Of a DNA stretch of 64,000 nucleotides, positions 1 to 64,000 are shown in pieces. The notes under the pieces are model-generated. The model ran no database searches and was not told the origin of the DNA. It saw nothing but the letters and a program-made list of their open reading frames with translations. Each line of letters starts with the position of its first letter. The first letter of the stretch is position 1. This stretch comes from Vigna angularis (lineage: Eukaryota > Streptophyta > Magnoliopsida > Fabales > Fabaceae): contig NC_068975.1 in assembly GCF_016808095.1 (NCBI RefSeq), forward strand, positions 15,879,501-15,943,500, in the 5' to 3' direction. The position numbers and the translations under genes were made by a program.

Positions 1-354
1 GAGTGCAGGTGGTGGTCCGTTGAAGCGTTGTGGTGGCTTGAAGGTTGACAGCGGAAGGACGATAGTGGCGGCGGCCTGAAATGTCGAGGCGCGATTTTGG
101 AGAAGCAGTGCGCGGCGGCTTCACGGTGAGGAGCGTGAATCGTGGTGGCAAGGTGCGAGAATGATGGAACGGCGTGATGAAGATGATTTCGGAGGAGGCG
201 GCAAGGTGTCCCGCGAGGAGATTTCGCGATTAAAAGTTAATAAACTTCAAGGCTTAAAAATGAATACTTCTGCAGGCAAATAAACTGTCATATAGTTTTA
301 TTAAATCTATCATGTTTCATTGTTAAAAACAAAATTCTTAAACCCTTCCTATAA
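1..354. other. Unassigned left flank
   Basis: No coding region is supported here. Bases 1-235 are G-rich on the plus strand and look unlike the AT-rich DNA that follows, which starts near 236. This could be the end of another repeat cut by the window edge. Bases 236-354 are the AT-rich upstream flank of the ORF that starts at 355. Confidence 0.4.
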
Positions 355-1446
355 ATGTCTAAATCCTGTTCTCAAATGGCTTCTTCATCCTCACGGCATG
401 GCAAAAAGGTTGCACACTTTGTAAGAAATGCTAGTCCAAATGGGTGGATCGGTGATGACGAAGAACGACACAAATTTGGATGTTATAGAAAACTCTTCGA
501 GGTGGTCCCTCACAAGTTCTTGGATCTGGAATTATTCAGAAGAGAGGGGTTTCTCTTTCAAGATTGGCTTGTAGATGTTGGTCTTGCAAAATTTGTAGAT
601 ATGACCGGTGATTGCTATCGTGACCTGGTACAGGTCTTCTACCACAATTTGAAGGTGGTCGGTGGTGTTATATGCTCTCGAGTGAAAGGTGTCGATATTA
701 AAATTGATGACGAAATATGGCTATCTTTTACTGGTCTCAAAGGAGAAGGCTTCATGTCTCATGAAAGAAAATTTGAACTCAACCAATGGACCAACAAGAA
801 GAAAATTTATAAGGAATATCTTAGAAGTCCAACAAGGCTAAAGGTATACAAGCCGTATCTACTTGATGGTTTGAAAATAGAAGAAAAAATGTGTGCTTTT
901 GTACTTACTTGGGTAATACTACTTGGAAGATGTTTACGTGATCTTCTAACTACTACAGATTTATTTGTGGTTCATGCCATAAAAACCTGGATACCAACCA
1001 TCTGGGTTGCTGTTATGAGTGAGCACATGATTGAAATTGCAAGTAGTCATGGACATATTCTGCCATATGGTGTTTTTATCAGTAGTGTATTGAAGCATCA
1101 TCAAGTTGATCTTACTGGTGAAAAAATAATTTGGTGCACCAAATCAAATGAAATAGGAAAAGCGGCATTGCGACATAATGGTCTAAAGAAAACAAAAGAT
1201 GGATGGGTGTCCAACGATGTTGACGAAACTCCTTCTACCTTCACTCCACAAACTGAGTTTGAAAGATTTGTTGTAGATCAATTTCGAAGGCTTTCAACAA
1301 GAATTTCAAAAGTTGAAAAATCTCTGATCATGATTCATAATAAATTAGATGAATACAATGCTCTCATAACTCCCTCAGCAAGTCAATCTGATGATGAAGA
1401 CGACACAATAGAAGATGAGTCTATGGAGACATCTAACTCAGATTAG
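355..1446 (+). CDS. Transposon-type protein, Transposase_32-like, intact ORF
   Basis: An uninterrupted 363-codon ORF. It belongs to the plant mobile-element family loosely called 'putative plant transposon protein' (Transposase_32-like, from memory). Seen: a basic Ser-rich start, RNASPNGW near residue 25, LVQVFYHNL near 90, SRVKGVDIKIDDEIW near 108, a hydrophobic AFVLTWVILLGR near 180, an FERFVVDQ segment near 300 with predicted coiled coil, and an acidic Asp/Glu/Ser tail. Two broken relatives in the window (4403-2080 and 26971-27863) share all these blocks. They start near MASSS, so Met-8 (base 376) may be the true start. No catalytic motif is recognised, so the function is unknown. It lies outside any LTR element, with ACGTC motifs downstream (1598-1685). 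It may be a single-exon gene of a DNA transposon. Confidence 0.65.
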   Translation: MSKSCSQMASSSSRHGKKVAHFVRNASPNGWIGDDEERHKFGCYRKLFEVVPHKFLDLELFRREGFLFQDWLVDVGLAKFVDMTGDCYRDLVQVFYHNLKVVGGVICSRVKGVDIKIDDEIWLSFTGLKGEGFMSHERKFELNQWTNKKKIYKEYLRSPTRLKVYKPYLLDGLKIEEKMCAFVLTWVILLGRCLRDLLTTTDLFVVHAIKTWIPTIWVAVMSEHMIEIASSHGHILPYGVFISSVLKHHQVDLTGEKIIWCTKSNEIGKAALRHNGLKKTKDGWVSNDVDETPSTFTPQTEFERFVVDQFRRLSTRISKVEKSLIMIHNKLDEYNALITPSASQSDDEDDTIEDESMETSNSD

Positions 1447-2079
1447 GAAGAAGAGTCCATTTTAGTTTATTTTTCTGAAATTAATGTAATATTTTAATAT
1501 ATTTTAGTATGTTTTTGTATGTTTGAACTCTGTTTGAAATTTTAATATATACTTGTTTAATGTTATTATGTTTTTTTTAAATCCTTGAAGTTTTTTTACG
1601 TCGAATTTTTAAAAACGTGACGTTTTAAAAGATAAAAATAAGAAAAAATGAATGTTACGTCGCATATTGTCAAAGTTGACGTCAAAGATCAAGCCCATTT
1701 CTTTAAATACAATTACAGATCCTTGATCTAGTTCTCCACTTCTAAAATTTAGGCGTAACTTGTCACACTGATAACATTTTTTTTTGGTTTTCTCATAGCT
1801 CTTTCAAGGTCACAAAAGTTAGGGTGAGGCATGAAGGAGCTATAGAAATCCAAAGAAATAAGTTAACAGATTTGGATTTCGTTTCAAGTAGTACAATTTC
1901 CTTCATATTGATAGTGATTACAATCAGATTAGAAGCAAAACAGACACAGAACAGAAACAAAAAACAGACTCCATACTAAAATTCTAAGCCTCTATTCGGA
2001 TTTAGAAAATTTCCATTGAATCCTCCTCACTATACTCTTTACTTGAGTCTTTTGTTAGAGAATAATTTTTATTCTTTTT
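1447..2079. other. Spacer between convergent ORFs, with ACGTC motifs
   Basis: AT-rich DNA between the stop of the 355-1446 ORF and the end of the minus-strand relative. ACGTCGAA occurs at 1598-1605, and further ACGTC-type motifs occur up to about 1685. These resemble the motifs massed at 4404-7335 and 54780-55282. No gene is supported. Confidence 0.5.
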
Positions 2080-2467
2080 CTAATGCAGAGCGTCTATCTT
2101 TTGTTCGAGTCTCCTGAGTTTTTCAACAAAAAATCTTTCAAAATTGGTTTCAAGGAAGAAGTTGGTGCGGTCTTCATTTAGTGCAGGTGTGCTTCCAAAA
2201 CTTTGAACCATATTCTCTTCATCCTTGAAGCACCATCCCTTTGTGGTCTTCACAAGGCCAATGGAAGTCAAGGTATTTCGATTTATCACATTTGAGCAGT
2301 TACAAGAGCATTTCTTTTCACCACTAACATCCACACCTTGAAGGATCAGGATTTTTCTGATATACACAACATATGGTGGATGTCGTGCATGTTTGGTTCT
2401 TACATCAATCATATGATCTTTTATTACTTCCACCCAATTGGTAGGAACATCATTCTTGATGCCATAC

Positions 2468-3797
2468 TGATAACAGTTGAAAAACTGTTATTTTTATACT
2501 TAAAATTGATATAAAAACAACCTTTATGACTATAAACTAGCTTGGAATCATGCATTTGCTTATGTTTTTAGAAATAAGAGAGTTGGACAGGTTTTATGCT
2601 TAATTTGCTTGTTTTTGCAGGTTTTTGAGATGAATTTGATGAAAGAAGTGAAGTAGGACAGAGATGGAATCAGAAAAGGACACAAAAAGTGCAAAAGAAG
2701 AGAAGCCGCAAGTACCGCTGAGCGGCACTTTCAAGGACCCGTTGACACCGCTGAGGGGTAAAAATGCAACAAAGGGGCAGAATAGAAGACGCGATGTTGC
2801 CGCTGAGCGGTATTTTCCACTGAGCGCCACTTTTATGGGCTTGGGCTCACTTTTCTGTAAATTTTAGAATACTATATAAGGTTATACTTAACCTAGGTCA
2901 AGGATCTTTGGCTGGGACGAAGCAGAAACACACTCTTTCACCCCTTGGAGGAGGATTTTGGATGCTTAGGCTCCGTTCTTACTTTATAGGGTTCTATCTT
3001 TTCACTCTTTCATTATATTTCATCTAGTTTCACCATGAATATGGTGAACTAAACATTTATTGTTGTTGAGGAATCAATGTAATCCTTTTGAAATTCTCAT
3101 GTAAGGAATTTGTTCTTCAAAATCTTCTTTAGGATACATGCTTTCTTTCATTAATTGTTAGGGTTTTTCCTCTTTGCTCAAAGCATGCATTGTTTAACTC
3201 ATTCGATGTCATGATCGTTGATTTTGTCGATATGGACACATACGGGGAAATCTAGATCTGGGGAATCTCTTCCAATAGTAGTATAAACCTAGACATAGGA
3301 GTATGATGGTTGGTTGCCTTTAAGCTTCTGTTCACTATAATGCATGATTAATTGCTAGGGAGACAAGACATTGTAAACTAGTAATTATGATTAGGCTTTC
3401 TTCGCCGAGACATCGGGTTTAAGGTAATTTAGAAAGTGACATTAACAATTAATGAAGAAAGATGAATTCCTGAATACATGAGAGTAGATAAGGATGAAAT
3501 TGATAAACCCCAACAACATAATCATCCATATATTTCAATTCACGTGTTTTGTTTCTTCTTATCATTGATCAATCCATGCATACATATTTACTTTTGAGTA
3601 TTTGCATTTAAATCTTAATCAATCGGTTTTACAAGTCTTAGCTAATCAACAAACCACACAACTATCTAGGTCGTGAGTCCTTTGGGAAAACGATACTTGC
3701 TCTTACCAGGTTTATTACTTGATACGATTCGGTTACACTTACCGAGGGTTTAACAAGTTCTTGACTCCGTTTTCGGGGATTAAAGATTTGTTCATCA
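2468..3797 (+). mobile_element. Family A solo LTR with CATAC target duplication
   Basis: It begins TGATAACAGTTG and ends TTCATCA, so it has the TG...CA ends of an LTR. It is flanked by the 5-bp direct repeat CATAC at 2463-2467 and 3798-3802. The sequence matches the LTRs at 29657-31029 and 33515-34915, and in reverse those at 8349, 12945, 22745, 37809 and 46522. No primer site or internal region follows, so it is a solo LTR, presumably from recombination between two LTRs. It contains a TATA box at about 2873 and palindromic U3 motifs. Confidence 0.9.
2715..2880 (+). promoter_or_regulatory. LTR U3 promoter: CCGCTNAGCGG palindromes and TATA box
   Basis: The 11-bp palindrome CCGCTGAGCGG is present at 2715-2725 and 2800-2810. 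Diverged copies are at 2748-2758 and about 2819. They lie 60-160 bp upstream of TATATAAG at 2873-2880. Equivalent clusters sit at the same place in other family A LTRs (for example 13866-14000), with variable copy number. This position suggests protein-binding sites in the retroelement promoter, but that role is inferred. Confidence 0.5.
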
Positions 3798-4928
3798 CAT
3801 ACAGTAGGAAAACATCTTCAGTTGTCATTCTGTCTTGTATAGGTCTAGCAGGTAAAATCACCCAATCAAGAATGTGTGTTGTTATCTTTTCTTCTTTATT
3901 CAGTCCCTCATGAACATATAATCTTTCAATTGTATATCTCCCAGGAAACCTTAACTAGTTACTGTACACGTCCTTTTTTTCAGCCATCTATTTGGTTCTG
4001 AGTACCGTAAGTGAGAGAGTAACCGTTCGACTTTTAATCCTGCAAGTTGAAACCAGACATCATCGTCAATGTGAACATTTACTCCGTTTACTTGAGAATG
4101 AAGGAAACCATCTATGTTTCTCATATTTTTGTAGAAGACCCTTACTAAGTCAGGGTACCAATCACCCTTCATCTGGACAAGTGTAGAGAGACCTTGAGTT
4201 TCAATCCATACCTAGAAGTGAAATCCCTCTTTTTCAAATAAGTCGAGGTTCAGATATTTGTGAGAAACAATATGTTTAAACTTCGTCCACCTCAGAAACT
4301 CTAGATGAGTCTCCTCATCACTGATCCACCCGGAGAGATCAACATTTCTTGCAGCCACAACAACCTTTCCTCTGTCTGTTGAAGGATGTGATGAAGAAGC
4401 CATTTGAATTTGGATACCAAATAATTTTCCTCAATATTAGGGCTTAGCAATATAGAAACAACTCAGTGTACATAAGATTTTCAAATTCAGTGTATATAAG
4501 GGTGCGCAACGTCACGCGTTCAACGTCAAATAACATAATAGCCAACGCTAACAATAACTGATGGTATTGTTGTAAATAAATTCATTCGATCCACGTTGAG
4601 TGGTATCAATAATGGACATGGATCTCTTCGTTTCAAATATTACGTCAACTGTGTAACTAGATTCGAAATTTAAATTCTCTTGAAGTTGTTTCCACCATAA
4701 GAAATCAGATAGCTCTGAAATCTAACGGTAGAAAACAACTACAAGACAATTTAAAAAACGATTCATACATTGCCAAATGATGAAGTTAAACAACTTTTTT
4801 ATAAATATATTTTAGTTCTCAAAATTATTTCAGCATTACACATATTATGATCCATATTTTTTTTTCCTAAGCACTTCCCTTTCAATAAAATAACTTAACC
4901 ATTTTTGTACTATATAAAGCATTTTGTT

Positions 4929-4995
4929 GACTTCAATTTCAAAGGCCACCTTCATATGAACTGAGGTCTGAATGCGGAACTTTGAAATTGAAGTC
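4929..4995. repeat. Foldback, 16-bp perfect arms
   Basis: GACTTCAATTTCAAAG at 4929-4944 pairs perfectly with CTTTGAAATTGAAGTC at 4980-4995, with a 35-nt loop. The related foldbacks at 6091 and 24647 have a G where this left arm has C, and the matching change in the right arm. Confidence 0.8.
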
Positions 4996-6090
4996 AGCAA
5001 ATTGCAACATGAATCCTAATATGTTCAATACGGAAACAGGAAGCAAGGCATTAAGTAAAATGCATGCTATATTTATATATGAACCGATGACGTACATTAG
5101 ATAGTGTAATTATGCTCAGTATCTTGTATGAACGTCGAATCCCGGCCGAATTTGACATTCAAACATCATTCAGTGAAAAAGTAAAAAAATCTCTGGTGCT
5201 TCTGGCGAAAAATACGTCGAAGATCTGAGGCTTGGAAGTTAAAGTGAGAGTTTAAAAGAAAAAAGAAAAAATAATAAAAAATGGAGCGAAGTTTGGCTTT
5301 TGGATGAAGATTAAAACATTGAATACCAGCCGAATTTGACGTAACATTTTGGTCACACAATTAATCTTCCCAACCACTCCAATGCCCTTCACGTCAATAA
5401 TCAAGTAGACCCATTGAAAACCTATCCCACATAACTTCAGTAATCAAATTCATGTTAACTTTTTTGTTGTGTTTCCTTCTTTTCCTTTACTAAACGAAGA
5501 CATTTCTTTGTTAACCATGAAGGCATGGGGGGAAAACACAGGAAAAAGTTAACACTTATGAATTTCAAGTAGACCCTTTCAAAACCTATCCTACATTACT
5601 TCTGCAACCAAATTGATGTTAACTTTTTCCTTTGGTTTTTTTTTACTTCCTAGTTTTGGTTATAATGTCTTCCATCATCTTTGGTCTTCATTTTAGATGT
5701 TGTGTTTTGTAAAAGGAGATTTCTTTTTGAAATTTTCTAAGATATAGGACGTTGTTGATCCCAAAAAGAGATGTCAATATCCAGGCCTTTGCGTCGAATG
5801 CACTCAATATTCGACGTCAACTTTACAAATTTAACTTATCTTGGAGTTGTTTCCACCATAAGAAATCAAATAGCTCTAAAATCTAATGGTAGAAGACAAC
5901 TCAAAGACAATTTAAGAAATGATTCAACATTGTTGTATGATGAAGTTGAAAACCTTCTTTATATAATTATTTTAGATCATAAAATTGTTTCAACATTAAG
6001 CATATTGTGAACCATTTTTCTTTTTCCTAAGCGCTTCCCTTTTAGTAAGATAACTTAATCATTTCTGTACTGTAAAAAGCATTTTGTTGA

Positions 6091-6153
6091 CTTGAATTTC
6101 AAAGGCCACCTTCATATGAACTGAGACCTGAATGCGGAACTTTGAAATTCAAG
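6091..6153. repeat. Foldback, 14-bp perfect arms
   Basis: CTTGAATTTCAAAG at 6091-6104 pairs perfectly with CTTTGAAATTCAAG at 6140-6153. Relative to the copy at 4929-4995 the C-G pair near the stem base has become G-C in both arms. The loop is the same length, 35 nt. Confidence 0.8.
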
Positions 6154-7110
6154 TGAGCAAATTGCAATTTGAGGAACATAAATGCTTCGAAATCTAAGGA
6201 TATAAAAACCATGAATCCTAATATGTTCAACATAGAAATAAGAGGGCAGAGATTACACAAAATTTAAGCTATATTTATAGATGAAATGATGACGTCAGAC
6301 TGTCTAAGAAATAGACGTCCATTATATCATGAATAATGCTTAGTAACTGCCACAGTCCATCATCTGTAGCCACGTCGAAGCCCAACCGTAGTTGACGTTC
6401 AAACATCATTTAGTGGAAAGTAATACATCTCTTTTGATTCAGATAAGAACTAATTGACGTCCAGCCCCAAACAAAAGACGTGAATTAGATGATCTGCTAC
6501 TCCACTACTCCACAAAGTCAGACGTGCTATTGAATGATTATAAATTAAAAAGAAAAAATATTAAAAATTAGATGATCCGCTGACGAAAATTAAATCATTA
6601 TAAAAGTAGTACATCGTGTAATAATGATTAGTAACTGCCACATTGTATGAATGTCCAAGCCCCGACGAATTCGACGATCAAACATCATTCACTGAAAAAG
6701 TAAAAAATCTCTTCGGATTCTGATATGTACTCCTTGCTGACTAAACGAAGACATTTCTATGATGAATAATGATATAGGACGTCATTGATCACAAATATTT
6801 GACACAATCTCTAGTCTTTTGCATCCAATGCACTCAACATTCGACGTCAATAGTATAAATTTAATTAGTATTGCAGTTGTTTCCACCATAACAACTAATT
6901 GACGTTCAACCCCCAACTAAAGACGTGAAAAACATCGTTGGAAACAACACACCATTAATGTCCCACTACTTCACAGAGTCGGACGTGCTATTGAATGATT
7001 AAAAATTAAAAATAAGAAAATATAAAAAATTATATGATCCACGGACGAAAATTAAATCATTATAAAAGCAATACATCATGTATTTATGATTAGTAACTAC
7101 CACATTGTCT

Positions 7111-7141
7111 GAACGTCGAAGCCCCGCCGAATTCGACGTTC
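7111..7141. repeat. GAACGTCGAA inverted repeat
   Basis: GAACGTCGAA at 7111-7120 and TTCGACGTTC at 7132-7141 form a perfect 10-bp inverted repeat around an 11-nt spacer. Degenerate copies lie near 5130, 6365, 6650, 23895, 24917 and 28308. The spacing is that of a binding site or small hairpin. The function is unknown. Confidence 0.7.
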
Positions 7142-7335
7142 AAACATCGTTCACTCAAAAAGTAAAAACTCTCTTTGGATTCTTATGAACTCCTGCTTGA
7201 CTAAACGTAGACATTTCTATGATGAATAATGATATAGGACTTCATTGAGCACAAATATTTAACACAATCTCCAGTCTTTCGCATCGAATGCACTCAACAT
7301 TCGACTTCAAATTTATAAATTTAATTTGTGTTGTA

Positions 7336-8348
7336 GTATCTTGTTCTGAGCTAACAAGGCATCATTGGGTTTGATCCATGGTTGATTAAGGTTCCCACTG
7401 AGATTACTTTGGTAGAATTGAGTGCCCATATATTTAAATTTTTGTCTGAATTGCATCCAGTAAACATTAGGCACAAAACTCTACAAAATATTTGTTAGCA
7501 CAAAAAGATGGAGAAGATAGATAAATCAAAGGATATAATTGAAAAGATAGGAAGATAGGAAATAAAAACAGAAAAATAAAAACAGAAAATAAAATAAAAT
7601 AAAATAAAAATAAAAACAGAAATTAAAATAAAAACAGAAAATAATCCTTTTCGACATCCCTATTTATGTACGAATGTCTCAATTGGGTCCTCGTTTTTTA
7701 AAGTATATCAAAATGGTCCCTAATTTTGAAAATTGATATCAATTGAGACCTTTCCGTTAAGTTGGCTGGACGGCGTTAAAAAAATTGATGAGTGGATGCT
7801 GAGATGACGAACGAACGCTCGTCCACCAGCGAACGAACGCTCGTCCACCAGCGAACGAACGCTCGTCCACCAGAGAACGAACGCTCGTCGACATCTTACT
7901 GCTGGACGACCGTTCGTTCCACACTGGACGACCGTTCGTTCGGTGGTCGACGAGCGTTCGTTCGCTGATGGACGAGCGTTCGTTCGCTGGTGGACGAGCG
8001 TTCGTTCGTCAACTCAGCATCCACTCATCAATTTTTTTAACGCCATCCAGCCAACTTAACGGAAAGGACTCAATTGATATCAATTTTCAAAATTAGGGAC
8101 CATTTTGATACACTTTAAAAAATGAGGACCCAATTGAGACATTCGTACATAAATAGGGATGTCGAAAAGGATTAAACCTAAAATAAAATAAAAACCGAAA
8201 AGTAAAATAAAATAAAATAAAAACAATAAAATATAATCAGAAAAAATAAAAACAGAAATTCAAATTTCAAAATTCAAGTCAAAGATAATCAATAATCAAA
8301 CAAATAAACTAGTTAAACCACGAGTCCCCGGTAACGGCTCCAAAAACT
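7336..8348 (-). mobile_element. Truncated family A 5' internal region, split by a MITE
   Basis: Bases 7339-7545 match the gag fragment at 12443-12640 of the next copy. They are followed by an A-rich AAAATAAAAT leader and a primer site at about 8322-8339. Homology stops abruptly at about 7336, where ACGTC repeat DNA begins, so the rest of this copy is lost. A 0.53-kb palindromic MITE (7642-8178) sits in the leader here but not in the 12.6-kb copy. It therefore arrived after the two copies separated. Confidence 0.75.
7642..8178. mobile_element. Foldback MITE, copy 1
   Basis: Almost the whole element is one inverted repeat. The left arm starts TAATCCTTTTCGACATCCC, the right arm ends in its complement, and the centre is near 7908. 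Each arm carries several 22-bp units of the type GAACGAACGCTCGTCCACCA. The second copy at 59144-59706 is nearly identical over its length. It has no coding capacity of its own. The target duplication could not be fixed because the flanks are low-complexity A-rich DNA. Confidence 0.85.
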
Positions 8349-9652
8349 TGATGACAAATGTATGAACACCGAAAAACGGCGCCACAAACTTGTTTAACAC
8401 TCGGCAAGTGTGACCGAATCGTATCAAGTAATAAAACTAGGTAAGACCAAGTATCATTTTCCCAAAGGACTCACAGCCTAGTTAGTTATATGATTTGTTG
8501 ATTTTTTAAGACTTGTGAACGATTGGTTGTAGGTTTTAATGCAAAAGACAGTAATTAAACATGTATGCATGAATGTGATCAATGGCAAAAAGAGTAAAAC
8601 AAACACGTAATGAAAATAATATGGATGAGTATCTTGTTGGGGTTATCAATTTCATCTTATCCACTCTCATATACTTTAGGAATTCATCAATCTTTTCATC
8701 AATGTTAATGTCACTCTCAAAATCACCTTGTCAAGAAGGCCTATCCTTAATTACGAGTTCATACAATTCCTAGCATTCCTAGTAATTAATTCTTAAGTGC
8801 AGAAGCTTAAAGGCAACCAATATGCTATTGGGAGAAATTCCCCGGATCTAGATTTCCCCGTACGTTCCCATATCGAAAAAATCACTGATCATGGCAATGA
8901 ATGAGTTAAACAAAGCAAGCATTAAGCAAAGAGGAAAAACCCTAACTAATGATGAAAGAAAGCATAAGTCTTAAAGTAAGATGTTAAAACAAATTCCATA
9001 TATGAGAGTTTCACAAGACTACATTGATTCCCCAACAACAATACAAGGTTTAGTTCACCATATTCATGGTGAATCTAGATGAATAATAATGAAAGAATGA
9101 AAGATAAAACCCTAGAAAGGTGAAGAGGTAGCCTAAGCATCCAAAATCTTCCTTCAAGGGGTGGAAAAGAGAGTGTTTGCTTCGTCCCAGCCAAAGATAC
9201 AAACCCTAGGAACACCTAAAGCTTATATACTATTCGTAAAATTACAGAAAATTAGGCCCAAGCCCAAAATAGTGCCGCTTAGCGGTAAACTACCGCTCAG
9301 CGGTAACTGCGTGAGTTGTTTTCCTCTCCTCAGCGGCATTTTCACCCCTCAGCGGAGCCAACGTGAATTTCTGAGTGCCGCTCAGCGGTAAACTGTCGTT
9401 GAGCGGTAGTTGCGGCTTCTCCTTTTGCACTTTTTGATGTCTTTTCTGATTCCATTTCTATCCTTCTTCACTTCTTTCACCAAATTCACCTTAAAACCTG
9501 CATAAAACACTGAAATCAAGCATAAACCTGTCCAGCTCTCTTATTTCTAAAAATATGACCAAAAGCATGATTTCAAGCTAGTTTCTAAGTGTTAAATGTT
9601 GCTTTTAGTATCAAATTTAAGCATGAAAATAACAGTTTTTCAACTGTTATCA
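8349..9652 (-). mobile_element. Family A LTR, left copy of the 8-14 kb complex
   Basis: Read on the minus strand it starts at 9652 (TGATAACAGTTG) and ends at 8349. It matches 12945-14246 with only scattered differences by eye, so the two are recent. Left of it is a primer site and leader, as for a 5' LTR. Right of it is a polypurine-tract complement (CAACCCCAAACTT), as for a 3' LTR. It is shared between a truncated element on its left and a fuller one on its right. The short ORF at 9161-9391 is part of the LTR and not a gene. Confidence 0.85.
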
Positions 9653-11383
9653 CAACCCCAAACTTAGAACTTTGCTTGTCCTCAAGCAAACAAAATGTAA
9701 CTCAATCTTCTACCAATCTGTACAATGGTTCACTCATTCAAAAATCCTCTTTTCAAGATAAGTAAAAACTTCAATTAAACTCATGACAAAGATTTTAATC
9801 AAGACATGCACATGCTTTGGTTGTTCACAAAATCACTTAATACCCAACAAATGCTATTTTTCATGAATAATCAATCAACTAAGCATGGATGTTCATGTGG
9901 TCATGGAATCTTTCCTCACTAGGTAAAGTGTTTCACTCAAACACAAGTGTATAAGAGGTAATCACTCATTCACTCTACTATCACAGTGTCACATGAATTG
10001 ACTTTGCCTTTCATTTAACCATAATCAAATACACTCACAAGCATGCATCATCACAAAGACTTTTCAATGGCTTATAATGTGGCTGGGCTAACAAGAAAAT
10101 TGGTTTTTTCTAGATCACAAAACCCTTGAGTTAAGAGAATCATATAGACACAATCATTCTTATTTATTCCCAACTTTCCTTTGCATTGAGCTTTGCTTTT
10201 TCTTTTCTTTTCTTTTCTTTCTCTTTCTCTTTTCACATACTTAATTCTTAGCTCTTAACTCAATGCTTTCAATTTCCCTTTCTATTTTCCAACAACCCCA
10301 AACTTGAACATTTGTCAATACCACAGAATATATTTTTTTTACTTAACTCAAGGTAAAGCTTTCAACAAGGGTTTTAAATTTATGTTCAAGGCTAAGGGTT
10401 CAAATGATAGAACACATAGTGGTCTCTTTTGGTGGCTTATTTCATGCAATTTGGCTAATATAAAGGTTTCCAACAAACAACCTTGATCATATAATGCAAA
10501 CAAGCAAGTAATTCAATCATAACAAACCTGGGCAAAGTCATTCATGCTTTCAAAGTAATAGCATCAATCAAAAAAATTCTGGAGCTCAAAACCTCACATA
10601 TAAGCTGATTCACATTTGACATACACATCCTGCTCAATATCACAATCACAATCACAATAACTTGCATTTGTTCACGAAGCTTGTGAACCACCTGTATAAG
10701 CATGTAATGTGCACATCTCACCATCAATCTATATCAAAGCATCATTCAAGCATTACTTATCAAACGATCACAATCATCAACAAACCATCATAATAGATAA
10801 AGTTTCCAATTGAGTACATCAAACCCTAAACAAAAACAAATAAGTGAATAATAAAACAAATCCTGCTCTAGTGCTTTGAAAAACTCAGCCCCATAAATGA
10901 TGCTCTCTCCCAACCCCAAACTTAGATGGAAAACTAGTGAACAAGTGAGTGAAAGGAAGATTTTCTCAAGAGGGGTGAGGAAAAAGTTGTAGAGATCCTT
11001 TGAAAAAGTATGTAGGAGTATGTGTGCAGAGAAGAGTATGAAAAGAAAAACTAAGGCGCAGCTTAGGGTATAAAAATACCCTAATGGGCTCGGGTTCCGC
11101 TGAAGGGCAACCTAAGCCCCTTCTGCGACACTACCGCTCAGCGGCACTTACGGGAAGTGCTCTCCTTCTCTTTAGCTTAACCTAAATGCGTCCTAAACAT
11201 ACCCCTAACTGGCTTCCTGCAATTAAGGTCTCAGATCACTCAAACATTCAATCCCTATCATGCAACTAAAGCAGAATAAAAACAAACAATACAGATAAAA
11301 TCAATCAACTGGGTTGCCTCCTAGGTAGCGCTTGTTTAACGTCACGAGCCTGTTTAACGTCACGAGCCTGACCCAAAATCCAC

Positions 11384-11494
11384 CAACACCCATCAGTAGG
11401 TGCAAAACTTTCTTACCAACACCCATCAGTAGGTATATACAAACATAGTATCCTTTAGTATGTACTCTTCCGCCTAACATCCATCAATAGATGT
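11384..11494. repeat. TACTGATG-loop hairpins
   Basis: Four short imperfect hairpins share the loop CATCAGTA or close variants (CTTTAGTA, CATCAATA). The best is ACATC-CATCAATA-GATGT at 11477-11494. The set corresponds to those at 19888-19964 and 43552-43628, and to the longer array at 31848-32164. Confidence 0.6.
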
Positions 11495-11569
11495 AAACCC
11501 TGTAACAAACTTATAACAAAAATACCCCACAATTCAAAATTACATCACCAAAACAAAAATTAAAAGTTC

Positions 11570-12500
11570 TTAAATCACTGGGTTGCCTCCCAGTAAGCGC
11601 TCTTTTAACGTCACTAGCTTGACCCAATAAAGCTCATGTTCCATCTTCTTTTTCTTCTTTCTACTGAACTTCTTCAGAAATTTGATCAAACCAGGAACCT
11701 GATGCAATGTCTCAATCATAGGAACTTTAATCTCCAATTTCTTGAAGATTTCCATAAAGCGCTCAAATTCCTTCTTCCTATGATACTTCTTTGGATGAGG
11801 AAGAGGTTTTTCATATGATTCTTTCTTTTTTTCTCTCGTCCTCTTTTTCTTCACTCAAATTTTCTCTTCGTCTTTCTCTTCTCTCTCTTTTCTCTCTTCG
11901 TTTTCCAACTCAACTTTTTCAGCATTTACACTCACTAGCACTTTACACACTTCCCTGGGGTTAACCTTAGTATTAGCCCCAAAATTCTTGTCAGGCCTTT
12001 CTTCCAACAGCTTATTAATTTGACCCATTTGAATCTCCAAGTTTGTAATAGCAGCTTCAGTTCTCTTTATAGTGGATTCAGTTGCCTGTATGAATTGCTG
12101 AAGAGTTTCTTCCATCCTTATTGATCTTTCATTAAGTATAGAAATATGTTTCCATAAGGTTGGTTGTTGCTGTTTCTTGTTAAATTGCCCAGTTTATCCA
12201 GCTTGCCCACTTTGTCCTTGACCAATACTTGGGTGTGGTTTCCACCCTTCATTGAAGTTTCCCTGACAGTATGGAAATTGATTGGCCCTAAAGTTAACAT
12301 CCTCCAAAGCTTCTGCTGGAAAGGCGCATTGACCATTGACATGGTCACCTCCACATAATTCACACAACTGTAATTGAACCTGTGCAATAGCCTTTAACTC
12401 TTTTGGCAGTTATGCAAGTGTTTTTGTGAGATTCTCCAATTGTTGAGTTAGTATCTTGTTCTGAGCTAACAAGGCATCATTGGCTTTGATCCATGGTTGA
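11570..12500 (-). pseudogene. gag C-terminal remnant with zinc knuckle
   Basis: Minus-strand fragments match the C-terminal half of family A gag. They include QQLENLTKTLA, a CX2CX3HX4C knuckle (CELCGGDHVNGQC), FPYCQGNFNEGWKPHPS, and a coiled-coil-like stretch at 12115-11855. The knuckle spacing of three residues before His is as I remember it for Athila-type Gag. In-frame stops and frameshifts break it. Nothing of the protease core remains. The left end carries only the short peptide that follows the integrase tail in other copies. Confidence 0.7.
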
Positions 12501-12920
12501 GTGAGGTTCCCACTGAGATTACTTTGGTAGAATTGAGTGCCCATATAGTTAAATTCTTGTCTGAATTGCATCCTGTAAACATTAGGCACAAAACCCTACA
12601 AAATATTTGTTAGCACAAAAAGATGGAGAAGATAGATAAATCAAAGGATATAATTGAAAAGATAGGAAGATAGGAAATAAAAACAGAAAAATAAAAACAG
12701 AAAATAAAATAAAATAAAAATAAAAACAGAAAATAAAATAAAAAATGAAAATAAAATAAAATAAAATAAAATAAAAACCGAAAAATAAAATAAAATAAAA
12801 TAAAAACAATAAAATATAAACAGAAAATAAAAACAGAAAAAATAAAAACAGAAATTCAAATTTCAAAATTCAAGTCAAAGATAATCAATAATCAAACAAA
12901 TAAACTAGTTAAACCACGAG

Positions 12921-12938
12921 TCCCCGGCAACGGCTCCA
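12921..12938 (-). promoter_or_regulatory. Primer binding site, tRNA-Asp type, one mismatch
   Basis: TCCCCGGCAACGGCTCCA on the plus strand equals the 3' end of plant tRNA-Asp(GUC) except for one base (T for G). Read on the element strand it is the minus-strand primer site, a few bases from the LTR end at 12945. Confidence 0.8.
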
Positions 12939-12944
12939 AAAACT

Positions 12945-14246
12945 TGATGACAAATGTATGAACACCGAAAAACGGCGCCACAAACTTGTTTAACACTCGG
13001 CAAGTGTGACCGAATCGTATCAAGTAATAAAACTAGGTAAGACCAAGTATCGTTTTCCCAAAGGACTCACAGCCTAGTTAGTTATATGATTTGTTGATTA
13101 TTTAAGACTTATGAACGATTGGTTGTAGGTTTTAATGCAAAAGACAGTAATTAAACATGTATGCATGAATGTGATCAATGGCAAAAAGAGTAAAACAAAC
13201 ACGTAATGAATGATATGGATGAGTATGTTGTTGGGGTTATCAATTTCATCTTATCCACTCTCATATACTTTAGGAATTCATCAATCTTTTCATCAATGTT
13301 AATGCCACTCTCTAAATCACCTTGTCAAGAAGGCCTATCCTTAATTACGAGTTCATACAATTCCTAGCATTCCTAGTAATTAATTCTTAAGTGCAGAAGC
13401 TTAAAGGCAACCAATATGCTATTGGGAGAAATTCCCCGGATCTAGATTTCCCCGTACGTTCCCATATCGAAAAAATCACTGATCATGGCAATGAATGAGT
13501 TAAACAAAGCAAGCATTAAGCAAAGAGGAAAAACCCTAACTAATGATGAAAGAAAGCATAAGTCTTAAAGTAAGATGTTAAAACAAATTCCATATATGAG
13601 AGTTTCACAAGACTACATTGATTCCCCAACAACAATACAAGGTTTAGTTCACCATATTCATGGTGAATCTAGATGAATAATAATGAAAGAATGAAAGATA
13701 AAACCCTAGAAAGGTGAAGAGGTAGCCTAAGCATCCAAAATCTTCCTTCAAGGGGTGGAAAAGAGAGTGTTTGCTTCGTCCCAGCCAAAGATACAAACCC
13801 TAGGAACCCCTAAAGCTTATATATTATTCGTAAAATTACAGAAAATTAGGCCCAAGCCCAAAATAGTGCCGCTCAGCGGTAAACTCCCGCTCAGCCGTAA
13901 GTTCGTGAGTTGTTTTCCTCTCCTCAGCGGCATTTTCACCCCTCAGCGGAGCCAACGTGAATTTATGAGTGCCGCTCAGCGGTAAACTGCCGTTGAGCGG
14001 TAGTTGCGGCTTCTTCTTTTGCACTTTTTGATGTCTTTTCTGATTCCATTTCTATCCTTCTTCACTTCTTTCACCAAATTCACCTTAAAACCTGCATAAA
14101 ACACTGAAATCAAGCATAAACTTGTCCAGCTCTCTTATTTCTAAAAATATGACCAAAAGCATGATTTCAAGCTAGTTTCTAAGTGTTAAAGGTTGCTTTT
14201 AGTATCAAATTTAAGCATGAAAATAACAGTTTTTCAACTGTTATCA
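12945..14246 (-). mobile_element. Family A LTR, 5' LTR of the 9.6-14.2 kb copy
   Basis: Full-length LTR, complement of TGATAACAG...TCATCA, ending at 14246. It is inserted into another family A LTR, because 14247 onward is plus-strand LTR sequence starting in U3. U3 has several CCGCTCAGCGG-type palindromes (13866-14000). The ORFs at 13755-13985 and 13836-14024 lie in the LTR and are not genes. Confidence 0.85.
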
Positions 14247-15246
14247 AGCGCCACCTTTGTTCTGAAAGCACTGTTTCACGCTTGGGCGCCACCCCGAAGG
14301 GTCAAAAGAGTGCTGCAGCTACCGCTGAGCGCCCTTTTTGGGCGCTGAGCGCTGACGACGTGGGCTTGGGCTATTTTTCTGTATTTTTAATGAACTATCT
14401 AAGGTTTTGGACGTTCTAGGGTTCATCATATCTTTGGACAAAAAGAGTCGAAAATACACTCCTTTCACCCCTCGGAGGCGGATTTTGGATGTGGAAGCTT
14501 CAATCTTCAACTTTTAGGGTTTTATCTTTCATTCTTTTCATCTAGTTTCACCATGTCTATGGTGAAATATACCTCCATTGTTATTGGGGAAACAATGTAA
14601 TCCTTTGAAACTCTCATGTATTGAATTGATTCTTATTATAAAATGCTTTACTTCATTAATTGTTAGGGTTTTTCCTCTACACTCTATGGATGCTTTGTTT
14701 AACTCATTTAATTGCATGATTATTGATTTTGTCACTATGGACACATATGGGAAAATCTAGAAATGGGGAAATTCTCCCAAAAGCAATATTACATAGACAT
14801 AAGGATAGGAGGGTTGGTTGCCTTTAGGATTCTGTGCGAATGTAATGCATGATTAATTGCTAGGGATACAAGACATTGTGAACTAGTAATTAGGAGTAGG
14901 CTTTCTTCACCGAGAAATCGGGTTTAAGGTAAATTAGAAAGTGACATTAACATTGATGAAGAAGATGAATTCATAAATACATGAGAGTGGATAGGATAAG
15001 TCGGAAACCCCAACAACATAATCATTCCATATTTTATATCAATCACCTTCGCATCTTTCAATCCAATTGAGCAACACTTTCATTCATATTTATTTTTCGT
15101 AATATAAACAAAATGATTTCGTGTACAAGTCCTAATTAATCAAGAAACCATATGAATGTTTAGGTCGTGAGTCTCTAGGGAAACGATACTTGGTCTTACC
15201 AATTATTATTACTTGATACCATTCGGTACACTTGCCGAAGTGTTAA
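14247..15246 (+). mobile_element. Partial family A LTR, plus orientation
   Basis: Starts inside U3 with GCTGAGCGCC-type motifs and runs to CACTTGCCGAAGTGTTAA near 15246, close to the normal LTR end. Its 5' part is missing because of the insertion at 14246 and an associated loss. It abuts an LTR in the opposite orientation. Confidence 0.75.
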
Positions 15247-16211
15247 TAGCAACCAACCCTCCTATCCCTATGTCTAGGTAATATTGCTTTTGGGAGAATT
15301 TACGCAATTCTAGATTTTTCCAAATGTGTCCATATCGACAAAATCAATAATCATGCAATTCAATGAATTAAACAAAGCATGCATAGAGTGTAGAGGAAAA
15401 ACCTTAACAATTAATGAAGTAAATCATTTATAATATAAATCAATTCAATACATGAGAGTTTCAAAGGATCACATCGTTTCCCCAACAACAATGGAGGTTT
15501 AGTTCACCATAGACATGGTGAAACTAGATGAAAATATGGAAAAGAATGAAAGATAAAACCCTACAAGTTGAAGATCGGAGCTTCCGCATCCAAAATCTGC
15601 CTCCGAGGGATGAAAAGAGTGTTTTTGCGCCTCTTTCTGCCCAAAGATATGAACCCTAGGTCATCCAAAACCTTAAATAGTCCATAAAAATAAGATAAAA
15701 CAAGTCCAAGCCCACGTCGTCACCGCTCAACGCCCCAAAAGGGCACCCAACGGTGGTTGCGACACTCAAATGAAGCTCAACGGTGGCGCTCAAACGTGAA
15801 ACAGTGGTTGCAGCACTAGACTAACGCTCACCGTGGCGCTCAGGCGTGAAACAGTGGTTGCAACACCAGACTGACGCTCAACGGTGGCGCTCAGGCGTGA
15901 AATAGTGGTTGCACCTCTAAATTGGCGCTCAACGCCCCAAAATGACGCTCAACGCTATCTGCGATTCTTCTATGTGCTACTTTTCCTGCCTTTCCTGACT
16001 CCAACTCATTGCTACTTCAACTTCTTCATCCAGTTCATCTTAATTCTTGTTAAAACAAGGAAAACCAAGTATAAAACACATACTACCACCTTCAACTCTC
16101 TTATTCTCACAACTTAAGCAAAAACATGATTTCAAGCTAGTTTCTCTGTCATAAAGGGTGTTTTTAATGTCAAAATTAAGTATAAAAATAACGGTATTTG
16201 AACCGTTGTCA
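15247..16211 (-). mobile_element. Partial family A LTR, 3' LTR of the 16-23 kb element
   Basis: Minus-strand LTR lacking its last few hundred bases. It begins at the block AGCAACCAACCCTCC and ends at 16211 (complement of TGACAACGGTT). U3 contains about three tandem units of roughly 52 bp with the core GGTGGCGCTCAGGCGTGAAA at 15780-15960. The polypurine-tract complement CAACCTCAAACTT follows. Confidence 0.75.
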
Positions 16212-17559
16212 CAACCTCAAACTTAGAACTTTGCTTGTCCTCAAACAAATAAGATATAACTCACTCTTCCACCAATCAATACAATGGTTCAACACATTCA
16301 AAAACTCTTTCTTCCAAGATAAGTAATTACTCAAATCAACTCATCAAATAGAATTCAGTCAAGATGTACACATGCCTTGTTTAAAATCACTCATCATGGT
16401 GTCCACATAATCACATAATATCCAACAGATGTTATTCTCATGAATGATCAATTAACTAAGCATAGATGTAATCATGTATTCATGAAACTATTCCGTACTA
16501 GACAAAGTATTTCACTCAATATCACAGGTGTATATAGCGGTCACTCCTTCACTCTGCTTATCCCAATTTCACATAGAACAAAATTGCCTTTCATTTACCA
16601 CAATTAAACATACTCATAGAGAGGTATCATCACAAGGGCTTTCTATGGCTTGTAACGTGGCTGGGCTAAGAGAAAAATTGGTTTTTTCAAGATCAGAAAA
16701 TCCTTGAGTTAAGAGAGTCATTCATAAATTTATCATTCAAATACAATATCTCTTTAGACAAACCAATCTCACTCATTCCCAACTTTCCCTTTTTTGCATT
16801 GAGCTTTTCTTTCTTTACATTCTATTTTCTTTTCTCTTTTTTTTTTCATACTTGCTCAATGCTTTTCATTACTTTCTTTTTCAATTCTCTCAATCAACCC
16901 CAAACTTGAACCTTTATCAATACCACATCATGATTCTCAACTTAACTCAAGGTAAAGATTTTCACAAAGGGTAGGATATGACACAAGCTCAACTTTATCA
17001 ATACCCCAAACTCAACACTTTGTGCTCTCTTTCATTTGGGCTAAAATCATACATTGGCTAAGAAAAGGGTAATAAAAAATGGCCTTGATCATATGACACA
17101 AGCATGCAAGCAATTCAATCATAGAAACCTGAACAAAGTCATTCATGCTTTGAAAAAGAATAGCAATCATTCACAACAAATACTCTGGAGTTCAAAACCT
17201 CACATATAAGCTTAATTCAATGTTCCACATACACCAACTACACATTCTTCTTAGCATCATAATCACAATCATAACATCTTGCATCTGTTCACACAATTTG
17301 TGAACAACCACCTGTATATTAGCATCTTGTGCAACATCTAAACATTAGTCAATATCAAAGCATCATCAAGAAGTACTCTTGACACGCAAATCAATATCAA
17401 ACCATCACATCAGATATAGGTCTCAAACTGAGTACATCAACACCTATTCTAAAAAAACATAAGCAAAATAAAGTTCACAAGACAAAGATAAGAAACATCC
17501 TGTTCTACTGCAAATAATATTCATTACTAAATGCTATCATCATCCTCTAATATCAATCT

Positions 17560-18770
17560 GAGTCCTCCTCCTCCTCATCATCTTCCTCTTCTTCATCACC
17601 ATCTTCATAATCATCATCTTCATCATTATCTTCCATGGCCGAAGCTTCAGCTGCTCCAGCTCCACTAGCATGTGCCTGATCCTCTAGCCATCCCACCACA
17701 GTGTTAAACTCATCTATCGTTCACTGCCAGCTAGGGGGTGTATCATACAGCCCTATAATCATCTCTACAATGGCCACTTTCCCTCTATGCAATGCCTGCA
17801 TCCTAGACTACATTAGGGACATATACATGTCCCTCATCTGAAAAGGTCATGCATCTTGAGGCTGCACATGTGCTGGTGGTGGTCCCCTCCTATGAACTCT
17901 AGGAGGATGTGGTGGTGGCACTTGCTGGGCCGCCTCATCCAGCATGTAGTACTGGTTATAATAGGAAGCATCAATCTCCTTCCTTGGTCGCTCCATCGGC
18001 GGTGTGGAAGTATTCACCCCAACTAACTCACAGAGATGTGTGATCAAAGATGGATGCCCCAAAGGTGCTTTAGTGTTCACAGAATTGGCACAAGTCTGAA
18101 TCTCATTTGCTATGACCTGCCCAATATTAATATTCAACCCTTTAAGCACATAATAAAGGAAGATGGCCCTAATGGCAGTTATATCAGACACATGAGAACA
18201 CGATTGAATGTTGGCATGAGTGAACGTCATCCAGTACTTTGCCAAAGGAGTCAAATGGGATCTCCTACTATGAATGGGCGCATCATTCCTGTTCCTCTGG
18301 AAGTGTCCTCCAGGTACACACAATGTCCTCTCTATATCATCAAAATCTGCTCCCTCCTCCATACTCAGTGCAAACTCACACTGTTCACTAGCCCACTCAG
18401 TATGCAAAAACATGTTAATAGTATCAGGATCATATCGAATAATCTTTCCTCTCACATAGCTCATGTACTTCTCTGTATTAGTGTTGCCAAATGGCCTTGC
18501 ATTGGTGTCAAATTCCTTGACTACTGCTATGTTTGCTAGTGTAGGGTAAGCAACTACATTCTCCCATCCTCTTCTTTCTAATTCCTCTCCAAATTGCAGG
18601 GTCAAGGATGGTATCTACCCCACTTTTCGCTCCATCAAAAGTCTTCGATCCTGAACTATTTGGAAGTGTCTCTCATGCTTATGAGAAAGGAATTTGTTTG
18701 AGTAGAAACGTTTCGGCTCGTTTCTCTTGTTTCCCATGGTTTTAACTCTCTTCCCTGATGAGGAGGCCAT
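17560..18770 (-). pseudogene. Transposase_32 (plant transposon protein) ORF of family A
   Basis: Reading leftward, it starts MASSSGKRVKTMGNKR at 18770. A TAG lies near 18614. The long open part is 18605-17847. It shows AVVKEFDTNARPF and VRGKIIRYDPDTIN near the start, LTPLAKYWMTFTHANI and IRAIFLYYVLKGLNINIGQVI in the middle, and a Pro/His-rich tail. The order VREFY...VRGK...LTP..W..F...S..S...LLY.I..G..INIG.II..EI is that of Pfam Transposase_32 as I remember it. A stop at 17847 and later stops break the acidic C-terminus, which by comparison with 40329 should end near 17560. Its role in the element is unknown. Position after pol is where Athila elements carry an env-like or accessory ORF. Confidence 0.75.
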
Positions 18771-19795
18771 CCCTATATAAAAAACAATTCACAAAACCAC
18801 AAGAAACATTATGAAGCATTAGTATATGAACCATCAAAACAATCCAAGCCCACTCTTCTTATCACCGCTGAGTGCAAAATAGGGGCCCTCAGCGTCACCT
18901 GCAACAAAAACATCCAACCAGACAACAACAAATGGCCAGCAACCAGAAAAATAAATTCTGCAGAAATCACGCTGAGCGCCCCTCAAAGGGCCCTCAACGC
19001 CAAACAGTTCATCCAAGAAAATGGCCTTAGTTGGCCTTAAACGCTACTCCCATGCATTTTTGACAGTTCCAATCATCAATCAAACATTTTAATCGATCCA
19101 AACAGTGATTATTTCAACAAATCATGCATAGATCTCAAAATTCCTCAAGAATAATGCTTGGACCACAACATTCATTCAAAATCATACTTTCAAATGCCCT
19201 ATAATGTAACATGCATGTACTTACTTGGTTGGAGATACTCAATGTGTGAATAATGCCAAATGAAATTGGGGAGACCAAACCCTAACAATAGTGCTCTCAA
19301 CAAACCCCAAACTTGGATGGAAAAATGGAGAAAAATGGGTGGAGAAGGGGTTTTGTGGAAGAAGATGAAGAAGAAAGTGGAGAGAAAACCTTTGGAGAGA
19401 GCTTTGAAGTGGCTAGAAAGAGTGAAGAGTAAATGGGGCGGCTAGGGCGAGACCTAAGGTAACGAAAGTGTCTCATTGGCCAACTTATGCTGAGCCCAAT
19501 TTTAACCTAAAAACCCAAGTTTGCAGAAGTCGCGCTCAACGCCCCAAACTGGCGCTGAGCAGTGAGCGCGGTGCATTCTCTCCTCTTTTCTTGCTTGCCC
19601 TAAGCATACTTAACCAAATTCACTCAACTTTAACTCTTAAATTTTCAAATTTCATGCATTTTCCACTCACTTCACATACTCTCACTCAATCAATGCATTT
19701 AATCTCTCACACCACTCAAACATTCAACACTTAAGAACCTATAATGCAACTATAACATAATTAAATCAAAACAAACAAAGATAAATTCAAACAAC

Positions 19796-20120
19796 TGGGT
19801 TGCCTCCCAAGTAGCGCTTGTTTAACGTCACAAGCCTGACCCATGAATCCTCCAGCATCCTTCAGTAGATGCATATCTTTCTCACCAACACCCATCAGTA
19901 GGTGTGTATAAGCATAGTATCCTTCAGTAGATACTCTGTCACCTAGCATCCATCAGTAGATGCTATGCCATAACAATCTCATAATAAAATAAAACAATGT
20001 TCCAAAGTTTTAAATTACATCACCAAAATAAACAATAACTCAAAGAAATTAATTTTTTTAAATCACTAGGGTGCCTCCCAGTAAGAGCTCTTTTAACGTC
20101 ATTAGCTTGACCCAATAAAG
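19796..20120. repeat. Paired GGGAGGCAACCC boundary motifs
   Basis: On the element strand, GACGTTAAACAAGCGCT followed by GGGAGGCAACCCAG ends near 19796. A related GACGTTAAAAGAGC...GGGAGGCACCC block lies at about 20066-20120. The pair brackets the hairpins at 19848-19964. The same pair occurs at 11310-11635 and 43461-43772. The short motif resembles a conserved block after pol in many plant Athila/Tat elements. It could mark an RNA signal or splice region for the 3' ORF. That is inference. Confidence 0.5.
19848..19964. repeat. TACTGATG-loop hairpins with different perfect stems
   Basis: Three adjacent hairpins share the loop CATCAGTA or CTTCAGTA but have different fully paired stems. They are ACACC/GGTGT (19888-19905), AGTATC/GATACT (19916-19935) and AGCATC/GATGCT (19945-19964). 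A weaker one is near 19850. Different stems with one loop is the pattern expected of covariation. Confidence 0.75.
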
Positions 20121-20121
20121 C

Positions 20122-21406
20122 TCAAGTTCCATCTTTAATATTGGTGTTCTTCTTGCTTTCGCCACACCAACTCATCAATTGCTTTCGGTCCACCTTCTTG
20201 ACTCGTCTTGAATATGGTGCTTCAATCTCTATCACTCCATTCTTTTTAAAATCTTTCACAACCCATAACTTGTTCTTGAATCTTACAGGTGTGCCAAGTT
20301 TGAATTGTGCATCCACCAAGTCATCATGAACCATCCTTCCTTTGTCATCTTTTTCTTCTTTCCTAACCTGTGACAAGAAACAACTTTTACGTTTGATGAC
20401 TGACTTGGCAGTTTTAGGGCTAATCACTGGTGCATCCTTACATGCAGCTTTATGATTAGTCTTCTTCTCTTGAATCTGCTGCTTAGATTTGAAGACATTA
20501 AAGATCACCTTTTCCTCTCGGTCTTGAAGCACCATCATCCCATCATCCACATTGATGATTACCTTTGTCGTTTTCATAAACGGTCTTCTAAGAATAATTG
20601 GGATCTTCTCATCTTCCTCCATCTCCATCACCACAAAATCCACCAGGATTTTAAGCTTCTCTATACAAGCCACAACATCTTCCGCTACACAATAGGGTTT
20701 CTTGGAAGATTCATCCGCCATAAGCAAAGTCACCTTTGTTGGCTTGACTTCAAGATCACCAATCCTTTTTCAAGCATAGATAAGGACATCAAATTAATGC
20801 TTGACCCTAAATCAATTAAGGCTTTCCTTATATTCACCTTCCCAATGATGCAAGGAATAGTAAAACTTCTTGGATCTTTCACTTTTGGAGGAAGTGGTTT
20901 CTCCAAAATAACACCACAATCTCCCTGTTCATCCATAGACTCCTCATCTAAATATCTCTTTTCTGTGAGGATTTGCTTCATGTGCTTAGCATAAGCAGGA
21001 ATTTGCTGCAGTGCTTCGGTCAAAGGTATAGTAATCTCCAATTGCCTGAAGATCTCCTTAAAACGCTCATATTGTCTCTCTTTATCTATTTTTTCACGCC
21101 CCTTAGGATAAGGAAGAACTTTTTCAATTTTCTCATAATTTTTCTCTCCCCTCTTTTTTTCTTTTTCTTTCGTCTCAACCTCACATATTCTCTCTTCTCT
21201 AACTCAACTCTTTCTTTTCTCTCTTCCACCCTCTCATCATCTATGCTCACAATAGCTTTACACTCTTCTTTAGGGTTAACTTCAGTGTTAGCCCCAAATT
21301 GCTTTTTCGCTTTGTCTTCCATCTTCTTGGCCAGTTGGCCGACCTGCATCTCCAAATTTCTTATAGCAGCTTCAGTGCTCTTGTGATTGGAGATAGTCAC
21401 CTGCAT
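20122..21406 (-). pseudogene. Aspartic protease joined to integrase C-terminal tail
   Basis: Minus-strand pieces 21406-21086, 21041-20730 and 20733-20122 form a broken Ty3-type polyprotein. The protease has IRKALIDLGSSINLMSLSML at the active-site region (Athila usually DLGAS), VTLLMADESSKKPY, VDFVVMEMEEDEKIPIIL and FMKTTKVIINVDDG. Directly after it comes FKLGTPVRFKNKLWVVKDF...IEIEAPYSRRVKKV. I read this as the integrase C-terminal GPY/F-like tail that normally ends pol. The reverse transcriptase, RNase H and integrase core that should lie between are absent. Frameshifts near 21080 and 20730 inactivate it. It would not make a functional enzyme. Confidence 0.7.
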
Positions 21407-21442
21407 AAATTATTGAAGAGTGTCTTTTAGCTTTGTTGATCT

Positions 21443-22605
21443 CTAATTTAGTGCAGATACTTGTTGCCAAATTGATGGTTGCTGCTTTGGTCTATTAAAT
21501 TGTCCTGCTTGTCCAGCTTGTCCATTTTGACCTTGACCCATGCTTGGGTGAGGTTTCCACCCTTGGTTGAATTTTCCTTGGCGGTATTGGAGTTGATTGC
21601 CCATATAATTGACATATTCTTGGGCCTCCACTGGAAAAGCACATTGATCATTGATATGATCACCACCACATAATTCACAGAGTTGTTGTTGAACCTGTGA
21701 AACGTTCTTCAGCTCCTTTGGCAACTGAGCGAGTGTCTTTGTCAAATTCTCCAACTGTTGAGTTATAATTTTATTTTGTGCAAGCAAGGCATCTTGAGAT
21801 TGTAATTGTAAAACTTTCTTCTGTAGAGGTGGAGCTCCTCTTTCTCTATGCATCTCATTATCATTAGTAGCCATGTTGTCAATCAATTCAAAAGCTTCCT
21901 CCTGAGTCTTACACTTAATACTACCTCCAACTGAGACATCTAACATCAATTTGGTTTGTGAACCAAGACCTCCAAGGAAAAGAATGACTATTGTTGCTTC
22001 ATCAAAGCCATGCATGGGCATCTTCCTCAACAAACTCTTGTATTTATCCCATGCTTGACCTAACGTCTCCTCCATGCCTTGTTTGAAACCACAACTTCCC
22101 ATTCAGTAAAGCTATCCTTCGGGAAAGAATTCAACCATAGCTTAGCATTGCCTCCCAATGAGAAAGGAAACAAACTAAGCTTTATAGCATCATCCGGCAC
22201 ACCATTGATCTTCACAGTGTTGCAAATCTCGTTGAATGGGGTTAGATGTTCATATGAACTTTCATGAGACAGTCCATTAAATTGGTTGTTCTTCACCAAT
22301 TGTATCAACACCGGTTTCACCTCCATGTTTGTAGCATTGACCCTCGGCCTTGTAATGTTGTTAAAGTGTTGAGGGCCGACAACAATGGTGTAATCCGCCA
22401 GAGTGCGTCTGCCGTTATTTTCTCCAGCCATCTCTTTAGTACTCTGGTCAGATCTTTGTGGTGAGGGCTGTAAAAGTGTTTCCAGAGAAGGAAATAATTC
22501 TCTAGATGTTTGGATTCCCGTTCTCTGTCTACTCTCGTCCAATCCTTCAAGAAGAGGTTCTGATGTTTTCTTGCTTCTAGTTCGAATTATACCCTGCATA
22601 CACAA
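21443..22605 (-). pseudogene. gag of family A (Athila-like), frameshifted
   Basis: The N-terminal part (22605-22060) has RRTLADYTIVVGP, RPRVNATNMEVKPVLIQLV, FNGLSHESSYEHLTPFNEIC and SLFPFSLGGNAKLWLNSFP, typical of Athila/Tat-clade Gag. At about 22085 roughly 67 bp are missing compared with the copy at 45700-45800. This shifts the frame into 22102-21443, which holds ETLGQAWDKYKSLLRK, FDEATIVILFLGGLGSQTK, the knuckle CELCGGDHINDQC, and GWKPHPSMGQGQNG. Apart from the deletion the protein is well preserved. Confidence 0.8.
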
Positions 22606-22720
22606 GAAAACAAAACCCTAAAAAGCACTTTTAAAACAAAACAAAAAAATATACACTAAAATAAAAATCAAGTCAAAACTAATCAATAATCACACACGAA
22701 TAGAATAATTAAACCACGAG

Positions 22721-22738
22721 TCCCCGACAACGGCGCCA
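22721..22738 (-). promoter_or_regulatory. Primer binding site, tRNA-Asp type
   Basis: TCCCCGACAACGGCGCCA matches the 3' end of tRNA-Asp with one mismatch. It lies six bases from the LTR that starts at 22745. Confidence 0.85.
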
Positions 22739-22744
22739 GAAACT

Positions 22745-23724
22745 TGTTAACACTCCGGCAAGTGTACTGAATCGTATCAAGTAATAAAAAATGGTAAGAC
22801 CAAGTATTGTTTCCCAAGAGACTCACGACCTAGACATTCATATGGGTTCTTGATTAATTAAGACTTGTAAACAAGATCATGGTGTTTATAATGCAGAAAA
22901 TAAATATGAATGCAAGTGTTGATCAATTGACTTGAAAAATGCACAAGTGATTGGTGTATAAAGTATGGAATGATTATGTTGTTGGGGTTTCTGACTTATC
23001 CTATCCACTCTCATGTATTTATGAATTCATCTTCTTCATTAATGTTAATGCCACTTTCAAATTTACCTTAAACCCGATGTCTCGGTGAAGAAAGCCTACT
23101 CTTAATTACTATATCACAATGTCTTATATCCCTAGCACTTAATTATGCATTACATTCGCAATGCCTTGTATCCCTAGCCTACTCTTAAAGGCAACCAACC
23201 CTCCTATCCCTATGTCTAGGTAATATTGCTTTTGGGAGAATTTCCCAGTTCTAGATTTTCCCATATGTGTCCATATCGACAAAATCAATAATCATGCAAT
23301 TGAATGAATTAAACAAAGTATGCATAGAGTGTAGAGGAAAAACCTTAATAATTAATGAAGTAAAGCATTCAGTGGTTGCAGCACCAGACTGACGCTCAAC
23401 GGTGGCGCTCAGGCGTGGAACAGTTGTTGCACCTCTAAATTGGCGCTCAGCGCCCCAAAATGATGCTCAGCGCTATCTGCAATTCTTCTATGTGCTACTT
23501 TTCCTGCCTTTCCTGTCTCCAACTCATTGCTACTTCAACTTCTTCATCCAATTCATCTTAATTCCTGTTAAAACAAGGAAAACCAAGTATAAAACCAATA
23601 CTACCACCTTCAACTCTCTTATTATCACAACTTAAGCAAAAACATGATTTCAAGCTAGTTTCTAAGTCATAAAAGGTGTTTTTAATGTCAAAATATAAAA
23701 ATAACGGTATTTCAACCGTTATCA
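22745..23724 (-). mobile_element. Family A 5' LTR with internal deletion
   Basis: Starts TGTTAACACTCCGG at the primer-site side and ends at 23724 (complement of TGATAACGG). It is 980 bp long instead of about 1,300. Near 23367 the sequence jumps from the mid-LTR block GAAGTAAAGCATT to the U3 repeat block, so several hundred bases are deleted. The flank begins AAATC. The undisturbed site appears in the related repeat near 24737 as CGAAATCTAAGG. This identifies the insertion target. Confidence 0.8.
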
Positions 23725-25030
23725 AAATCGAAGGAAAGGAAAACGCTAAGGAGATAAAAAAACACGAATCCTAATATGTTCAATACGGAAACAGGAAGCA
23801 AGGGATTACGTGATGGATTCAATATTTATAGATGAACCGATGACGTACATTGTGTAATTATGCTTACTGACTGCACACTCCACCATCTTGTGTGAACGTC
23901 GAAGCCCTATCGAATTCGATGTTCAAACATCATTCACTGAAAAAGTAAAAAATCTCTTTGGATTCTGGCTGAAGAATAAAACGTCGAATATCCACGGATT
24001 TCGACGTATCCTTTGTCTTTTTTCAAAGTCTTTGTCTTCTGGCTGACAATTAGTACGTCGATGCCCACTATAATTCAACGTCTCCTTTGTATTTTTTAAG
24101 GTGAGAAGTTGAGAAGTCTAGATTGTGAAAGACGTTCCTAGAATTCTATTCAGAAATGGCTTCTCCATTGTTTTGCTTGTTTTTTTTTACTTCCTGGTTT
24201 TGGTTGTAATGTATTCCATCATCTTTGGTCTTCATTTTAGATGTTGTGTTTTGTAAAAGGGGATTTCTTTTTGAAATCCTCTAAGCTATAGGATGTCAGT
24301 GATCTCAAAAAAAAGACGTCAATCTCCAAGCCTTTGCATCAGGGGTACTCAACATTCGACGTCAACTGTGTAAATAAATTCTAAATTTAAATTGTCTTCA
24401 AGTTGTTTCCTCCCTTAGAAATCAGATAGCTCTGAAATCTAACGGAGGAGTACAACTTCAGGACAATTTAAAAAAGAATCATACATTGTTGAATGATGAA
24501 GTTGAACATCTTCTTTATATAATTATTTTAGATCTTAAAATTGTTTCAGCATTAAACATATTGTGAACCATATTTTTGTTTCCCAAGAACTTCCCTTTCA
24601 GTAAGATAACTTAATCATTTCTATACTATAAAAAGCATTTTGTTCACTTGAATTTCAAAGGCCACCTTCATATGAACTAAGACCTGAATACGGCACTTTG
24701 AAATTCAACCAAGCAAATTGCAATTTAAAGAACAAACATGTTTCGAAATCTAAGGAAAGGAAAACACCAAGGAGATAAAAAAACATGAATCCTAATATGT
24801 TCAATACGGAAAAAGGAAGCAAGGGATTATGTGATGGATGCAATATTTATAGATGAACCGATGACATACGCCGTGTAATTATGCTTACTGACTGCACACT
24901 CCACTATATTGTCTGAACGTCGAAGCCCCGCCGAATTCGACATTCAAACATCATTTAGAAAAAAAACAATAAATTGAGTTTGATTCATATAAGAAAAAAT
25001 TGACATCCCACCCCCCAGAAATTGTCTACT
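23725..25030. repeat. ACGTC repeat block with an ORF-less copy of the ORF upstream region
   Basis: Same repeat family as 4404-7335. Bases 23960-24170 closely match 26780-26990, the upstream flank of the 26971 ORF. They include the shared start ATGGCTTCTCCATTG at 24156-24170. After about five codons the coding sequence is gone and the downstream block found near 5640-5700 follows. This is what an internal-deletion derivative of a transposon carrying the ORF would look like. A foldback like those at 4929 and 6091 is at 24647-24708. Confidence 0.6.
24647..24708. repeat. Foldback, third copy
   Basis: CTTGAATTTCAAAG at 24647-24660 pairs with CTTTGAAATTCAA at 24696-24708. The last base pair of the stem is lost. 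The loop matches the 4929 and 6091 copies with a few changes. Confidence 0.75.
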
Positions 25031-26750
25031 ATTGAATCACCCGTGAAGAAGGTGGGATTTGGTGGGCTTGAAGTTAAAAAATTTGATGTGCCCTTCCATA
25101 TTCATATAATTTCACTCTCAATTTTGCTAAGTTAATATAATCGATTCTAAGTAATAAAGAATCGATTCAAAGCGTTATAAATTAAGAAATGCAAATGAGC
25201 TTTTAATGATTATTTATGGTCATATTAATGACAATATGGCTGGATATTGATCACACGTTTGTTAAAATACTAAAAAGCAGAGAAATATATCATGAAAGGG
25301 GTCAAATTTGTTTTCCTAATAATGTTATTCATACTATTTTTTTATATCATAATCATGTATACTAATAACTAATTATAATTATTAAATTATTGAAAATAAT
25401 TTATCTCAATGTGGCCAATAAAAGTTGTTCTAAGAGTTCGTTTGATCTTTGATCGTCGTCGACTTTTTAAATTCGAGTTTTTTATAAACGTTTATGTGGT
25501 AGTCGTGATCGGTCCATTTCCAATATATAGACCAATAAAATAGTGACATATCGTTGGCCCTTAAGAAAATTTTTGTTGTTCCTAGAATTTTGACAAATCT
25601 CTTTCATGACCTTGCTCGTTTGTCTTGACTTTTTTAAATTTTACTTATGGTTCATAAGACAAAGATGGAAACCCTACAATATAGGTATAAATGTTTAAGG
25701 CACCTAAGAAACCCTAAAATAAATATTTGCCACAAAGATGTTAATCTTTGATAAGAATCAGAGAACCAAGAACCAAAAGAATCCTCTCTCAACATTGCAA
25801 ATGAAAATTTATGACTTACAAAATGTCTACATATGTATTTGGTGTCCCTATATATAGGTATAAATGTTTAAGGCACCTAAGAAACCCTAAAAGAAAGATT
25901 CGCCACAAAGATGTTAATCTTTAATAAGAAAAATACAATTTATTTTATTTCCTATACTAATTATTAATCCTGAAATAGTCCTCTATCCTACCTTTGGCTC
26001 AGGTCAGCCCATCCCGCCCTTCAACTTATGTTAGTTTGTCTGGAACTTTAGTATTAATCTCCGAACATTCATTTTGGGTCAACCAGTCTCCACCGTCAAA
26101 CTTAATCTGCCTTAATCTTCGACCCACCCATTTTGCTTAATTTTTGGTATAGATCTGTCTGACTATTACCCATACACGCTGTCTCTTCTCGATATTAGAC
26201 CTAGTGTGATGCATCTTTGTTGTTAACTTGTCTAAATATTTTTGGATAACTATACTTTGACAACATTTTTTCGACAATATTTTTTTCTAACTGACCTATC
26301 TTCATTTTTGTCCACAATATTCTATCTTAACACCTTTAGTTTATCAGTCAACTTAATTTTTTCTCCAACTTAAGGTATTATAATTTAAAAATCAATCAAA
26401 GTCTTTTAGTATAATCATACCTATCTTTAACCTAAAACATTCATTTCAAATTACTTTAAATAATATAATAATATTTATTACGATTTTAATTATTGTGATC
26501 TATAACTAAAACTCAATTCTCATAAAATATTATTATTATTATTTTCTATATGAAGTTAAATTAATATTTTAAAAGAATAAAATTTTATTCTCAAATTTCA
26601 CCGACAAAAGCACAAAAAAAGGGCGGGAGGCTGAAGAAGTAAACCTTGAATATCGGTAACGTTACATTTCTAATGGGAGGTTATCTTAAAATGTAAATAT
26701 TATATTGAAATATAATGGTAATGGAAGGTTATGAGCGATTTTATAAAGGA
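25031..26750. repeat. AT-rich dispersed repeat, copy R1
   Basis: No gene is supported. Segments match 28420-29656 with moderate divergence. Examples are 25060-25330 with 28440-28700, 25870-26160 with 29340-29650, and 26180-26360 with 28860-29000. The order of the blocks is not fully conserved. A shorter internal repeat (GGCACCTAAGAAACCCTA block) occurs at 25695 and 25873. It flanks the decayed ORF at 26971 on one side, with R2 on the other. Confidence 0.55.
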
Positions 26751-26970
26751 AAAAAGAAAAATAGGAGGGCGCGAGGATGAAGAAGAAAACGTCGAATATC
26801 CCTAGAATTGGACGTAACCTTTGTCTTTTTCTAAATCTTTGTCTTCTGGCTGACAATTAGTACGTCGATACCCTCTATAATTCGACGTTTCCTTTGTATT
26901 TTTTAAGCTGAGAAGTTGAGAAGTTAAGAAGTCGAGATTGTGAAAGACGTTCCTAGAATTCTATTCAGAA
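26751..26970 (+). promoter_or_regulatory. Conserved upstream block of the 26971 ORF
   Basis: Two ACGTCGA/TTCGACGT-type pairs at about 26790-26890 and a GAGAAGTTGAGAAG run precede the ATG. The block is nearly duplicated at 23960-24155. Conservation of the upstream part without the ORF suggests it belongs to a transposon terminal region or promoter. Confidence 0.45.
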
Positions 26971-27863
26971 ATGAATTCTCCATCGTCATCATCAAGAGGA
27001 AAAAAGAAGGTTGCCCGGGTTACAAGAAACGCAAGCCCATCTGGATGGTTCCTTTTTCAAAAATGTAGTTCCTCACAAGTATCTAGACCTGCAATTGTTC
27101 AAGAAAGAAGGGTTCCTTTTTCAAGAATGGATTGCATATCAAGGGCTTACTGATTTTGTGCAGATGAAAGGACATTGTTATCCATATTTGGTTGAGGTTT
27201 TCTACATAAACCTAAGGGTTGTAAATGGGGTCATTCACTCAAGGGTCAAAGGTGTTAACATTACTATTGACGATAATGTTTGGTTATATATTGCTGGACT
27301 GAAAGGTGAAGGTTTTGATTCTCATATCCGTGATTCTAAGTCAAACAGATGGCTAACAAAGAGAGCTATATATATAAATTGCTTAAGATATCCAGGAAGG
27401 TACAGTGGATAAGTAGTACCTACATGATGGCTTAAACAAGGAGGAGAAAATGATTGCTTATGTCCTGACTTGGCTACTGCTATCTGGAAGATTGAACGAG
27501 GACAAAATGTTAACAGAAGATGTATTTCTGTTGAATGCTATGAAGACTAGAATCCCAATCAACTGGGTTGCGGTACTAAAATACCACATGATCGCTGCAG
27601 GAGACGATTATGCACACAAATTTTCATATGGAGTATTTATCAACAAGGTGCTGGAACTCCAAGGAGTAGATGTATCTGAAGAAGAATGAATTGTGTGCAA
27701 AAGGTCAAAAGAAATTGGTATACCAAGTCTGTCATCTATTGGGCTAAAAAAGACAGTGAATGGATGGTTCTTCATTGATGAGCAAACTGTTGGAAGTCCA
27801 CCTACTCTTGATCAAGATCATACTGAAGATTCTGATGATGAAGATTTAATGGAATCTTCTTGA
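26971..27863 (+). pseudogene. Third Transposase_32-like ORF, decayed
   Basis: Starts MNSPSSSSRGKKKVARVTRN and shows NASPSGW. A deletion of the segment between GW and VVPHK then shifts the frame. The second frame (27011-27412) carries VVPHKYLDLQLFKKEGFLFQ, LVEVFYINLRVV and SRVKGVNITIDDNVW. Another frameshift near 27396 leads to LHDGLNKEEKMIAYVLTW and FSYGVFINKVLELQGVDV, followed by a TGA at about 27687 and an acidic end at 27861. The FERF/coiled-coil segment of the 355-1446 protein is missing. It is clearly the same family and clearly non-functional. Confidence 0.75.
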
Positions 27864-28419
27864 TAATTATTTTAGAGCCTACTTTTCTATGTTTTTTTTT
27901 ATTTTGTAATCATGGCTAGTAAGCTACCTATGGTTTCTGTATTTCTTTCGGTTTTAGATTGAAATGAAATGAAGATTTATTTTAGTAAACGATCTGTGAA
28001 TTGTGAATGTTGATTGCATTGTATGTGGACTAACCCTCAATCTAGTTGAGAATAGAAGATTATGCTGTTATGATATTGATAAAAAAACTGATCACTGCTT
28101 AAAAGTGCAAATTTCAGTACACTGCTAACTTGAATCAATTAAGGAAGAAGTAAAAAGAAAAAATTTCATGTCTGACTTTAAAGAAAAATGAATCATAAGA
28201 GTGCCACCTTTTGCTATTGGAGGAAGAAAAACACGTCGAAGCCCTATCAAATATGACGTACATCGTGTAATTATGCTTAGTAACTGCCACACTCACCATC
28301 TTGTATGAACGTCGAAGCCTAGCAGAATTTGACGTTCAAAAATCATTCAAAGTCATAAATCTCGTTTTATTCAGATAAGAACTCATTGACTTTCCTGCAA
28401 CCCAAATATTTTGACTTTT
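27864..28419. other. Downstream flank with ACGTC motifs
   Basis: AT-rich, non-coding. ACGTCGAAGCC...GACGTTC motifs appear at 28233-28345, one copy of the same inverted-repeat block as at 7111. The block is symmetric to the upstream ACGTC block, which fits subterminal DNA on both sides of the ORF. Confidence 0.45.
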
Positions 28420-29656
28420 CAATCACCCGCGAAGAATGTGACATTTGGAGGGATCGAAGTTAAAAAGTTTGATGTGCCCTCTATATTCATATAATTCCAC
28501 TATCAATTTGCTACGTTAATATAACCAATTCTAATTAATAAAGAATTGATTCCAAGCTTTATAAATTAAGAAATGCAAATGAGCTTTTACTGATTATTTA
28601 TGGTCACATTAAATGACAACATGGTTGGATATTGATACATGTGTTTTTTAAAACACTAAAAAGCAAGGAAATAATGCATGAGAGGGATGTTTTTTCTAAT
28701 AATATTGTTAATTTTTCAAAGTAATTTATCTGAATGTTACCAAATAAAAGGTATAAGAGTTTGTTTGAATTTCAAATATACAGACCCTTAAAATAGTGAC
28801 AGCCAAGATCGGGTTGTCTTGACCTTTAATTCAGGATGATAGTCTTAGACTTCGATACAACCTGACTATTCTCGATACACGCTTTGTCATCTCGATCTTT
28901 GGCTATTGGTTTGATGCATCTCAGTTGTTAACTTGTTTCAATTTTTTCTACACACCTTCCTATTTCAATTTTTTTCCACAATATAATCTATCTTAACCTT
29001 CACTTTATCACTCAACTTAATTGTTATTGAAATTTAAAGTATTATCTTTTAAAATTCAATTAAGGTCTTTTTAGCATAATGACACCTATCTTTATCATAA
29101 AACTTTTAAAGGAAAGGAAAGAAATATAAGGTTTGGGAATGTTGTTGAATCTAATAAAAAAAATATTTATTTACGGTGTAGACTATGTTAAAAGAACATT
29201 CATTTGACATAACTTTTAATAATATAATAATATTTATTATGATTTTAATTATTCTGATGTATAAACTTAGATCTCGGAAATTATTATTATTATTATTTTC
29301 CATATGAAATTACAATAATATTTTAAAGAAATTATGTTTAATGCACCTAAGAAACCCTAGAAGAAATATTCGCCACAAAGATGTTAATCTTTGATAAGAA
29401 AAATACAATTTATTTTTATTTCCTATATTAATTATTATTCAGGAGATAGTCCTCTATCCTACCTTTGGCTCGGGTCAGCTCATCCCGACATTCAACTTAT
29501 GTTAGTTTGTCTGGACCTTTAGTCTTAATCCCCCAACATTCATTTTGGGTCAACCAGTCTCCACCGTCAACCTTAATCTGCCTTAATCTTCGACCCAACC
29601 CATACTGTCATAATTTTTGGTCTAGATCTGTCTAATTATTCTCCATACACGTAGTC
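28420..29656. repeat. AT-rich dispersed repeat, copy R2, interrupted by family A
   Basis: Diverged partner of 25031-26750. The match to R1 breaks at 29656, in a CCATACACG block, where the plus-strand family A LTR begins. No gene is supported. Confidence 0.55.
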
Positions 29657-31029
29657 CAATAACAGTTGAAAAACCGTTATTTTTATACTTAATTTCGATA
29701 TTAAAAACACCCTTATTGACTTAGAAGCTTGCTTGAACTCATGTTTTTGCTTTAGTTTTGTAAATAAGAGAGTTGAAGATAAATTTAATGGTTTTGTGCT
29801 AGATTCCCTTGATTTTGCAGGCTATTGGAATGATTTGAAAGAAGAGTTAAAGTACCGAATGGTTGGAATGAAGAAAAGTTAAGCATAATGCAGAATAGCC
29901 AACAAGAATACAGAAAAGTCAACCAGTCAACCATAGTGCAGAATAAGTTGCGCTGAACGCCAATTTTTGTTGTGTCACGCTTGCCAAAATTGCCGTTGAA
30001 CGTTATTTGAAGAATCACACTTACCATTGAGCGCCAAAAGTGCCGCTGAGCGCCATTTAAGTGGGCTTGGACCTGTTTTCTGTTATTTTTATGGGCTTGG
30101 ACCTGTTTTTCTGTTATATTTATGTTCTATTTAAGGACTTGCACGTCTTAGGGATTGTATCTTTTGATGGCTTGAGCACAGAAACACACTTTTCACCCCT
30201 TGGGGGTAGATTTGGAGATGGTGATGGCTCTCCCCTTCTCTTTCTCGGGTTTTTCTATCTCTTCCATTCTTTCATTCCATTATTCATCTAGTTCTTCCAT
30301 GACGATGGGGAGCTAAACCTTATTTGTTGTTGGGAAAGATGTAACCTCTTAAAACTCTCATGTATTGAATTGTTTCTTGATTATATATGATTTACTTCAT
30401 TAATTGTTAGGTTTTTTCCTCTACACTCTATGCATGCTTTGTTTAACTCATTCAATTGCATGAGCATTGATTTTGTCGATATAGACACATACGGGGAAAT
30501 CTAGAACTGGGGAAATTCTCCCGGAAGCAATATTACCTAGACATAGGAGGATCAGTTTCCTTTAAGCTTTTATGCGAATGTAATGCATGATTAATTGCTA
30601 GGGAGACAAGACATTGTGAACTAGTAATTAGGATTAGGCTTTCTTCACCGAGCATCGAGTTTAAGGTAAATTAGAAAGTGGCAATAACATTAATGAAGAA
30701 GACGAATTCATATATGCATGAGAGTAAACTAGGTGAAATCTAAAACCCGACAACAATATCATCAACTTCATTCATTCATTCTTGTCTTTGGCCTCAATTG
30801 ATCAAATTGCATTCATGTTTATTTTATTGCATTTGCATTCAAAAACCCCAAAATTTGTTCTTTAGAGTCTTAATTAGTTGAGTAATCACATAACTGTTTA
30901 GTGCCGTGAGTCTCTTGGGAAACAATACTTGGTCTTACCATTTATTATTACTTGATACGATTTTGAACACTTGCCGAGATCTTAACAAGTTTTTGACTCT
31001 GTTTTTGGGGATTAAAAATTTGTTTATCA
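29657..31029 (+). mobile_element. Family A LTR, 5' copy, plus orientation
   Basis: Matches 33515-34915 along its length and ends TTTATCA followed by a primer site. Its first two bases are CA instead of TG, so the terminal dinucleotide is mutated. It contains repeated ATGGGCTTGGACCTG blocks before the TATA region. The ORF at 30061-30291 is LTR sequence and not a gene. Confidence 0.85.
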
Positions 31030-31035
31030 AGTTTT

Positions 31036-31053
31036 TGGCACCGCTGCCGGGGA
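31036..31053 (+). promoter_or_regulatory. Primer binding site, tRNA-Asp type, degenerate
   Basis: TGGCACCGCTGCCGGGGA lies seven bases after the LTR end. It differs from the perfect complement of tRNA-Asp at two positions. Confidence 0.8.
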
Positions 31054-31099
31054 CTCGTGGTATAACTATTCTATTTGTGTGATTCTTAACTGATTAGAC

Positions 31100-31410
31100 T
31101 TTTTATCTTTTTATACTTTTTATCTTTTTAATTTTTTATCTTTCTATCTTTCTATGTTTTTCTCTTTTATCTTTTTCTCTTTTTATCTTTTTATCTTTTT
31201 AGTTTTTTTATCTTTTTATCTGTTTATCTTTTTATCTTTTTATCATTTTATCTTTTTACCTTTTTATTTTTTATTTTTATCTTTCTATCTTTCTATCTCT
31301 TCATTTTTTTTTCTATTTAATTCTTTATCTTTTTATCTTTCTATCTTTTTATCTTTTTATCTTTTCATCTTTCTATCTCTTCCTCTTTTTTATCTTTTTA
31401 ATTTTTTATC
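31100..31410 (+). repeat. (TATCTTTT)n-like low-complexity leader
   Basis: Pyrimidine-rich simple repeat directly after the primer site. The next copy at 34985-35300 has the same type of repeat. In the copies at 7560-8300 and 12660-12850 the element strand reads as T-rich with TTTTATTTTATT units instead. The leader is thus low-complexity in all copies but differs in unit. Confidence 0.7.
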
Positions 31411-31599
31411 TATTTGTGCTAATTGGGTGCTCTAGTGTAGTGTTTTTTAGTGTTTGCAGCATAAAATTCGAAAATTTGTACTAGGAGCACAAGATCATCA
31501 AGAGAAGAAGGTTGAAGAAGGTTGCAGGACGCGCCTAGGCGCCCCATTAAGGGCACTGAGCGCCATCCTTCAAGTGTCATGTTCACCAAGTTTTGTGCA

Positions 31600-31755
31600 T
31601 GAAGTAGTTAAAAATATCAAAGAGAATGGAGTTATTGAGATTGAGGCTCCTTATTCAAGGAGGGTAAAGATGGTGAACAAGAAGATGTTGTAGATAAGTT
31701 GGTGTGATGAAAGCAAAAGGAACACCAACATCATAGATGCAGATTGTACTTAATG
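31600..31755 (+). pseudogene. Integrase-tail remnant
   Basis: Encodes VKNIKENGVIEIEAPYSRR followed by VNKKML, a stop, and ISWCDESKRNTNI. This matches the tail at 20122-20330 and 43774-43971. It is followed by a GACGTTAAACAAGC...GGGAGGCAACCC boundary block at about 31763-31801. It is a relic only. Confidence 0.7.
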
Positions 31756-31847
31756 GTGTCAGGCTCGTGACGTTAAACAAGCTCTTATTGGGAGGCAACC
31801 CAATTTCTGACTTTTTCTTTTGGATTTGAATTTGCTTTGCACGAATT

Positions 31848-32164
31848 ACAGCATCTACTGATGGATGTTGGACAACATCTACTGAGGGATGCTAGGAGGA
31901 CTCAGATGACAGCATCTACTGATGGATGTTGCTACGATGATGATGAGAAAGATCAGCATCTACTGATGGATGCTGATGAGAAAGATTAGCATCTACTGAT
32001 GGGTGCCCTGTGATTATGCATCTACTGATGGATGCTATGATGATGAAGATTCAGATGACAGTATCTACCGATGGATGCTACTGAGAGCATCTACTGATGG
32101 ATGTTATGCTACTAGACATCTACTGATGGATGTTACTGACAACATCTACTGATGGATGTTGTTG
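31848..32164 (+). repeat. Ten-unit TACTGATG hairpin array
   Basis: Ten irregularly spaced units of type NNCATC-TACTGATG-GATGNN. Some stems are perfect and differ from each other: ATCAGCATC/GATGCTGAT (31952-31977, 9 bp) and ACAACATC/GATGTTGT (32139-32162, 8 bp). Others have a single G-T wobble. Spacers between units vary in length and sequence. No long ORF runs through. The array is longer here than in other family A copies, so unit number is variable. Confidence 0.8.
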
Positions 32165-33500
32165 GATCAGGATTTTTATGTTTTTGCTTTATTTTATTTG
32201 AATTTTGTTTTATTTTTATTTTTGCTTATGTACTTGGTTTAATGGGTTGTGTGCAATGGTTTGGTATGATGTGATAAACTGTTGTTTGTGATGAGTAATA
32301 TTCTTGTGTTTGCTATATTGTTTTATGATGCATGTTGAGTCAATGATTGTTATAGCTTTTTAAGCATAGATGGTGGTTTCTCAGAGTATTGTTAAAAACA
32401 GATGCATGATTTCAATTGTGATTAATATGTTAGGCATGATGTTTATCAAATTGTGGAACTTGAGTTAACTTGTCAGAGATTAGGCTCCAAAGTTTTTGAT
32501 TGATTTAATGTTATTGGTTAGGAAGCATGATTGATTTTGCCTAATTTTCTATGATTGAACCACTTGCTTGCTTGTTACACATGATCAAGCCCCTTTTTTC
32601 TTCTCCCTTAGAGCCAATGCAAATAGGTGAACCCAACAAAGAACAATTTTTCTATAACCTTTTCACCTTGAGCCTAAATTTGAAAAGTGGAAAAACCCTT
32701 TTTGAAATCCTTACCTTGAGTTAAGTAGAGTATGTTTTTGTTGTAATGGAGAATGGTTCAAGTTTGGGGTGGTGAGAAACCGGAAAGAACTTTGTGAAAT
32801 TTATCAAAGAGCATTAAGCAAAAGAAAAAAGAAAAAGAAAAAGAAAAGAAAAGAAAAGAAAGAAAAGAATAGGTTGAGCTCAATGAAAGGAAAGTTGGGA
32901 ATAAGTTGAAGATTTGGTTTCTCACATAAAAGGAGAAAGAGAGATTATTGTTAATGTGAATAAATGAATTGTGCACTCTCTTAACTCAAGGAATTTTGTT
33001 GTCTAGAAAAACAAATTTTCTTCTTAACCCAGCCTCAATACAAGCCTTGAAAAGTCCTTCTGATGATAACTTGCTTGTGAGTGTGTTTGATATGCGGTTA
33101 AATGAAAGGCAAAGTTGATTCATATGACATTGTGATGGTAGAGTGTAAGAGTGACACCTCATTATACACCTTTGAGTTTGAGTGAAACACTTTTAAGTGC
33201 TTGAGTGAAACACTGTCTTTAGTGAGGAATTTTTCCATGCACTATATGATAACATTCTTGCTTGGTTGGTTGGGTATTCATGAGCTTTGCATCTATTGTG
33301 TATGTCTTGATTATGTGAGCACCATAATTAAAGCTTGATTGGCTAAAGCATCACTATATCTTGACTAATCTTTCTATGATGAGCATTCATGAGTGATTTA
33401 CTTGTCCTAAGAGAAAAATGTTTTTTGGTGTGCTAGACCATTGTAGTATGAGTATTTTGTTTCAGCCAAGTTAGATTTTCCTTGAGGACAAGCAAAGTTT

Positions 33501-33514
33501 CAAGTTTGGGGTTG
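33501..33514 (+). promoter_or_regulatory. Polypurine tract of family A
   Basis: CAAGTTTGGGGTTG directly precedes the LTR start TGATAACGG at 33515. The same motif, complemented, borders the LTRs at 9653, 16212 and 39067. It would prime plus-strand synthesis. Confidence 0.7.
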
Positions 33515-34915
33515 TGATAACGGTTGAAAAGCCGTTATTTTTATACTTCATTTTGATATTAAAAACACCTTTTTTGACTTAGAAGCTTGCTTGAACACAT
33601 GTTTTTTCTTTAGTTTTATGAATAAGAGAGTTGAAGATGAATTTAGTGGTTTTGTGCTAGAGTCCCTTGATTTTGTAGGATATTGGAATGATTTGAAAAA
33701 AGAGTTAAAGTACCGATTGATTGGAATGCGGAAAAGTCAACCAGAATGCAGAAAAGTCAACCAGAGTGCAGAAAAGTCAACCAAAATCCAGAAAAGTCAA
33801 CCACTCAACCAGAATGCAGAAAAGTCAACCAGAATGCAGAAAAAGTTGCGCTTAGCGGTAGGGGACGCTGAGAGCCAATATTTGTTGTCTCACGCTTGCC
33901 AAAATTGTCGCTGAGCAATATTTTTAAGAGCCGCATTTACCGCTGAGCGTCATTTAAGTGGGCTTGGACTTGTTTTCTGTTATTTTTATGGGCTTGGACC
34001 TATTTTTCTATTATTTTTATGTTTTATTTAAGGACTTGCACGTCCTAGGGATTGTATCTTTTGATGGCTTGAGTACAGAAACACACTTTTCACCCCTTGG
34101 GGGTAGATTTGGAGATGGTGATGGCTCTCCTCTTCTCTTTCTCGGTTTTTCTATCTCTTCCATTCTTTCATTCCATTATTCATCTAGTTCTACCATGACG
34201 ATGGGGAGCTAAACCTTATTTGTTGTTGGGAAAGATGTAACCTCTTAAAACTCTCATGTATTAAATTGATTCTTGATTATATATGCTTTACGTCATTAAT
34301 TGTTAGGGTTTTTCCTCTACACTCTATGCATGCTTTGTTTAACTCATTCAATTGCATGATAATTGATTTTGTCGATATGGACACATACGGGGAAATTCTC
34401 CCGGAGGCAATATTACCTAGACATAGGAATAGGAGGATCTGTTGCCTTTAAGCTTCTGTGCGAATGTAATGCATGATTAATTGCTAGGGAGATAAGACAT
34501 TGTGAACTAGTAATTAGGATTAGGCTTTCTTCACCGAGACATCGGGTTTAAGATAAATTAGAAAGTGACATTAACATTAATGAAGAAGACGAATTCATAT
34601 ATGCATGAGAGTAAACTAGGTGAAATCTAAAACCCAACAACAATATCATCAACTTCATTCATTCATTCTTGTGTTTAGCCTCAATTGATCAAATTGCATT
34701 CATGTTTATTTTATTGCATTTGCATTCAAAAACCCCAAAATTTGTTCTTTAGAGTCTTTATTAGTTGAGTAATCATTAATTGTTTAGTGTCGTGAGTCTC
34801 CTTGGAAACAATACCTGTTCTTACCATTTATTATTACTTGATACGATTTGGTACACTTGTCGAGGTCTTAACAAGTTTTTGACTCTGTTTTCGGGGATTA
34901 AAAATTTGTTTATCA
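33515..34915 (+). mobile_element. Family A LTR, second plus-strand copy
   Basis: TGATAACGGTTG...TTTATCA, about 1.4 kb, with a short GTCAACCAGAATGCAGAAAA minisatellite in U3 (33730-33840). It serves as 3' LTR for 31030-33514 yet is itself followed by a primer site and leader. The arrangement is therefore LTR-internal-LTR-internal. Confidence 0.85.
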
Positions 34916-35390
34916 AGTTTTTGGCGCCGCTGCCGGGGACTCGTGGTATAATTATTCTATTTGTGTTATTCTTAACCGATTAGACTTTTTATCTTTTTAT
35001 ATTTTTTATATTTTTTATTTTTTTTATCTTTCTATCGTTTTATCTTTTTCTATTTTATCTTTTTCTCTTTTTCTCTTTTTCTTTTTTTTATCTTTTTATC
35101 TTTTTAGTTTTTTTATCTTTTTTTTTCTTTTTATCTGTTTATCCTTTTATTCTTATTTTTATCTTTTCATCTTTTTATCTTTTTCTCTTTTTATCTTTTT
35201 ACCTTTTTATTTTTTATTTTTATCTTTCTATCTTTCTATCTTTCTATCTTTTTATCTTTTTATCTTTCTATCTCTTCATCTTTTTATCTTTTTAATTGTT
35301 TATCTGTTTGGGCTAATTGGGTGCTCTAGTGCAGTGTTTTTTAGTGTTTGCAGCATAAAATTCAAAAAACTATAATAGGAGCACAAGATA
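34916..35390 (+). mobile_element. Truncated family A leader after the second LTR
   Basis: Primer site TGGCGCCGCTGCCGGGGA at 34922-34939 (one mismatch to tRNA-Asp), T-rich leader at 34985-35300, and gag start at about 35350. Homology to 31480-31495 stops at AGGAGCACAAGAT (about 35389). The CACTA transposase frame takes over immediately. Confidence 0.75.
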
Positions 35391-35391
35391 C

Positions 35392-36310
35392 ATGAAGATC
35401 TTAAAATTCGAATATATGGGCCAGTTTTCTTGAGGTGGATGTACCCGGTTGAAAGATACATGAAGTTCTTAAAGGGATATGTTAAGAATCATTTGAGACC
35501 GGAAGCTTCGATTATAGAGCGCTGCATTACAGAGGAAGCCATTGAATTCTGCTCAAGTTATATGCCAAGTTGTGACCCAATAGGACTTCCAAAGAAAAGA
35601 CATGAAAACAGATGTGAAGGAAAGGAAGTTCGAGGAGTAAGGATTGAACGTGTTAGTGAAAAGAAGTTAATCAAGCACATTTTTACATTTTAAACAACAC
35701 CAAAAATGTTATTCCTTACATTTCCCAACACATTGATAAAATTAAGTCATCACATCCACGTATGAGTGAAAAGTGGACACTTAATGAACATAACAAATCC
35801 TTTTTAGCTTGGTTTAAGAAAAAGATTTATGCGACTCCGAATGTTTCTGAAAATGTATTAAGACTAGCTCATGGACCTAACACTAATGTGATCACTTTCG
35901 ACGGCTATTACATAAACAATTACTTGTTTTATTCAAAGGAGGAAGACGATAAAAGTAGAGTTCAAAATAGTGGAGTTACCCTACAAGCTGAGGCTGTATG
36001 TACACTTTTCCAATTCCAAGGATAAGAATCCAATTACAACATCAATTAGTTATTTTGGAATAATACAAGAAATTTGGGAAATTGATTATGTCACTTTTAG
36101 AGTTCTAGTTTTCAAGTGTAAATGAGTTGACAATAATTCTGGTGTGGTGACAGAAGACCTCGGATTCACTTTTGTGGATCTTAACAAAATGAGTTACACG
36201 GATGCACCATTTATTATGGCTAGTCAAGCAAGACAAATATTCTATGTCACTGACCTAGTGAATCATAAATGGTCAGTGGTATTGGAAGGCAGAGCCATGC
36301 ACACAACTGA
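35392..36310 (+). pseudogene. CACTA transposase (TNPD-type) C-terminal part
   Basis: The frame enters from the junction as YGPVFLRWMYPVERYMKFL and continues LKGYVKNHLRPEASI and EAIEFCSSYM, the DUF4218-type segment of plant CACTA transposases. After a frameshift near 35690, 35762-36025 gives KWTLNEHNKSFLAWFKKKI, RLAHGPNTNVITFDGYYIN and VQNSGVTLQAEAV. After another shift near 36020, YFGIIQEIWEIDYVTFRVLV reaches a TGA in place of a conserved Trp codon near 36122. Then come EDLGFTFVDLNKMSYTDAPF and QARQIFYVTDLVNHKWSVVL, the DUF4216-type segment. The catalytic N-terminal half is absent. Confidence 0.85.
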
Positions 36311-37808
36311 TGATAAAGACTCATTAGATATACTTGAGACAAGTTCCTTCTCATCAAGAACCATTGAAAATAAGGTTGATGATGTCACATCCCGTCGGGT
36401 TAATGAGAAACCAGTGACGGTGGAATTTGATCCCCGAACATTTGTGCCTATTGGGGCACATGCAGTATCGTTCAAGAGTTACTTGGGCGTGATGGCAAAA
36501 TATCATGTCCCTATTGTCGCTACCTCTTGGGATGTCCCACAGGTTGAGAAAAATCTACTATGGCAGGATATTTTGGTATGTTTAAGATGTTTTACTTCCA
36601 TCATTGACTTATTTTTGTTGTTCATGCTTTAACATTAATTTTGTTTTAAACAGGAAAATTGGGATATCCCTAATGATGAAAGGATAAGGAAGAAGATTTT
36701 ATCCCACATTGCAGTCTGGTGGAGGGACTTCAAGACGAGAATGACAAGTCAATACGTCTTTGGCTCTAAACAGAACGACACTCCTTATACAAAATATAAA
36801 ATAACTGAGGAGGAGTGGGTGGAGTTTAAAGAATCTAGACTTACTCCTGAGTGGCAGGTATGTTTTTTAATATTTTGCTCTAGTCACACAAGATGTTAAT
36901 TTTTGATTTATGCTTAATGATTTTCATTTTTTCATAGGTGAAAAGGATAGCCGCCCAGCAGAGGCAGAAGCTTAATGATACACCACACGTACTGTCACGT
37001 GGTGGTTATGCGTTATTAGAGAAAAAGATGAGAAAATGTCGCGCTGAGGAGTTAGGTCTTGAGTCACCTGATCTAGCACCTCCACCAGCCAGACATGAAT
37101 TGTGGAAGGTTGCACGGACAAAGTCGTCACTTAGGAAATGGTTAGTAGCATCAGGCAACATGTGCAAGTTGAATTAAAGGAAAGCATGGGTGAACGCTTA
37201 AGAATGCTCGAAGAAAAACTTGCGATGATCACCCAACAACAGCAACATCAACAACAACAGCAACATCAACAACAACAGCAATAGCATCAGCAACAGCAAC
37301 AACAACAGTCACAGTAGGAGGACACCCCTACAGATGATCCTACTGCACCTCGTGTGAGCACCAAAGGCTCATGCTCTACTGCAGATCGTAGTAATGACAA
37401 TATTCAGTATGAGTTTTTGGTTGATGATAATCCTCCGCGCGTAGTGGCATTGGGACAACAGATTGCAGGAGGCCAGACCATTCATGGTGCTCCTTTATTG
37501 CCCACTCACGCATGGGTAAGTATTGATGATCCAAGAGACCCCTAGGCTCGAGTGTCAGTGCCTACATTTGAAATCCAATTCGTGGGGGAGGCCTTAGGCA
37601 CATTTATAGCATGGCCTAAGGCTATGATCAAGCCATATTTTGGCCCACCAACGGTATTATAATCTTCTTTTTATTATGTTAAATCTTCAAGTTATAATTA
37701 AATGATTCCTAACTTTGTAAATGTGAGTTGCAGGTCTACCGTGCTGAGAAATAACCAATTGTTCAACCTGTGAATGAGGCTCGTGAGGAAGTAGAAGACC
37801 ATGATCCT
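36311..37808 (+). pseudogene. CACTA Transposase_24-like (TNPA-type) gene with introns
   Basis: Inferred exons: to 36575 (donor GTATGT), 36654-36857 (GT...AG, donor GTATGT), 36938-37653 and 37734-37808. Coding blocks are FKSYLGVMAKYHVPIVATSW, ENWDIPNDERIRKKIL, WWRDFKTRMTSQYVF, YKITEEEWVEFKESRLTPEW, and QRQKLNDTPHVLSRGGYALL, as in the Transposase_24/Ptta family. A Gln/His run encoded by CAA/CAG repeats (about 37239-37312) follows, with TAG stops, and there is a frameshift near 37140. The last exon reads ...EDHDP into the ATCCT duplication and resumes as ISILTS at 53368. So this gene and the Ulp1-like part at 53363-54458 were one reading unit. It has stops in several exons. Confidence 0.75.
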
Positions 37809-39066
37809 TGTTAACCCTCGGCAAGTGTAACCGAATCGTATCAAGTAATAATAAAATGGTAAGACCAAGTATCCTTTCCCAAAGGACTCACGACCTAAAC
37901 AGTCATGTCATTTGTTGATTAAATTAGACTTGTGAACATATTCTTGTAGGTTTAAATGCAAATACTAAAAAGTAAATATGAATGCATGTATTGATCAATT
38001 GGACAAAAAAAGCAAAACGTGATTGAAATATATGGAATGATGATGTTGTTCGGGTTTTCAATTCATCCTATCCACTCTCATGTATTCAAGAATTCATCTT
38101 CTTCATTAATGTTAATGTCACTTTCTAATTTACCTTAAACCCGATGTCTCGGTGAAGAAAGCCTACTCCTAATCACTATATTACAATGTCTTGTCTCCCT
38201 AGAAATTATTCATGCATTACATTCGCACAGAAGCTTAAAGGCAACCAATCCTCCTATCCCTATGTCTAGGCAATATTACTATTGGGAGAATTTCTTCATG
38301 TCTAGATTTATCTATATGTGTCCATACAAATGATCATGATATTGAATGAGTTAAACAAAGCATGCATAGAGTATAGAAGAAAAACCCTAACAATTAATGA
38401 AAGAAAGCATATGGATTAAAGAACCAATTCAATACATGAGAGTTTCAAAGGATTACATTGATTCCCCAACAACAATGAAGGTTTAGTTCACCATAATCAT
38501 GGTGAAACTAGATGACAAATAATGAAAGAAGGAAAAATAGAACCCTAGAATTTGAAGAGTGGAGCTTGAGCATCCAAAATCCTCCTCCAAGGGGTGAAGA
38601 AAGTGTGATTTTGCTTTGTTCTGCCAAAAGATACTAACCCTAATTCGGCTGAAACCTTATATAGCCTTCTAAAAATTATAGAAAAGTCGCCCAAGGCCCA
38701 ATAAAATGGCGCTCAGTGGTAAGTGCGGTTCTTCTATTTGACGCTCAGCTGCAGTTTCACCCCTCAGCGGTGACTGCGGGACTTCAGAGTGTCGCTCAAC
38801 GGTAAAATTGGCGCTAAGCGGTGTTTGCGGCTCTTCTTTTATGCACTTTTTCTTCCTTTTCTGAATCCAACTTCTGGCTACTTCACTTGTTTCATTCAAT
38901 TCATTTTAAAACCTACAAAAACAAGGAAAACCAAGCATAAAACCCATCCAACTCTCTTATTTCCAAAACATAAGCAAAATCATGATTACAAGCTAGTTTC
39001 TAAGTCATAAAGGTTGTTTTTATGTCAAAATTAAGTATAAAAATAACATTTTTTCAACTGTTATCA
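37809..39066 (-). mobile_element. Family A 3' LTR of the CACTA-nested element
   Basis: Starts TGTTAACCCTCGG and ends at 39066 (complement of TGATAACAG). It is followed by the polypurine-tract complement CAACCCCAAACTT (39067-39079). U3 has CCGCTTAGCG-type motifs at 38700-38830. Confidence 0.9.
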
Positions 39067-40328
39067 CAACCCCAAACTTAGAACTTTGCATGTCCTCAAG
39101 CAAACAAGATGTAACTCAATCTTTCACCAATCCGTACAATGGTTCACCACATTCAAAACTCCTTCTTTCAAGATAAGTAATTACTCAAATCAGCTCAACA
39201 CAAAGAATTCAGTCAAGATGCACACATGCTTTAGTGTTCACATAATCACATAATATCCAACTAATTCTATTCTTATGAATGATCAATCAACTAAGCATAG
39301 ATGTAAACATGTGCTCATGGAATCTTTCCTCACCAAATAAAGTGTTTCACTCCAACACACAAGTGTATAAGAGGTCACTCATTCACTCTACTATCACAAT
39401 GTCACATGAATTAACTTTCCCTTTCATTTAACCACAATCAAACACACTCACAAGCAAGTATCATCACAAGGACTTTTCTATGGCTTATAATGTGGCTAGG
39501 CTAACAAGAAAATTGGTTTTTCTAGATCACAAAATCCTTCAGTTAAGTGAATCATCTAAACACAACCATTCTTCCTTCTTCCCAACTTTCTTTTGCATTG
39601 AGCCTTTCTCTTTCTTTCTTTTCTTTCCTTTTCATTTTGATTTTCATATGCCTAGCTCAATGCTTTTCATATTCCCCTTTTTAAACCACCCAACAACCCT
39701 AAACTTGAAAATTTATCAATATCACAAGATATCTTCAACTCAACTCAAGGTAAAGCTTTTCAAAAAGGGTTTTTTATCATGTTCAAAGCTAAGGGTTCAA
39801 AGGATAGAACACATTGTGCTCTCTTTTATTGGGCTAAAATCATTTGGCTAATAAAAGGTAACAACAGATGGCCTTGATCATATGACACATACAAGCAAGT
39901 GATTCAATCATAGAAACCTGGGCAACGTTATTCATGCTTTCAATGTAATAGCATTCATTCACAAAAAACTCTGGAGTTCAAAACCTCACATATAGGCTCA
40001 TTCAACATTCCACATACACATCCTACTTAGCATCATAATCACAATCACAACATCATGCATTTGTTCACATAGCTCGTGAACAACCACCTGTATATCAGCA
40101 TATAATGTGCACAATCTCAACACCAATTAGTGTCCAAGCATCATCAAACCATACTCATCATGCATAAATCACAAGCAAACCATCATAGCAGATAAAGTTT
40201 CAAACTGAGTACATCACAACCCTATTCTAAAAACATAAGCAAATAAGTTCAAGAGTACAAAACATAAGATAACAAATCCTGCTCTAGAGGTGATGGCATT
40301 CATCAGTAGATGTTATCTCAGCTCCTCA
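39067..40328 (-). other. Non-coding 3' part of family A
   Basis: About 1.26 kb between the end of the Transposase_32 ORF and the 3' LTR, with no supportable gene. Corresponding stretches are 9653-10870, 16212-17559 and 32165-33500. The CT-rich run near 39600-39650 and the short 39480-39851 ORF are part of it. Confidence 0.6.
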
Positions 40329-42818
40329 TCAACCCATGCTGTCATCTGAATCTTCCTCCTCTTCATCATCCTCAGCATCTTCAAAAGCATCCTCATCATC
40401 CATAGCTGAAGCTTCAGCTACTTCAGCTCTACTGCCTTGAGCTTGCTCCTTTGGCCATGCCACCATATTATGAAACTCATACATGGTCCACCTATGTGAT
40501 GTGGGTGTATCATACATCCCAATAATCATCTCTGTTGTGGCCACCTGTCCTTTGTGGATGGACTGTATCCTAGCATCAATAAGAGACATATACATGTCCC
40601 TCATCTGAAATGGCTTTGCCTCTTGAGGCTCTACAGATGCTTGACCCTATGGTGGTCCTCTCCCTCTACGAAGACGGCGTGGTGGTACTGACTGAGCTGC
40701 CTCATCACCTCCAGAATACTGTCTGTAATAGGCCTCATCAATAGCTTTCCTAAGCCTCTCAAATGGTGGAGCAGAGATATTCACCCCAGCTAGCTCACAT
40801 AAGTGTCTAATCAAAGAGGGATGCCCAAAGGTGCTTTGTTATTCATAGTGTTGGCACACACCTGTATCTCATTAGCTATGACCTGGCCAATGTTAATGCT
40901 CATCCCTCTGAGCACATAGTACAAAAGAAGCGCCCTGCTGATAGTAATGTCTGATGTGAGCATGGCTGGATGTTGGCATGATAGTAATGACTGAATCGTA
41001 TCAAGTAATAAAACTGGTAAGACCAAGTATCGTTCTCCCAAAGGACTTACGGCCTAGACAGTTATGTGATTTGTTGATTATCTAAGACTTGTGACCAAAT
41101 TCTTGTAGATTTAAATGCAAAATACTGAAAAGTAAATATGAATGCATGTATTGATCAATGGGCAAGAAAAAACAAAACACGTGGTTTGAAATATATGAAT
41201 GAATATGTTGTTGGGGTTTATCAATTTCATCCTATCCACTCTCATGTATTCACGAATTCATCTTTCTTCATTAATGTTAATGCCACTTTCTAAGTTACCT
41301 TAAACTCGATGTCTTAGCGAAGAAAGCCTAATCATAATCACTAGTTTACAATGTCTTGTCTCCCTAGTGATTACTCATGCATTATAAAGCACAGAAGCTT
41401 AAAGGCAACCAATCATCATACTCCTATGTCTAGGTTTATACTACTATTGTGAGAGATTCCCCAGATCTAGATTTCCCCGTATGTGTCCATATCGACAAAA
41501 TCAATAATCATGACATCGAATGAGTTAAACAATGCATGCTTAGAGAAAAGAGGAAAAACCCTAGCAATTAATGAAAGAAAGCATATATCTTAAAGATATT
41601 AAAGAACAAATTCAATACATGAGAGTTTCAATAGGATTACATTGATTCCCCAACAATAAAAGAAGTTTAGTTCACCATATTCATGGTGAAACTAGATGAA
41701 ATGCAATGAAAGAGTCAAAGATAAAACCCTAGAAAGGTGAGAAAGGAGTTGTAGCATCCAAAATCCTCCTCCAAGGGGTGAAAGAGTGTGTTTATGCTTC
41801 GTTCCAACCAAAGATATTAACCCTAGGAAGACTAAAACCTTATATAGACTTCTAAATATTACAGAAAATTAAGCCCAAGCCCATAAGAATGTCGCTCAGC
41901 GATAAGTGCGTGACTTCTATTCTGCCCCTCAGCTACAGTTTTGCCCCTCAACGGTGACTGCGGGTCTTCAAAGTGCCGCTCAACGGTAAATGGCGTTGAG
42001 CTGTACTTGCGGCTTCTTCCTTTTTTCACTTTTTCTTTCTTTTTTCACTTTTTCTTTCTTTTTTGAATCCAACTCCTAGCTCCTTCACTTCTTTCACTCA
42101 ATTCATCTTAAAACCTGCACAAACAAAGAAATCAAGGATAAAACCTGTCAAACCCTCTTATTTCCAAAACTTCAACAAAAACATGATTCCAGACTAGTTT
42201 CTAAGTCATAAAGGTTGTCTTTAAAGTCAAATTTAAGTATAAAAATAATAGTTTTTCAACTGTTATCAGCCATCCAATACTTTGCTAGAGGAGTCAGATC
42301 AACTCTCCTGATGTTCACAACATCACCATTCCTGTTTCTCTGAAAGTGTCCACCAGGCACACATAACACACTTTCCACATCACCAAAGTCTGCTCCTTCT
42401 TCCATATTGAGAGCAAACTAACACTACTCACCAGCCCATTCAGTATTTAAAAATCTATTAATGGAATCAGGGTCATACCGAATGGCGTGTCCTCTAACAT
42501 AGCTCAAATAATCCTCAGCAGGATGATCCCCAATCTTCTTGCGTTGGTGTAAAATTCTTTCACCACTGCTATGTTAGCTAGTGCAGGGTAAGTGGCTAGC
42601 CTCCCCCAGTTCATGTTCTCCAATTGCTCCCCAAACTGTGGAGCAAAGTCAGGTATCAGTCCAGCCTTCCTTTCCATTAGTAGCCTCCTATATTGGAAAA
42701 CTTTGAAGTGGCACTCATGCTTGCGAGATACGAACTTGTTGGCATAGGAGCGTTCTGGCTCCTTATCCTTCCTCTTGGATCTTATAGTCTTGATTCTCTT
42801 GCCCGATGAGGAGGCCAT
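40329..42818 (-). pseudogene. Transposase_32 ORF of the nested family A copy, split by an LTR
   Basis: Starts MASSSGKRIKTIRSKRKDKE at 42818 and shows FAPQFGEQLENM and AVVKEFYTNARRL. It then shifts frame near 42530. After the LTR at 42268-40990 the ORF resumes with SDITISRALLLYYVLRGMSI and NIGQVIANEIQVCANTMNNK, and ends with MRDMYMSLIDARIQS and an acidic tail (EDAEDDEEEEDSDDSMG) at 40329. It supplies the C-terminus that is broken in the copy at 17560-18770. Several stops (for example near 40650 and 42418) and the insertion inactivate it. Confidence 0.75.
40990..42268 (-). mobile_element. Family A LTR inside the Transposase_32 ORF
   Basis: Minus-strand LTR ending at 42268. Its left end starts at ACTGAATCGTATC, about 20 bases short of the normal LTR end. 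Compared with the uninterrupted ORF at 18205-18235, the bases around the insertion differ and no clean 5-bp duplication is seen. It is either a truncated solo LTR or an insertion with a small deletion. Confidence 0.75.
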
Positions 42819-43773
42819 CCCTACATCAAACACAATTCACAAAACCACAAGACATATTGTTAAGCATTAGTAAACCACAAAACAACACCCTAAGATCAGT
42901 CCTATCACCGTTGAGGGCAATCAAAACCCCTCAGCGCAACTTATACAGCAAGCCAGCAGCCAAAAGAAGCAAAAAAAACCACTCTGCCATAGGAATGTGA
43001 ATAAATCATCCCCCAACAGCAATGCTCTCACCAAACCCCAAACTTAAATTAAAAACTTGGTGCAAAAGTGAGTGGAAGAGAGGTTTTGTGAGGGGGGAAG
43101 AAGGGAAAAGTGAGGAGAACTCTTTGGAGAGTGCTTGAAAGTGTGTGGGAAGAGGGAGATCTGAAAAAAGAAGCAAAGTCGCGTCCTAGGGTACAAAAAT
43201 ACCCTAATGGGCCTAATCCCGCTAAGCCCAATTGAACCAAACCAGTCCACCTAACTCTATAGTATTCGCGCTCAACAGTAATTACCGCTGAGCGGCATTT
43301 GCGGCACCTACTATCCTTCTTCCTAACTTGCCCTAGGTGTGTTATACTCATGCCTCTCATTCACCTCATGCATATATGTACTCACATCACTCATACATTT
43401 CATGCCTATCATGCATCTAAAGCATAATCAAAACAAACAAACAAAAATAAAGTAAATCAACTGGGTTGCCTCCCAGGTAGGGCTTGTTTAACATCACGAG
43501 CCTGACCCAAAATCCTCCAGCACCCTTCAGTAAGTGCAAATCTTTCTTACCACACCCATCAGTAGGTGTAAACAAACCTAGTATCCTTTAGTAGATACTG
43601 AACCACCTAGCATCCATCAGTAGATGTTATACCATAAAATCTCAAACAACATAAATCAATGTCCCAAAGTTTATAAAATTACATAACCAAAATCAAAGAA
43701 ATTAATGTTCTCAAATCACTAGGGTGCCTCCCAGTAAGCGCTCCTTTAACGTCATTAGCTTGACCCAATAAGC
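42819..43773 (-). other. Family A spacer with boundary motifs and hairpins
   Basis: No gene. Boundary motif copies lie at about 43461-43509 and 43721-43772 and bracket the hairpins at 43552-43628. Another polypurine-tract-like ACCCCAAACTT lies at about 43034. The short ORFs at 43044-43360 are shadows. Confidence 0.6.
43552..43628. repeat. TACTGATG-loop hairpins
   Basis: ACACC-CATCAGTA-GGTGT (43552-43569), AGTATC-CTTTAGTA-GATACT (43580-43599) and AGCATC-CATCAGTA-GATGTT (43609-43628, one G-T wobble). These are the same three stems, in the same order, as at 19888-19964. Confidence 0.75.
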
Positions 43774-44660
43774 TCAAGTTCCATCTTCAATGTTGGTGTT
43801 CCTCTTTCTTTCATCACACCAATTCATCAGTTGTTTCCGGTCGACCTTTTTTACTCTCCTTGAATATGGAGCTTCAATCTCTATCACTTCATTCTCTTTA
43901 TAGTCCTTCACAACCCATAACTTGTTCATGAATCTTACTGGTGTACCGAGTTTGAGTTGTGCCTGGATCAAGTCATCATGAGCCTTCTTTCCTTTGCCAT
44001 CTTTTTCTTCTTCCCTGACTTATGACAAGAAACCATGTTTACCTTTGAAGATAGGCTTTGTAGCTTTTGAACTAGTCAAGGGTGCATCCTTACATGCAGC
44101 TTTATGACTAGCCTCCTTCATTTGAATCTGTTGCTCCCCTTTGAAGACATTAAAGATCACCTTTTCTCCTCGATCTTGAAGCACTATCATCCCATCATCC
44201 ACATTGATTATTACCTTTGTCGTTTTCATAAACGGTCTTCCAAGAATGATTGGGACCTTCTCATCCTCCTTCATCTCCATCACCACAAAATCTACCAGAA
44301 ATTTTAGTTTCTCTATGCAAACCATCACATCTTCCGCCACACCATAAGGTTTCTTGGAAGATCCATCCGCCATTAGCAAAGTCACCTTTGTTGGCTTGAC
44401 TTCAAGATCACCAATCCTTTCAAGCAGAGATAAAGGCATCAGATTAATGTTTGACCCTAAATCAATTAGGGTTTTCCTCATGACATAAGGAATAGTAAAA
44501 CTTCTTGGATCTTTCCTTTTGGAGGAAGTGGCTTCTTCTCAATAACACTACAATCTCCCTTTTCATCTAGATATCTCTTCTTTGTGGAAACTTTCTTTAT
44601 GTGCTTTGCATAAGCTCGAATTTGTTTAAGTGCTTCATTCAAAGGTATTGTAATCTCCAA
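43774..44660 (-). pseudogene. Protease and integrase tail of the nested family A copy
   Basis: 44481-44020 carries RKTLIDLGSNINLMPLSLLE, VTLLMADGSSKKPYGVAEDV, VDFVVMEMKEDEKVPIILGR and PFMKTTKVIINVDDG, an Athila-type aspartic protease with DLGSN at the active site. 43971-43774 carries LKLGTPVRFMNKLWVVKDY and IEIEAPYSRRVKKVDRKQL, the integrase-tail remnant. A stop separates them at about 44020. There is nothing between them that could be reverse transcriptase or an integrase core, exactly as at 20122-21406. Confidence 0.75.
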
Positions 44661-46315
44661 TTGCTTGAAGATATCTTTAAAGCGCCCATATTGTCTCTCT
44701 TTTTCAATCTTTTCACTCGCCTAAGGATAAGGAAGAATTTTATCATTTTTCTCAATTTTTTTCTCTCCCCTCTTCTTTTCATTCTCTTTTTTCTCATCCC
44801 ACCTATTATCTCTTCTTTTCTCTCCACTCTTTTTTTCAACTCAACACTCTCTTTCTCATCCACCCTCTTATCATCTGCACTTACAATAGCTTTACACTCT
44901 TCCCTAGGGTTAATCTCAGTATTAGCCCCAAAACTATTATCAGGCATATCCTTCAAGTCCTTAGCTATTTGGCCAACCTGTATCTCCAAATTTCTAATTG
45001 CAGCTTCAGTGCTTTTATGGTTGGAGATGGTCACCTGAATAAATTGTTGAAGAGTTTCTTCAAGATTTGATGATTTCTCATTTAATGCAGATACTTGATG
45101 CCATATTGATGGTTGTTGTTGTTGTGGTCTACTGAATTGTCCTACTTGTCCAGCTTGTCCATTCTGACCTTGACCCATGCTTGGGTGTGGTTTCCACCCT
45201 TGGTTGTAGTTCCCTTGGCGGTATGGAAATTGATTGGCCATGAAATTTACATCTTCTAAAGCCTCCACTGGAAAAGCGCATTCACCATTGATATGGTCAC
45301 CACCACACAGTTCACAAAGTTGTTGTTGAACCTCTGCAACATTCTTTAGCTCCTTTGACAACTGAGAAAGTGTTTTTGTCAAATTCTCCAACTGTTGAGT
45401 TATGATTTTGTTTTGTGCAAGCAAGGCATCATTTGATTGCAATTGTAGAACTCTCTTCTGTTGAATTGGAGCTCCTCTCTCATTATGCAACTCATTATCA
45501 TTTGTAGCCATGTTGTCAATCAATTCAGTGGCTTCCTCTAGAGTCTTGCATTTAATATTACCTCCAGCTAAGGCATCTAGCATCAACTTGGTTTTTTAAC
45601 AAAGACCTCCAAGGAAAAGAATGACTACAGTTGCTTCGTCAAAGCCATGAGTGGGCGTCTTTCTCAACAAGCTCTTGTATCTATCCCAGGCTTGACCTAG
45701 CGTCTCCTCCATGCCTTGTCTAAAAGAAGAAATCTCTTGCTTCCCTTTGTTGATTTTAGATTGTGGGAAGTACTTGTTTAGGAACTTTGAAACCACGGCT
45801 TCTCATTCAGTAAAGCTTTCCTTCGGAAAAGAATTCAACCATAATTTAGCATTGCCTCCCAATGAGAAAGGAAACAAACTAAGCTTTATTGCTTCATCCG
45901 ACACACCATTGATCTTTACAGTGTTTCAAATCTCGTTGAATATGGTGAGATGCTCATATGGACTTTCATGTGATAGCCCATTAAATTGGTTGCTCTTGAC
46001 CAATTGTATCAACGCCGGTTTCACCTCCATGTTTGCAGCATTGACCCTCGACCTAGCAATGGTATTAAAGTGATGAGGGCCAACAACAGTGGTGTAATCC
46101 GCCAAAGTACATCTAACATTGTTCTCTTCAGCCATCTCTTCAGTACTCTGATTAGATCTTTGTGGTGAGGATTGTAGAACTGTTTCCGAAGAAGGAAATA
46201 GTTCTCTAGAAGTTCGAATCATCCTTCTCCTTCTACTTTCGTCCAATCCTTCAAGAAGAGGTTCCGAAGTTTTCTTGCTCCTAGTCCTAATTGTATCCTG
46301 CATACATAAGAACAC
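44661..46315 (-). pseudogene. gag of the nested family A copy
   Basis: Reads from 46315. It has IRTRSKKTSEPLLEGLDESR, LADYTTVVGPHHFNTIARSR, VNAANMEVKPALIQLV, FNGLSHESPYEHLTIFNEI and then TGA (about 45926). After more stops (about 45810 and 45596) come VSKFLNKYFPQSKINKGKQE and QAWDRYKSLLRKTPTHGFDE. The region 45586-44639 contains the knuckle CELCGGDHINGEC, GWKPHPSMGQGQNG and a charged coiled-coil stretch. It retains the segment deleted from the 22085 region of the other copy. Three nonsense codons make it a pseudogene, but the alignment is otherwise full-length. Confidence 0.8.
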
Positions 46316-46497
46316 AAAACCCTAGAAACAATTGTTAGCAGAAAAAAAATAGAAAAGATAAACTAAAAAGATAGAAAGATAAAAAAAATAAAAACAAAAA
46401 GATAGAAAAGATAGAAAAGATAAACAAAAAGATAAAAAGATAAACATCAAGTCAAAGTTAATCAATAATCACACAAATAGAATAGTTAAACCACGAG

Positions 46498-46515
46498 TCC
46501 CCGGCAACGGCGCCA
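46498..46515 (-). promoter_or_regulatory. Primer binding site, perfect tRNA-Asp match
   Basis: TCCCCGGCAACGGCGCCA equals the 3' terminal 18 nt of plant tRNA-Asp(GUC) including CCA, from memory of that tRNA. It lies six bases from the LTR (46522). The other copies have one or two mismatches here. Confidence 0.9.
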
Positions 46516-46521
46516 AAAACT

Positions 46522-46825
46522 TGTTAACCATCGGCAAGTCTAACCGAATCGTATCAAGTAATAATAAAATGGTAAGACCAAGTATCATTTTCCAAAGGAC
46601 TTACGACCTAAACAGTCATGTGATTTGTTGATTAAATTAGACTTGCGAACATATTATTGTAGGTTTAAATGCAAATACTAAAAAGTAAATATGAATGCAT
46701 GTATTGATCAATTGGACAAAAGAAGCAAAATGTGATTGAAATATATGGAACGATGATGTTGTTGGGGTTTTCAATTCATCCTATCCACTCTCATGTATTC
46801 AAGAATTCATCTTCTTCATTAATGT
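46522..46825 (-). mobile_element. Family A 5' LTR, left segment
   Basis: TGTTAACCATCGG... to AATGT at 46821-46825. It continues at 52399 after the nested insertion. The two segments total about 1,268 bp, matching the 1,258-bp partner LTR. Confidence 0.9.
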
Positions 46826-47466
46826 TGTCGCAACCGGAATCGCAACTGGACGACGATCCAAAAAAAGAACGGGTTTTGAAAAAGATATTTTGGAGTCGCC
46901 ACCATAGTTTATTCTGGAAAACTACGGAAAAACCATAAAATGATAAGGCATGGTCTGCGAAAACCGAATTTTGGGTTCGGGAGTCGGTTACGCGTAGGGA
47001 AGGTATTAGCACCCTACAGCGCCTACCCAAAGGCAGTACCTTTAACTAAATACGCGAATGTGATGTGGTTTTCAAAATGTTTAACTATCCCCTAAAATAA
47101 AACTCTAAAGAAGCAAAATATATTTTTTTAGTTTTTTGGGCCCGACAAGGATTGACCTTGCTCCTACGTATTCTCATTCAAAATGAGAAATTAGGGTTAC
47201 GTAGTTCTTTTAGAGCTGTTTGAGAAATTTGTTTTCAAATTTGTTTTGAAAATTTGTTTTCAAATGATTTTGGATAATTTTGGATTTTTGGGAAGTGAAC
47301 CTGACAAGGACTAGCCTTGCTCCTACGTATCTCCACTTTTGATGGAGAATCAAGGATCACGTAGTTCTGGCTGAAAGACTGTTTGTTTGCTTGAAAGTGT
47401 TGATGTTTTTAGCTTTTGAAGATTTTATATATTTGTTTTTGATATTTTCGAGAAAAGGAAGGTAAT

Positions 47467-48097
47467 GAATACTAGGCCGATGCGGACGGTCACACAAGTA
47501 CTCATACCTTAGAATGGTATTTAAATATTTTTAATTATTTTTTTAAAGAAAAATAACAATATTAAGCACTAGGACGATGCGAACGATCACACGAGCACTC
47601 ATATCGTTATCTACTTATTTAGGAAGGCTTGAGAGTATTGAGTGCTAGGCTGATGCGGACGATCGCACGAGCACTCATACCATTATTTAATTTTTTAGAT
47701 TGAAGATATTAAGTACTAGGCTGATGCGGACGGTCGCACGAGTACTTATATCATTATTTAATTATTTAAATAAGAGAGAAAGGTATTGAACACTAGGACA
47801 ATGTGGACGATCACACGAGTGTTCAACCTTTAAAACATATTTTGTTATTTTTATTAAAAGAAAGAGAAAAATGTTTTTAGCACAAGGACGACGCGAGCGG
47901 TCACACATGTGCTTAACCTTTAAAACATAGTTTTGTTATTTTTATTTAAGAAAGAAGGGAATGTTTCTAGCACAAGGACGACGCGAGCGGTCACACGTGT
48001 GCTTAACCTTTAAAATATATTTTTGTAATTTTTATTTAAAGAAAAAGAAAAGGTTTTTTTAGCACAAGGACGACGCGAGCGGTCACACATGTCCTTA
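47467..48097 (+). repeat. Eight-unit hairpin array with changing stems
   Basis: Units start near 47467, 47564, 47639, 47710, 47786, 47879, 47969 and 48061. Each has an arm, a conserved loop of type AGGNNGAYGCGRRCGRTCRCAC, and a second arm. Perfect pairs are TGAGTGCT/AGCACTCA (47639-47677), TAAGTACT/AGTACTTA (47710-47748), TTGAACACT/AGTGTTCAA (47786-47826) and AGCACA/TGTGCT (47879-47913 and 47969-48003). Units 1, 2 and 8 have one or two mismatches. AT-rich spacers of about 30-55 bp separate the units. Confidence 0.85.
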
Positions 48098-48119
48098 ACC
48101 TTTAAAACGTATTTTTGTA

Positions 48120-48123
<4 letters not shown>

Positions 48124-48157
<34 letters not shown>
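48124..48157. repeat. (TA)n microsatellite
   Basis: A run of TA dinucleotides of about 34 bp between the hairpin array and an A-rich stretch. Confidence 0.9.
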
Positions 48158-48163
<6 letters not shown>

Positions 48164-49222
48164 TTTATTTTTATGTATTATTAAATATATATTTTAAAAC
48201 AAGTAGATATTTAAAATAATAAAAACAAATGAAATAAGATAAATAGGAAACAAAACAAATAAATAAATAAAATAAAATAAAAATAAAACAAAAAAATAGG
48301 GGTGCCTAAATGAGAAAATGGGGTGTCCAAACCCAAGCTGAAAGGGGGTGTGGAAGTGAGAACAGGGGTGTTGAGCTAAGAAAAGAAATTTTGCTTTTTT
48401 TATTTTTATTTTTTTGGAACAAGATGGGCTTGAGCCCAGGCCAACGGAAAGGATGGGAGTGCGCGGGTGAGAAACGCGGGGTGCGCGAAGGAGAAAGGGT
48501 TTTTATTATATTTTTATTCTTTTAGAGAGAGAGCTGGGTCAGAAAAACAGGCCCAAGGCCTTTTCATTCCTCAGCTCAGGAAACCCTTAGGGGTTTCTCC
48601 CATTCTTCACATCACACCAATTCACTCAACTGAGACTAGGGGTCTCTTTCTCTCTGAGTGAGAAAAAAAACCAAAGGTGCTCACATCCACCTTTCAACGG
48701 CCACGCCCTAGCCTCTGCCCAAACAGCCACTGCGGGAGGGCCCTCTACCCAGTCCGAAGCTTCGCCGGCGACGCCAAGCGACACTCGGACCGCCGCTGGC
48801 CACAGCCTCAGATCCCCTTTTCCTCCTCGCCCATCTCCGTGCGTGAGATCGACTCCCATCTTGCGTCCTCGCCGCCGCTGACGCCACCGACGACGACCGT
48901 CGCGAGTTGCGGCGCAAAGCGCCAAGCTCTCCCATCTCTTTCTCTTCTTTGTTCGCAAAGGGGCAATCCCTTTCCCTCTTCTCCGCATTTTAGAACGTCA
49001 ACCCAGGGAGGGTTTTGCCTCCGCTGCACGTGCGCCACCACTTCCTCAAACCGACCCCGCGCCACCACCTTCTACTCGGTTGACGATCTTCTTCCCACTC
49101 TGATGAATGGTGGTGTCAAACGTTGAACACCGCAACTGTGAATGCGTGATTTCCTCATGGAGTCTCCATCGTCAGCAGGCTCATAGATAACCGAAGATTG
49201 GACAATGAGGTGTGGTACGGGC
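48158..49222. other. A-rich then GC-rich part of the nested element
   Basis: 48158-48300 is A-rich simple sequence. 48560-49150 is distinctly GC-rich, with CCG/CGCC-rich runs open in several frames on both strands (for example 48677-49126 plus and 48626-48988 minus). No frame shows a recognisable domain. Long opposed ORFs are expected from composition alone, so I do not call a gene. It may be the R/U5 leader of a long LTR. Confidence 0.5.
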
Positions 49223-51119
49223 TGTCGCAATCCGTCAAATTTGATTGCACGAAATAATGCAGTATAACTAGGAAGTGACTCCTAGGTCGTCTCTCAAGGA
49301 CCAATTTGGGTTCAGTCTTAGATTTAACACGAAGTGGGGGGGGTTTGTGATTTTTGTATTTGTGCGGTAAAATTAAAGTGAACTGGAAATTAAACAACAC
49401 AAAATTAAAAATAACGTTTGAAATAAATTTTAACGACTATAAAGCCAAACGGTAAAAGATAGTAAAATCACAAAATGGAAAATCATGGAGTGTTTAAAAT
49501 TTACCCAAAAACATCAGTAAAAATAAATCGTAAAAACGACGCAATAAATCGTAAAAACGACGCTGAAAATAACATGAAGAGTAAAATATTATGACAAAAT
49601 TTAACGACATAGAAAACAGTAAACGGTAAAATAAAATAGACGGTAAAAACAAAAGCACCTTGAAAATCAAATTTATTAAACATTCAACATTAAATTAAAA
49701 TTCCTGGACGGATAAAAATAAAATGAACAAACTAACACAGTACAGAAATTAAATTCTACATCTTTTTTCTGAAAATGAGCAAGGACCTAAAGCTACTGGA
49801 AGAGAGAGTCTCTCCCAGGCCGTCTCCTACTCTACTGGAACAACTGATATTTCCTCCACTACCGAGAGCTGCTTCTTCTCTTCACGGTACCCCCTTTTAA
49901 AGCAAAATCCCAGACGTTTTGTGCTCAATGGATGATGCAAAATGAAACCATGGGCCCTCCACTATTTAGTGTTGTGATGTCTTCTTCATTCTCTTAAGCC
50001 AAATAATTCAATCCCCTCAACAATTAATGACAAATCATGCTGGGCCCTTCTTCAATATTAATTACTTTTTTTTTTTTCAAAATGAAGTTGGACCCTCATT
50101 GCTGGACATGCAACCTCTGCTCCCGTGCACACTGCTTCTCTTCTTGCTAGACCATAGTTGCTCCAGCTCCAAGCTGCCGTGAGCTTTTCCATTCTTCCAG
50201 TTTACTTCCAGCAGCCACCGTGGACTTCCATGCCTCTTCTTCTTCATTCTTCCAAGTGCTTGCTAACATTGGTGGCTGCTCCAACTCTAGTCTCCATGTT
50301 TATCCTCTCAAAGAAAGAATACATGAACGTGTGTGTGTTGCCCATTGCTGGACGCTTGTTGAACGCTGCTTCCAACTCAGCTGGATGGTGTTCTCTAGAA
50401 GCGTACCTTGAGCTTGGTCACGTGCAGCTTCAATTAAAAGGATGGAATGTGCTTCCAAAATTAGTGTGGGTCGTGTGCTTTTCCATTCACTTATTAATCA
50501 CCACTTTTCCAAATTGTTCACGTGACCTTTGTGCTATTAAAATGTAATTTGAATTAGTGTGATTTCTAAAGTAAGGTTACGTGAAATCAGCAATAACTCT
50601 TCCCAAGCCAAATTTTCCAATCCTAGGTGGCGGCTCCACTTCCAAAAGACAAAAGAGATTCCCCCATTATTTGTGTTTGCAGCCGTGAAGTGTCCACCTT
50701 CTTTCCATATTTTCTTCAACCAAAACTAACAAGAGGTCCTCCACTGATTGATATTTCAGCCGTGACATGCCATGTATGCCAATTAATGCCCCTTAAAATC
50801 CAAGAAATAAAGGAGTTCACGTGAAAGCATGTGTAATTTTGGATGTTGCCACAAAACCTTTAGACCGTGCACTTCTAATTTTTAGCCCATTCAAACAAAA
50901 TATTTCATTTCAAGTTTCCACGGATCACCACACAAAATAAATCTTCCAAGTAAATAACACTTTGTATAAATGAATATTCTTCCAAATGTCCCAATTGTAT
51001 TTCCAATATTTTTCCTGCAATTACTAATGCAAATAATTAGCTCAGATGATTCAAATTAATCAAAATTAGAATTTCTGGTCAAGTTAAGCACAATTAGCAA
51101 AATGGGATAATACCGGACA
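49223..51119 (-). mobile_element. Inverted LTR-like segment inside the nested element
   Basis: Begins TGTCGCAATCC. Read on the minus strand this is an LTR end, ...GATTGCGACA, preceded by a GACGACCTAGGAGTCACTTC block of the kind seen near plant LTR ends. The right boundary is uncertain. One candidate is 51119, where the minus strand would start TGTCCGG. The left flank CGGGC is not repeated after any candidate right end, so no duplication supports the borders. No gag or pol is seen. The 50158-50547 ORF has no recognisable domain. Confidence 0.4.
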
Positions 51120-52393
51120 TTCTAGCACAATTCCCTGATTAAATTCGGTACAATAAGCTAAGTGAAGTGAAGAAAATAATGATTCATCAAGGTGATAGAG
51201 GTATGAAGCAGAAAGACCGCATTACCAATTTCTTGTCAAGATCAGAGAGCAAACAAGAAGTTGATTCTTGAGTGCCCTTGGGTGTGAGTATTTCATGCGG
51301 TTGGCCGAAGGTGGAAATGACTCTATGCCGAAATCACTGGGGAAGGATGAGGGGTTTGGCTGGGATATTGATTTGGTCTTTTCTGTTTGTTTTGTTGTTT
51401 TTTTTTTCTTTTTTTTGATACAAGGAGGAACTAGGAACAAGGTAACCAGGAGGGTGAAACTGATGATATTAGTGGCAAAATCATATATGGAGTGAATAGG
51501 TGAGGGTGATAGTGATGCTAGGTAAGGGTGTAGGTTACTATAGTAGTCGGAGGTAATGGTGAAGGTTCATACAGAATCATTCTTAACAGAGCAATAGCAA
51601 GCGTAAAAGCCCAATAGCAAGTATAAAAACGCAATAGCAAGCATACAAGCTCCAGTGCTTACTCCATTATACATGACAATATGAATGAGTAAAGGAGTTG
51701 TTTACCTCACGGAGCTCCTGTGCTATTGCTTGGCGTTTCCAGTGGCTGCTGCAACAGGGGAAATGAAGTTGGCGCTGGTATTGGAGATGTCCCTGAATCC
51801 CCGCCTTAGCTCTTGATGATGCTCCTATGAAGCCAAATTTTTTTCTTGCTTTCTGATCCTCCTCGCCCAAACAAAATCACCCCCCTCTTCCCTTCTCGTG
51901 CCCTTTTCTTGTGCTTCTTCTGTATGCGCCAAATTGCCTTGTACCAATTCCGTACGCCCCAACGTCTCTGCTAATCCGTATGCCAAAACCGCCTCTGCCA
52001 CCACTTTTGCTCTCTACAGAAAATCGTTTTTGTCCCCTCTCGCTCCAACACACACGCATACATTTTTTTCTTTTTTTTAGTTATATTAATTATATTAAAA
52101 TAAAATAAAATATAAAGAGTAAAACAAAACAAAAAAAAGACAAAAGAAACAAAAATAAAAAGGAAATAATAAATAAAGGGGAGAATAAAATAAAATAAGA
52201 TAACTTATATAAATAAAGATAGAATAAAAATAAAATAATAATAGATAACAAAAAATAAATAAAAAAAGATAAAAACGAAAATAAAAATAAAAATAAAATA
52301 AAAAATAAAAATAAAAATAAATAAATAATAAAACATAGGAGAACAGATTACAGTAAAGCCAAAAATCAATCCGGACGAAATTCGGTATTGACA
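51120..52393. other. Right part of the nested element
   Basis: No gene is supported. A triplicated CAATAGCAAGYRTAMAAGC-type motif lies at about 51590-51640. A pyrimidine-rich stretch lies at 51880-52080. An A-rich AAAATAAAAATA stretch at 52090-52340 gives false ORFs on the minus strand. Its end, GGTATTGACA, closes the element. Confidence 0.5.
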
Positions 52394-52398
52394 AATGT

Positions 52399-53362
52399 TA
52401 ATGTCACTTTCTAATTTACCTTAAATCCGATGTCTCAGTGAAGAAAGCCTACTCCTAATCACTAGTTTACAATGTCTTGTCTCCCTAGTAATTATTCATG
52501 CATTACATTCGCACAGAAGCTTAAAGGAAACCAATCCTTATATCCCTATGTCAAGGCAATATTACTATTGGGAGAATTTCTTCATGTCTAGATTTATCTA
52601 TGTGTGTCCATACAAATAAAATCAATTATCATGCAATTGAATGAGTTAAACAAAGCATGCATAGAGTATAGAAGAAAAACCCTAACAATTAATGAAAGAA
52701 AGCATATGGATTAAAGAACCAATTCAATACATGAGAGTATCAAAGGATTACATTGATTCCCCAACAACAATGAAGGTTTAGTTCACCGTAATCATGGTGA
52801 AACTAGATGAAAAATAATGAAAGAATGAAAAATAGAACCCTAGAATTTGAAGAGTGGAGCTTGAGCATCCAAAATCCTCCTCCAAGGGGTGAAGAAAGTG
52901 TGATTTTTCCTCGTTCTGCCAAAAGATACTAACCCTAATTCGGCTGAAACCTTATATAGCCTTCTAAAAATTACAGAAAAGTGTCCCAAGGCCCAATAAA
53001 ATGGCGCTCAGCGGTAAATGCGGTTGTTCTATTTGACGCCCAGCTACAGTTTTGCCCCTCAGCGGTGACTGCGGGACTTCAGAGTGTCGCTCAGCGGTAA
53101 AAGTGGCGCTGAGCGGTACTTGCGGCTCTTCTTTTATGCACCTTCTCTTCCTTTTCTGAATCCAACTTCTTGCTACTTCACTTCTTTCATTCAATTCATT
53201 TTAAAACTTGCAAAAATAAGGAAAACTAAGCATAAAACCCATCCAACTCTTTTATTTCCAAAACATAAGCAAAAGCATGATTACAAGCTAGTTTCTAAGT
53301 CATAAAGGTTGTTTCTGATGTCAAAATTAAGTATAAAAATAACAGTTTTTCAACTGTTATCA
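52399..53362 (-). mobile_element. Family A 5' LTR, right segment
   Basis: Continues the LTR from the base after the AATGT duplication and ends TTATCA at 53362, followed by the ATCCT duplication. U3 shows CCGCT/AGCGG-type motifs at 53000-53120. The 52964-53194 and 53084-53305 ORFs are LTR sequence. Confidence 0.9.
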
Positions 53363-54458
53363 ATCCTATATCCATATTGACCTCTAGATTAAATAAGTTG
53401 AGAAAAGGACCAGTAGAGATGCTGTGGGAGTTAAGAACATTTGGCCTCGAGTGCCATGTTCCATTGTATATTAATTTCGATGATGCATATGAGATCATTG
53501 GTGGAGAAAAAATGTTGAACATTTCATGCATACAACTATGGTGCATGTAAGTTTTTTATTTGTTATTTTCCAATTTGTATATTAGTATTATACTTTTTAA
53601 TAAACATACTTAACTTTATTCTTACAGGTACATGGACGCCATCGTAGTGGAATCAGGTCGGGCGTCAGTTTATGGCTTTCTTGAACCTCAGACCATTCAA
53701 CCATCTAGAAACACATTAGATTCCAGAAAATCATATATTCAAACATGGATGACTGAGTCTAACAGAGAGATATATATCGCGCCATACATTGATGCGTATG
53801 TGTTTCCCAATATTGTCAACTTTTATCAAATTTTAATCAATAAACTAACGCACTAGTTGTGGTACATGATAGGGGCCATTCGCAACTCATGGTGATCATT
53901 CCAAAAAAAGCACAAGTTGTATGGTTTTGTTCTCTTCATAGGAAGATGAAAGCGAAGTTGAAGTCCTTGATACAAACGTAATTATTACATTTCAATTCAT
54001 TATGATATTAATATATTAACTTATGTTTCTAATGTCTCAAATTTGTTTAGAATTGTGACTAGGACCAGAGCACAAAAACTTGAAATTATATATCCTAAGG
54101 TTGGAATTCGTTGATCTTTAACCTTTAATTTTCGTAGTCAAATTTAAACCATTACATTTGACTAAGTTCTTTCACATGTTTAGTGTAATAAGCAGAATGA
54201 TTCCTGGGCATGTGGCTACTACATCATGTCATGTATAAAGGCAATCATCCGAGCAGAAATCAGAGGGGAATGGACTGAGGTAGAAATTTACATTTGAAAA
54301 TCTTACAAATATTAATAAACTTTTGACATTAAAATTAATATAATAGTAAAGTTTCCTTGATTATGCAGCGGTTCAACACTACCTCTTCATTGTCCACTTT
54401 AGTAATAAAGACGACAAGAGAGGATTGGGCAAAATATTTGAATAAATATTTTAAATAG
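53363..54458 (+). pseudogene. Ulp1-like cysteine protease part of the CACTA gene
   Basis: Continues the gene broken at 37808. Inferred exons are 53368-53546, 53628-53795, 53873-53977, 54051-54099, 54184-54279 and 54369-54458, each with GT...AG borders and consistent frame. Blocks are LRTFGLECHVPLYINFDDAY, YMDAIVVESGRASVYGFLEP, YIAPYIDA, GHSQLMVIIPKKAQVVWFCS and NKQNDSWACGYYIMSCIKAI, ending REDWAKYLNKYFK and TAG. The His in GHSQL and the Cys in WACGYYIM are at the places of the Ulp1/C48 catalytic His and Cys. This C-terminal part looks undamaged, but the upstream exons have stops. Ulp1-like domains in plant CACTA and Mutator elements are known. Confidence 0.75.
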
Positions 54459-54779
54459 CTATAGCTTTAGGTTTTTCCTTTCATGATAATAGCATTTTCT
54501 TACTTGTGTAGCTTTTAAACTATTATTAGATTATTGTGAATAGATGAATACTGTCAATAGATGAATACTGTGAATAGATGAATGGAAAACTAGGTTCTTT
54601 TAAGTTTTGATAATAGCATTAGCGTCTTTTAGTTTTACTATTTAATTGGAATTGATGAATTGATGATAGCATGGTTTAAATAATTAATTCTGTGAATATA
54701 TATGAATTGGAAAACTGATTTCTGTATTTCAGGTTTGGTTAAATGAGCTAAACCGAATCAAATTTAAAAAAAAAACACT
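54459..54779 (+). other. 3' non-coding DNA of the CACTA element
   Basis: AT-rich DNA after the TAG, with a small GAATAGATGAATACTGT repeat at about 54535-54580. No gene. Confidence 0.5.
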
Positions 54780-55282
54780 AAAGGTAACGTCAAAGTATAC
54801 ATCGTTCGACGTTCAAACAGCGACAATAACGTCACATATCGACGAGTTCGACGTTAACCTTACGTCCTTCCCCTTATACTTGACATCAAATATTCCTTTA
54901 AATATAAATATTTATTCAAATATTACTCAAAAATTGACGTCCTCTTTGAACTTCGACATGAACATTACGTCAGTTATCTTCCATAACGACGTTAACTTTA
55001 CGTCACTTCCCTCGTACATAAGACAACAAATCTTACTATAAATATAAATATTTATTCAAATATTGGACGTCATTCTCTTTACTAGTGGACGTAACCTTAC
55101 GTCGTTGCACAAAATTAACGTTAGACTTACGTCAATTGTCGATCCACTCGACGTCGAATTGTTCTAGTAACGTCGCCTAGTGATATTCGACGTAAAATTT
55201 ACGTCACCCGATATGACGTCGGCCTCGAATTCGTCGTTAAAAGCCAAAAGTAACCGACGTAATACGCTGTTTTTGTACTAGT
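54780..55282 (+). repeat. CACTA 3' subterminal repeats and terminus
   Basis: More than 20 ACGTC/GACGT motifs in both orientations across 500 bp, including a repeated AAATATAAATATTTATTCAA block (54900 and 55035). It ends ACGTAATACGCTGTTTTTGT then ACTAGTG at 55282. The complement begins CACTAGTACAAAAACAGCG, a CACTA-type terminal inverted repeat. Subterminal motif arrays are the binding sites of TNPA-type proteins in En/Spm, by established knowledge. ACGTC as the motif here is inferred. Confidence 0.85.
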
Positions 55283-55554
55283 GAGAGTTTAGTTCTTCTC
55301 TTCATGTTTGTTTGTTGTCTCTAGACTTTTAGTGAATTTAGAGGTAATTTTGATTTAAGGAATTTTAGTAAGTAATTAGGAGCATATTTGGCAAGGCAAG
55401 ACTTGGTATTTAAGCAACCTCCACAGTTCACCTCTCTTACCTAGAATATTGCTCTCAAGTGAGAACCTTCTTTTTCCTTACTTCAAGAAAACCTTTTAAT
55501 TCATAAAAATGCCTTCTTTTTCCTTACTTCAAGAAAACCTTTTAATTCATAAAA
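55283..55554 (+). other. Leader before the gag remnant
   Basis: Flank just right of the CACTA terminus. It contains a duplicated CCTTCTTTTTCCTTACTTC block (about 55467 and 55510) directly upstream of the gag ATG. No LTR or primer site is recognised. Confidence 0.4.
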
Positions 55555-56958
55555 ATGTCTAAAAGACATTCCCCTAGGATTAACAACTCCCCTGAAGAAC
55601 AATTTTTCTTCCAAACTCTAGTCAACCAACTCAATGAGATTGAGCGAAAAATAAGTCAAGGAAAAGACTATAGAGAGCTACATAATGCTATGGTTCAAAA
55701 TGAGTTGAGAATGCTAAAAGAGGAACAAGCCCAGAGTAGGGAGAGGTCTAGGGGAAGTTACAGTGCAGGCTCCCAATATGAAAGAGATTCCTTAAGGGTA
55801 GGAGAGTATTACCAACAACCCTCTTCCTCCAGAAGACATAGGAGAGAATTTAAACATCCTCCGCCCCCTAAGGAAGTTAATCTAGTGTTACCTCACTTCC
55901 ACGTAAGAGATAATGTTCAGGCTTACCTAGATTGGGAGATGAAGGTGGAGCAAATCTTTGCTTGCCACCAAGTAGGAGAAGAAAGAAAAGTCTCCCTTGC
56001 CACCTTAAGCTTTCAAAGGTATGCAATGTATTGGTGGACTGGTCTAGTCCAAGATAGACTAAGATATGAAGATCCTCTAATAAAATATTAGAATGATCAT
56101 AAAACTGCCCTTAGGAGGAAATACATGCCCTCCTATTATAAAAGAGAACTCATGGATAAGCTCCAAAGGTTGCAACAGAAATCTATGACTATGGAAGAAT
56201 ATAGGAAAAAATTAGCGCTATACACAATGAGGGCAGGAATTGTTGAGAGGGACAAGATCACCTTAGCCAGATTTTTAAGTGGGCTAAATTTTGACATAAG
56301 AAATAGGGTTGAATTATTACCTTATAAAGATTTGAATGATCTTGTTCAAATGTGTATAAAGGTAGAACAACAATCATCTTCCAAAAGAGAGCAAGAGAGG
56401 AAAGAAGAAGAGAGAAGAGACAAAGAAAGAAAAGAAGAAGAGAGAAGAAGAGAAAAAGAGAAGAGAGCAAGAAAGGAAAGAAAAGGAGGAGAGAAGAGAA
56501 GAACAAGAGAAAAGAGAGCAAGAGAGAAAAGAAGAAGAGACAAGAAGAGAAATAGAAAGAATAGAAGAAGAAAAAAGAAGAGAGCAAGAGAGAAAAGAGC
56601 AAGAGAACAAGAGAAAAGAGGAAAGGAAGAAAGAGAGAGAAGAGAAGAAGAGAGAAGAAGGAAAGAAGAGCAAATAAAACATGGAGAATATGAAAAAAAA
56701 AAAGAACAAGAACTAGGAAAGAAAGAGCAACTAAAAGCACCACCTCCTCCAATGATCCTAATAGAACCCATACTCTTAAGGGGAGGTTTTCCATCCTTTA
56801 ACTTTTCTCCATCTATCTTAGAGTTTTCAAATTTTAATTTGTCTTTCAAAGAAATTGCCATTGCATATTTTCAAGATTTACAACTTTCAACACATGGCAA
56901 TTCACAACTTGAGTTATGGTTAGCTTTATGGATACCACTAACTCAAGGCAAAAACTGA
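55555..56958 (+). pseudogene. Ty3-type gag with a long Lys/Arg/Glu-rich tract
   Basis: One frame from 55555 to 56958 broken by a single TAG at 56089-56091. It has a coiled-coil-like start (FFFQTLVNQLNEIERKI), LVLPHFHVRDNVQAYLDWEM, QRYAMYWWTGLVQDRL, RRKYMPSYYKRELMDKLQRL, QQKSMTMEEYRKKL, ARFLSGLNFDIRNRVELLPY and LVQMCIKVEQQ, the usual Ty3/gypsy Gag order. Where a zinc knuckle would be expected there are about 115 residues almost entirely Lys, Arg and Glu, from a purine-rich repeat (56385-56720). The end (from about 56730) does not resemble protease or pol. Pol is therefore deleted. Confidence 0.8.
56385..56720 (+). repeat. Polypurine (GA-rich) tract
   Basis: About 335 bases of nearly pure A and G on the plus strand (GAAGAGAGAAGA-type). 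It is open in several frames on both strands, which explains four overlapping false ORFs. It lies within gag. Confidence 0.85.
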
Positions 56959-57181
56959 ATTTCAAAATAAGCAAGGTTTCATTGTTGTATTAAATTTGAA
57001 AATTACAAAACTAGGAAACCTTCTTCTTCTACACATATTATTTTATACATCTTCAGGGGTCAAATAAATCTAATTAGAGATATGTTTGATGCTTATTGTA
57101 GATGGATATTTGACCCAGGAGGAACTCTTGTGAAGGTAACAAAAATAAGTCCTCAAACAAACCATCAGATTTGAGGATAAA

Positions 57182-57203
57182 TCCTTACCAGGGGGAGGGT
57201 ATG
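57182..57203 (+). promoter_or_regulatory. Probable polypurine tract and LTR start
   Basis: The preceding SGFEDKSLPG-type residues and CCAGGGGGAGGGTATGATGA resemble the end of pol, the polypurine tract and the LTR start of plant gypsy elements. The LTR would begin TGATGACTTGGG at about 57202. Confidence 0.55.
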
Positions 57204-57900
57204 ATGACTTGGGCCCAAGCCCATCATTTAAGCAAAGACCATTTACTTGAAGAATAACAAAGAAGGCTTCATCATAAGCTTGAAAGCTAGCCAACACCTC
57301 TTTGCACATTCCAAATGGAAGCCCGAAGCCCAACCAAAGGATCCAACAAAGCACATTCCATCCCATGAAGAGGGATAGCCAAAAGAGGAGCCAAGAAAGT
57401 CTACACGGGTTGCGCTCAGTGCCAACCCTTGCAGAGCTCATCATTAGCGGATCACACTTCCAACAGCACATTTGGCAGCACGTGAGAATGATGCCAAGCA
57501 AGTTCCAGCACATTGCCCACACCTAGACACATGGATTAGGATCCAGATTTCACGCTGATTATCATCCACCATTAGATCACCGTATGGGTTGGCTTGAAAA
57601 CCTTATAAAAACACATCCATCATCTTGTATTAAGGCACTTTTGAATGAAATGAGAGTTTATCATGCTGAAGCATTTCCAGCAACCAAACTCTGCCCAAAA
57701 GTCACTCTACTTGAGCTTTCCCACCTCCAATTAGCTTCCTTCCAGTGAAAGCCTTCTGAGCTAGATATTTCACCCTCCAAACAGCTTTTCATCCCCCATC
57801 AACATCACTAATTCACCTCTACATCATCGTTGCCCAACTCTGGTTCATTTCTTCCGCTGCCAATTGAATCCTGTGAGTGAACTCCACCTCTGCTCCCGGG
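57202..57900 (+). mobile_element. Probable 3' LTR of the gag element
   Basis: Starts TGATGACTTGGGCCCAAGCCC after a polypurine tract. It contains TTATAAAAACA at about 57601, a plausible TATA box. The right end is not determined because no second LTR or target duplication was found. The small ORFs on either strand (57070-57522) are shadows. Confidence 0.4.
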
Positions 57901-59034
57901 TCCATACATCATTTTGCTTCTTCATATCATTCATTAGTTGGAACGTAACTCATCAATGATTAGAAAGAAAAATTTGGAAGTAAATGTTTCACATCACCTA
58001 ACTTTTGTCTTGGGATTGGTTTACTGCTTGAGATCTACCTTTTTTCTGTTTCTGCATCCTTCCCAGGTTATCAATATTGAAAGCCACCACTCCTAAAAGC
58101 CAAGGTTCATGAATCATGCCTTTTTATTTTCTGATATTCTCAATAAAGTTCTCATCTTTTTAAGCTTATTGCTTCATGTGGCTTGTGGGGTGCTTTGATT
58201 TCTCTACCTCTTTGCTTTGTTAGCTTTTTTCCTGATTTTGGTTTCTTTCAATTTTTGATTGACCCTTGTGGACTTCAGTCCTGGAATTTGATTTTGGTTT
58301 GTTGATTTCGTTCACTTGAAATTCTTTTTGTCATGTACTTTCATTTGATTGTTTGCGTGTGTTTGGGTGTGAATTCATGTATTTAGCTATTCTACTCCTT
58401 CTTGGAATTCTTTTTCCATGTGCGTGGTTCAAATGGAATTGATCAACAACATATATGAGTGAATTTAGAAGGAATATTCATTTCTTTGGCTATTAGAAAG
58501 AAACATTTCACCAGTTCTGCCTAATTACGCGTGCAAATTTTTTGGGTTTGTTATCTGATGAGATGAGAGTTTTTATACCCGATTGGCTTATCTTGTTGTA
58601 CCACATTGATTTTCTGTTGGAGTAGACAGAGAAGAGAAGAAATCCTTTATAAGCATGAGCTCCTGAATTGACTTTTTGAGACAAGGATTATTAATAGGAG
58701 ATGTAATGATGGAGAAGAAAAGGAAGATTATGCACTATGGGAAGAGGTTGGACAAGACCCTTGCTTCATCTGATCTTAAAAATGATGACTTGCTCAAAAA
58801 GCTTGTCAGAAGTCAACTTTTGCTTTCTTCAGAACTTGAAGTAGAAGGTGATTACATTCCCTAATTCCTTTTAATTGGTATTTGGGTCGAATAGTACTAG
58901 TATTTAGACAATTATTTTGTTTGTTTGCTTTGTCTGTTTTTTTTTTTCAAAGTTCATTATTGATTCGTGTAGGATATATAGATCAGTTACCTCGTAGAGA
59001 TCACCGATCTCGGTGGGTGTAGTAGGGTCCCCGT
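57901..59034 (+). pseudogene. Possible host-gene exon fragment
   Basis: 58701-58857 encodes MMEKKRKIMHYGKRLDKTLA followed by LKNDDLLKKLVRSQLL and SELEVEG. A good splice donor follows (GAAG/GTGATT near 58848). An acceptor-like TTCGTGTAG is at about 58972, after which the frame reads GYIDQLPRRD then stops. The composition and splice signals look like a conserved plant gene, not a transposon. I have a weak recollection of similar N-termini in plant START-domain proteins. The 59035 LTR cuts it off. 57901-58650 holds no ORF and could be 5' UTR or intron. Confidence 0.35.
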
Positions 59035-59052
59035 TGTAAGACCCATGAAAAA

Positions 59053-59054
<2 letters not shown>

Positions 59055-59141
<87 letters not shown>
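59055..59141. repeat. (TA)n microsatellite
   Basis: About 86 bp of TA dinucleotides inside the LTR, next to the MITE. Such runs are frequent MITE targets. Confidence 0.9.
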
Positions 59142-59143
<2 letters not shown>

Positions 59144-59706
59144 GGTTTAATCCTTTTCGACATCCCTATTTATGTACGAATGTCTCAATTGGGTCCTCGT
59201 TTTCTAAAGTGTATCAAAATGGTCCCTAATTTTGAAAATTGATATCAATTGAGTCCTTTCCGTTAAGTTGGCTGGACGGCGTTAAAAAAATTGATGAGTG
59301 GATGCTGAGATGACGAACGAACGCTCGTCCACCAGCGAACGAACGCTCGTCCACCAGCGAACGAACGCTCGTCCAGCAGCGAACGAACGCTCGTCGACCA
59401 CCGAACGAACGGTCGTCCAGTGTGGAACGAACGGTCGTCCAGCAGCAAGAGGTCGACGAGCGTTCGTTCTCTGGTGGACGAGCGTTCGTTCGCTGGTGGA
59501 CGAGCGTTCGTTCGCTGGTGGACGAGCGTTCGTTCGTCATCTCAGCATCCACTCATCAATTTTTTTAACGTCGTCCAGCCAACTTAACGGAAAGGACTCA
59601 ATTGATATCAATTTTCAAAATTAGGGACCATTTTGATACACTTTAAAAAACGAGGACCCAATTGAGACATTCGTACATAAATAGGGATGTCGAAAAGGAT
59701 TAAACC
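59144..59706. mobile_element. Foldback MITE, copy 2
   Basis: GGTTTAATCCTTTTCGACAT at the left and its complement ending GGATTAAACC at 59706. Nearly the whole 563 bp is one palindrome with 22-bp GAACGAACGCTCGTCCACCA-type units in each arm. Because of the symmetry both strands have a 108-codon ORF with the same start and end residues (59298-59624 plus, 59226-59552 minus). These are by-products of the palindrome. It is the sister of the copy at 7642-8178. Confidence 0.9.
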
Positions 59707-59837
59707 ATATATTTATAATAGTAAATTTTAGCATTTTATTAGTAATAATAATTTTAATGGATAGAAAAATGTAAATTTTTGGATATAAAATTATAGTAAT
59801 TCTAGAGGGAGAGCTTCAAATTTTTGATAACTTATTT

Positions 59838-59886
59838 AGGATTTTTTTAAGAAAAGTGAATAGTGAATAGTAAATAGTAAATAGTA

Positions 59887-59917
<31 letters not shown>

Positions 59918-60048
59918 GGTTAAAAAAAAATATATATTAAAATAAATTGTGGAAGAGAACACTCCACGTAGAATTAATCATTTAGAGATAAGAATGGTGA
60001 ATAAAAAATAATTTTTGAATAGTAAAAATGAATAGTAAAATTTTTGGC
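59838..60048. repeat. GAATAGT tandem repeat and AT-rich LTR DNA
   Basis: A short tandem series of GTGAATA/GTAAATA units at about 59855-59925 in the LTR upstream of the TATA box. No gene. Confidence 0.7.
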
Positions 60049-60056
60049 TATAAATA
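60049..60056 (+). promoter_or_regulatory. Candidate TATA box of the long LTR
   Basis: TATAAATA in the context GGCTATAAATAGCC. If used, transcription would start near 60080 and the hairpin array at 60447-60869 would lie in the 5' leader. A second candidate, TATAAATA at 61438-61445, would place the array upstream of the start instead. Confidence 0.45.
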
Positions 60057-60446
60057 GCCAAGGGGGGGAGGCTGAAGATTTACACCAAAATTCTAGAGAA
60101 ATTGTGAGTGAAGAGAGTTGGAGGAAATTCTAGGTTAAGAGGGGAAATTCTGGAAGTTTCCGGAGAACGGTTTGAGAAGAGGAAACTAAGTCTGGAATAG
60201 AGGTAAGGGGAGCTAACTTTGAGTATTTCCTTTTGTATTATCTTGAGTCTGGAATATGCTATATTCTGCTTTTGTCTGATCTTAAATCTTGAATATGGAG
60301 TATTTTGTTTCTGTATGATCTTGAAATTTAAATAAGAGTATGCTTCTGTGATGATATCCAAGTGTGATAGTTGTAAAATGTGATATTGATTATGTTATGC
60401 CATTTGTATGTTATTAGTTGTTTATTTTCTTTATTTTGGAAGCATT

Positions 60447-60869
60447 AGAAATTGTCTAACCGGCTCTGCCAGATTCAATTTCTTGTTTCCCCAAACATTT
60501 TATTGCTTTCCTTATTTATTTTTATTGTATTTTGGAAGGATTAGAAGTTGTCTAACCGGCTCTGCCAGATTCAACTTCTTGTTTCCCCAAACTATTTATT
60601 GCTTTACTTATTTATTTTATTCCATTTTTGGAAGGATTAGAAGTTGTCTAACCGGCTCTGCCAGATTCAACTTCTTGTTTCCCCAGACATGTTATTGTTC
60701 GTGTTATTTAATTATATTGTATTTTTGGATGGATTAGAAGTTGTCTAACCGGCTCTGCCAGATTCAACTTCTTGTTTCCCCAGAAATTTTATTGTTTTAT
60801 CTATTTTTTTATTGCATCTTTCTGGAAGGATGAGAAGTTGTCTAACCGGCTCTGCCAGATTCAACTTTT
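60447..60869 (+). repeat. Five-unit hairpin array, period 96-97 bp
   Basis: Units at 60447, 60543, 60639, 60736 and 60833. Each is arm-TCTAACCGGCTCTGCCAGATT-arm followed by TTGTTTCCCC. Unit 1 pairs AGAAATTG/CAATTTCT. Units 2-4 pair AGAAGTTG/CAACTTCT. Unit 5 pairs AGAAGTTG with CAACTTTT, a G-T wobble. The 21-nt loop is identical in all five while the spacers vary. The 60408-60737 ORF spans the array and is not a gene. Confidence 0.85.
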
Positions 60870-62647
60870 TGATTCCCCTAAATTTTTATATTAATATTAT
60901 TTTGATGGTAATGGGAGCTAATTATTTTTGTATGAATTTATTTTATAAAATATTTGTATATGAATGTTGAACTGGTGTGCTACTGTGAAACTATTTTATG
61001 ACTTTTATTATATTGGGTATGATAACTGAAACTGTGAAATTGTAAATGTTGTGATGTGATGAATTTAATCTGTTCTGAATGAGTTTGTTGGCTGAAATTG
61101 ATCTTGTTGGAAGGTCTGAAGTAAGGGTTCTGAAATAGCTTATATATGGGTATTAAATAGATGTACAGATATTGTTTGAGGTTGCTATGAGAGGAAGTGA
61201 ACACATTAAAATTTGGCATTTCAAATTTAGAGCATAAGAGAACATGGTAGATAATTTAAATAAATCAATTATTAATTATTGAGGGCCTTTCTTTGTTGGT
61301 AGGATAGAGGAACCTTAAAAACCTGAGTTGGCACATCCCTGATCATAGAGCAGCCCTGGTGATGGAATCGTACTTGACGTAGTCCTCCTTTTGTATTTTT
61401 ACCTTTTATAGTTTAGCTCTTAAGGAGCATGGGTTACTATAAATACACAGCTCCTCTATTGTACTGTTACTTTTGAGATTAATGAGAATTAGACTTTCTG
61501 AAATAGAAACTATTCTCTCTTGAAAGTCAGGCTAGAGAGTCCAAAGACTTCCTCTAGCCACCTTCCAAGCACCGCTCTCACTTTCATTTTCCATTTTCCA
61601 TTTTCCCGGTGCTTCTCTCTCGTCATCCACGCATAATTACCTCTCCTCCAAGCTGCGTCAGGCACGCGTCAAAGCTGTTTCAGCCACGCGTTCTCTATCA
61701 CCTCATCTGCAACGCACCACTTCATTTCGCATTTCATCCTCGCACATCCTTTGCACATCACAGAGCATCTCACTTTCTCTCGAGAGCTCTCCTCTTCATG
61801 AGCCATTGCTTCCATCACGGTAATCCTCTTTTTCCTCACAACTTCATCTTCTTCCACCATTTCTTTTGATTTCCACCGATTAAAACCTTGTTTCACCTTC
61901 GATCCAGACTTTCCACCGATTGTTTTCCTCCAATCTTATGTTTGAACCGATTAATCGGTTCATTTTGAGTTTTCCCTCTTTTCTAGGGTTCGTTCATCAT
62001 TTTAGGGTTTTCTATTCGAGTTTAACCTTCTGTTCTTGTTCTTCTTCGAGTTTTTATCCTTTTTCCGCTGCGTCATCTTTCTGGAGGAAGCTTCGAGGAG
62101 GTCCAGTTCGTGTTCGCGCATCTTCAATCGATCTCTCCTCGGGCGTTCGTCCATCACCTGGCCTGGTCCAGTCAGTTGTGACTAGTCATATGTGTTGGCG
62201 TCGAAGGTGAGTTTGATGCGTTCAGACATCTGGGTCCTCTCCGGTGACCAATTGGAGTAAAGAAAAATCTATACTAGGATGAAAATAAAATAAAACAAGT
62301 TGATTGTAGATGCATAATATTATCATGGTAAAAATTTCATATATATTTTATTACATTGAGCCCAGACTTTAATATGTAGTTCCTAAGATATGTTGATATA
62401 TTTTGATTGATCCATGATCTTTGTTTGGTGAAAATACGTTGAGTTATACTCGTTATGGACAAAATGAGTTTATAATATGAAGCATGATATCTGGCAATAT
62501 GTTTAATTTATTGATACCAAAACGGGTTATTATGAATTCATGATTAAAGAAGGAACATGATTGAGTTAGGTGGATAAGAGGGTATGAATTGTTGGTTTTA
62601 TGAAATGTTGGGGTGGATATGAGAAATCATTACTTATGAAATGATGT

Positions 62648-62840
62648 TACTACCGGGAGTAGTATGTTCGAGTTATACCATGAGAGTTTGGTATGAGCAA
62701 AGTAACACCTGAGGTTTATGAAAGCAGGCAGAAAGTGGTCTGACCATAAGGCTTCAGAAAGTAAGACATAGTATATAAGTGAGGCTTAAGGAAGCAGGCA
62801 GAGAGCGGTCTGACCATAAGGCTTCATGAATAAGCATGGT
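62648..62840 (+). repeat. Small hairpins and a two-unit tandem repeat
   Basis: TACTAC-CGGGA-GTAGTA (62648-62664) and ATACCA-TGAGAGTT-TGGTAT (62675-62694) are perfect 6-bp hairpins. They are followed by two units of about 69 bp, each with the core GTCTGACCATAAGGCTTC, near 62735 and 62805. All lie near the 3' end of the long LTR. Confidence 0.65.
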
Positions 62841-63320
62841 ACACTTGTAAGATTTATGGAAATGAGAAAGATGATTTTGATAATGATGAATTAATGACAT
62901 CGGAATAATGATATTTTATCAATTGCAGAAATACATGATTATAATATTTTTATTACAAGTTTAATGATTTTATGATATGGTTGACTTACCCTTATTTGTT
63001 TGTACTATGATCATATAACTCATGTTATATGTGATTAGATAATGTTGCAGATGCGGTTGAAAAAGCTTAGAGATGAGAGAGATGCGGGGAAAAACTTTCA
63101 GGGATTTTTGTAAAAAGAATAAATTTGTATTGGGAAGATTATGTTGTGTAAAACTTATAAGTTGAAATTTCAATGGTGAAGACTATATTGTTTAAAGTTT
63201 GTAAGTTTGGTATTGTACTTTGGAGTAATTGAAATAAAGTTTGATTGTTTATATGAGATATCAAATTAATTTAGTCTCTACTATCAGTAATACCCTTTAA
63301 ATTATTTGGGTGTTACATTA

Positions 63321-63332
63321 TGGTATCAGAGC
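63321..63332 (+). promoter_or_regulatory. Primer binding site, initiator tRNA-Met
   Basis: TGGTATCAGAGC, the classic complement of the initiator tRNA-Met 3' end, three bases after the LTR end TGTTACA at 63317. Confidence 0.9.
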
Positions 63333-63490
63333 AATGGTTTTCGAAAGTATTTTGGGACTATGGGGAGTGAAATTATTATTCTTAGTAAAACTATTAATTG
63401 TTATGATGAAAATGACTATTGGAGGAAATTGATATCATATGCTAAATTGTATTGTTATCTTTTTGAAGAAATCATTTAAACTCGACAAAG

Positions 63491-64000
63491 ATGCAGCAAC
63501 AACAAGTTGATCAAGTACCTTAAAATCATTCTAGCTTGAATGACTTCTTAAGGCATGATCCAACTAAATTTAATGGGGAGGCTACTCCTGATGAGGCTGA
63601 CTCTTGGCTAAGGCAGAACGAGAAGATTTTTCGGTTGATGACGGTTCGTGGTGAGGCTGTGAATTGGGAGAACTTTAAGATAAGGTTCTTGGAAAAATAT
63701 TTTCCAAACAGTGCAAAATTTGCAAGGGAGGCGGAGTTTCTGACCTTACAACAAAGAAGGTTATCAGTACAAGAGTACGTAGTAAAATTTAATTATCTCT
63801 CGAGGTTTTATACTCAGAATATCACAGAAGAATGGAGATGTCGAAAATTCGAGGGAGGACTAAGGCATGAACTGAAGAAGGTACTTATGCCATTGGAAAT
63901 ACAAGAGTTTCCAGCATTGGTAGAGAAAGCCAGAATGATAGAATTGTTGGAGTTTGATCCAAGTAGAGTTTCCAAACTTGCAAAGGGAGAATCTTCAATG
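63491..64000 (+). pseudogene. Chromovirus-like gag, partial at window end
   Basis: ATG at 63491, then TAA after ten codons. The frame continues to the window edge. Blocks are DFLRHDPTKFNGEATPDEAD, SWLRQNEKIFRLM, VNWENFKIRFLEKYFP, REAEFLTLQQRRLSVQEYVV, FYTQNITEEWRCRKFEGGLR and HELKKVLMPLEIQEFPALVE, the order of plant Ty3 chromovirus Gag. About 40 residues that normally lie between IFRLM and VNWENF (including a WW motif) are missing. The early stop and the deletion argue that this copy's Gag is not functional. The rest lies beyond 64000. Confidence 0.8.

Follow-up and report, generated by a model that had tools for sequence, protein, structure and literature searches.

Symmetric repeats with a short centre are known from the Sireviruses (Ty1/copia), whose high-copy RM boxes lie in the LTR and, in env-bearing elements, are clustered 5' of env; protein binding of the enhancer or silencing type has been proposed for them (accessible part of PMC2829016). 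In the Ogre elements (Ty3/gypsy), short arrays of tandem repeats follow the coding region, also in nonautonomous pol-less forms, and these arrays expand in length (accessible part of PMC7004042). A 3' ORF of the PF20167 type is found in Athila, as in sunflower Athila 14 (accessible part of PMC11728184). The hairpin family described here lies in a window of 64,000 nucleotides (C6:15879501-15943500) of the 448 Mb assembly of Vigna angularis (adzuki bean), and the RM boxes are its closest known precedent. The two share the high-copy symmetric repeat with a short centre and a position near an env-like ORF; however, RM boxes are defined by their arms, with the core CGG-CCG (accessible part of PMC2829016), whereas the bean hairpins keep the centre and vary the arms. 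Their arms are CATC/GATG, CACC/GGTG and TATC/GATA rather than CGG-CCG, and the host elements belong to another superfamily than the Ty1/copia Sireviruses, as indicated by a PF20167 3' ORF and by a Ty3_capsid match, below its cut-off, in one locus (L079). Moreover, the bean set lies between two copies of a motif, M, and hairpins also occur after the 3' ORF.

Like the Ogre 3' repeats, the bean hairpins are tandem units downstream of the coding region that vary in number, but the accessible text of PMC7004042 describes no constant-loop hairpin with compensating stems. Sunflower Athila 14 likewise shares the PF20167-type 3' ORF, and the accessible text of PMC11728184 does not mention a hairpin array. 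Within the open-licence literature, with subscription journals and figures outside its scope, neither these hairpins nor M were found to be described, and the one literature match to sequence strings, a bacterial prophage paper, is unrelated. Retroviral packaging and dimerisation stem-loops come in groups of several, expose their loops and usually lie near the 5' end. The bean hairpins resemble them in being multiple and in exposing their loops, and differ in lying after pol. As far as we are aware, little is known of cis-acting RNA signals in plant LTR retrotransposons.

Each unit consists of a stem of 5-6 bp and a constant loop, TACTGATG (or TACTGAAG). In the window, TACTGATG is expected 2.2 times and found 16 times, a count reached by none of 100 shuffles, and the loop pattern TACT[AG]ANG with a stem of at least 5 bp gives 17 hairpins against a mean of 0.21 and a maximum of 2 in 200 dinucleotide shuffles, so that chance is no explanation. 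The hairpin family reported in the preliminary description is therefore real and larger in extent than was stated there, and the stems named in it are present in the window. In the sense RNA of most types, the 8-nt loop is predicted to close further to UA-CUGA-UG, leaving a CUGA tetraloop. Several other identities were discarded. Pairing of the loop with its complement inside the element is ruled out by the absence of CATCAGTA from the sense strand of the window's hairpin-bearing elements; a coding repeat is incompatible with a spacing that is not divisible by three (24-44 nt in the array at 31848, 29/29/33 in most of the M-bracketed, type P sets); and the CUGAUG of the loop region, which we take as a resemblance to a hammerhead core, corresponds to no Rfam family, the window giving 0 matches at gathering score against 4227 families. 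An inner register with a 4-nt loop (CATC-TACT-GATG) was dropped as well, its covariation being 0.141 versus 0.124 in shuffles, of which 15 of 500 were as high, and a stemless TACTGATG-type match at 49512 was taken as chance. Pattern scans of viral contigs gave no match to the hairpin pattern.

On the minus strand of the window, three type P sets of four hairpins (H1-H4) are present, at 19855..19963 (loops 19951, 19922, 19893, 19860), at 43520..43627 (loops 43615, 43586, 43557, 43525) and, with a broken H2, at 11386..11494. Only the first two had been noticed before, as three hairpins in the same order; the order is indeed identical, but each set has four, the H4 loops being those at 19860 and 43525. 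Each set sits between two copies of M, a conserved motif of 34 bases with seven sites in the window. On the minus strand, M1 and M2, upstream and downstream of the hairpins, are found at 20067..20100 and 19796..19829 for the 19.9 kb set, at 43720..43753 and 43462..43495 for the 43.6 kb set, and at 11579..11612 and 11310..11343 for the 11.4 kb set, where the start of M2 overlaps an 18-bp tandem duplication (11333-11370); the motif scan also places M (GACGTTAAACAAGC..TTGGGAGGCAACCCA) on the plus strand at 31769..31802, ahead of the array at 31848. Over the window and the stretches fetched from elsewhere in the genome, which partly overlap, 69 matches to M were counted. The motif can be drawn as a small hairpin (CTGGG-AGGCAA-CCCAG or TTGGG..CCCAA), with the palindrome AGCGCT ahead of most copies, and only two of six M stretches fold clearly better than shuffles.

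Within P sets, adjacent hairpins are 27-33 nt apart. Of the 27 sets measured, 25 have a distance of 37 nt from the start of the last hairpin to M2; W19 (38 nt) and W11 (55 nt, owing to the 18-bp duplication) deviate. These figures come from 28 P sequences, with L054, whose second M was seen by eye, left out of the measurement, and a leading TGGTGATG entry in some rows of the spacing table is a chance match that forms no hairpin. Hairpins also occur singly on the minus strand: one (type PO, at 40301; 40296..40313) closely follows the end of one copy of the 3' ORF, and in the 19.9 kb element a decayed one near 17520 (17508..17539) comes after the 3' ORF stop. The two flanks of the 11.4 kb element (8179-9652 and 12762-14246) are 97.6% identical over 1487 bp, so this element looks like a fairly recent insertion.

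The array at 31848..32164 (plus strand, type Q) is an expanded form in which ten units were counted, as in the preliminary description (loops 31856, 31880, 31917, 31961, 31994, 32023, 32066, 32092, 32121 and 32147), eight of them with the exact loop. Its element has a sequence after the 5' LTR that we take to be the primer-binding site (31033..31053, plus strand) and, on the same strand, the polypurine-like CAAGTTTGGGGTTG (33501..33514), presumably the polypurine tract, before a 3' LTR that starts at 33515. No ORF of at least 150 aa lies between the array and the 3' LTR, the upstream flank of the array matches the M region after the pol remnant, and two linkers contain GA(C/T)TCAGATGACAG, which in relatives (compare 40301 and L040) encodes the DSDD with which the 3' ORF ends; the 31848 lineage has therefore lost this ORF. 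The array is followed by the flank that normally comes after the 3' ORF, with no such ORF between them, and it seems, from its linkers and flanks, to have been built from the post-ORF hairpin and scraps of the 3' ORF end. The position assigned earlier to the hairpins, between the integrase tail and the 3' ORF, thus fits the 19.9 kb set, downstream of which a PF20167 ORF is found, and is wrong for the 31848 array. The same arrangement is common to seven fetched loci, which indicates that the form itself was propagated. Around this element (29657-35400), LTR, leader and interior are followed by LTR and leader again, with a second primer-binding-like site after the 3' LTR near 34922, so that two elements seem to share one LTR.

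The window is rich in LTR elements, and the hairpins belong to one group of them. A PF20167-type 3' ORF is found in a hairpin element: the 3' ORF fragment at 17847..18605 (minus strand) matches Pfam PF20167 (Transposase_32) with E 1.6e-63 and is 99% identical to LR48_Vigan86s001700 of Vigna angularis. Classified by this ORF rather than by an RT tree, the hairpin carriers are one group of Athila-like (Ty3/gypsy) LTR elements. Gag and aspartic protease also lie upstream of the hairpins, with Retrotrans_gag in L067 and L079, Asp_protease_2 barely over its cut-off in L084 and L085, and a protease match below cut-off in L079. A Pfam scan of five ORFs from four loci gave no RT, RNase H or integrase domain, and by eye no RT or integrase core was recognised in the open frames (at least 55-60 aa) of 16 upstream stretches of 1.7-1.9 kb, two of which, upstream of type R (below), contain nothing nameable. 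No autonomous parent with RT and integrase was seen among the upstream stretches inspected. The integrase-like tail upstream of the hairpins was named by resemblance, as our own assumption, and the window ORF that carries this tail is without a Pfam match. In the 11.4 kb copy the hairpin set is kept and the 3' ORF is gone, and L079 has the 3' ORF region and no P set. Long open gag-pro frames of 479-578 aa, alike by eye, lie upstream of H2-type places in L084 (578 aa), L085 and L087, and perhaps represent a recent spread of gag-bearing elements without RT.

Genome-wide, the 16-base core CATCTACTGATGGATG with at most one mismatch occurs at 5057 places, against 4 for the reversed-pattern control. 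In a blind sample of 21 stretches of 10 kb from chromosome C1, one holds a hairpin set (L010, M-H1-H2-H3-H4-M) and two hold M. Forty sites of C1, hand-picked from the core-match listing (27 isolated and, on purpose, 13 clustered), were fetched; each holds an exact paired core, and the layout shares that follow describe this selection rather than the genome. The type P layout (M-hairpins-M) is present at 18 sites and a single hairpin shortly after the 3' ORF stop at four. Seven belong to the 31848 kind: their downstream flank is similar and they have 4 to about 12 units, M being seen in five of the seven stretches. Another seven (type R) have a different shared flank and no M in the stretch, six of them with 1-3 hairpins after an A-run and one with about ten. 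At three sites the hairpins are fused straight to the 5' leader, with gag-pol missing, and at one an array precedes M. Seven further sites, mostly chosen as close CACC/GGTG-core triplets, are all type P, five with five hairpins. Overall, the tandem units downstream of the coding region number 1 to about 12 per site. The P loci L027-L043 are closely related, so that the number of loci should not be read as a number of events. In L080 with L029, which are one element, a P set and a post-ORF hairpin occur together; M occurs without hairpins in L015 and, at the P position, in L079, and M1 was not found in the L076 stretch. Among the matches listed, hairpin sets are dense at 31.0-32.0 Mb and 46.2-47.1 Mb of C1 (G000). 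About 4.5 kb downstream of the L010 set, a 9-bp hairpin with the stem AGCATT/AATGCT (L023:3887) is possibly the post-ORF hairpin of the same element.

In the lineages that multiplied, stems changed and pairing was mostly kept. Across the 24 window units, 88.9% of cells are paired, versus 82.7% after shuffling (0 of 500 shuffles as high) and 25.7-54.2% in slid versions, and two-sided changes affect five of the six pairs (shuffle mean 2.8; 17 of 500 as high). In the fetched material, of which 226 of 241 units were kept after dropping fifteen that were out of phase or isolated, the stem is fully paired in 9 of the 11 types found at three or more loci versus 15 of the 53 rarer ones (Fisher p 0.0015). 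For types beyond the reach of the first core, the figures are 6 of 7 and 15 of 49 (p 0.0087), one of the six, GCACC/GGTGC, being at three loci only via the second core. The types have common ancestry, so these p values overstate independence and independent compensations are few; one mismatched type, ACATC/GATGC, occurs at 14 loci. The H4 hairpins form a graded series, GCATC/GATGC, GCATC.GGTGC, GCACC/GGTGC, GCACC.GGTGT and ACACC/GGTGT, which runs through U-A, U.G and C-G at pair 2 and through G-C, G.U and A-U at pair 5.

Divergence is also uneven along the set. In six diverged P copies (from an input of 18 of the 28 P sequences used for spacing), the loops are the least diverged part (5.6%), followed by the H4-M2 spacer (6.7%), M (9.1%), the stems (12.6%), the linkers (18.5%) and the M1-H1 spacer (27.6%). 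Neutral decay of the stems, which the preliminary description had raised as the case against a function, applies to part of the changes: those seen in one or two loci look neutral, but the types present in several loci are mostly paired. The favoured reading is that pairing was selected while lineages replicated and that neutral decay followed in dead copies. The wobble counts fit the latter, in that wobble and A.C are nearly equal at pair 5 of the fetched units (32 and 31 of 241), U.G and C.A are so at pair 4 genome-wide (U-A 1072, the number of exact H2-type cores; U.G 51; C.A 47), with no wobble asymmetry, and the 24 window units show a slight one (9 wobble versus 6 A.C), as expected of dead copies. 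Pair 2 has C-G at 2144 places, U.G at 228 and C.A at 23 genome-wide, and this U.G excess, seen at pair 2 only, has in part been passed down within sublineages such as type R.

On whether the sense RNA is the strand that folds, the evidence points both ways, as the U.G:C.A ratios of 228:23 at pair 2 and 51:47 at pair 4 illustrate. The 31848 array folds better than shuffles chiefly as sense (z -5.87, antisense z -2.18), and 19 of the 21 folding types listed are more stable as sense than as antisense single units. By contrast, the window's three P sets have sense z values of -2.36, -1.06 and 0.44 and antisense values of -2.80, -2.94 and -1.90; the antisense values being lower, whole-set folding gives no preference to the sense strand. 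The predicted energy of a unit homodimer is below that of two monomers in all 22 rows listed, as it would be for any near-palindrome.

The constant loop, the mostly compensated stems and the near-fixed spacing at dozens of loci support a structured signal behind the hairpins. What this signal does is a more tentative matter. The leading proposal, which we hold at clearly less than even probability, is a cis-acting RNA module of Athila-like elements that would be read by Gag for picking, pairing or packaging the RNA. Units lie 27-33 nt apart between two M motifs downstream of the gag-pro remnant, and single hairpins or expanded arrays occur at other places of the 3' part. Once folded, the genomic RNA may offer a row of identical loops to be bound by a partner, for which Gag of the same element is the simplest candidate. 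Binding of the loops would then help to pick, pair or package the element RNA before it is reverse-transcribed. For copying in trans, derivatives that have no RT and integrase, and in some cases no 3' ORF either, would depend on the same signal; such a need could explain why they keep it and why some multiply the hairpins, whose number may change by slippage or when strands transfer from one hairpin to a similar one. A cis RNA signal is the best guess because hairpins multiplied in the 31848 kind, and were kept in the 11.4 kb copy, without a 3' ORF. The packaging or dimerisation role suggested in the preliminary description may apply, and the alternative suggested with it, a translation signal for the 3' ORF, is weakened by the same two cases, the former of which even multiplied its hairpins. 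A stronger form of the proposal, unlikely in our estimate, is that of a multivalent RNA handle, with identical loops, exchangeable stems and two M brackets, by which Gag would pick genomic RNA and from whose multiplication nonautonomous parasites would gain. If so, array length would be the outcome of a packaging competition inside one plant genome.

Control of the 3' ORF and a repeat without function are serious rivals. The hairpins could be a palindromic tandem repeat generated by reverse transcription, expanded by slippage, kept paired by template switching in imperfect palindromes and carried along by successful masters. The variable unit number (1 to about 12 per site), the neutral look of changes seen in few loci and the antisense strand of whole P sets, which also folds better than shuffles, are all consistent with such an origin, as are the tandem arrays known downstream of the coding region in nonautonomous Ogre (accessible part of PMC7004042). 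It accounts poorly for loops that are the least diverged part, for the near-fixed distance to M2, for an H4 series that proceeds via U.G and G.U steps and for several multiplied types whose stems differ and are all paired, and it is given a limited chance, the best among the alternatives to an RNA signal. Antisense folding of the P sets lowers the probability of an RNA signal and raises that of this origin and of a DNA site.

Alternatively, the hairpins may control expression of the 3' ORF, as an internal promoter, through splicing or through ribosome reinitiation between pol and the 3' ORF, the post-ORF hairpin acting at the stop or 3' end. The location of the 19.9 kb P set between pol remnant and 3' ORF suits this role, as do the single hairpins after the 3' ORF stop, the coexistence of both forms in the element of L080 and L029, the TATA-like stretch and another polypurine-like sequence that were seen by eye between M2 and the ORF, and the palindromic boxes that likewise cluster 5' of env in Sireviruses (accessible part of PMC2829016). 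Nevertheless, arrays are expanded in the 31848 kind, which has no 3' ORF, the 11.4 kb copy keeps its set without the ORF and L079 has the 3' ORF region without a P set, which makes such control rather unlikely. Least probable, and quite improbable in our judgement, is a DNA-level palindrome bound by a host or element protein as an enhancer or silencing target: the strand evidence is mixed and symmetric repeated boxes near an env-like ORF are a known Sirevirus pattern (accessible part of PMC2829016), but a dimer site should keep its stem letters, whereas here the stems vary and an asymmetric loop is constant.

Returning to the Gag-read RNA module, the hairpins may putatively mark the RNA of the element during copying. 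With its high copy number, constant loop and changing stems, the family provides natural variants on which to test what retrotransposon RNA must keep, and a route to why gag-bearing derivatives without RT succeed.

The window contains further features beside the hairpin elements. An open frame of 363 aa at 355-1446 (plus strand) matches PF20167 only weakly, with 37.2 bits where the cut-off is 45, and has no TACTGATG nearby, and an ORF at 36144-36632 (plus strand) matches DUF4216 (E 1.4e-11), which we take to be a domain of plant DNA transposons. A long fold-back element is present in two copies, at 7642-8178 and 59136-59706, with arms of about 250 bp that are 96-98% complementary; the element contains 22-bp units, CGAACGAACGCTCGTCCACCAG.
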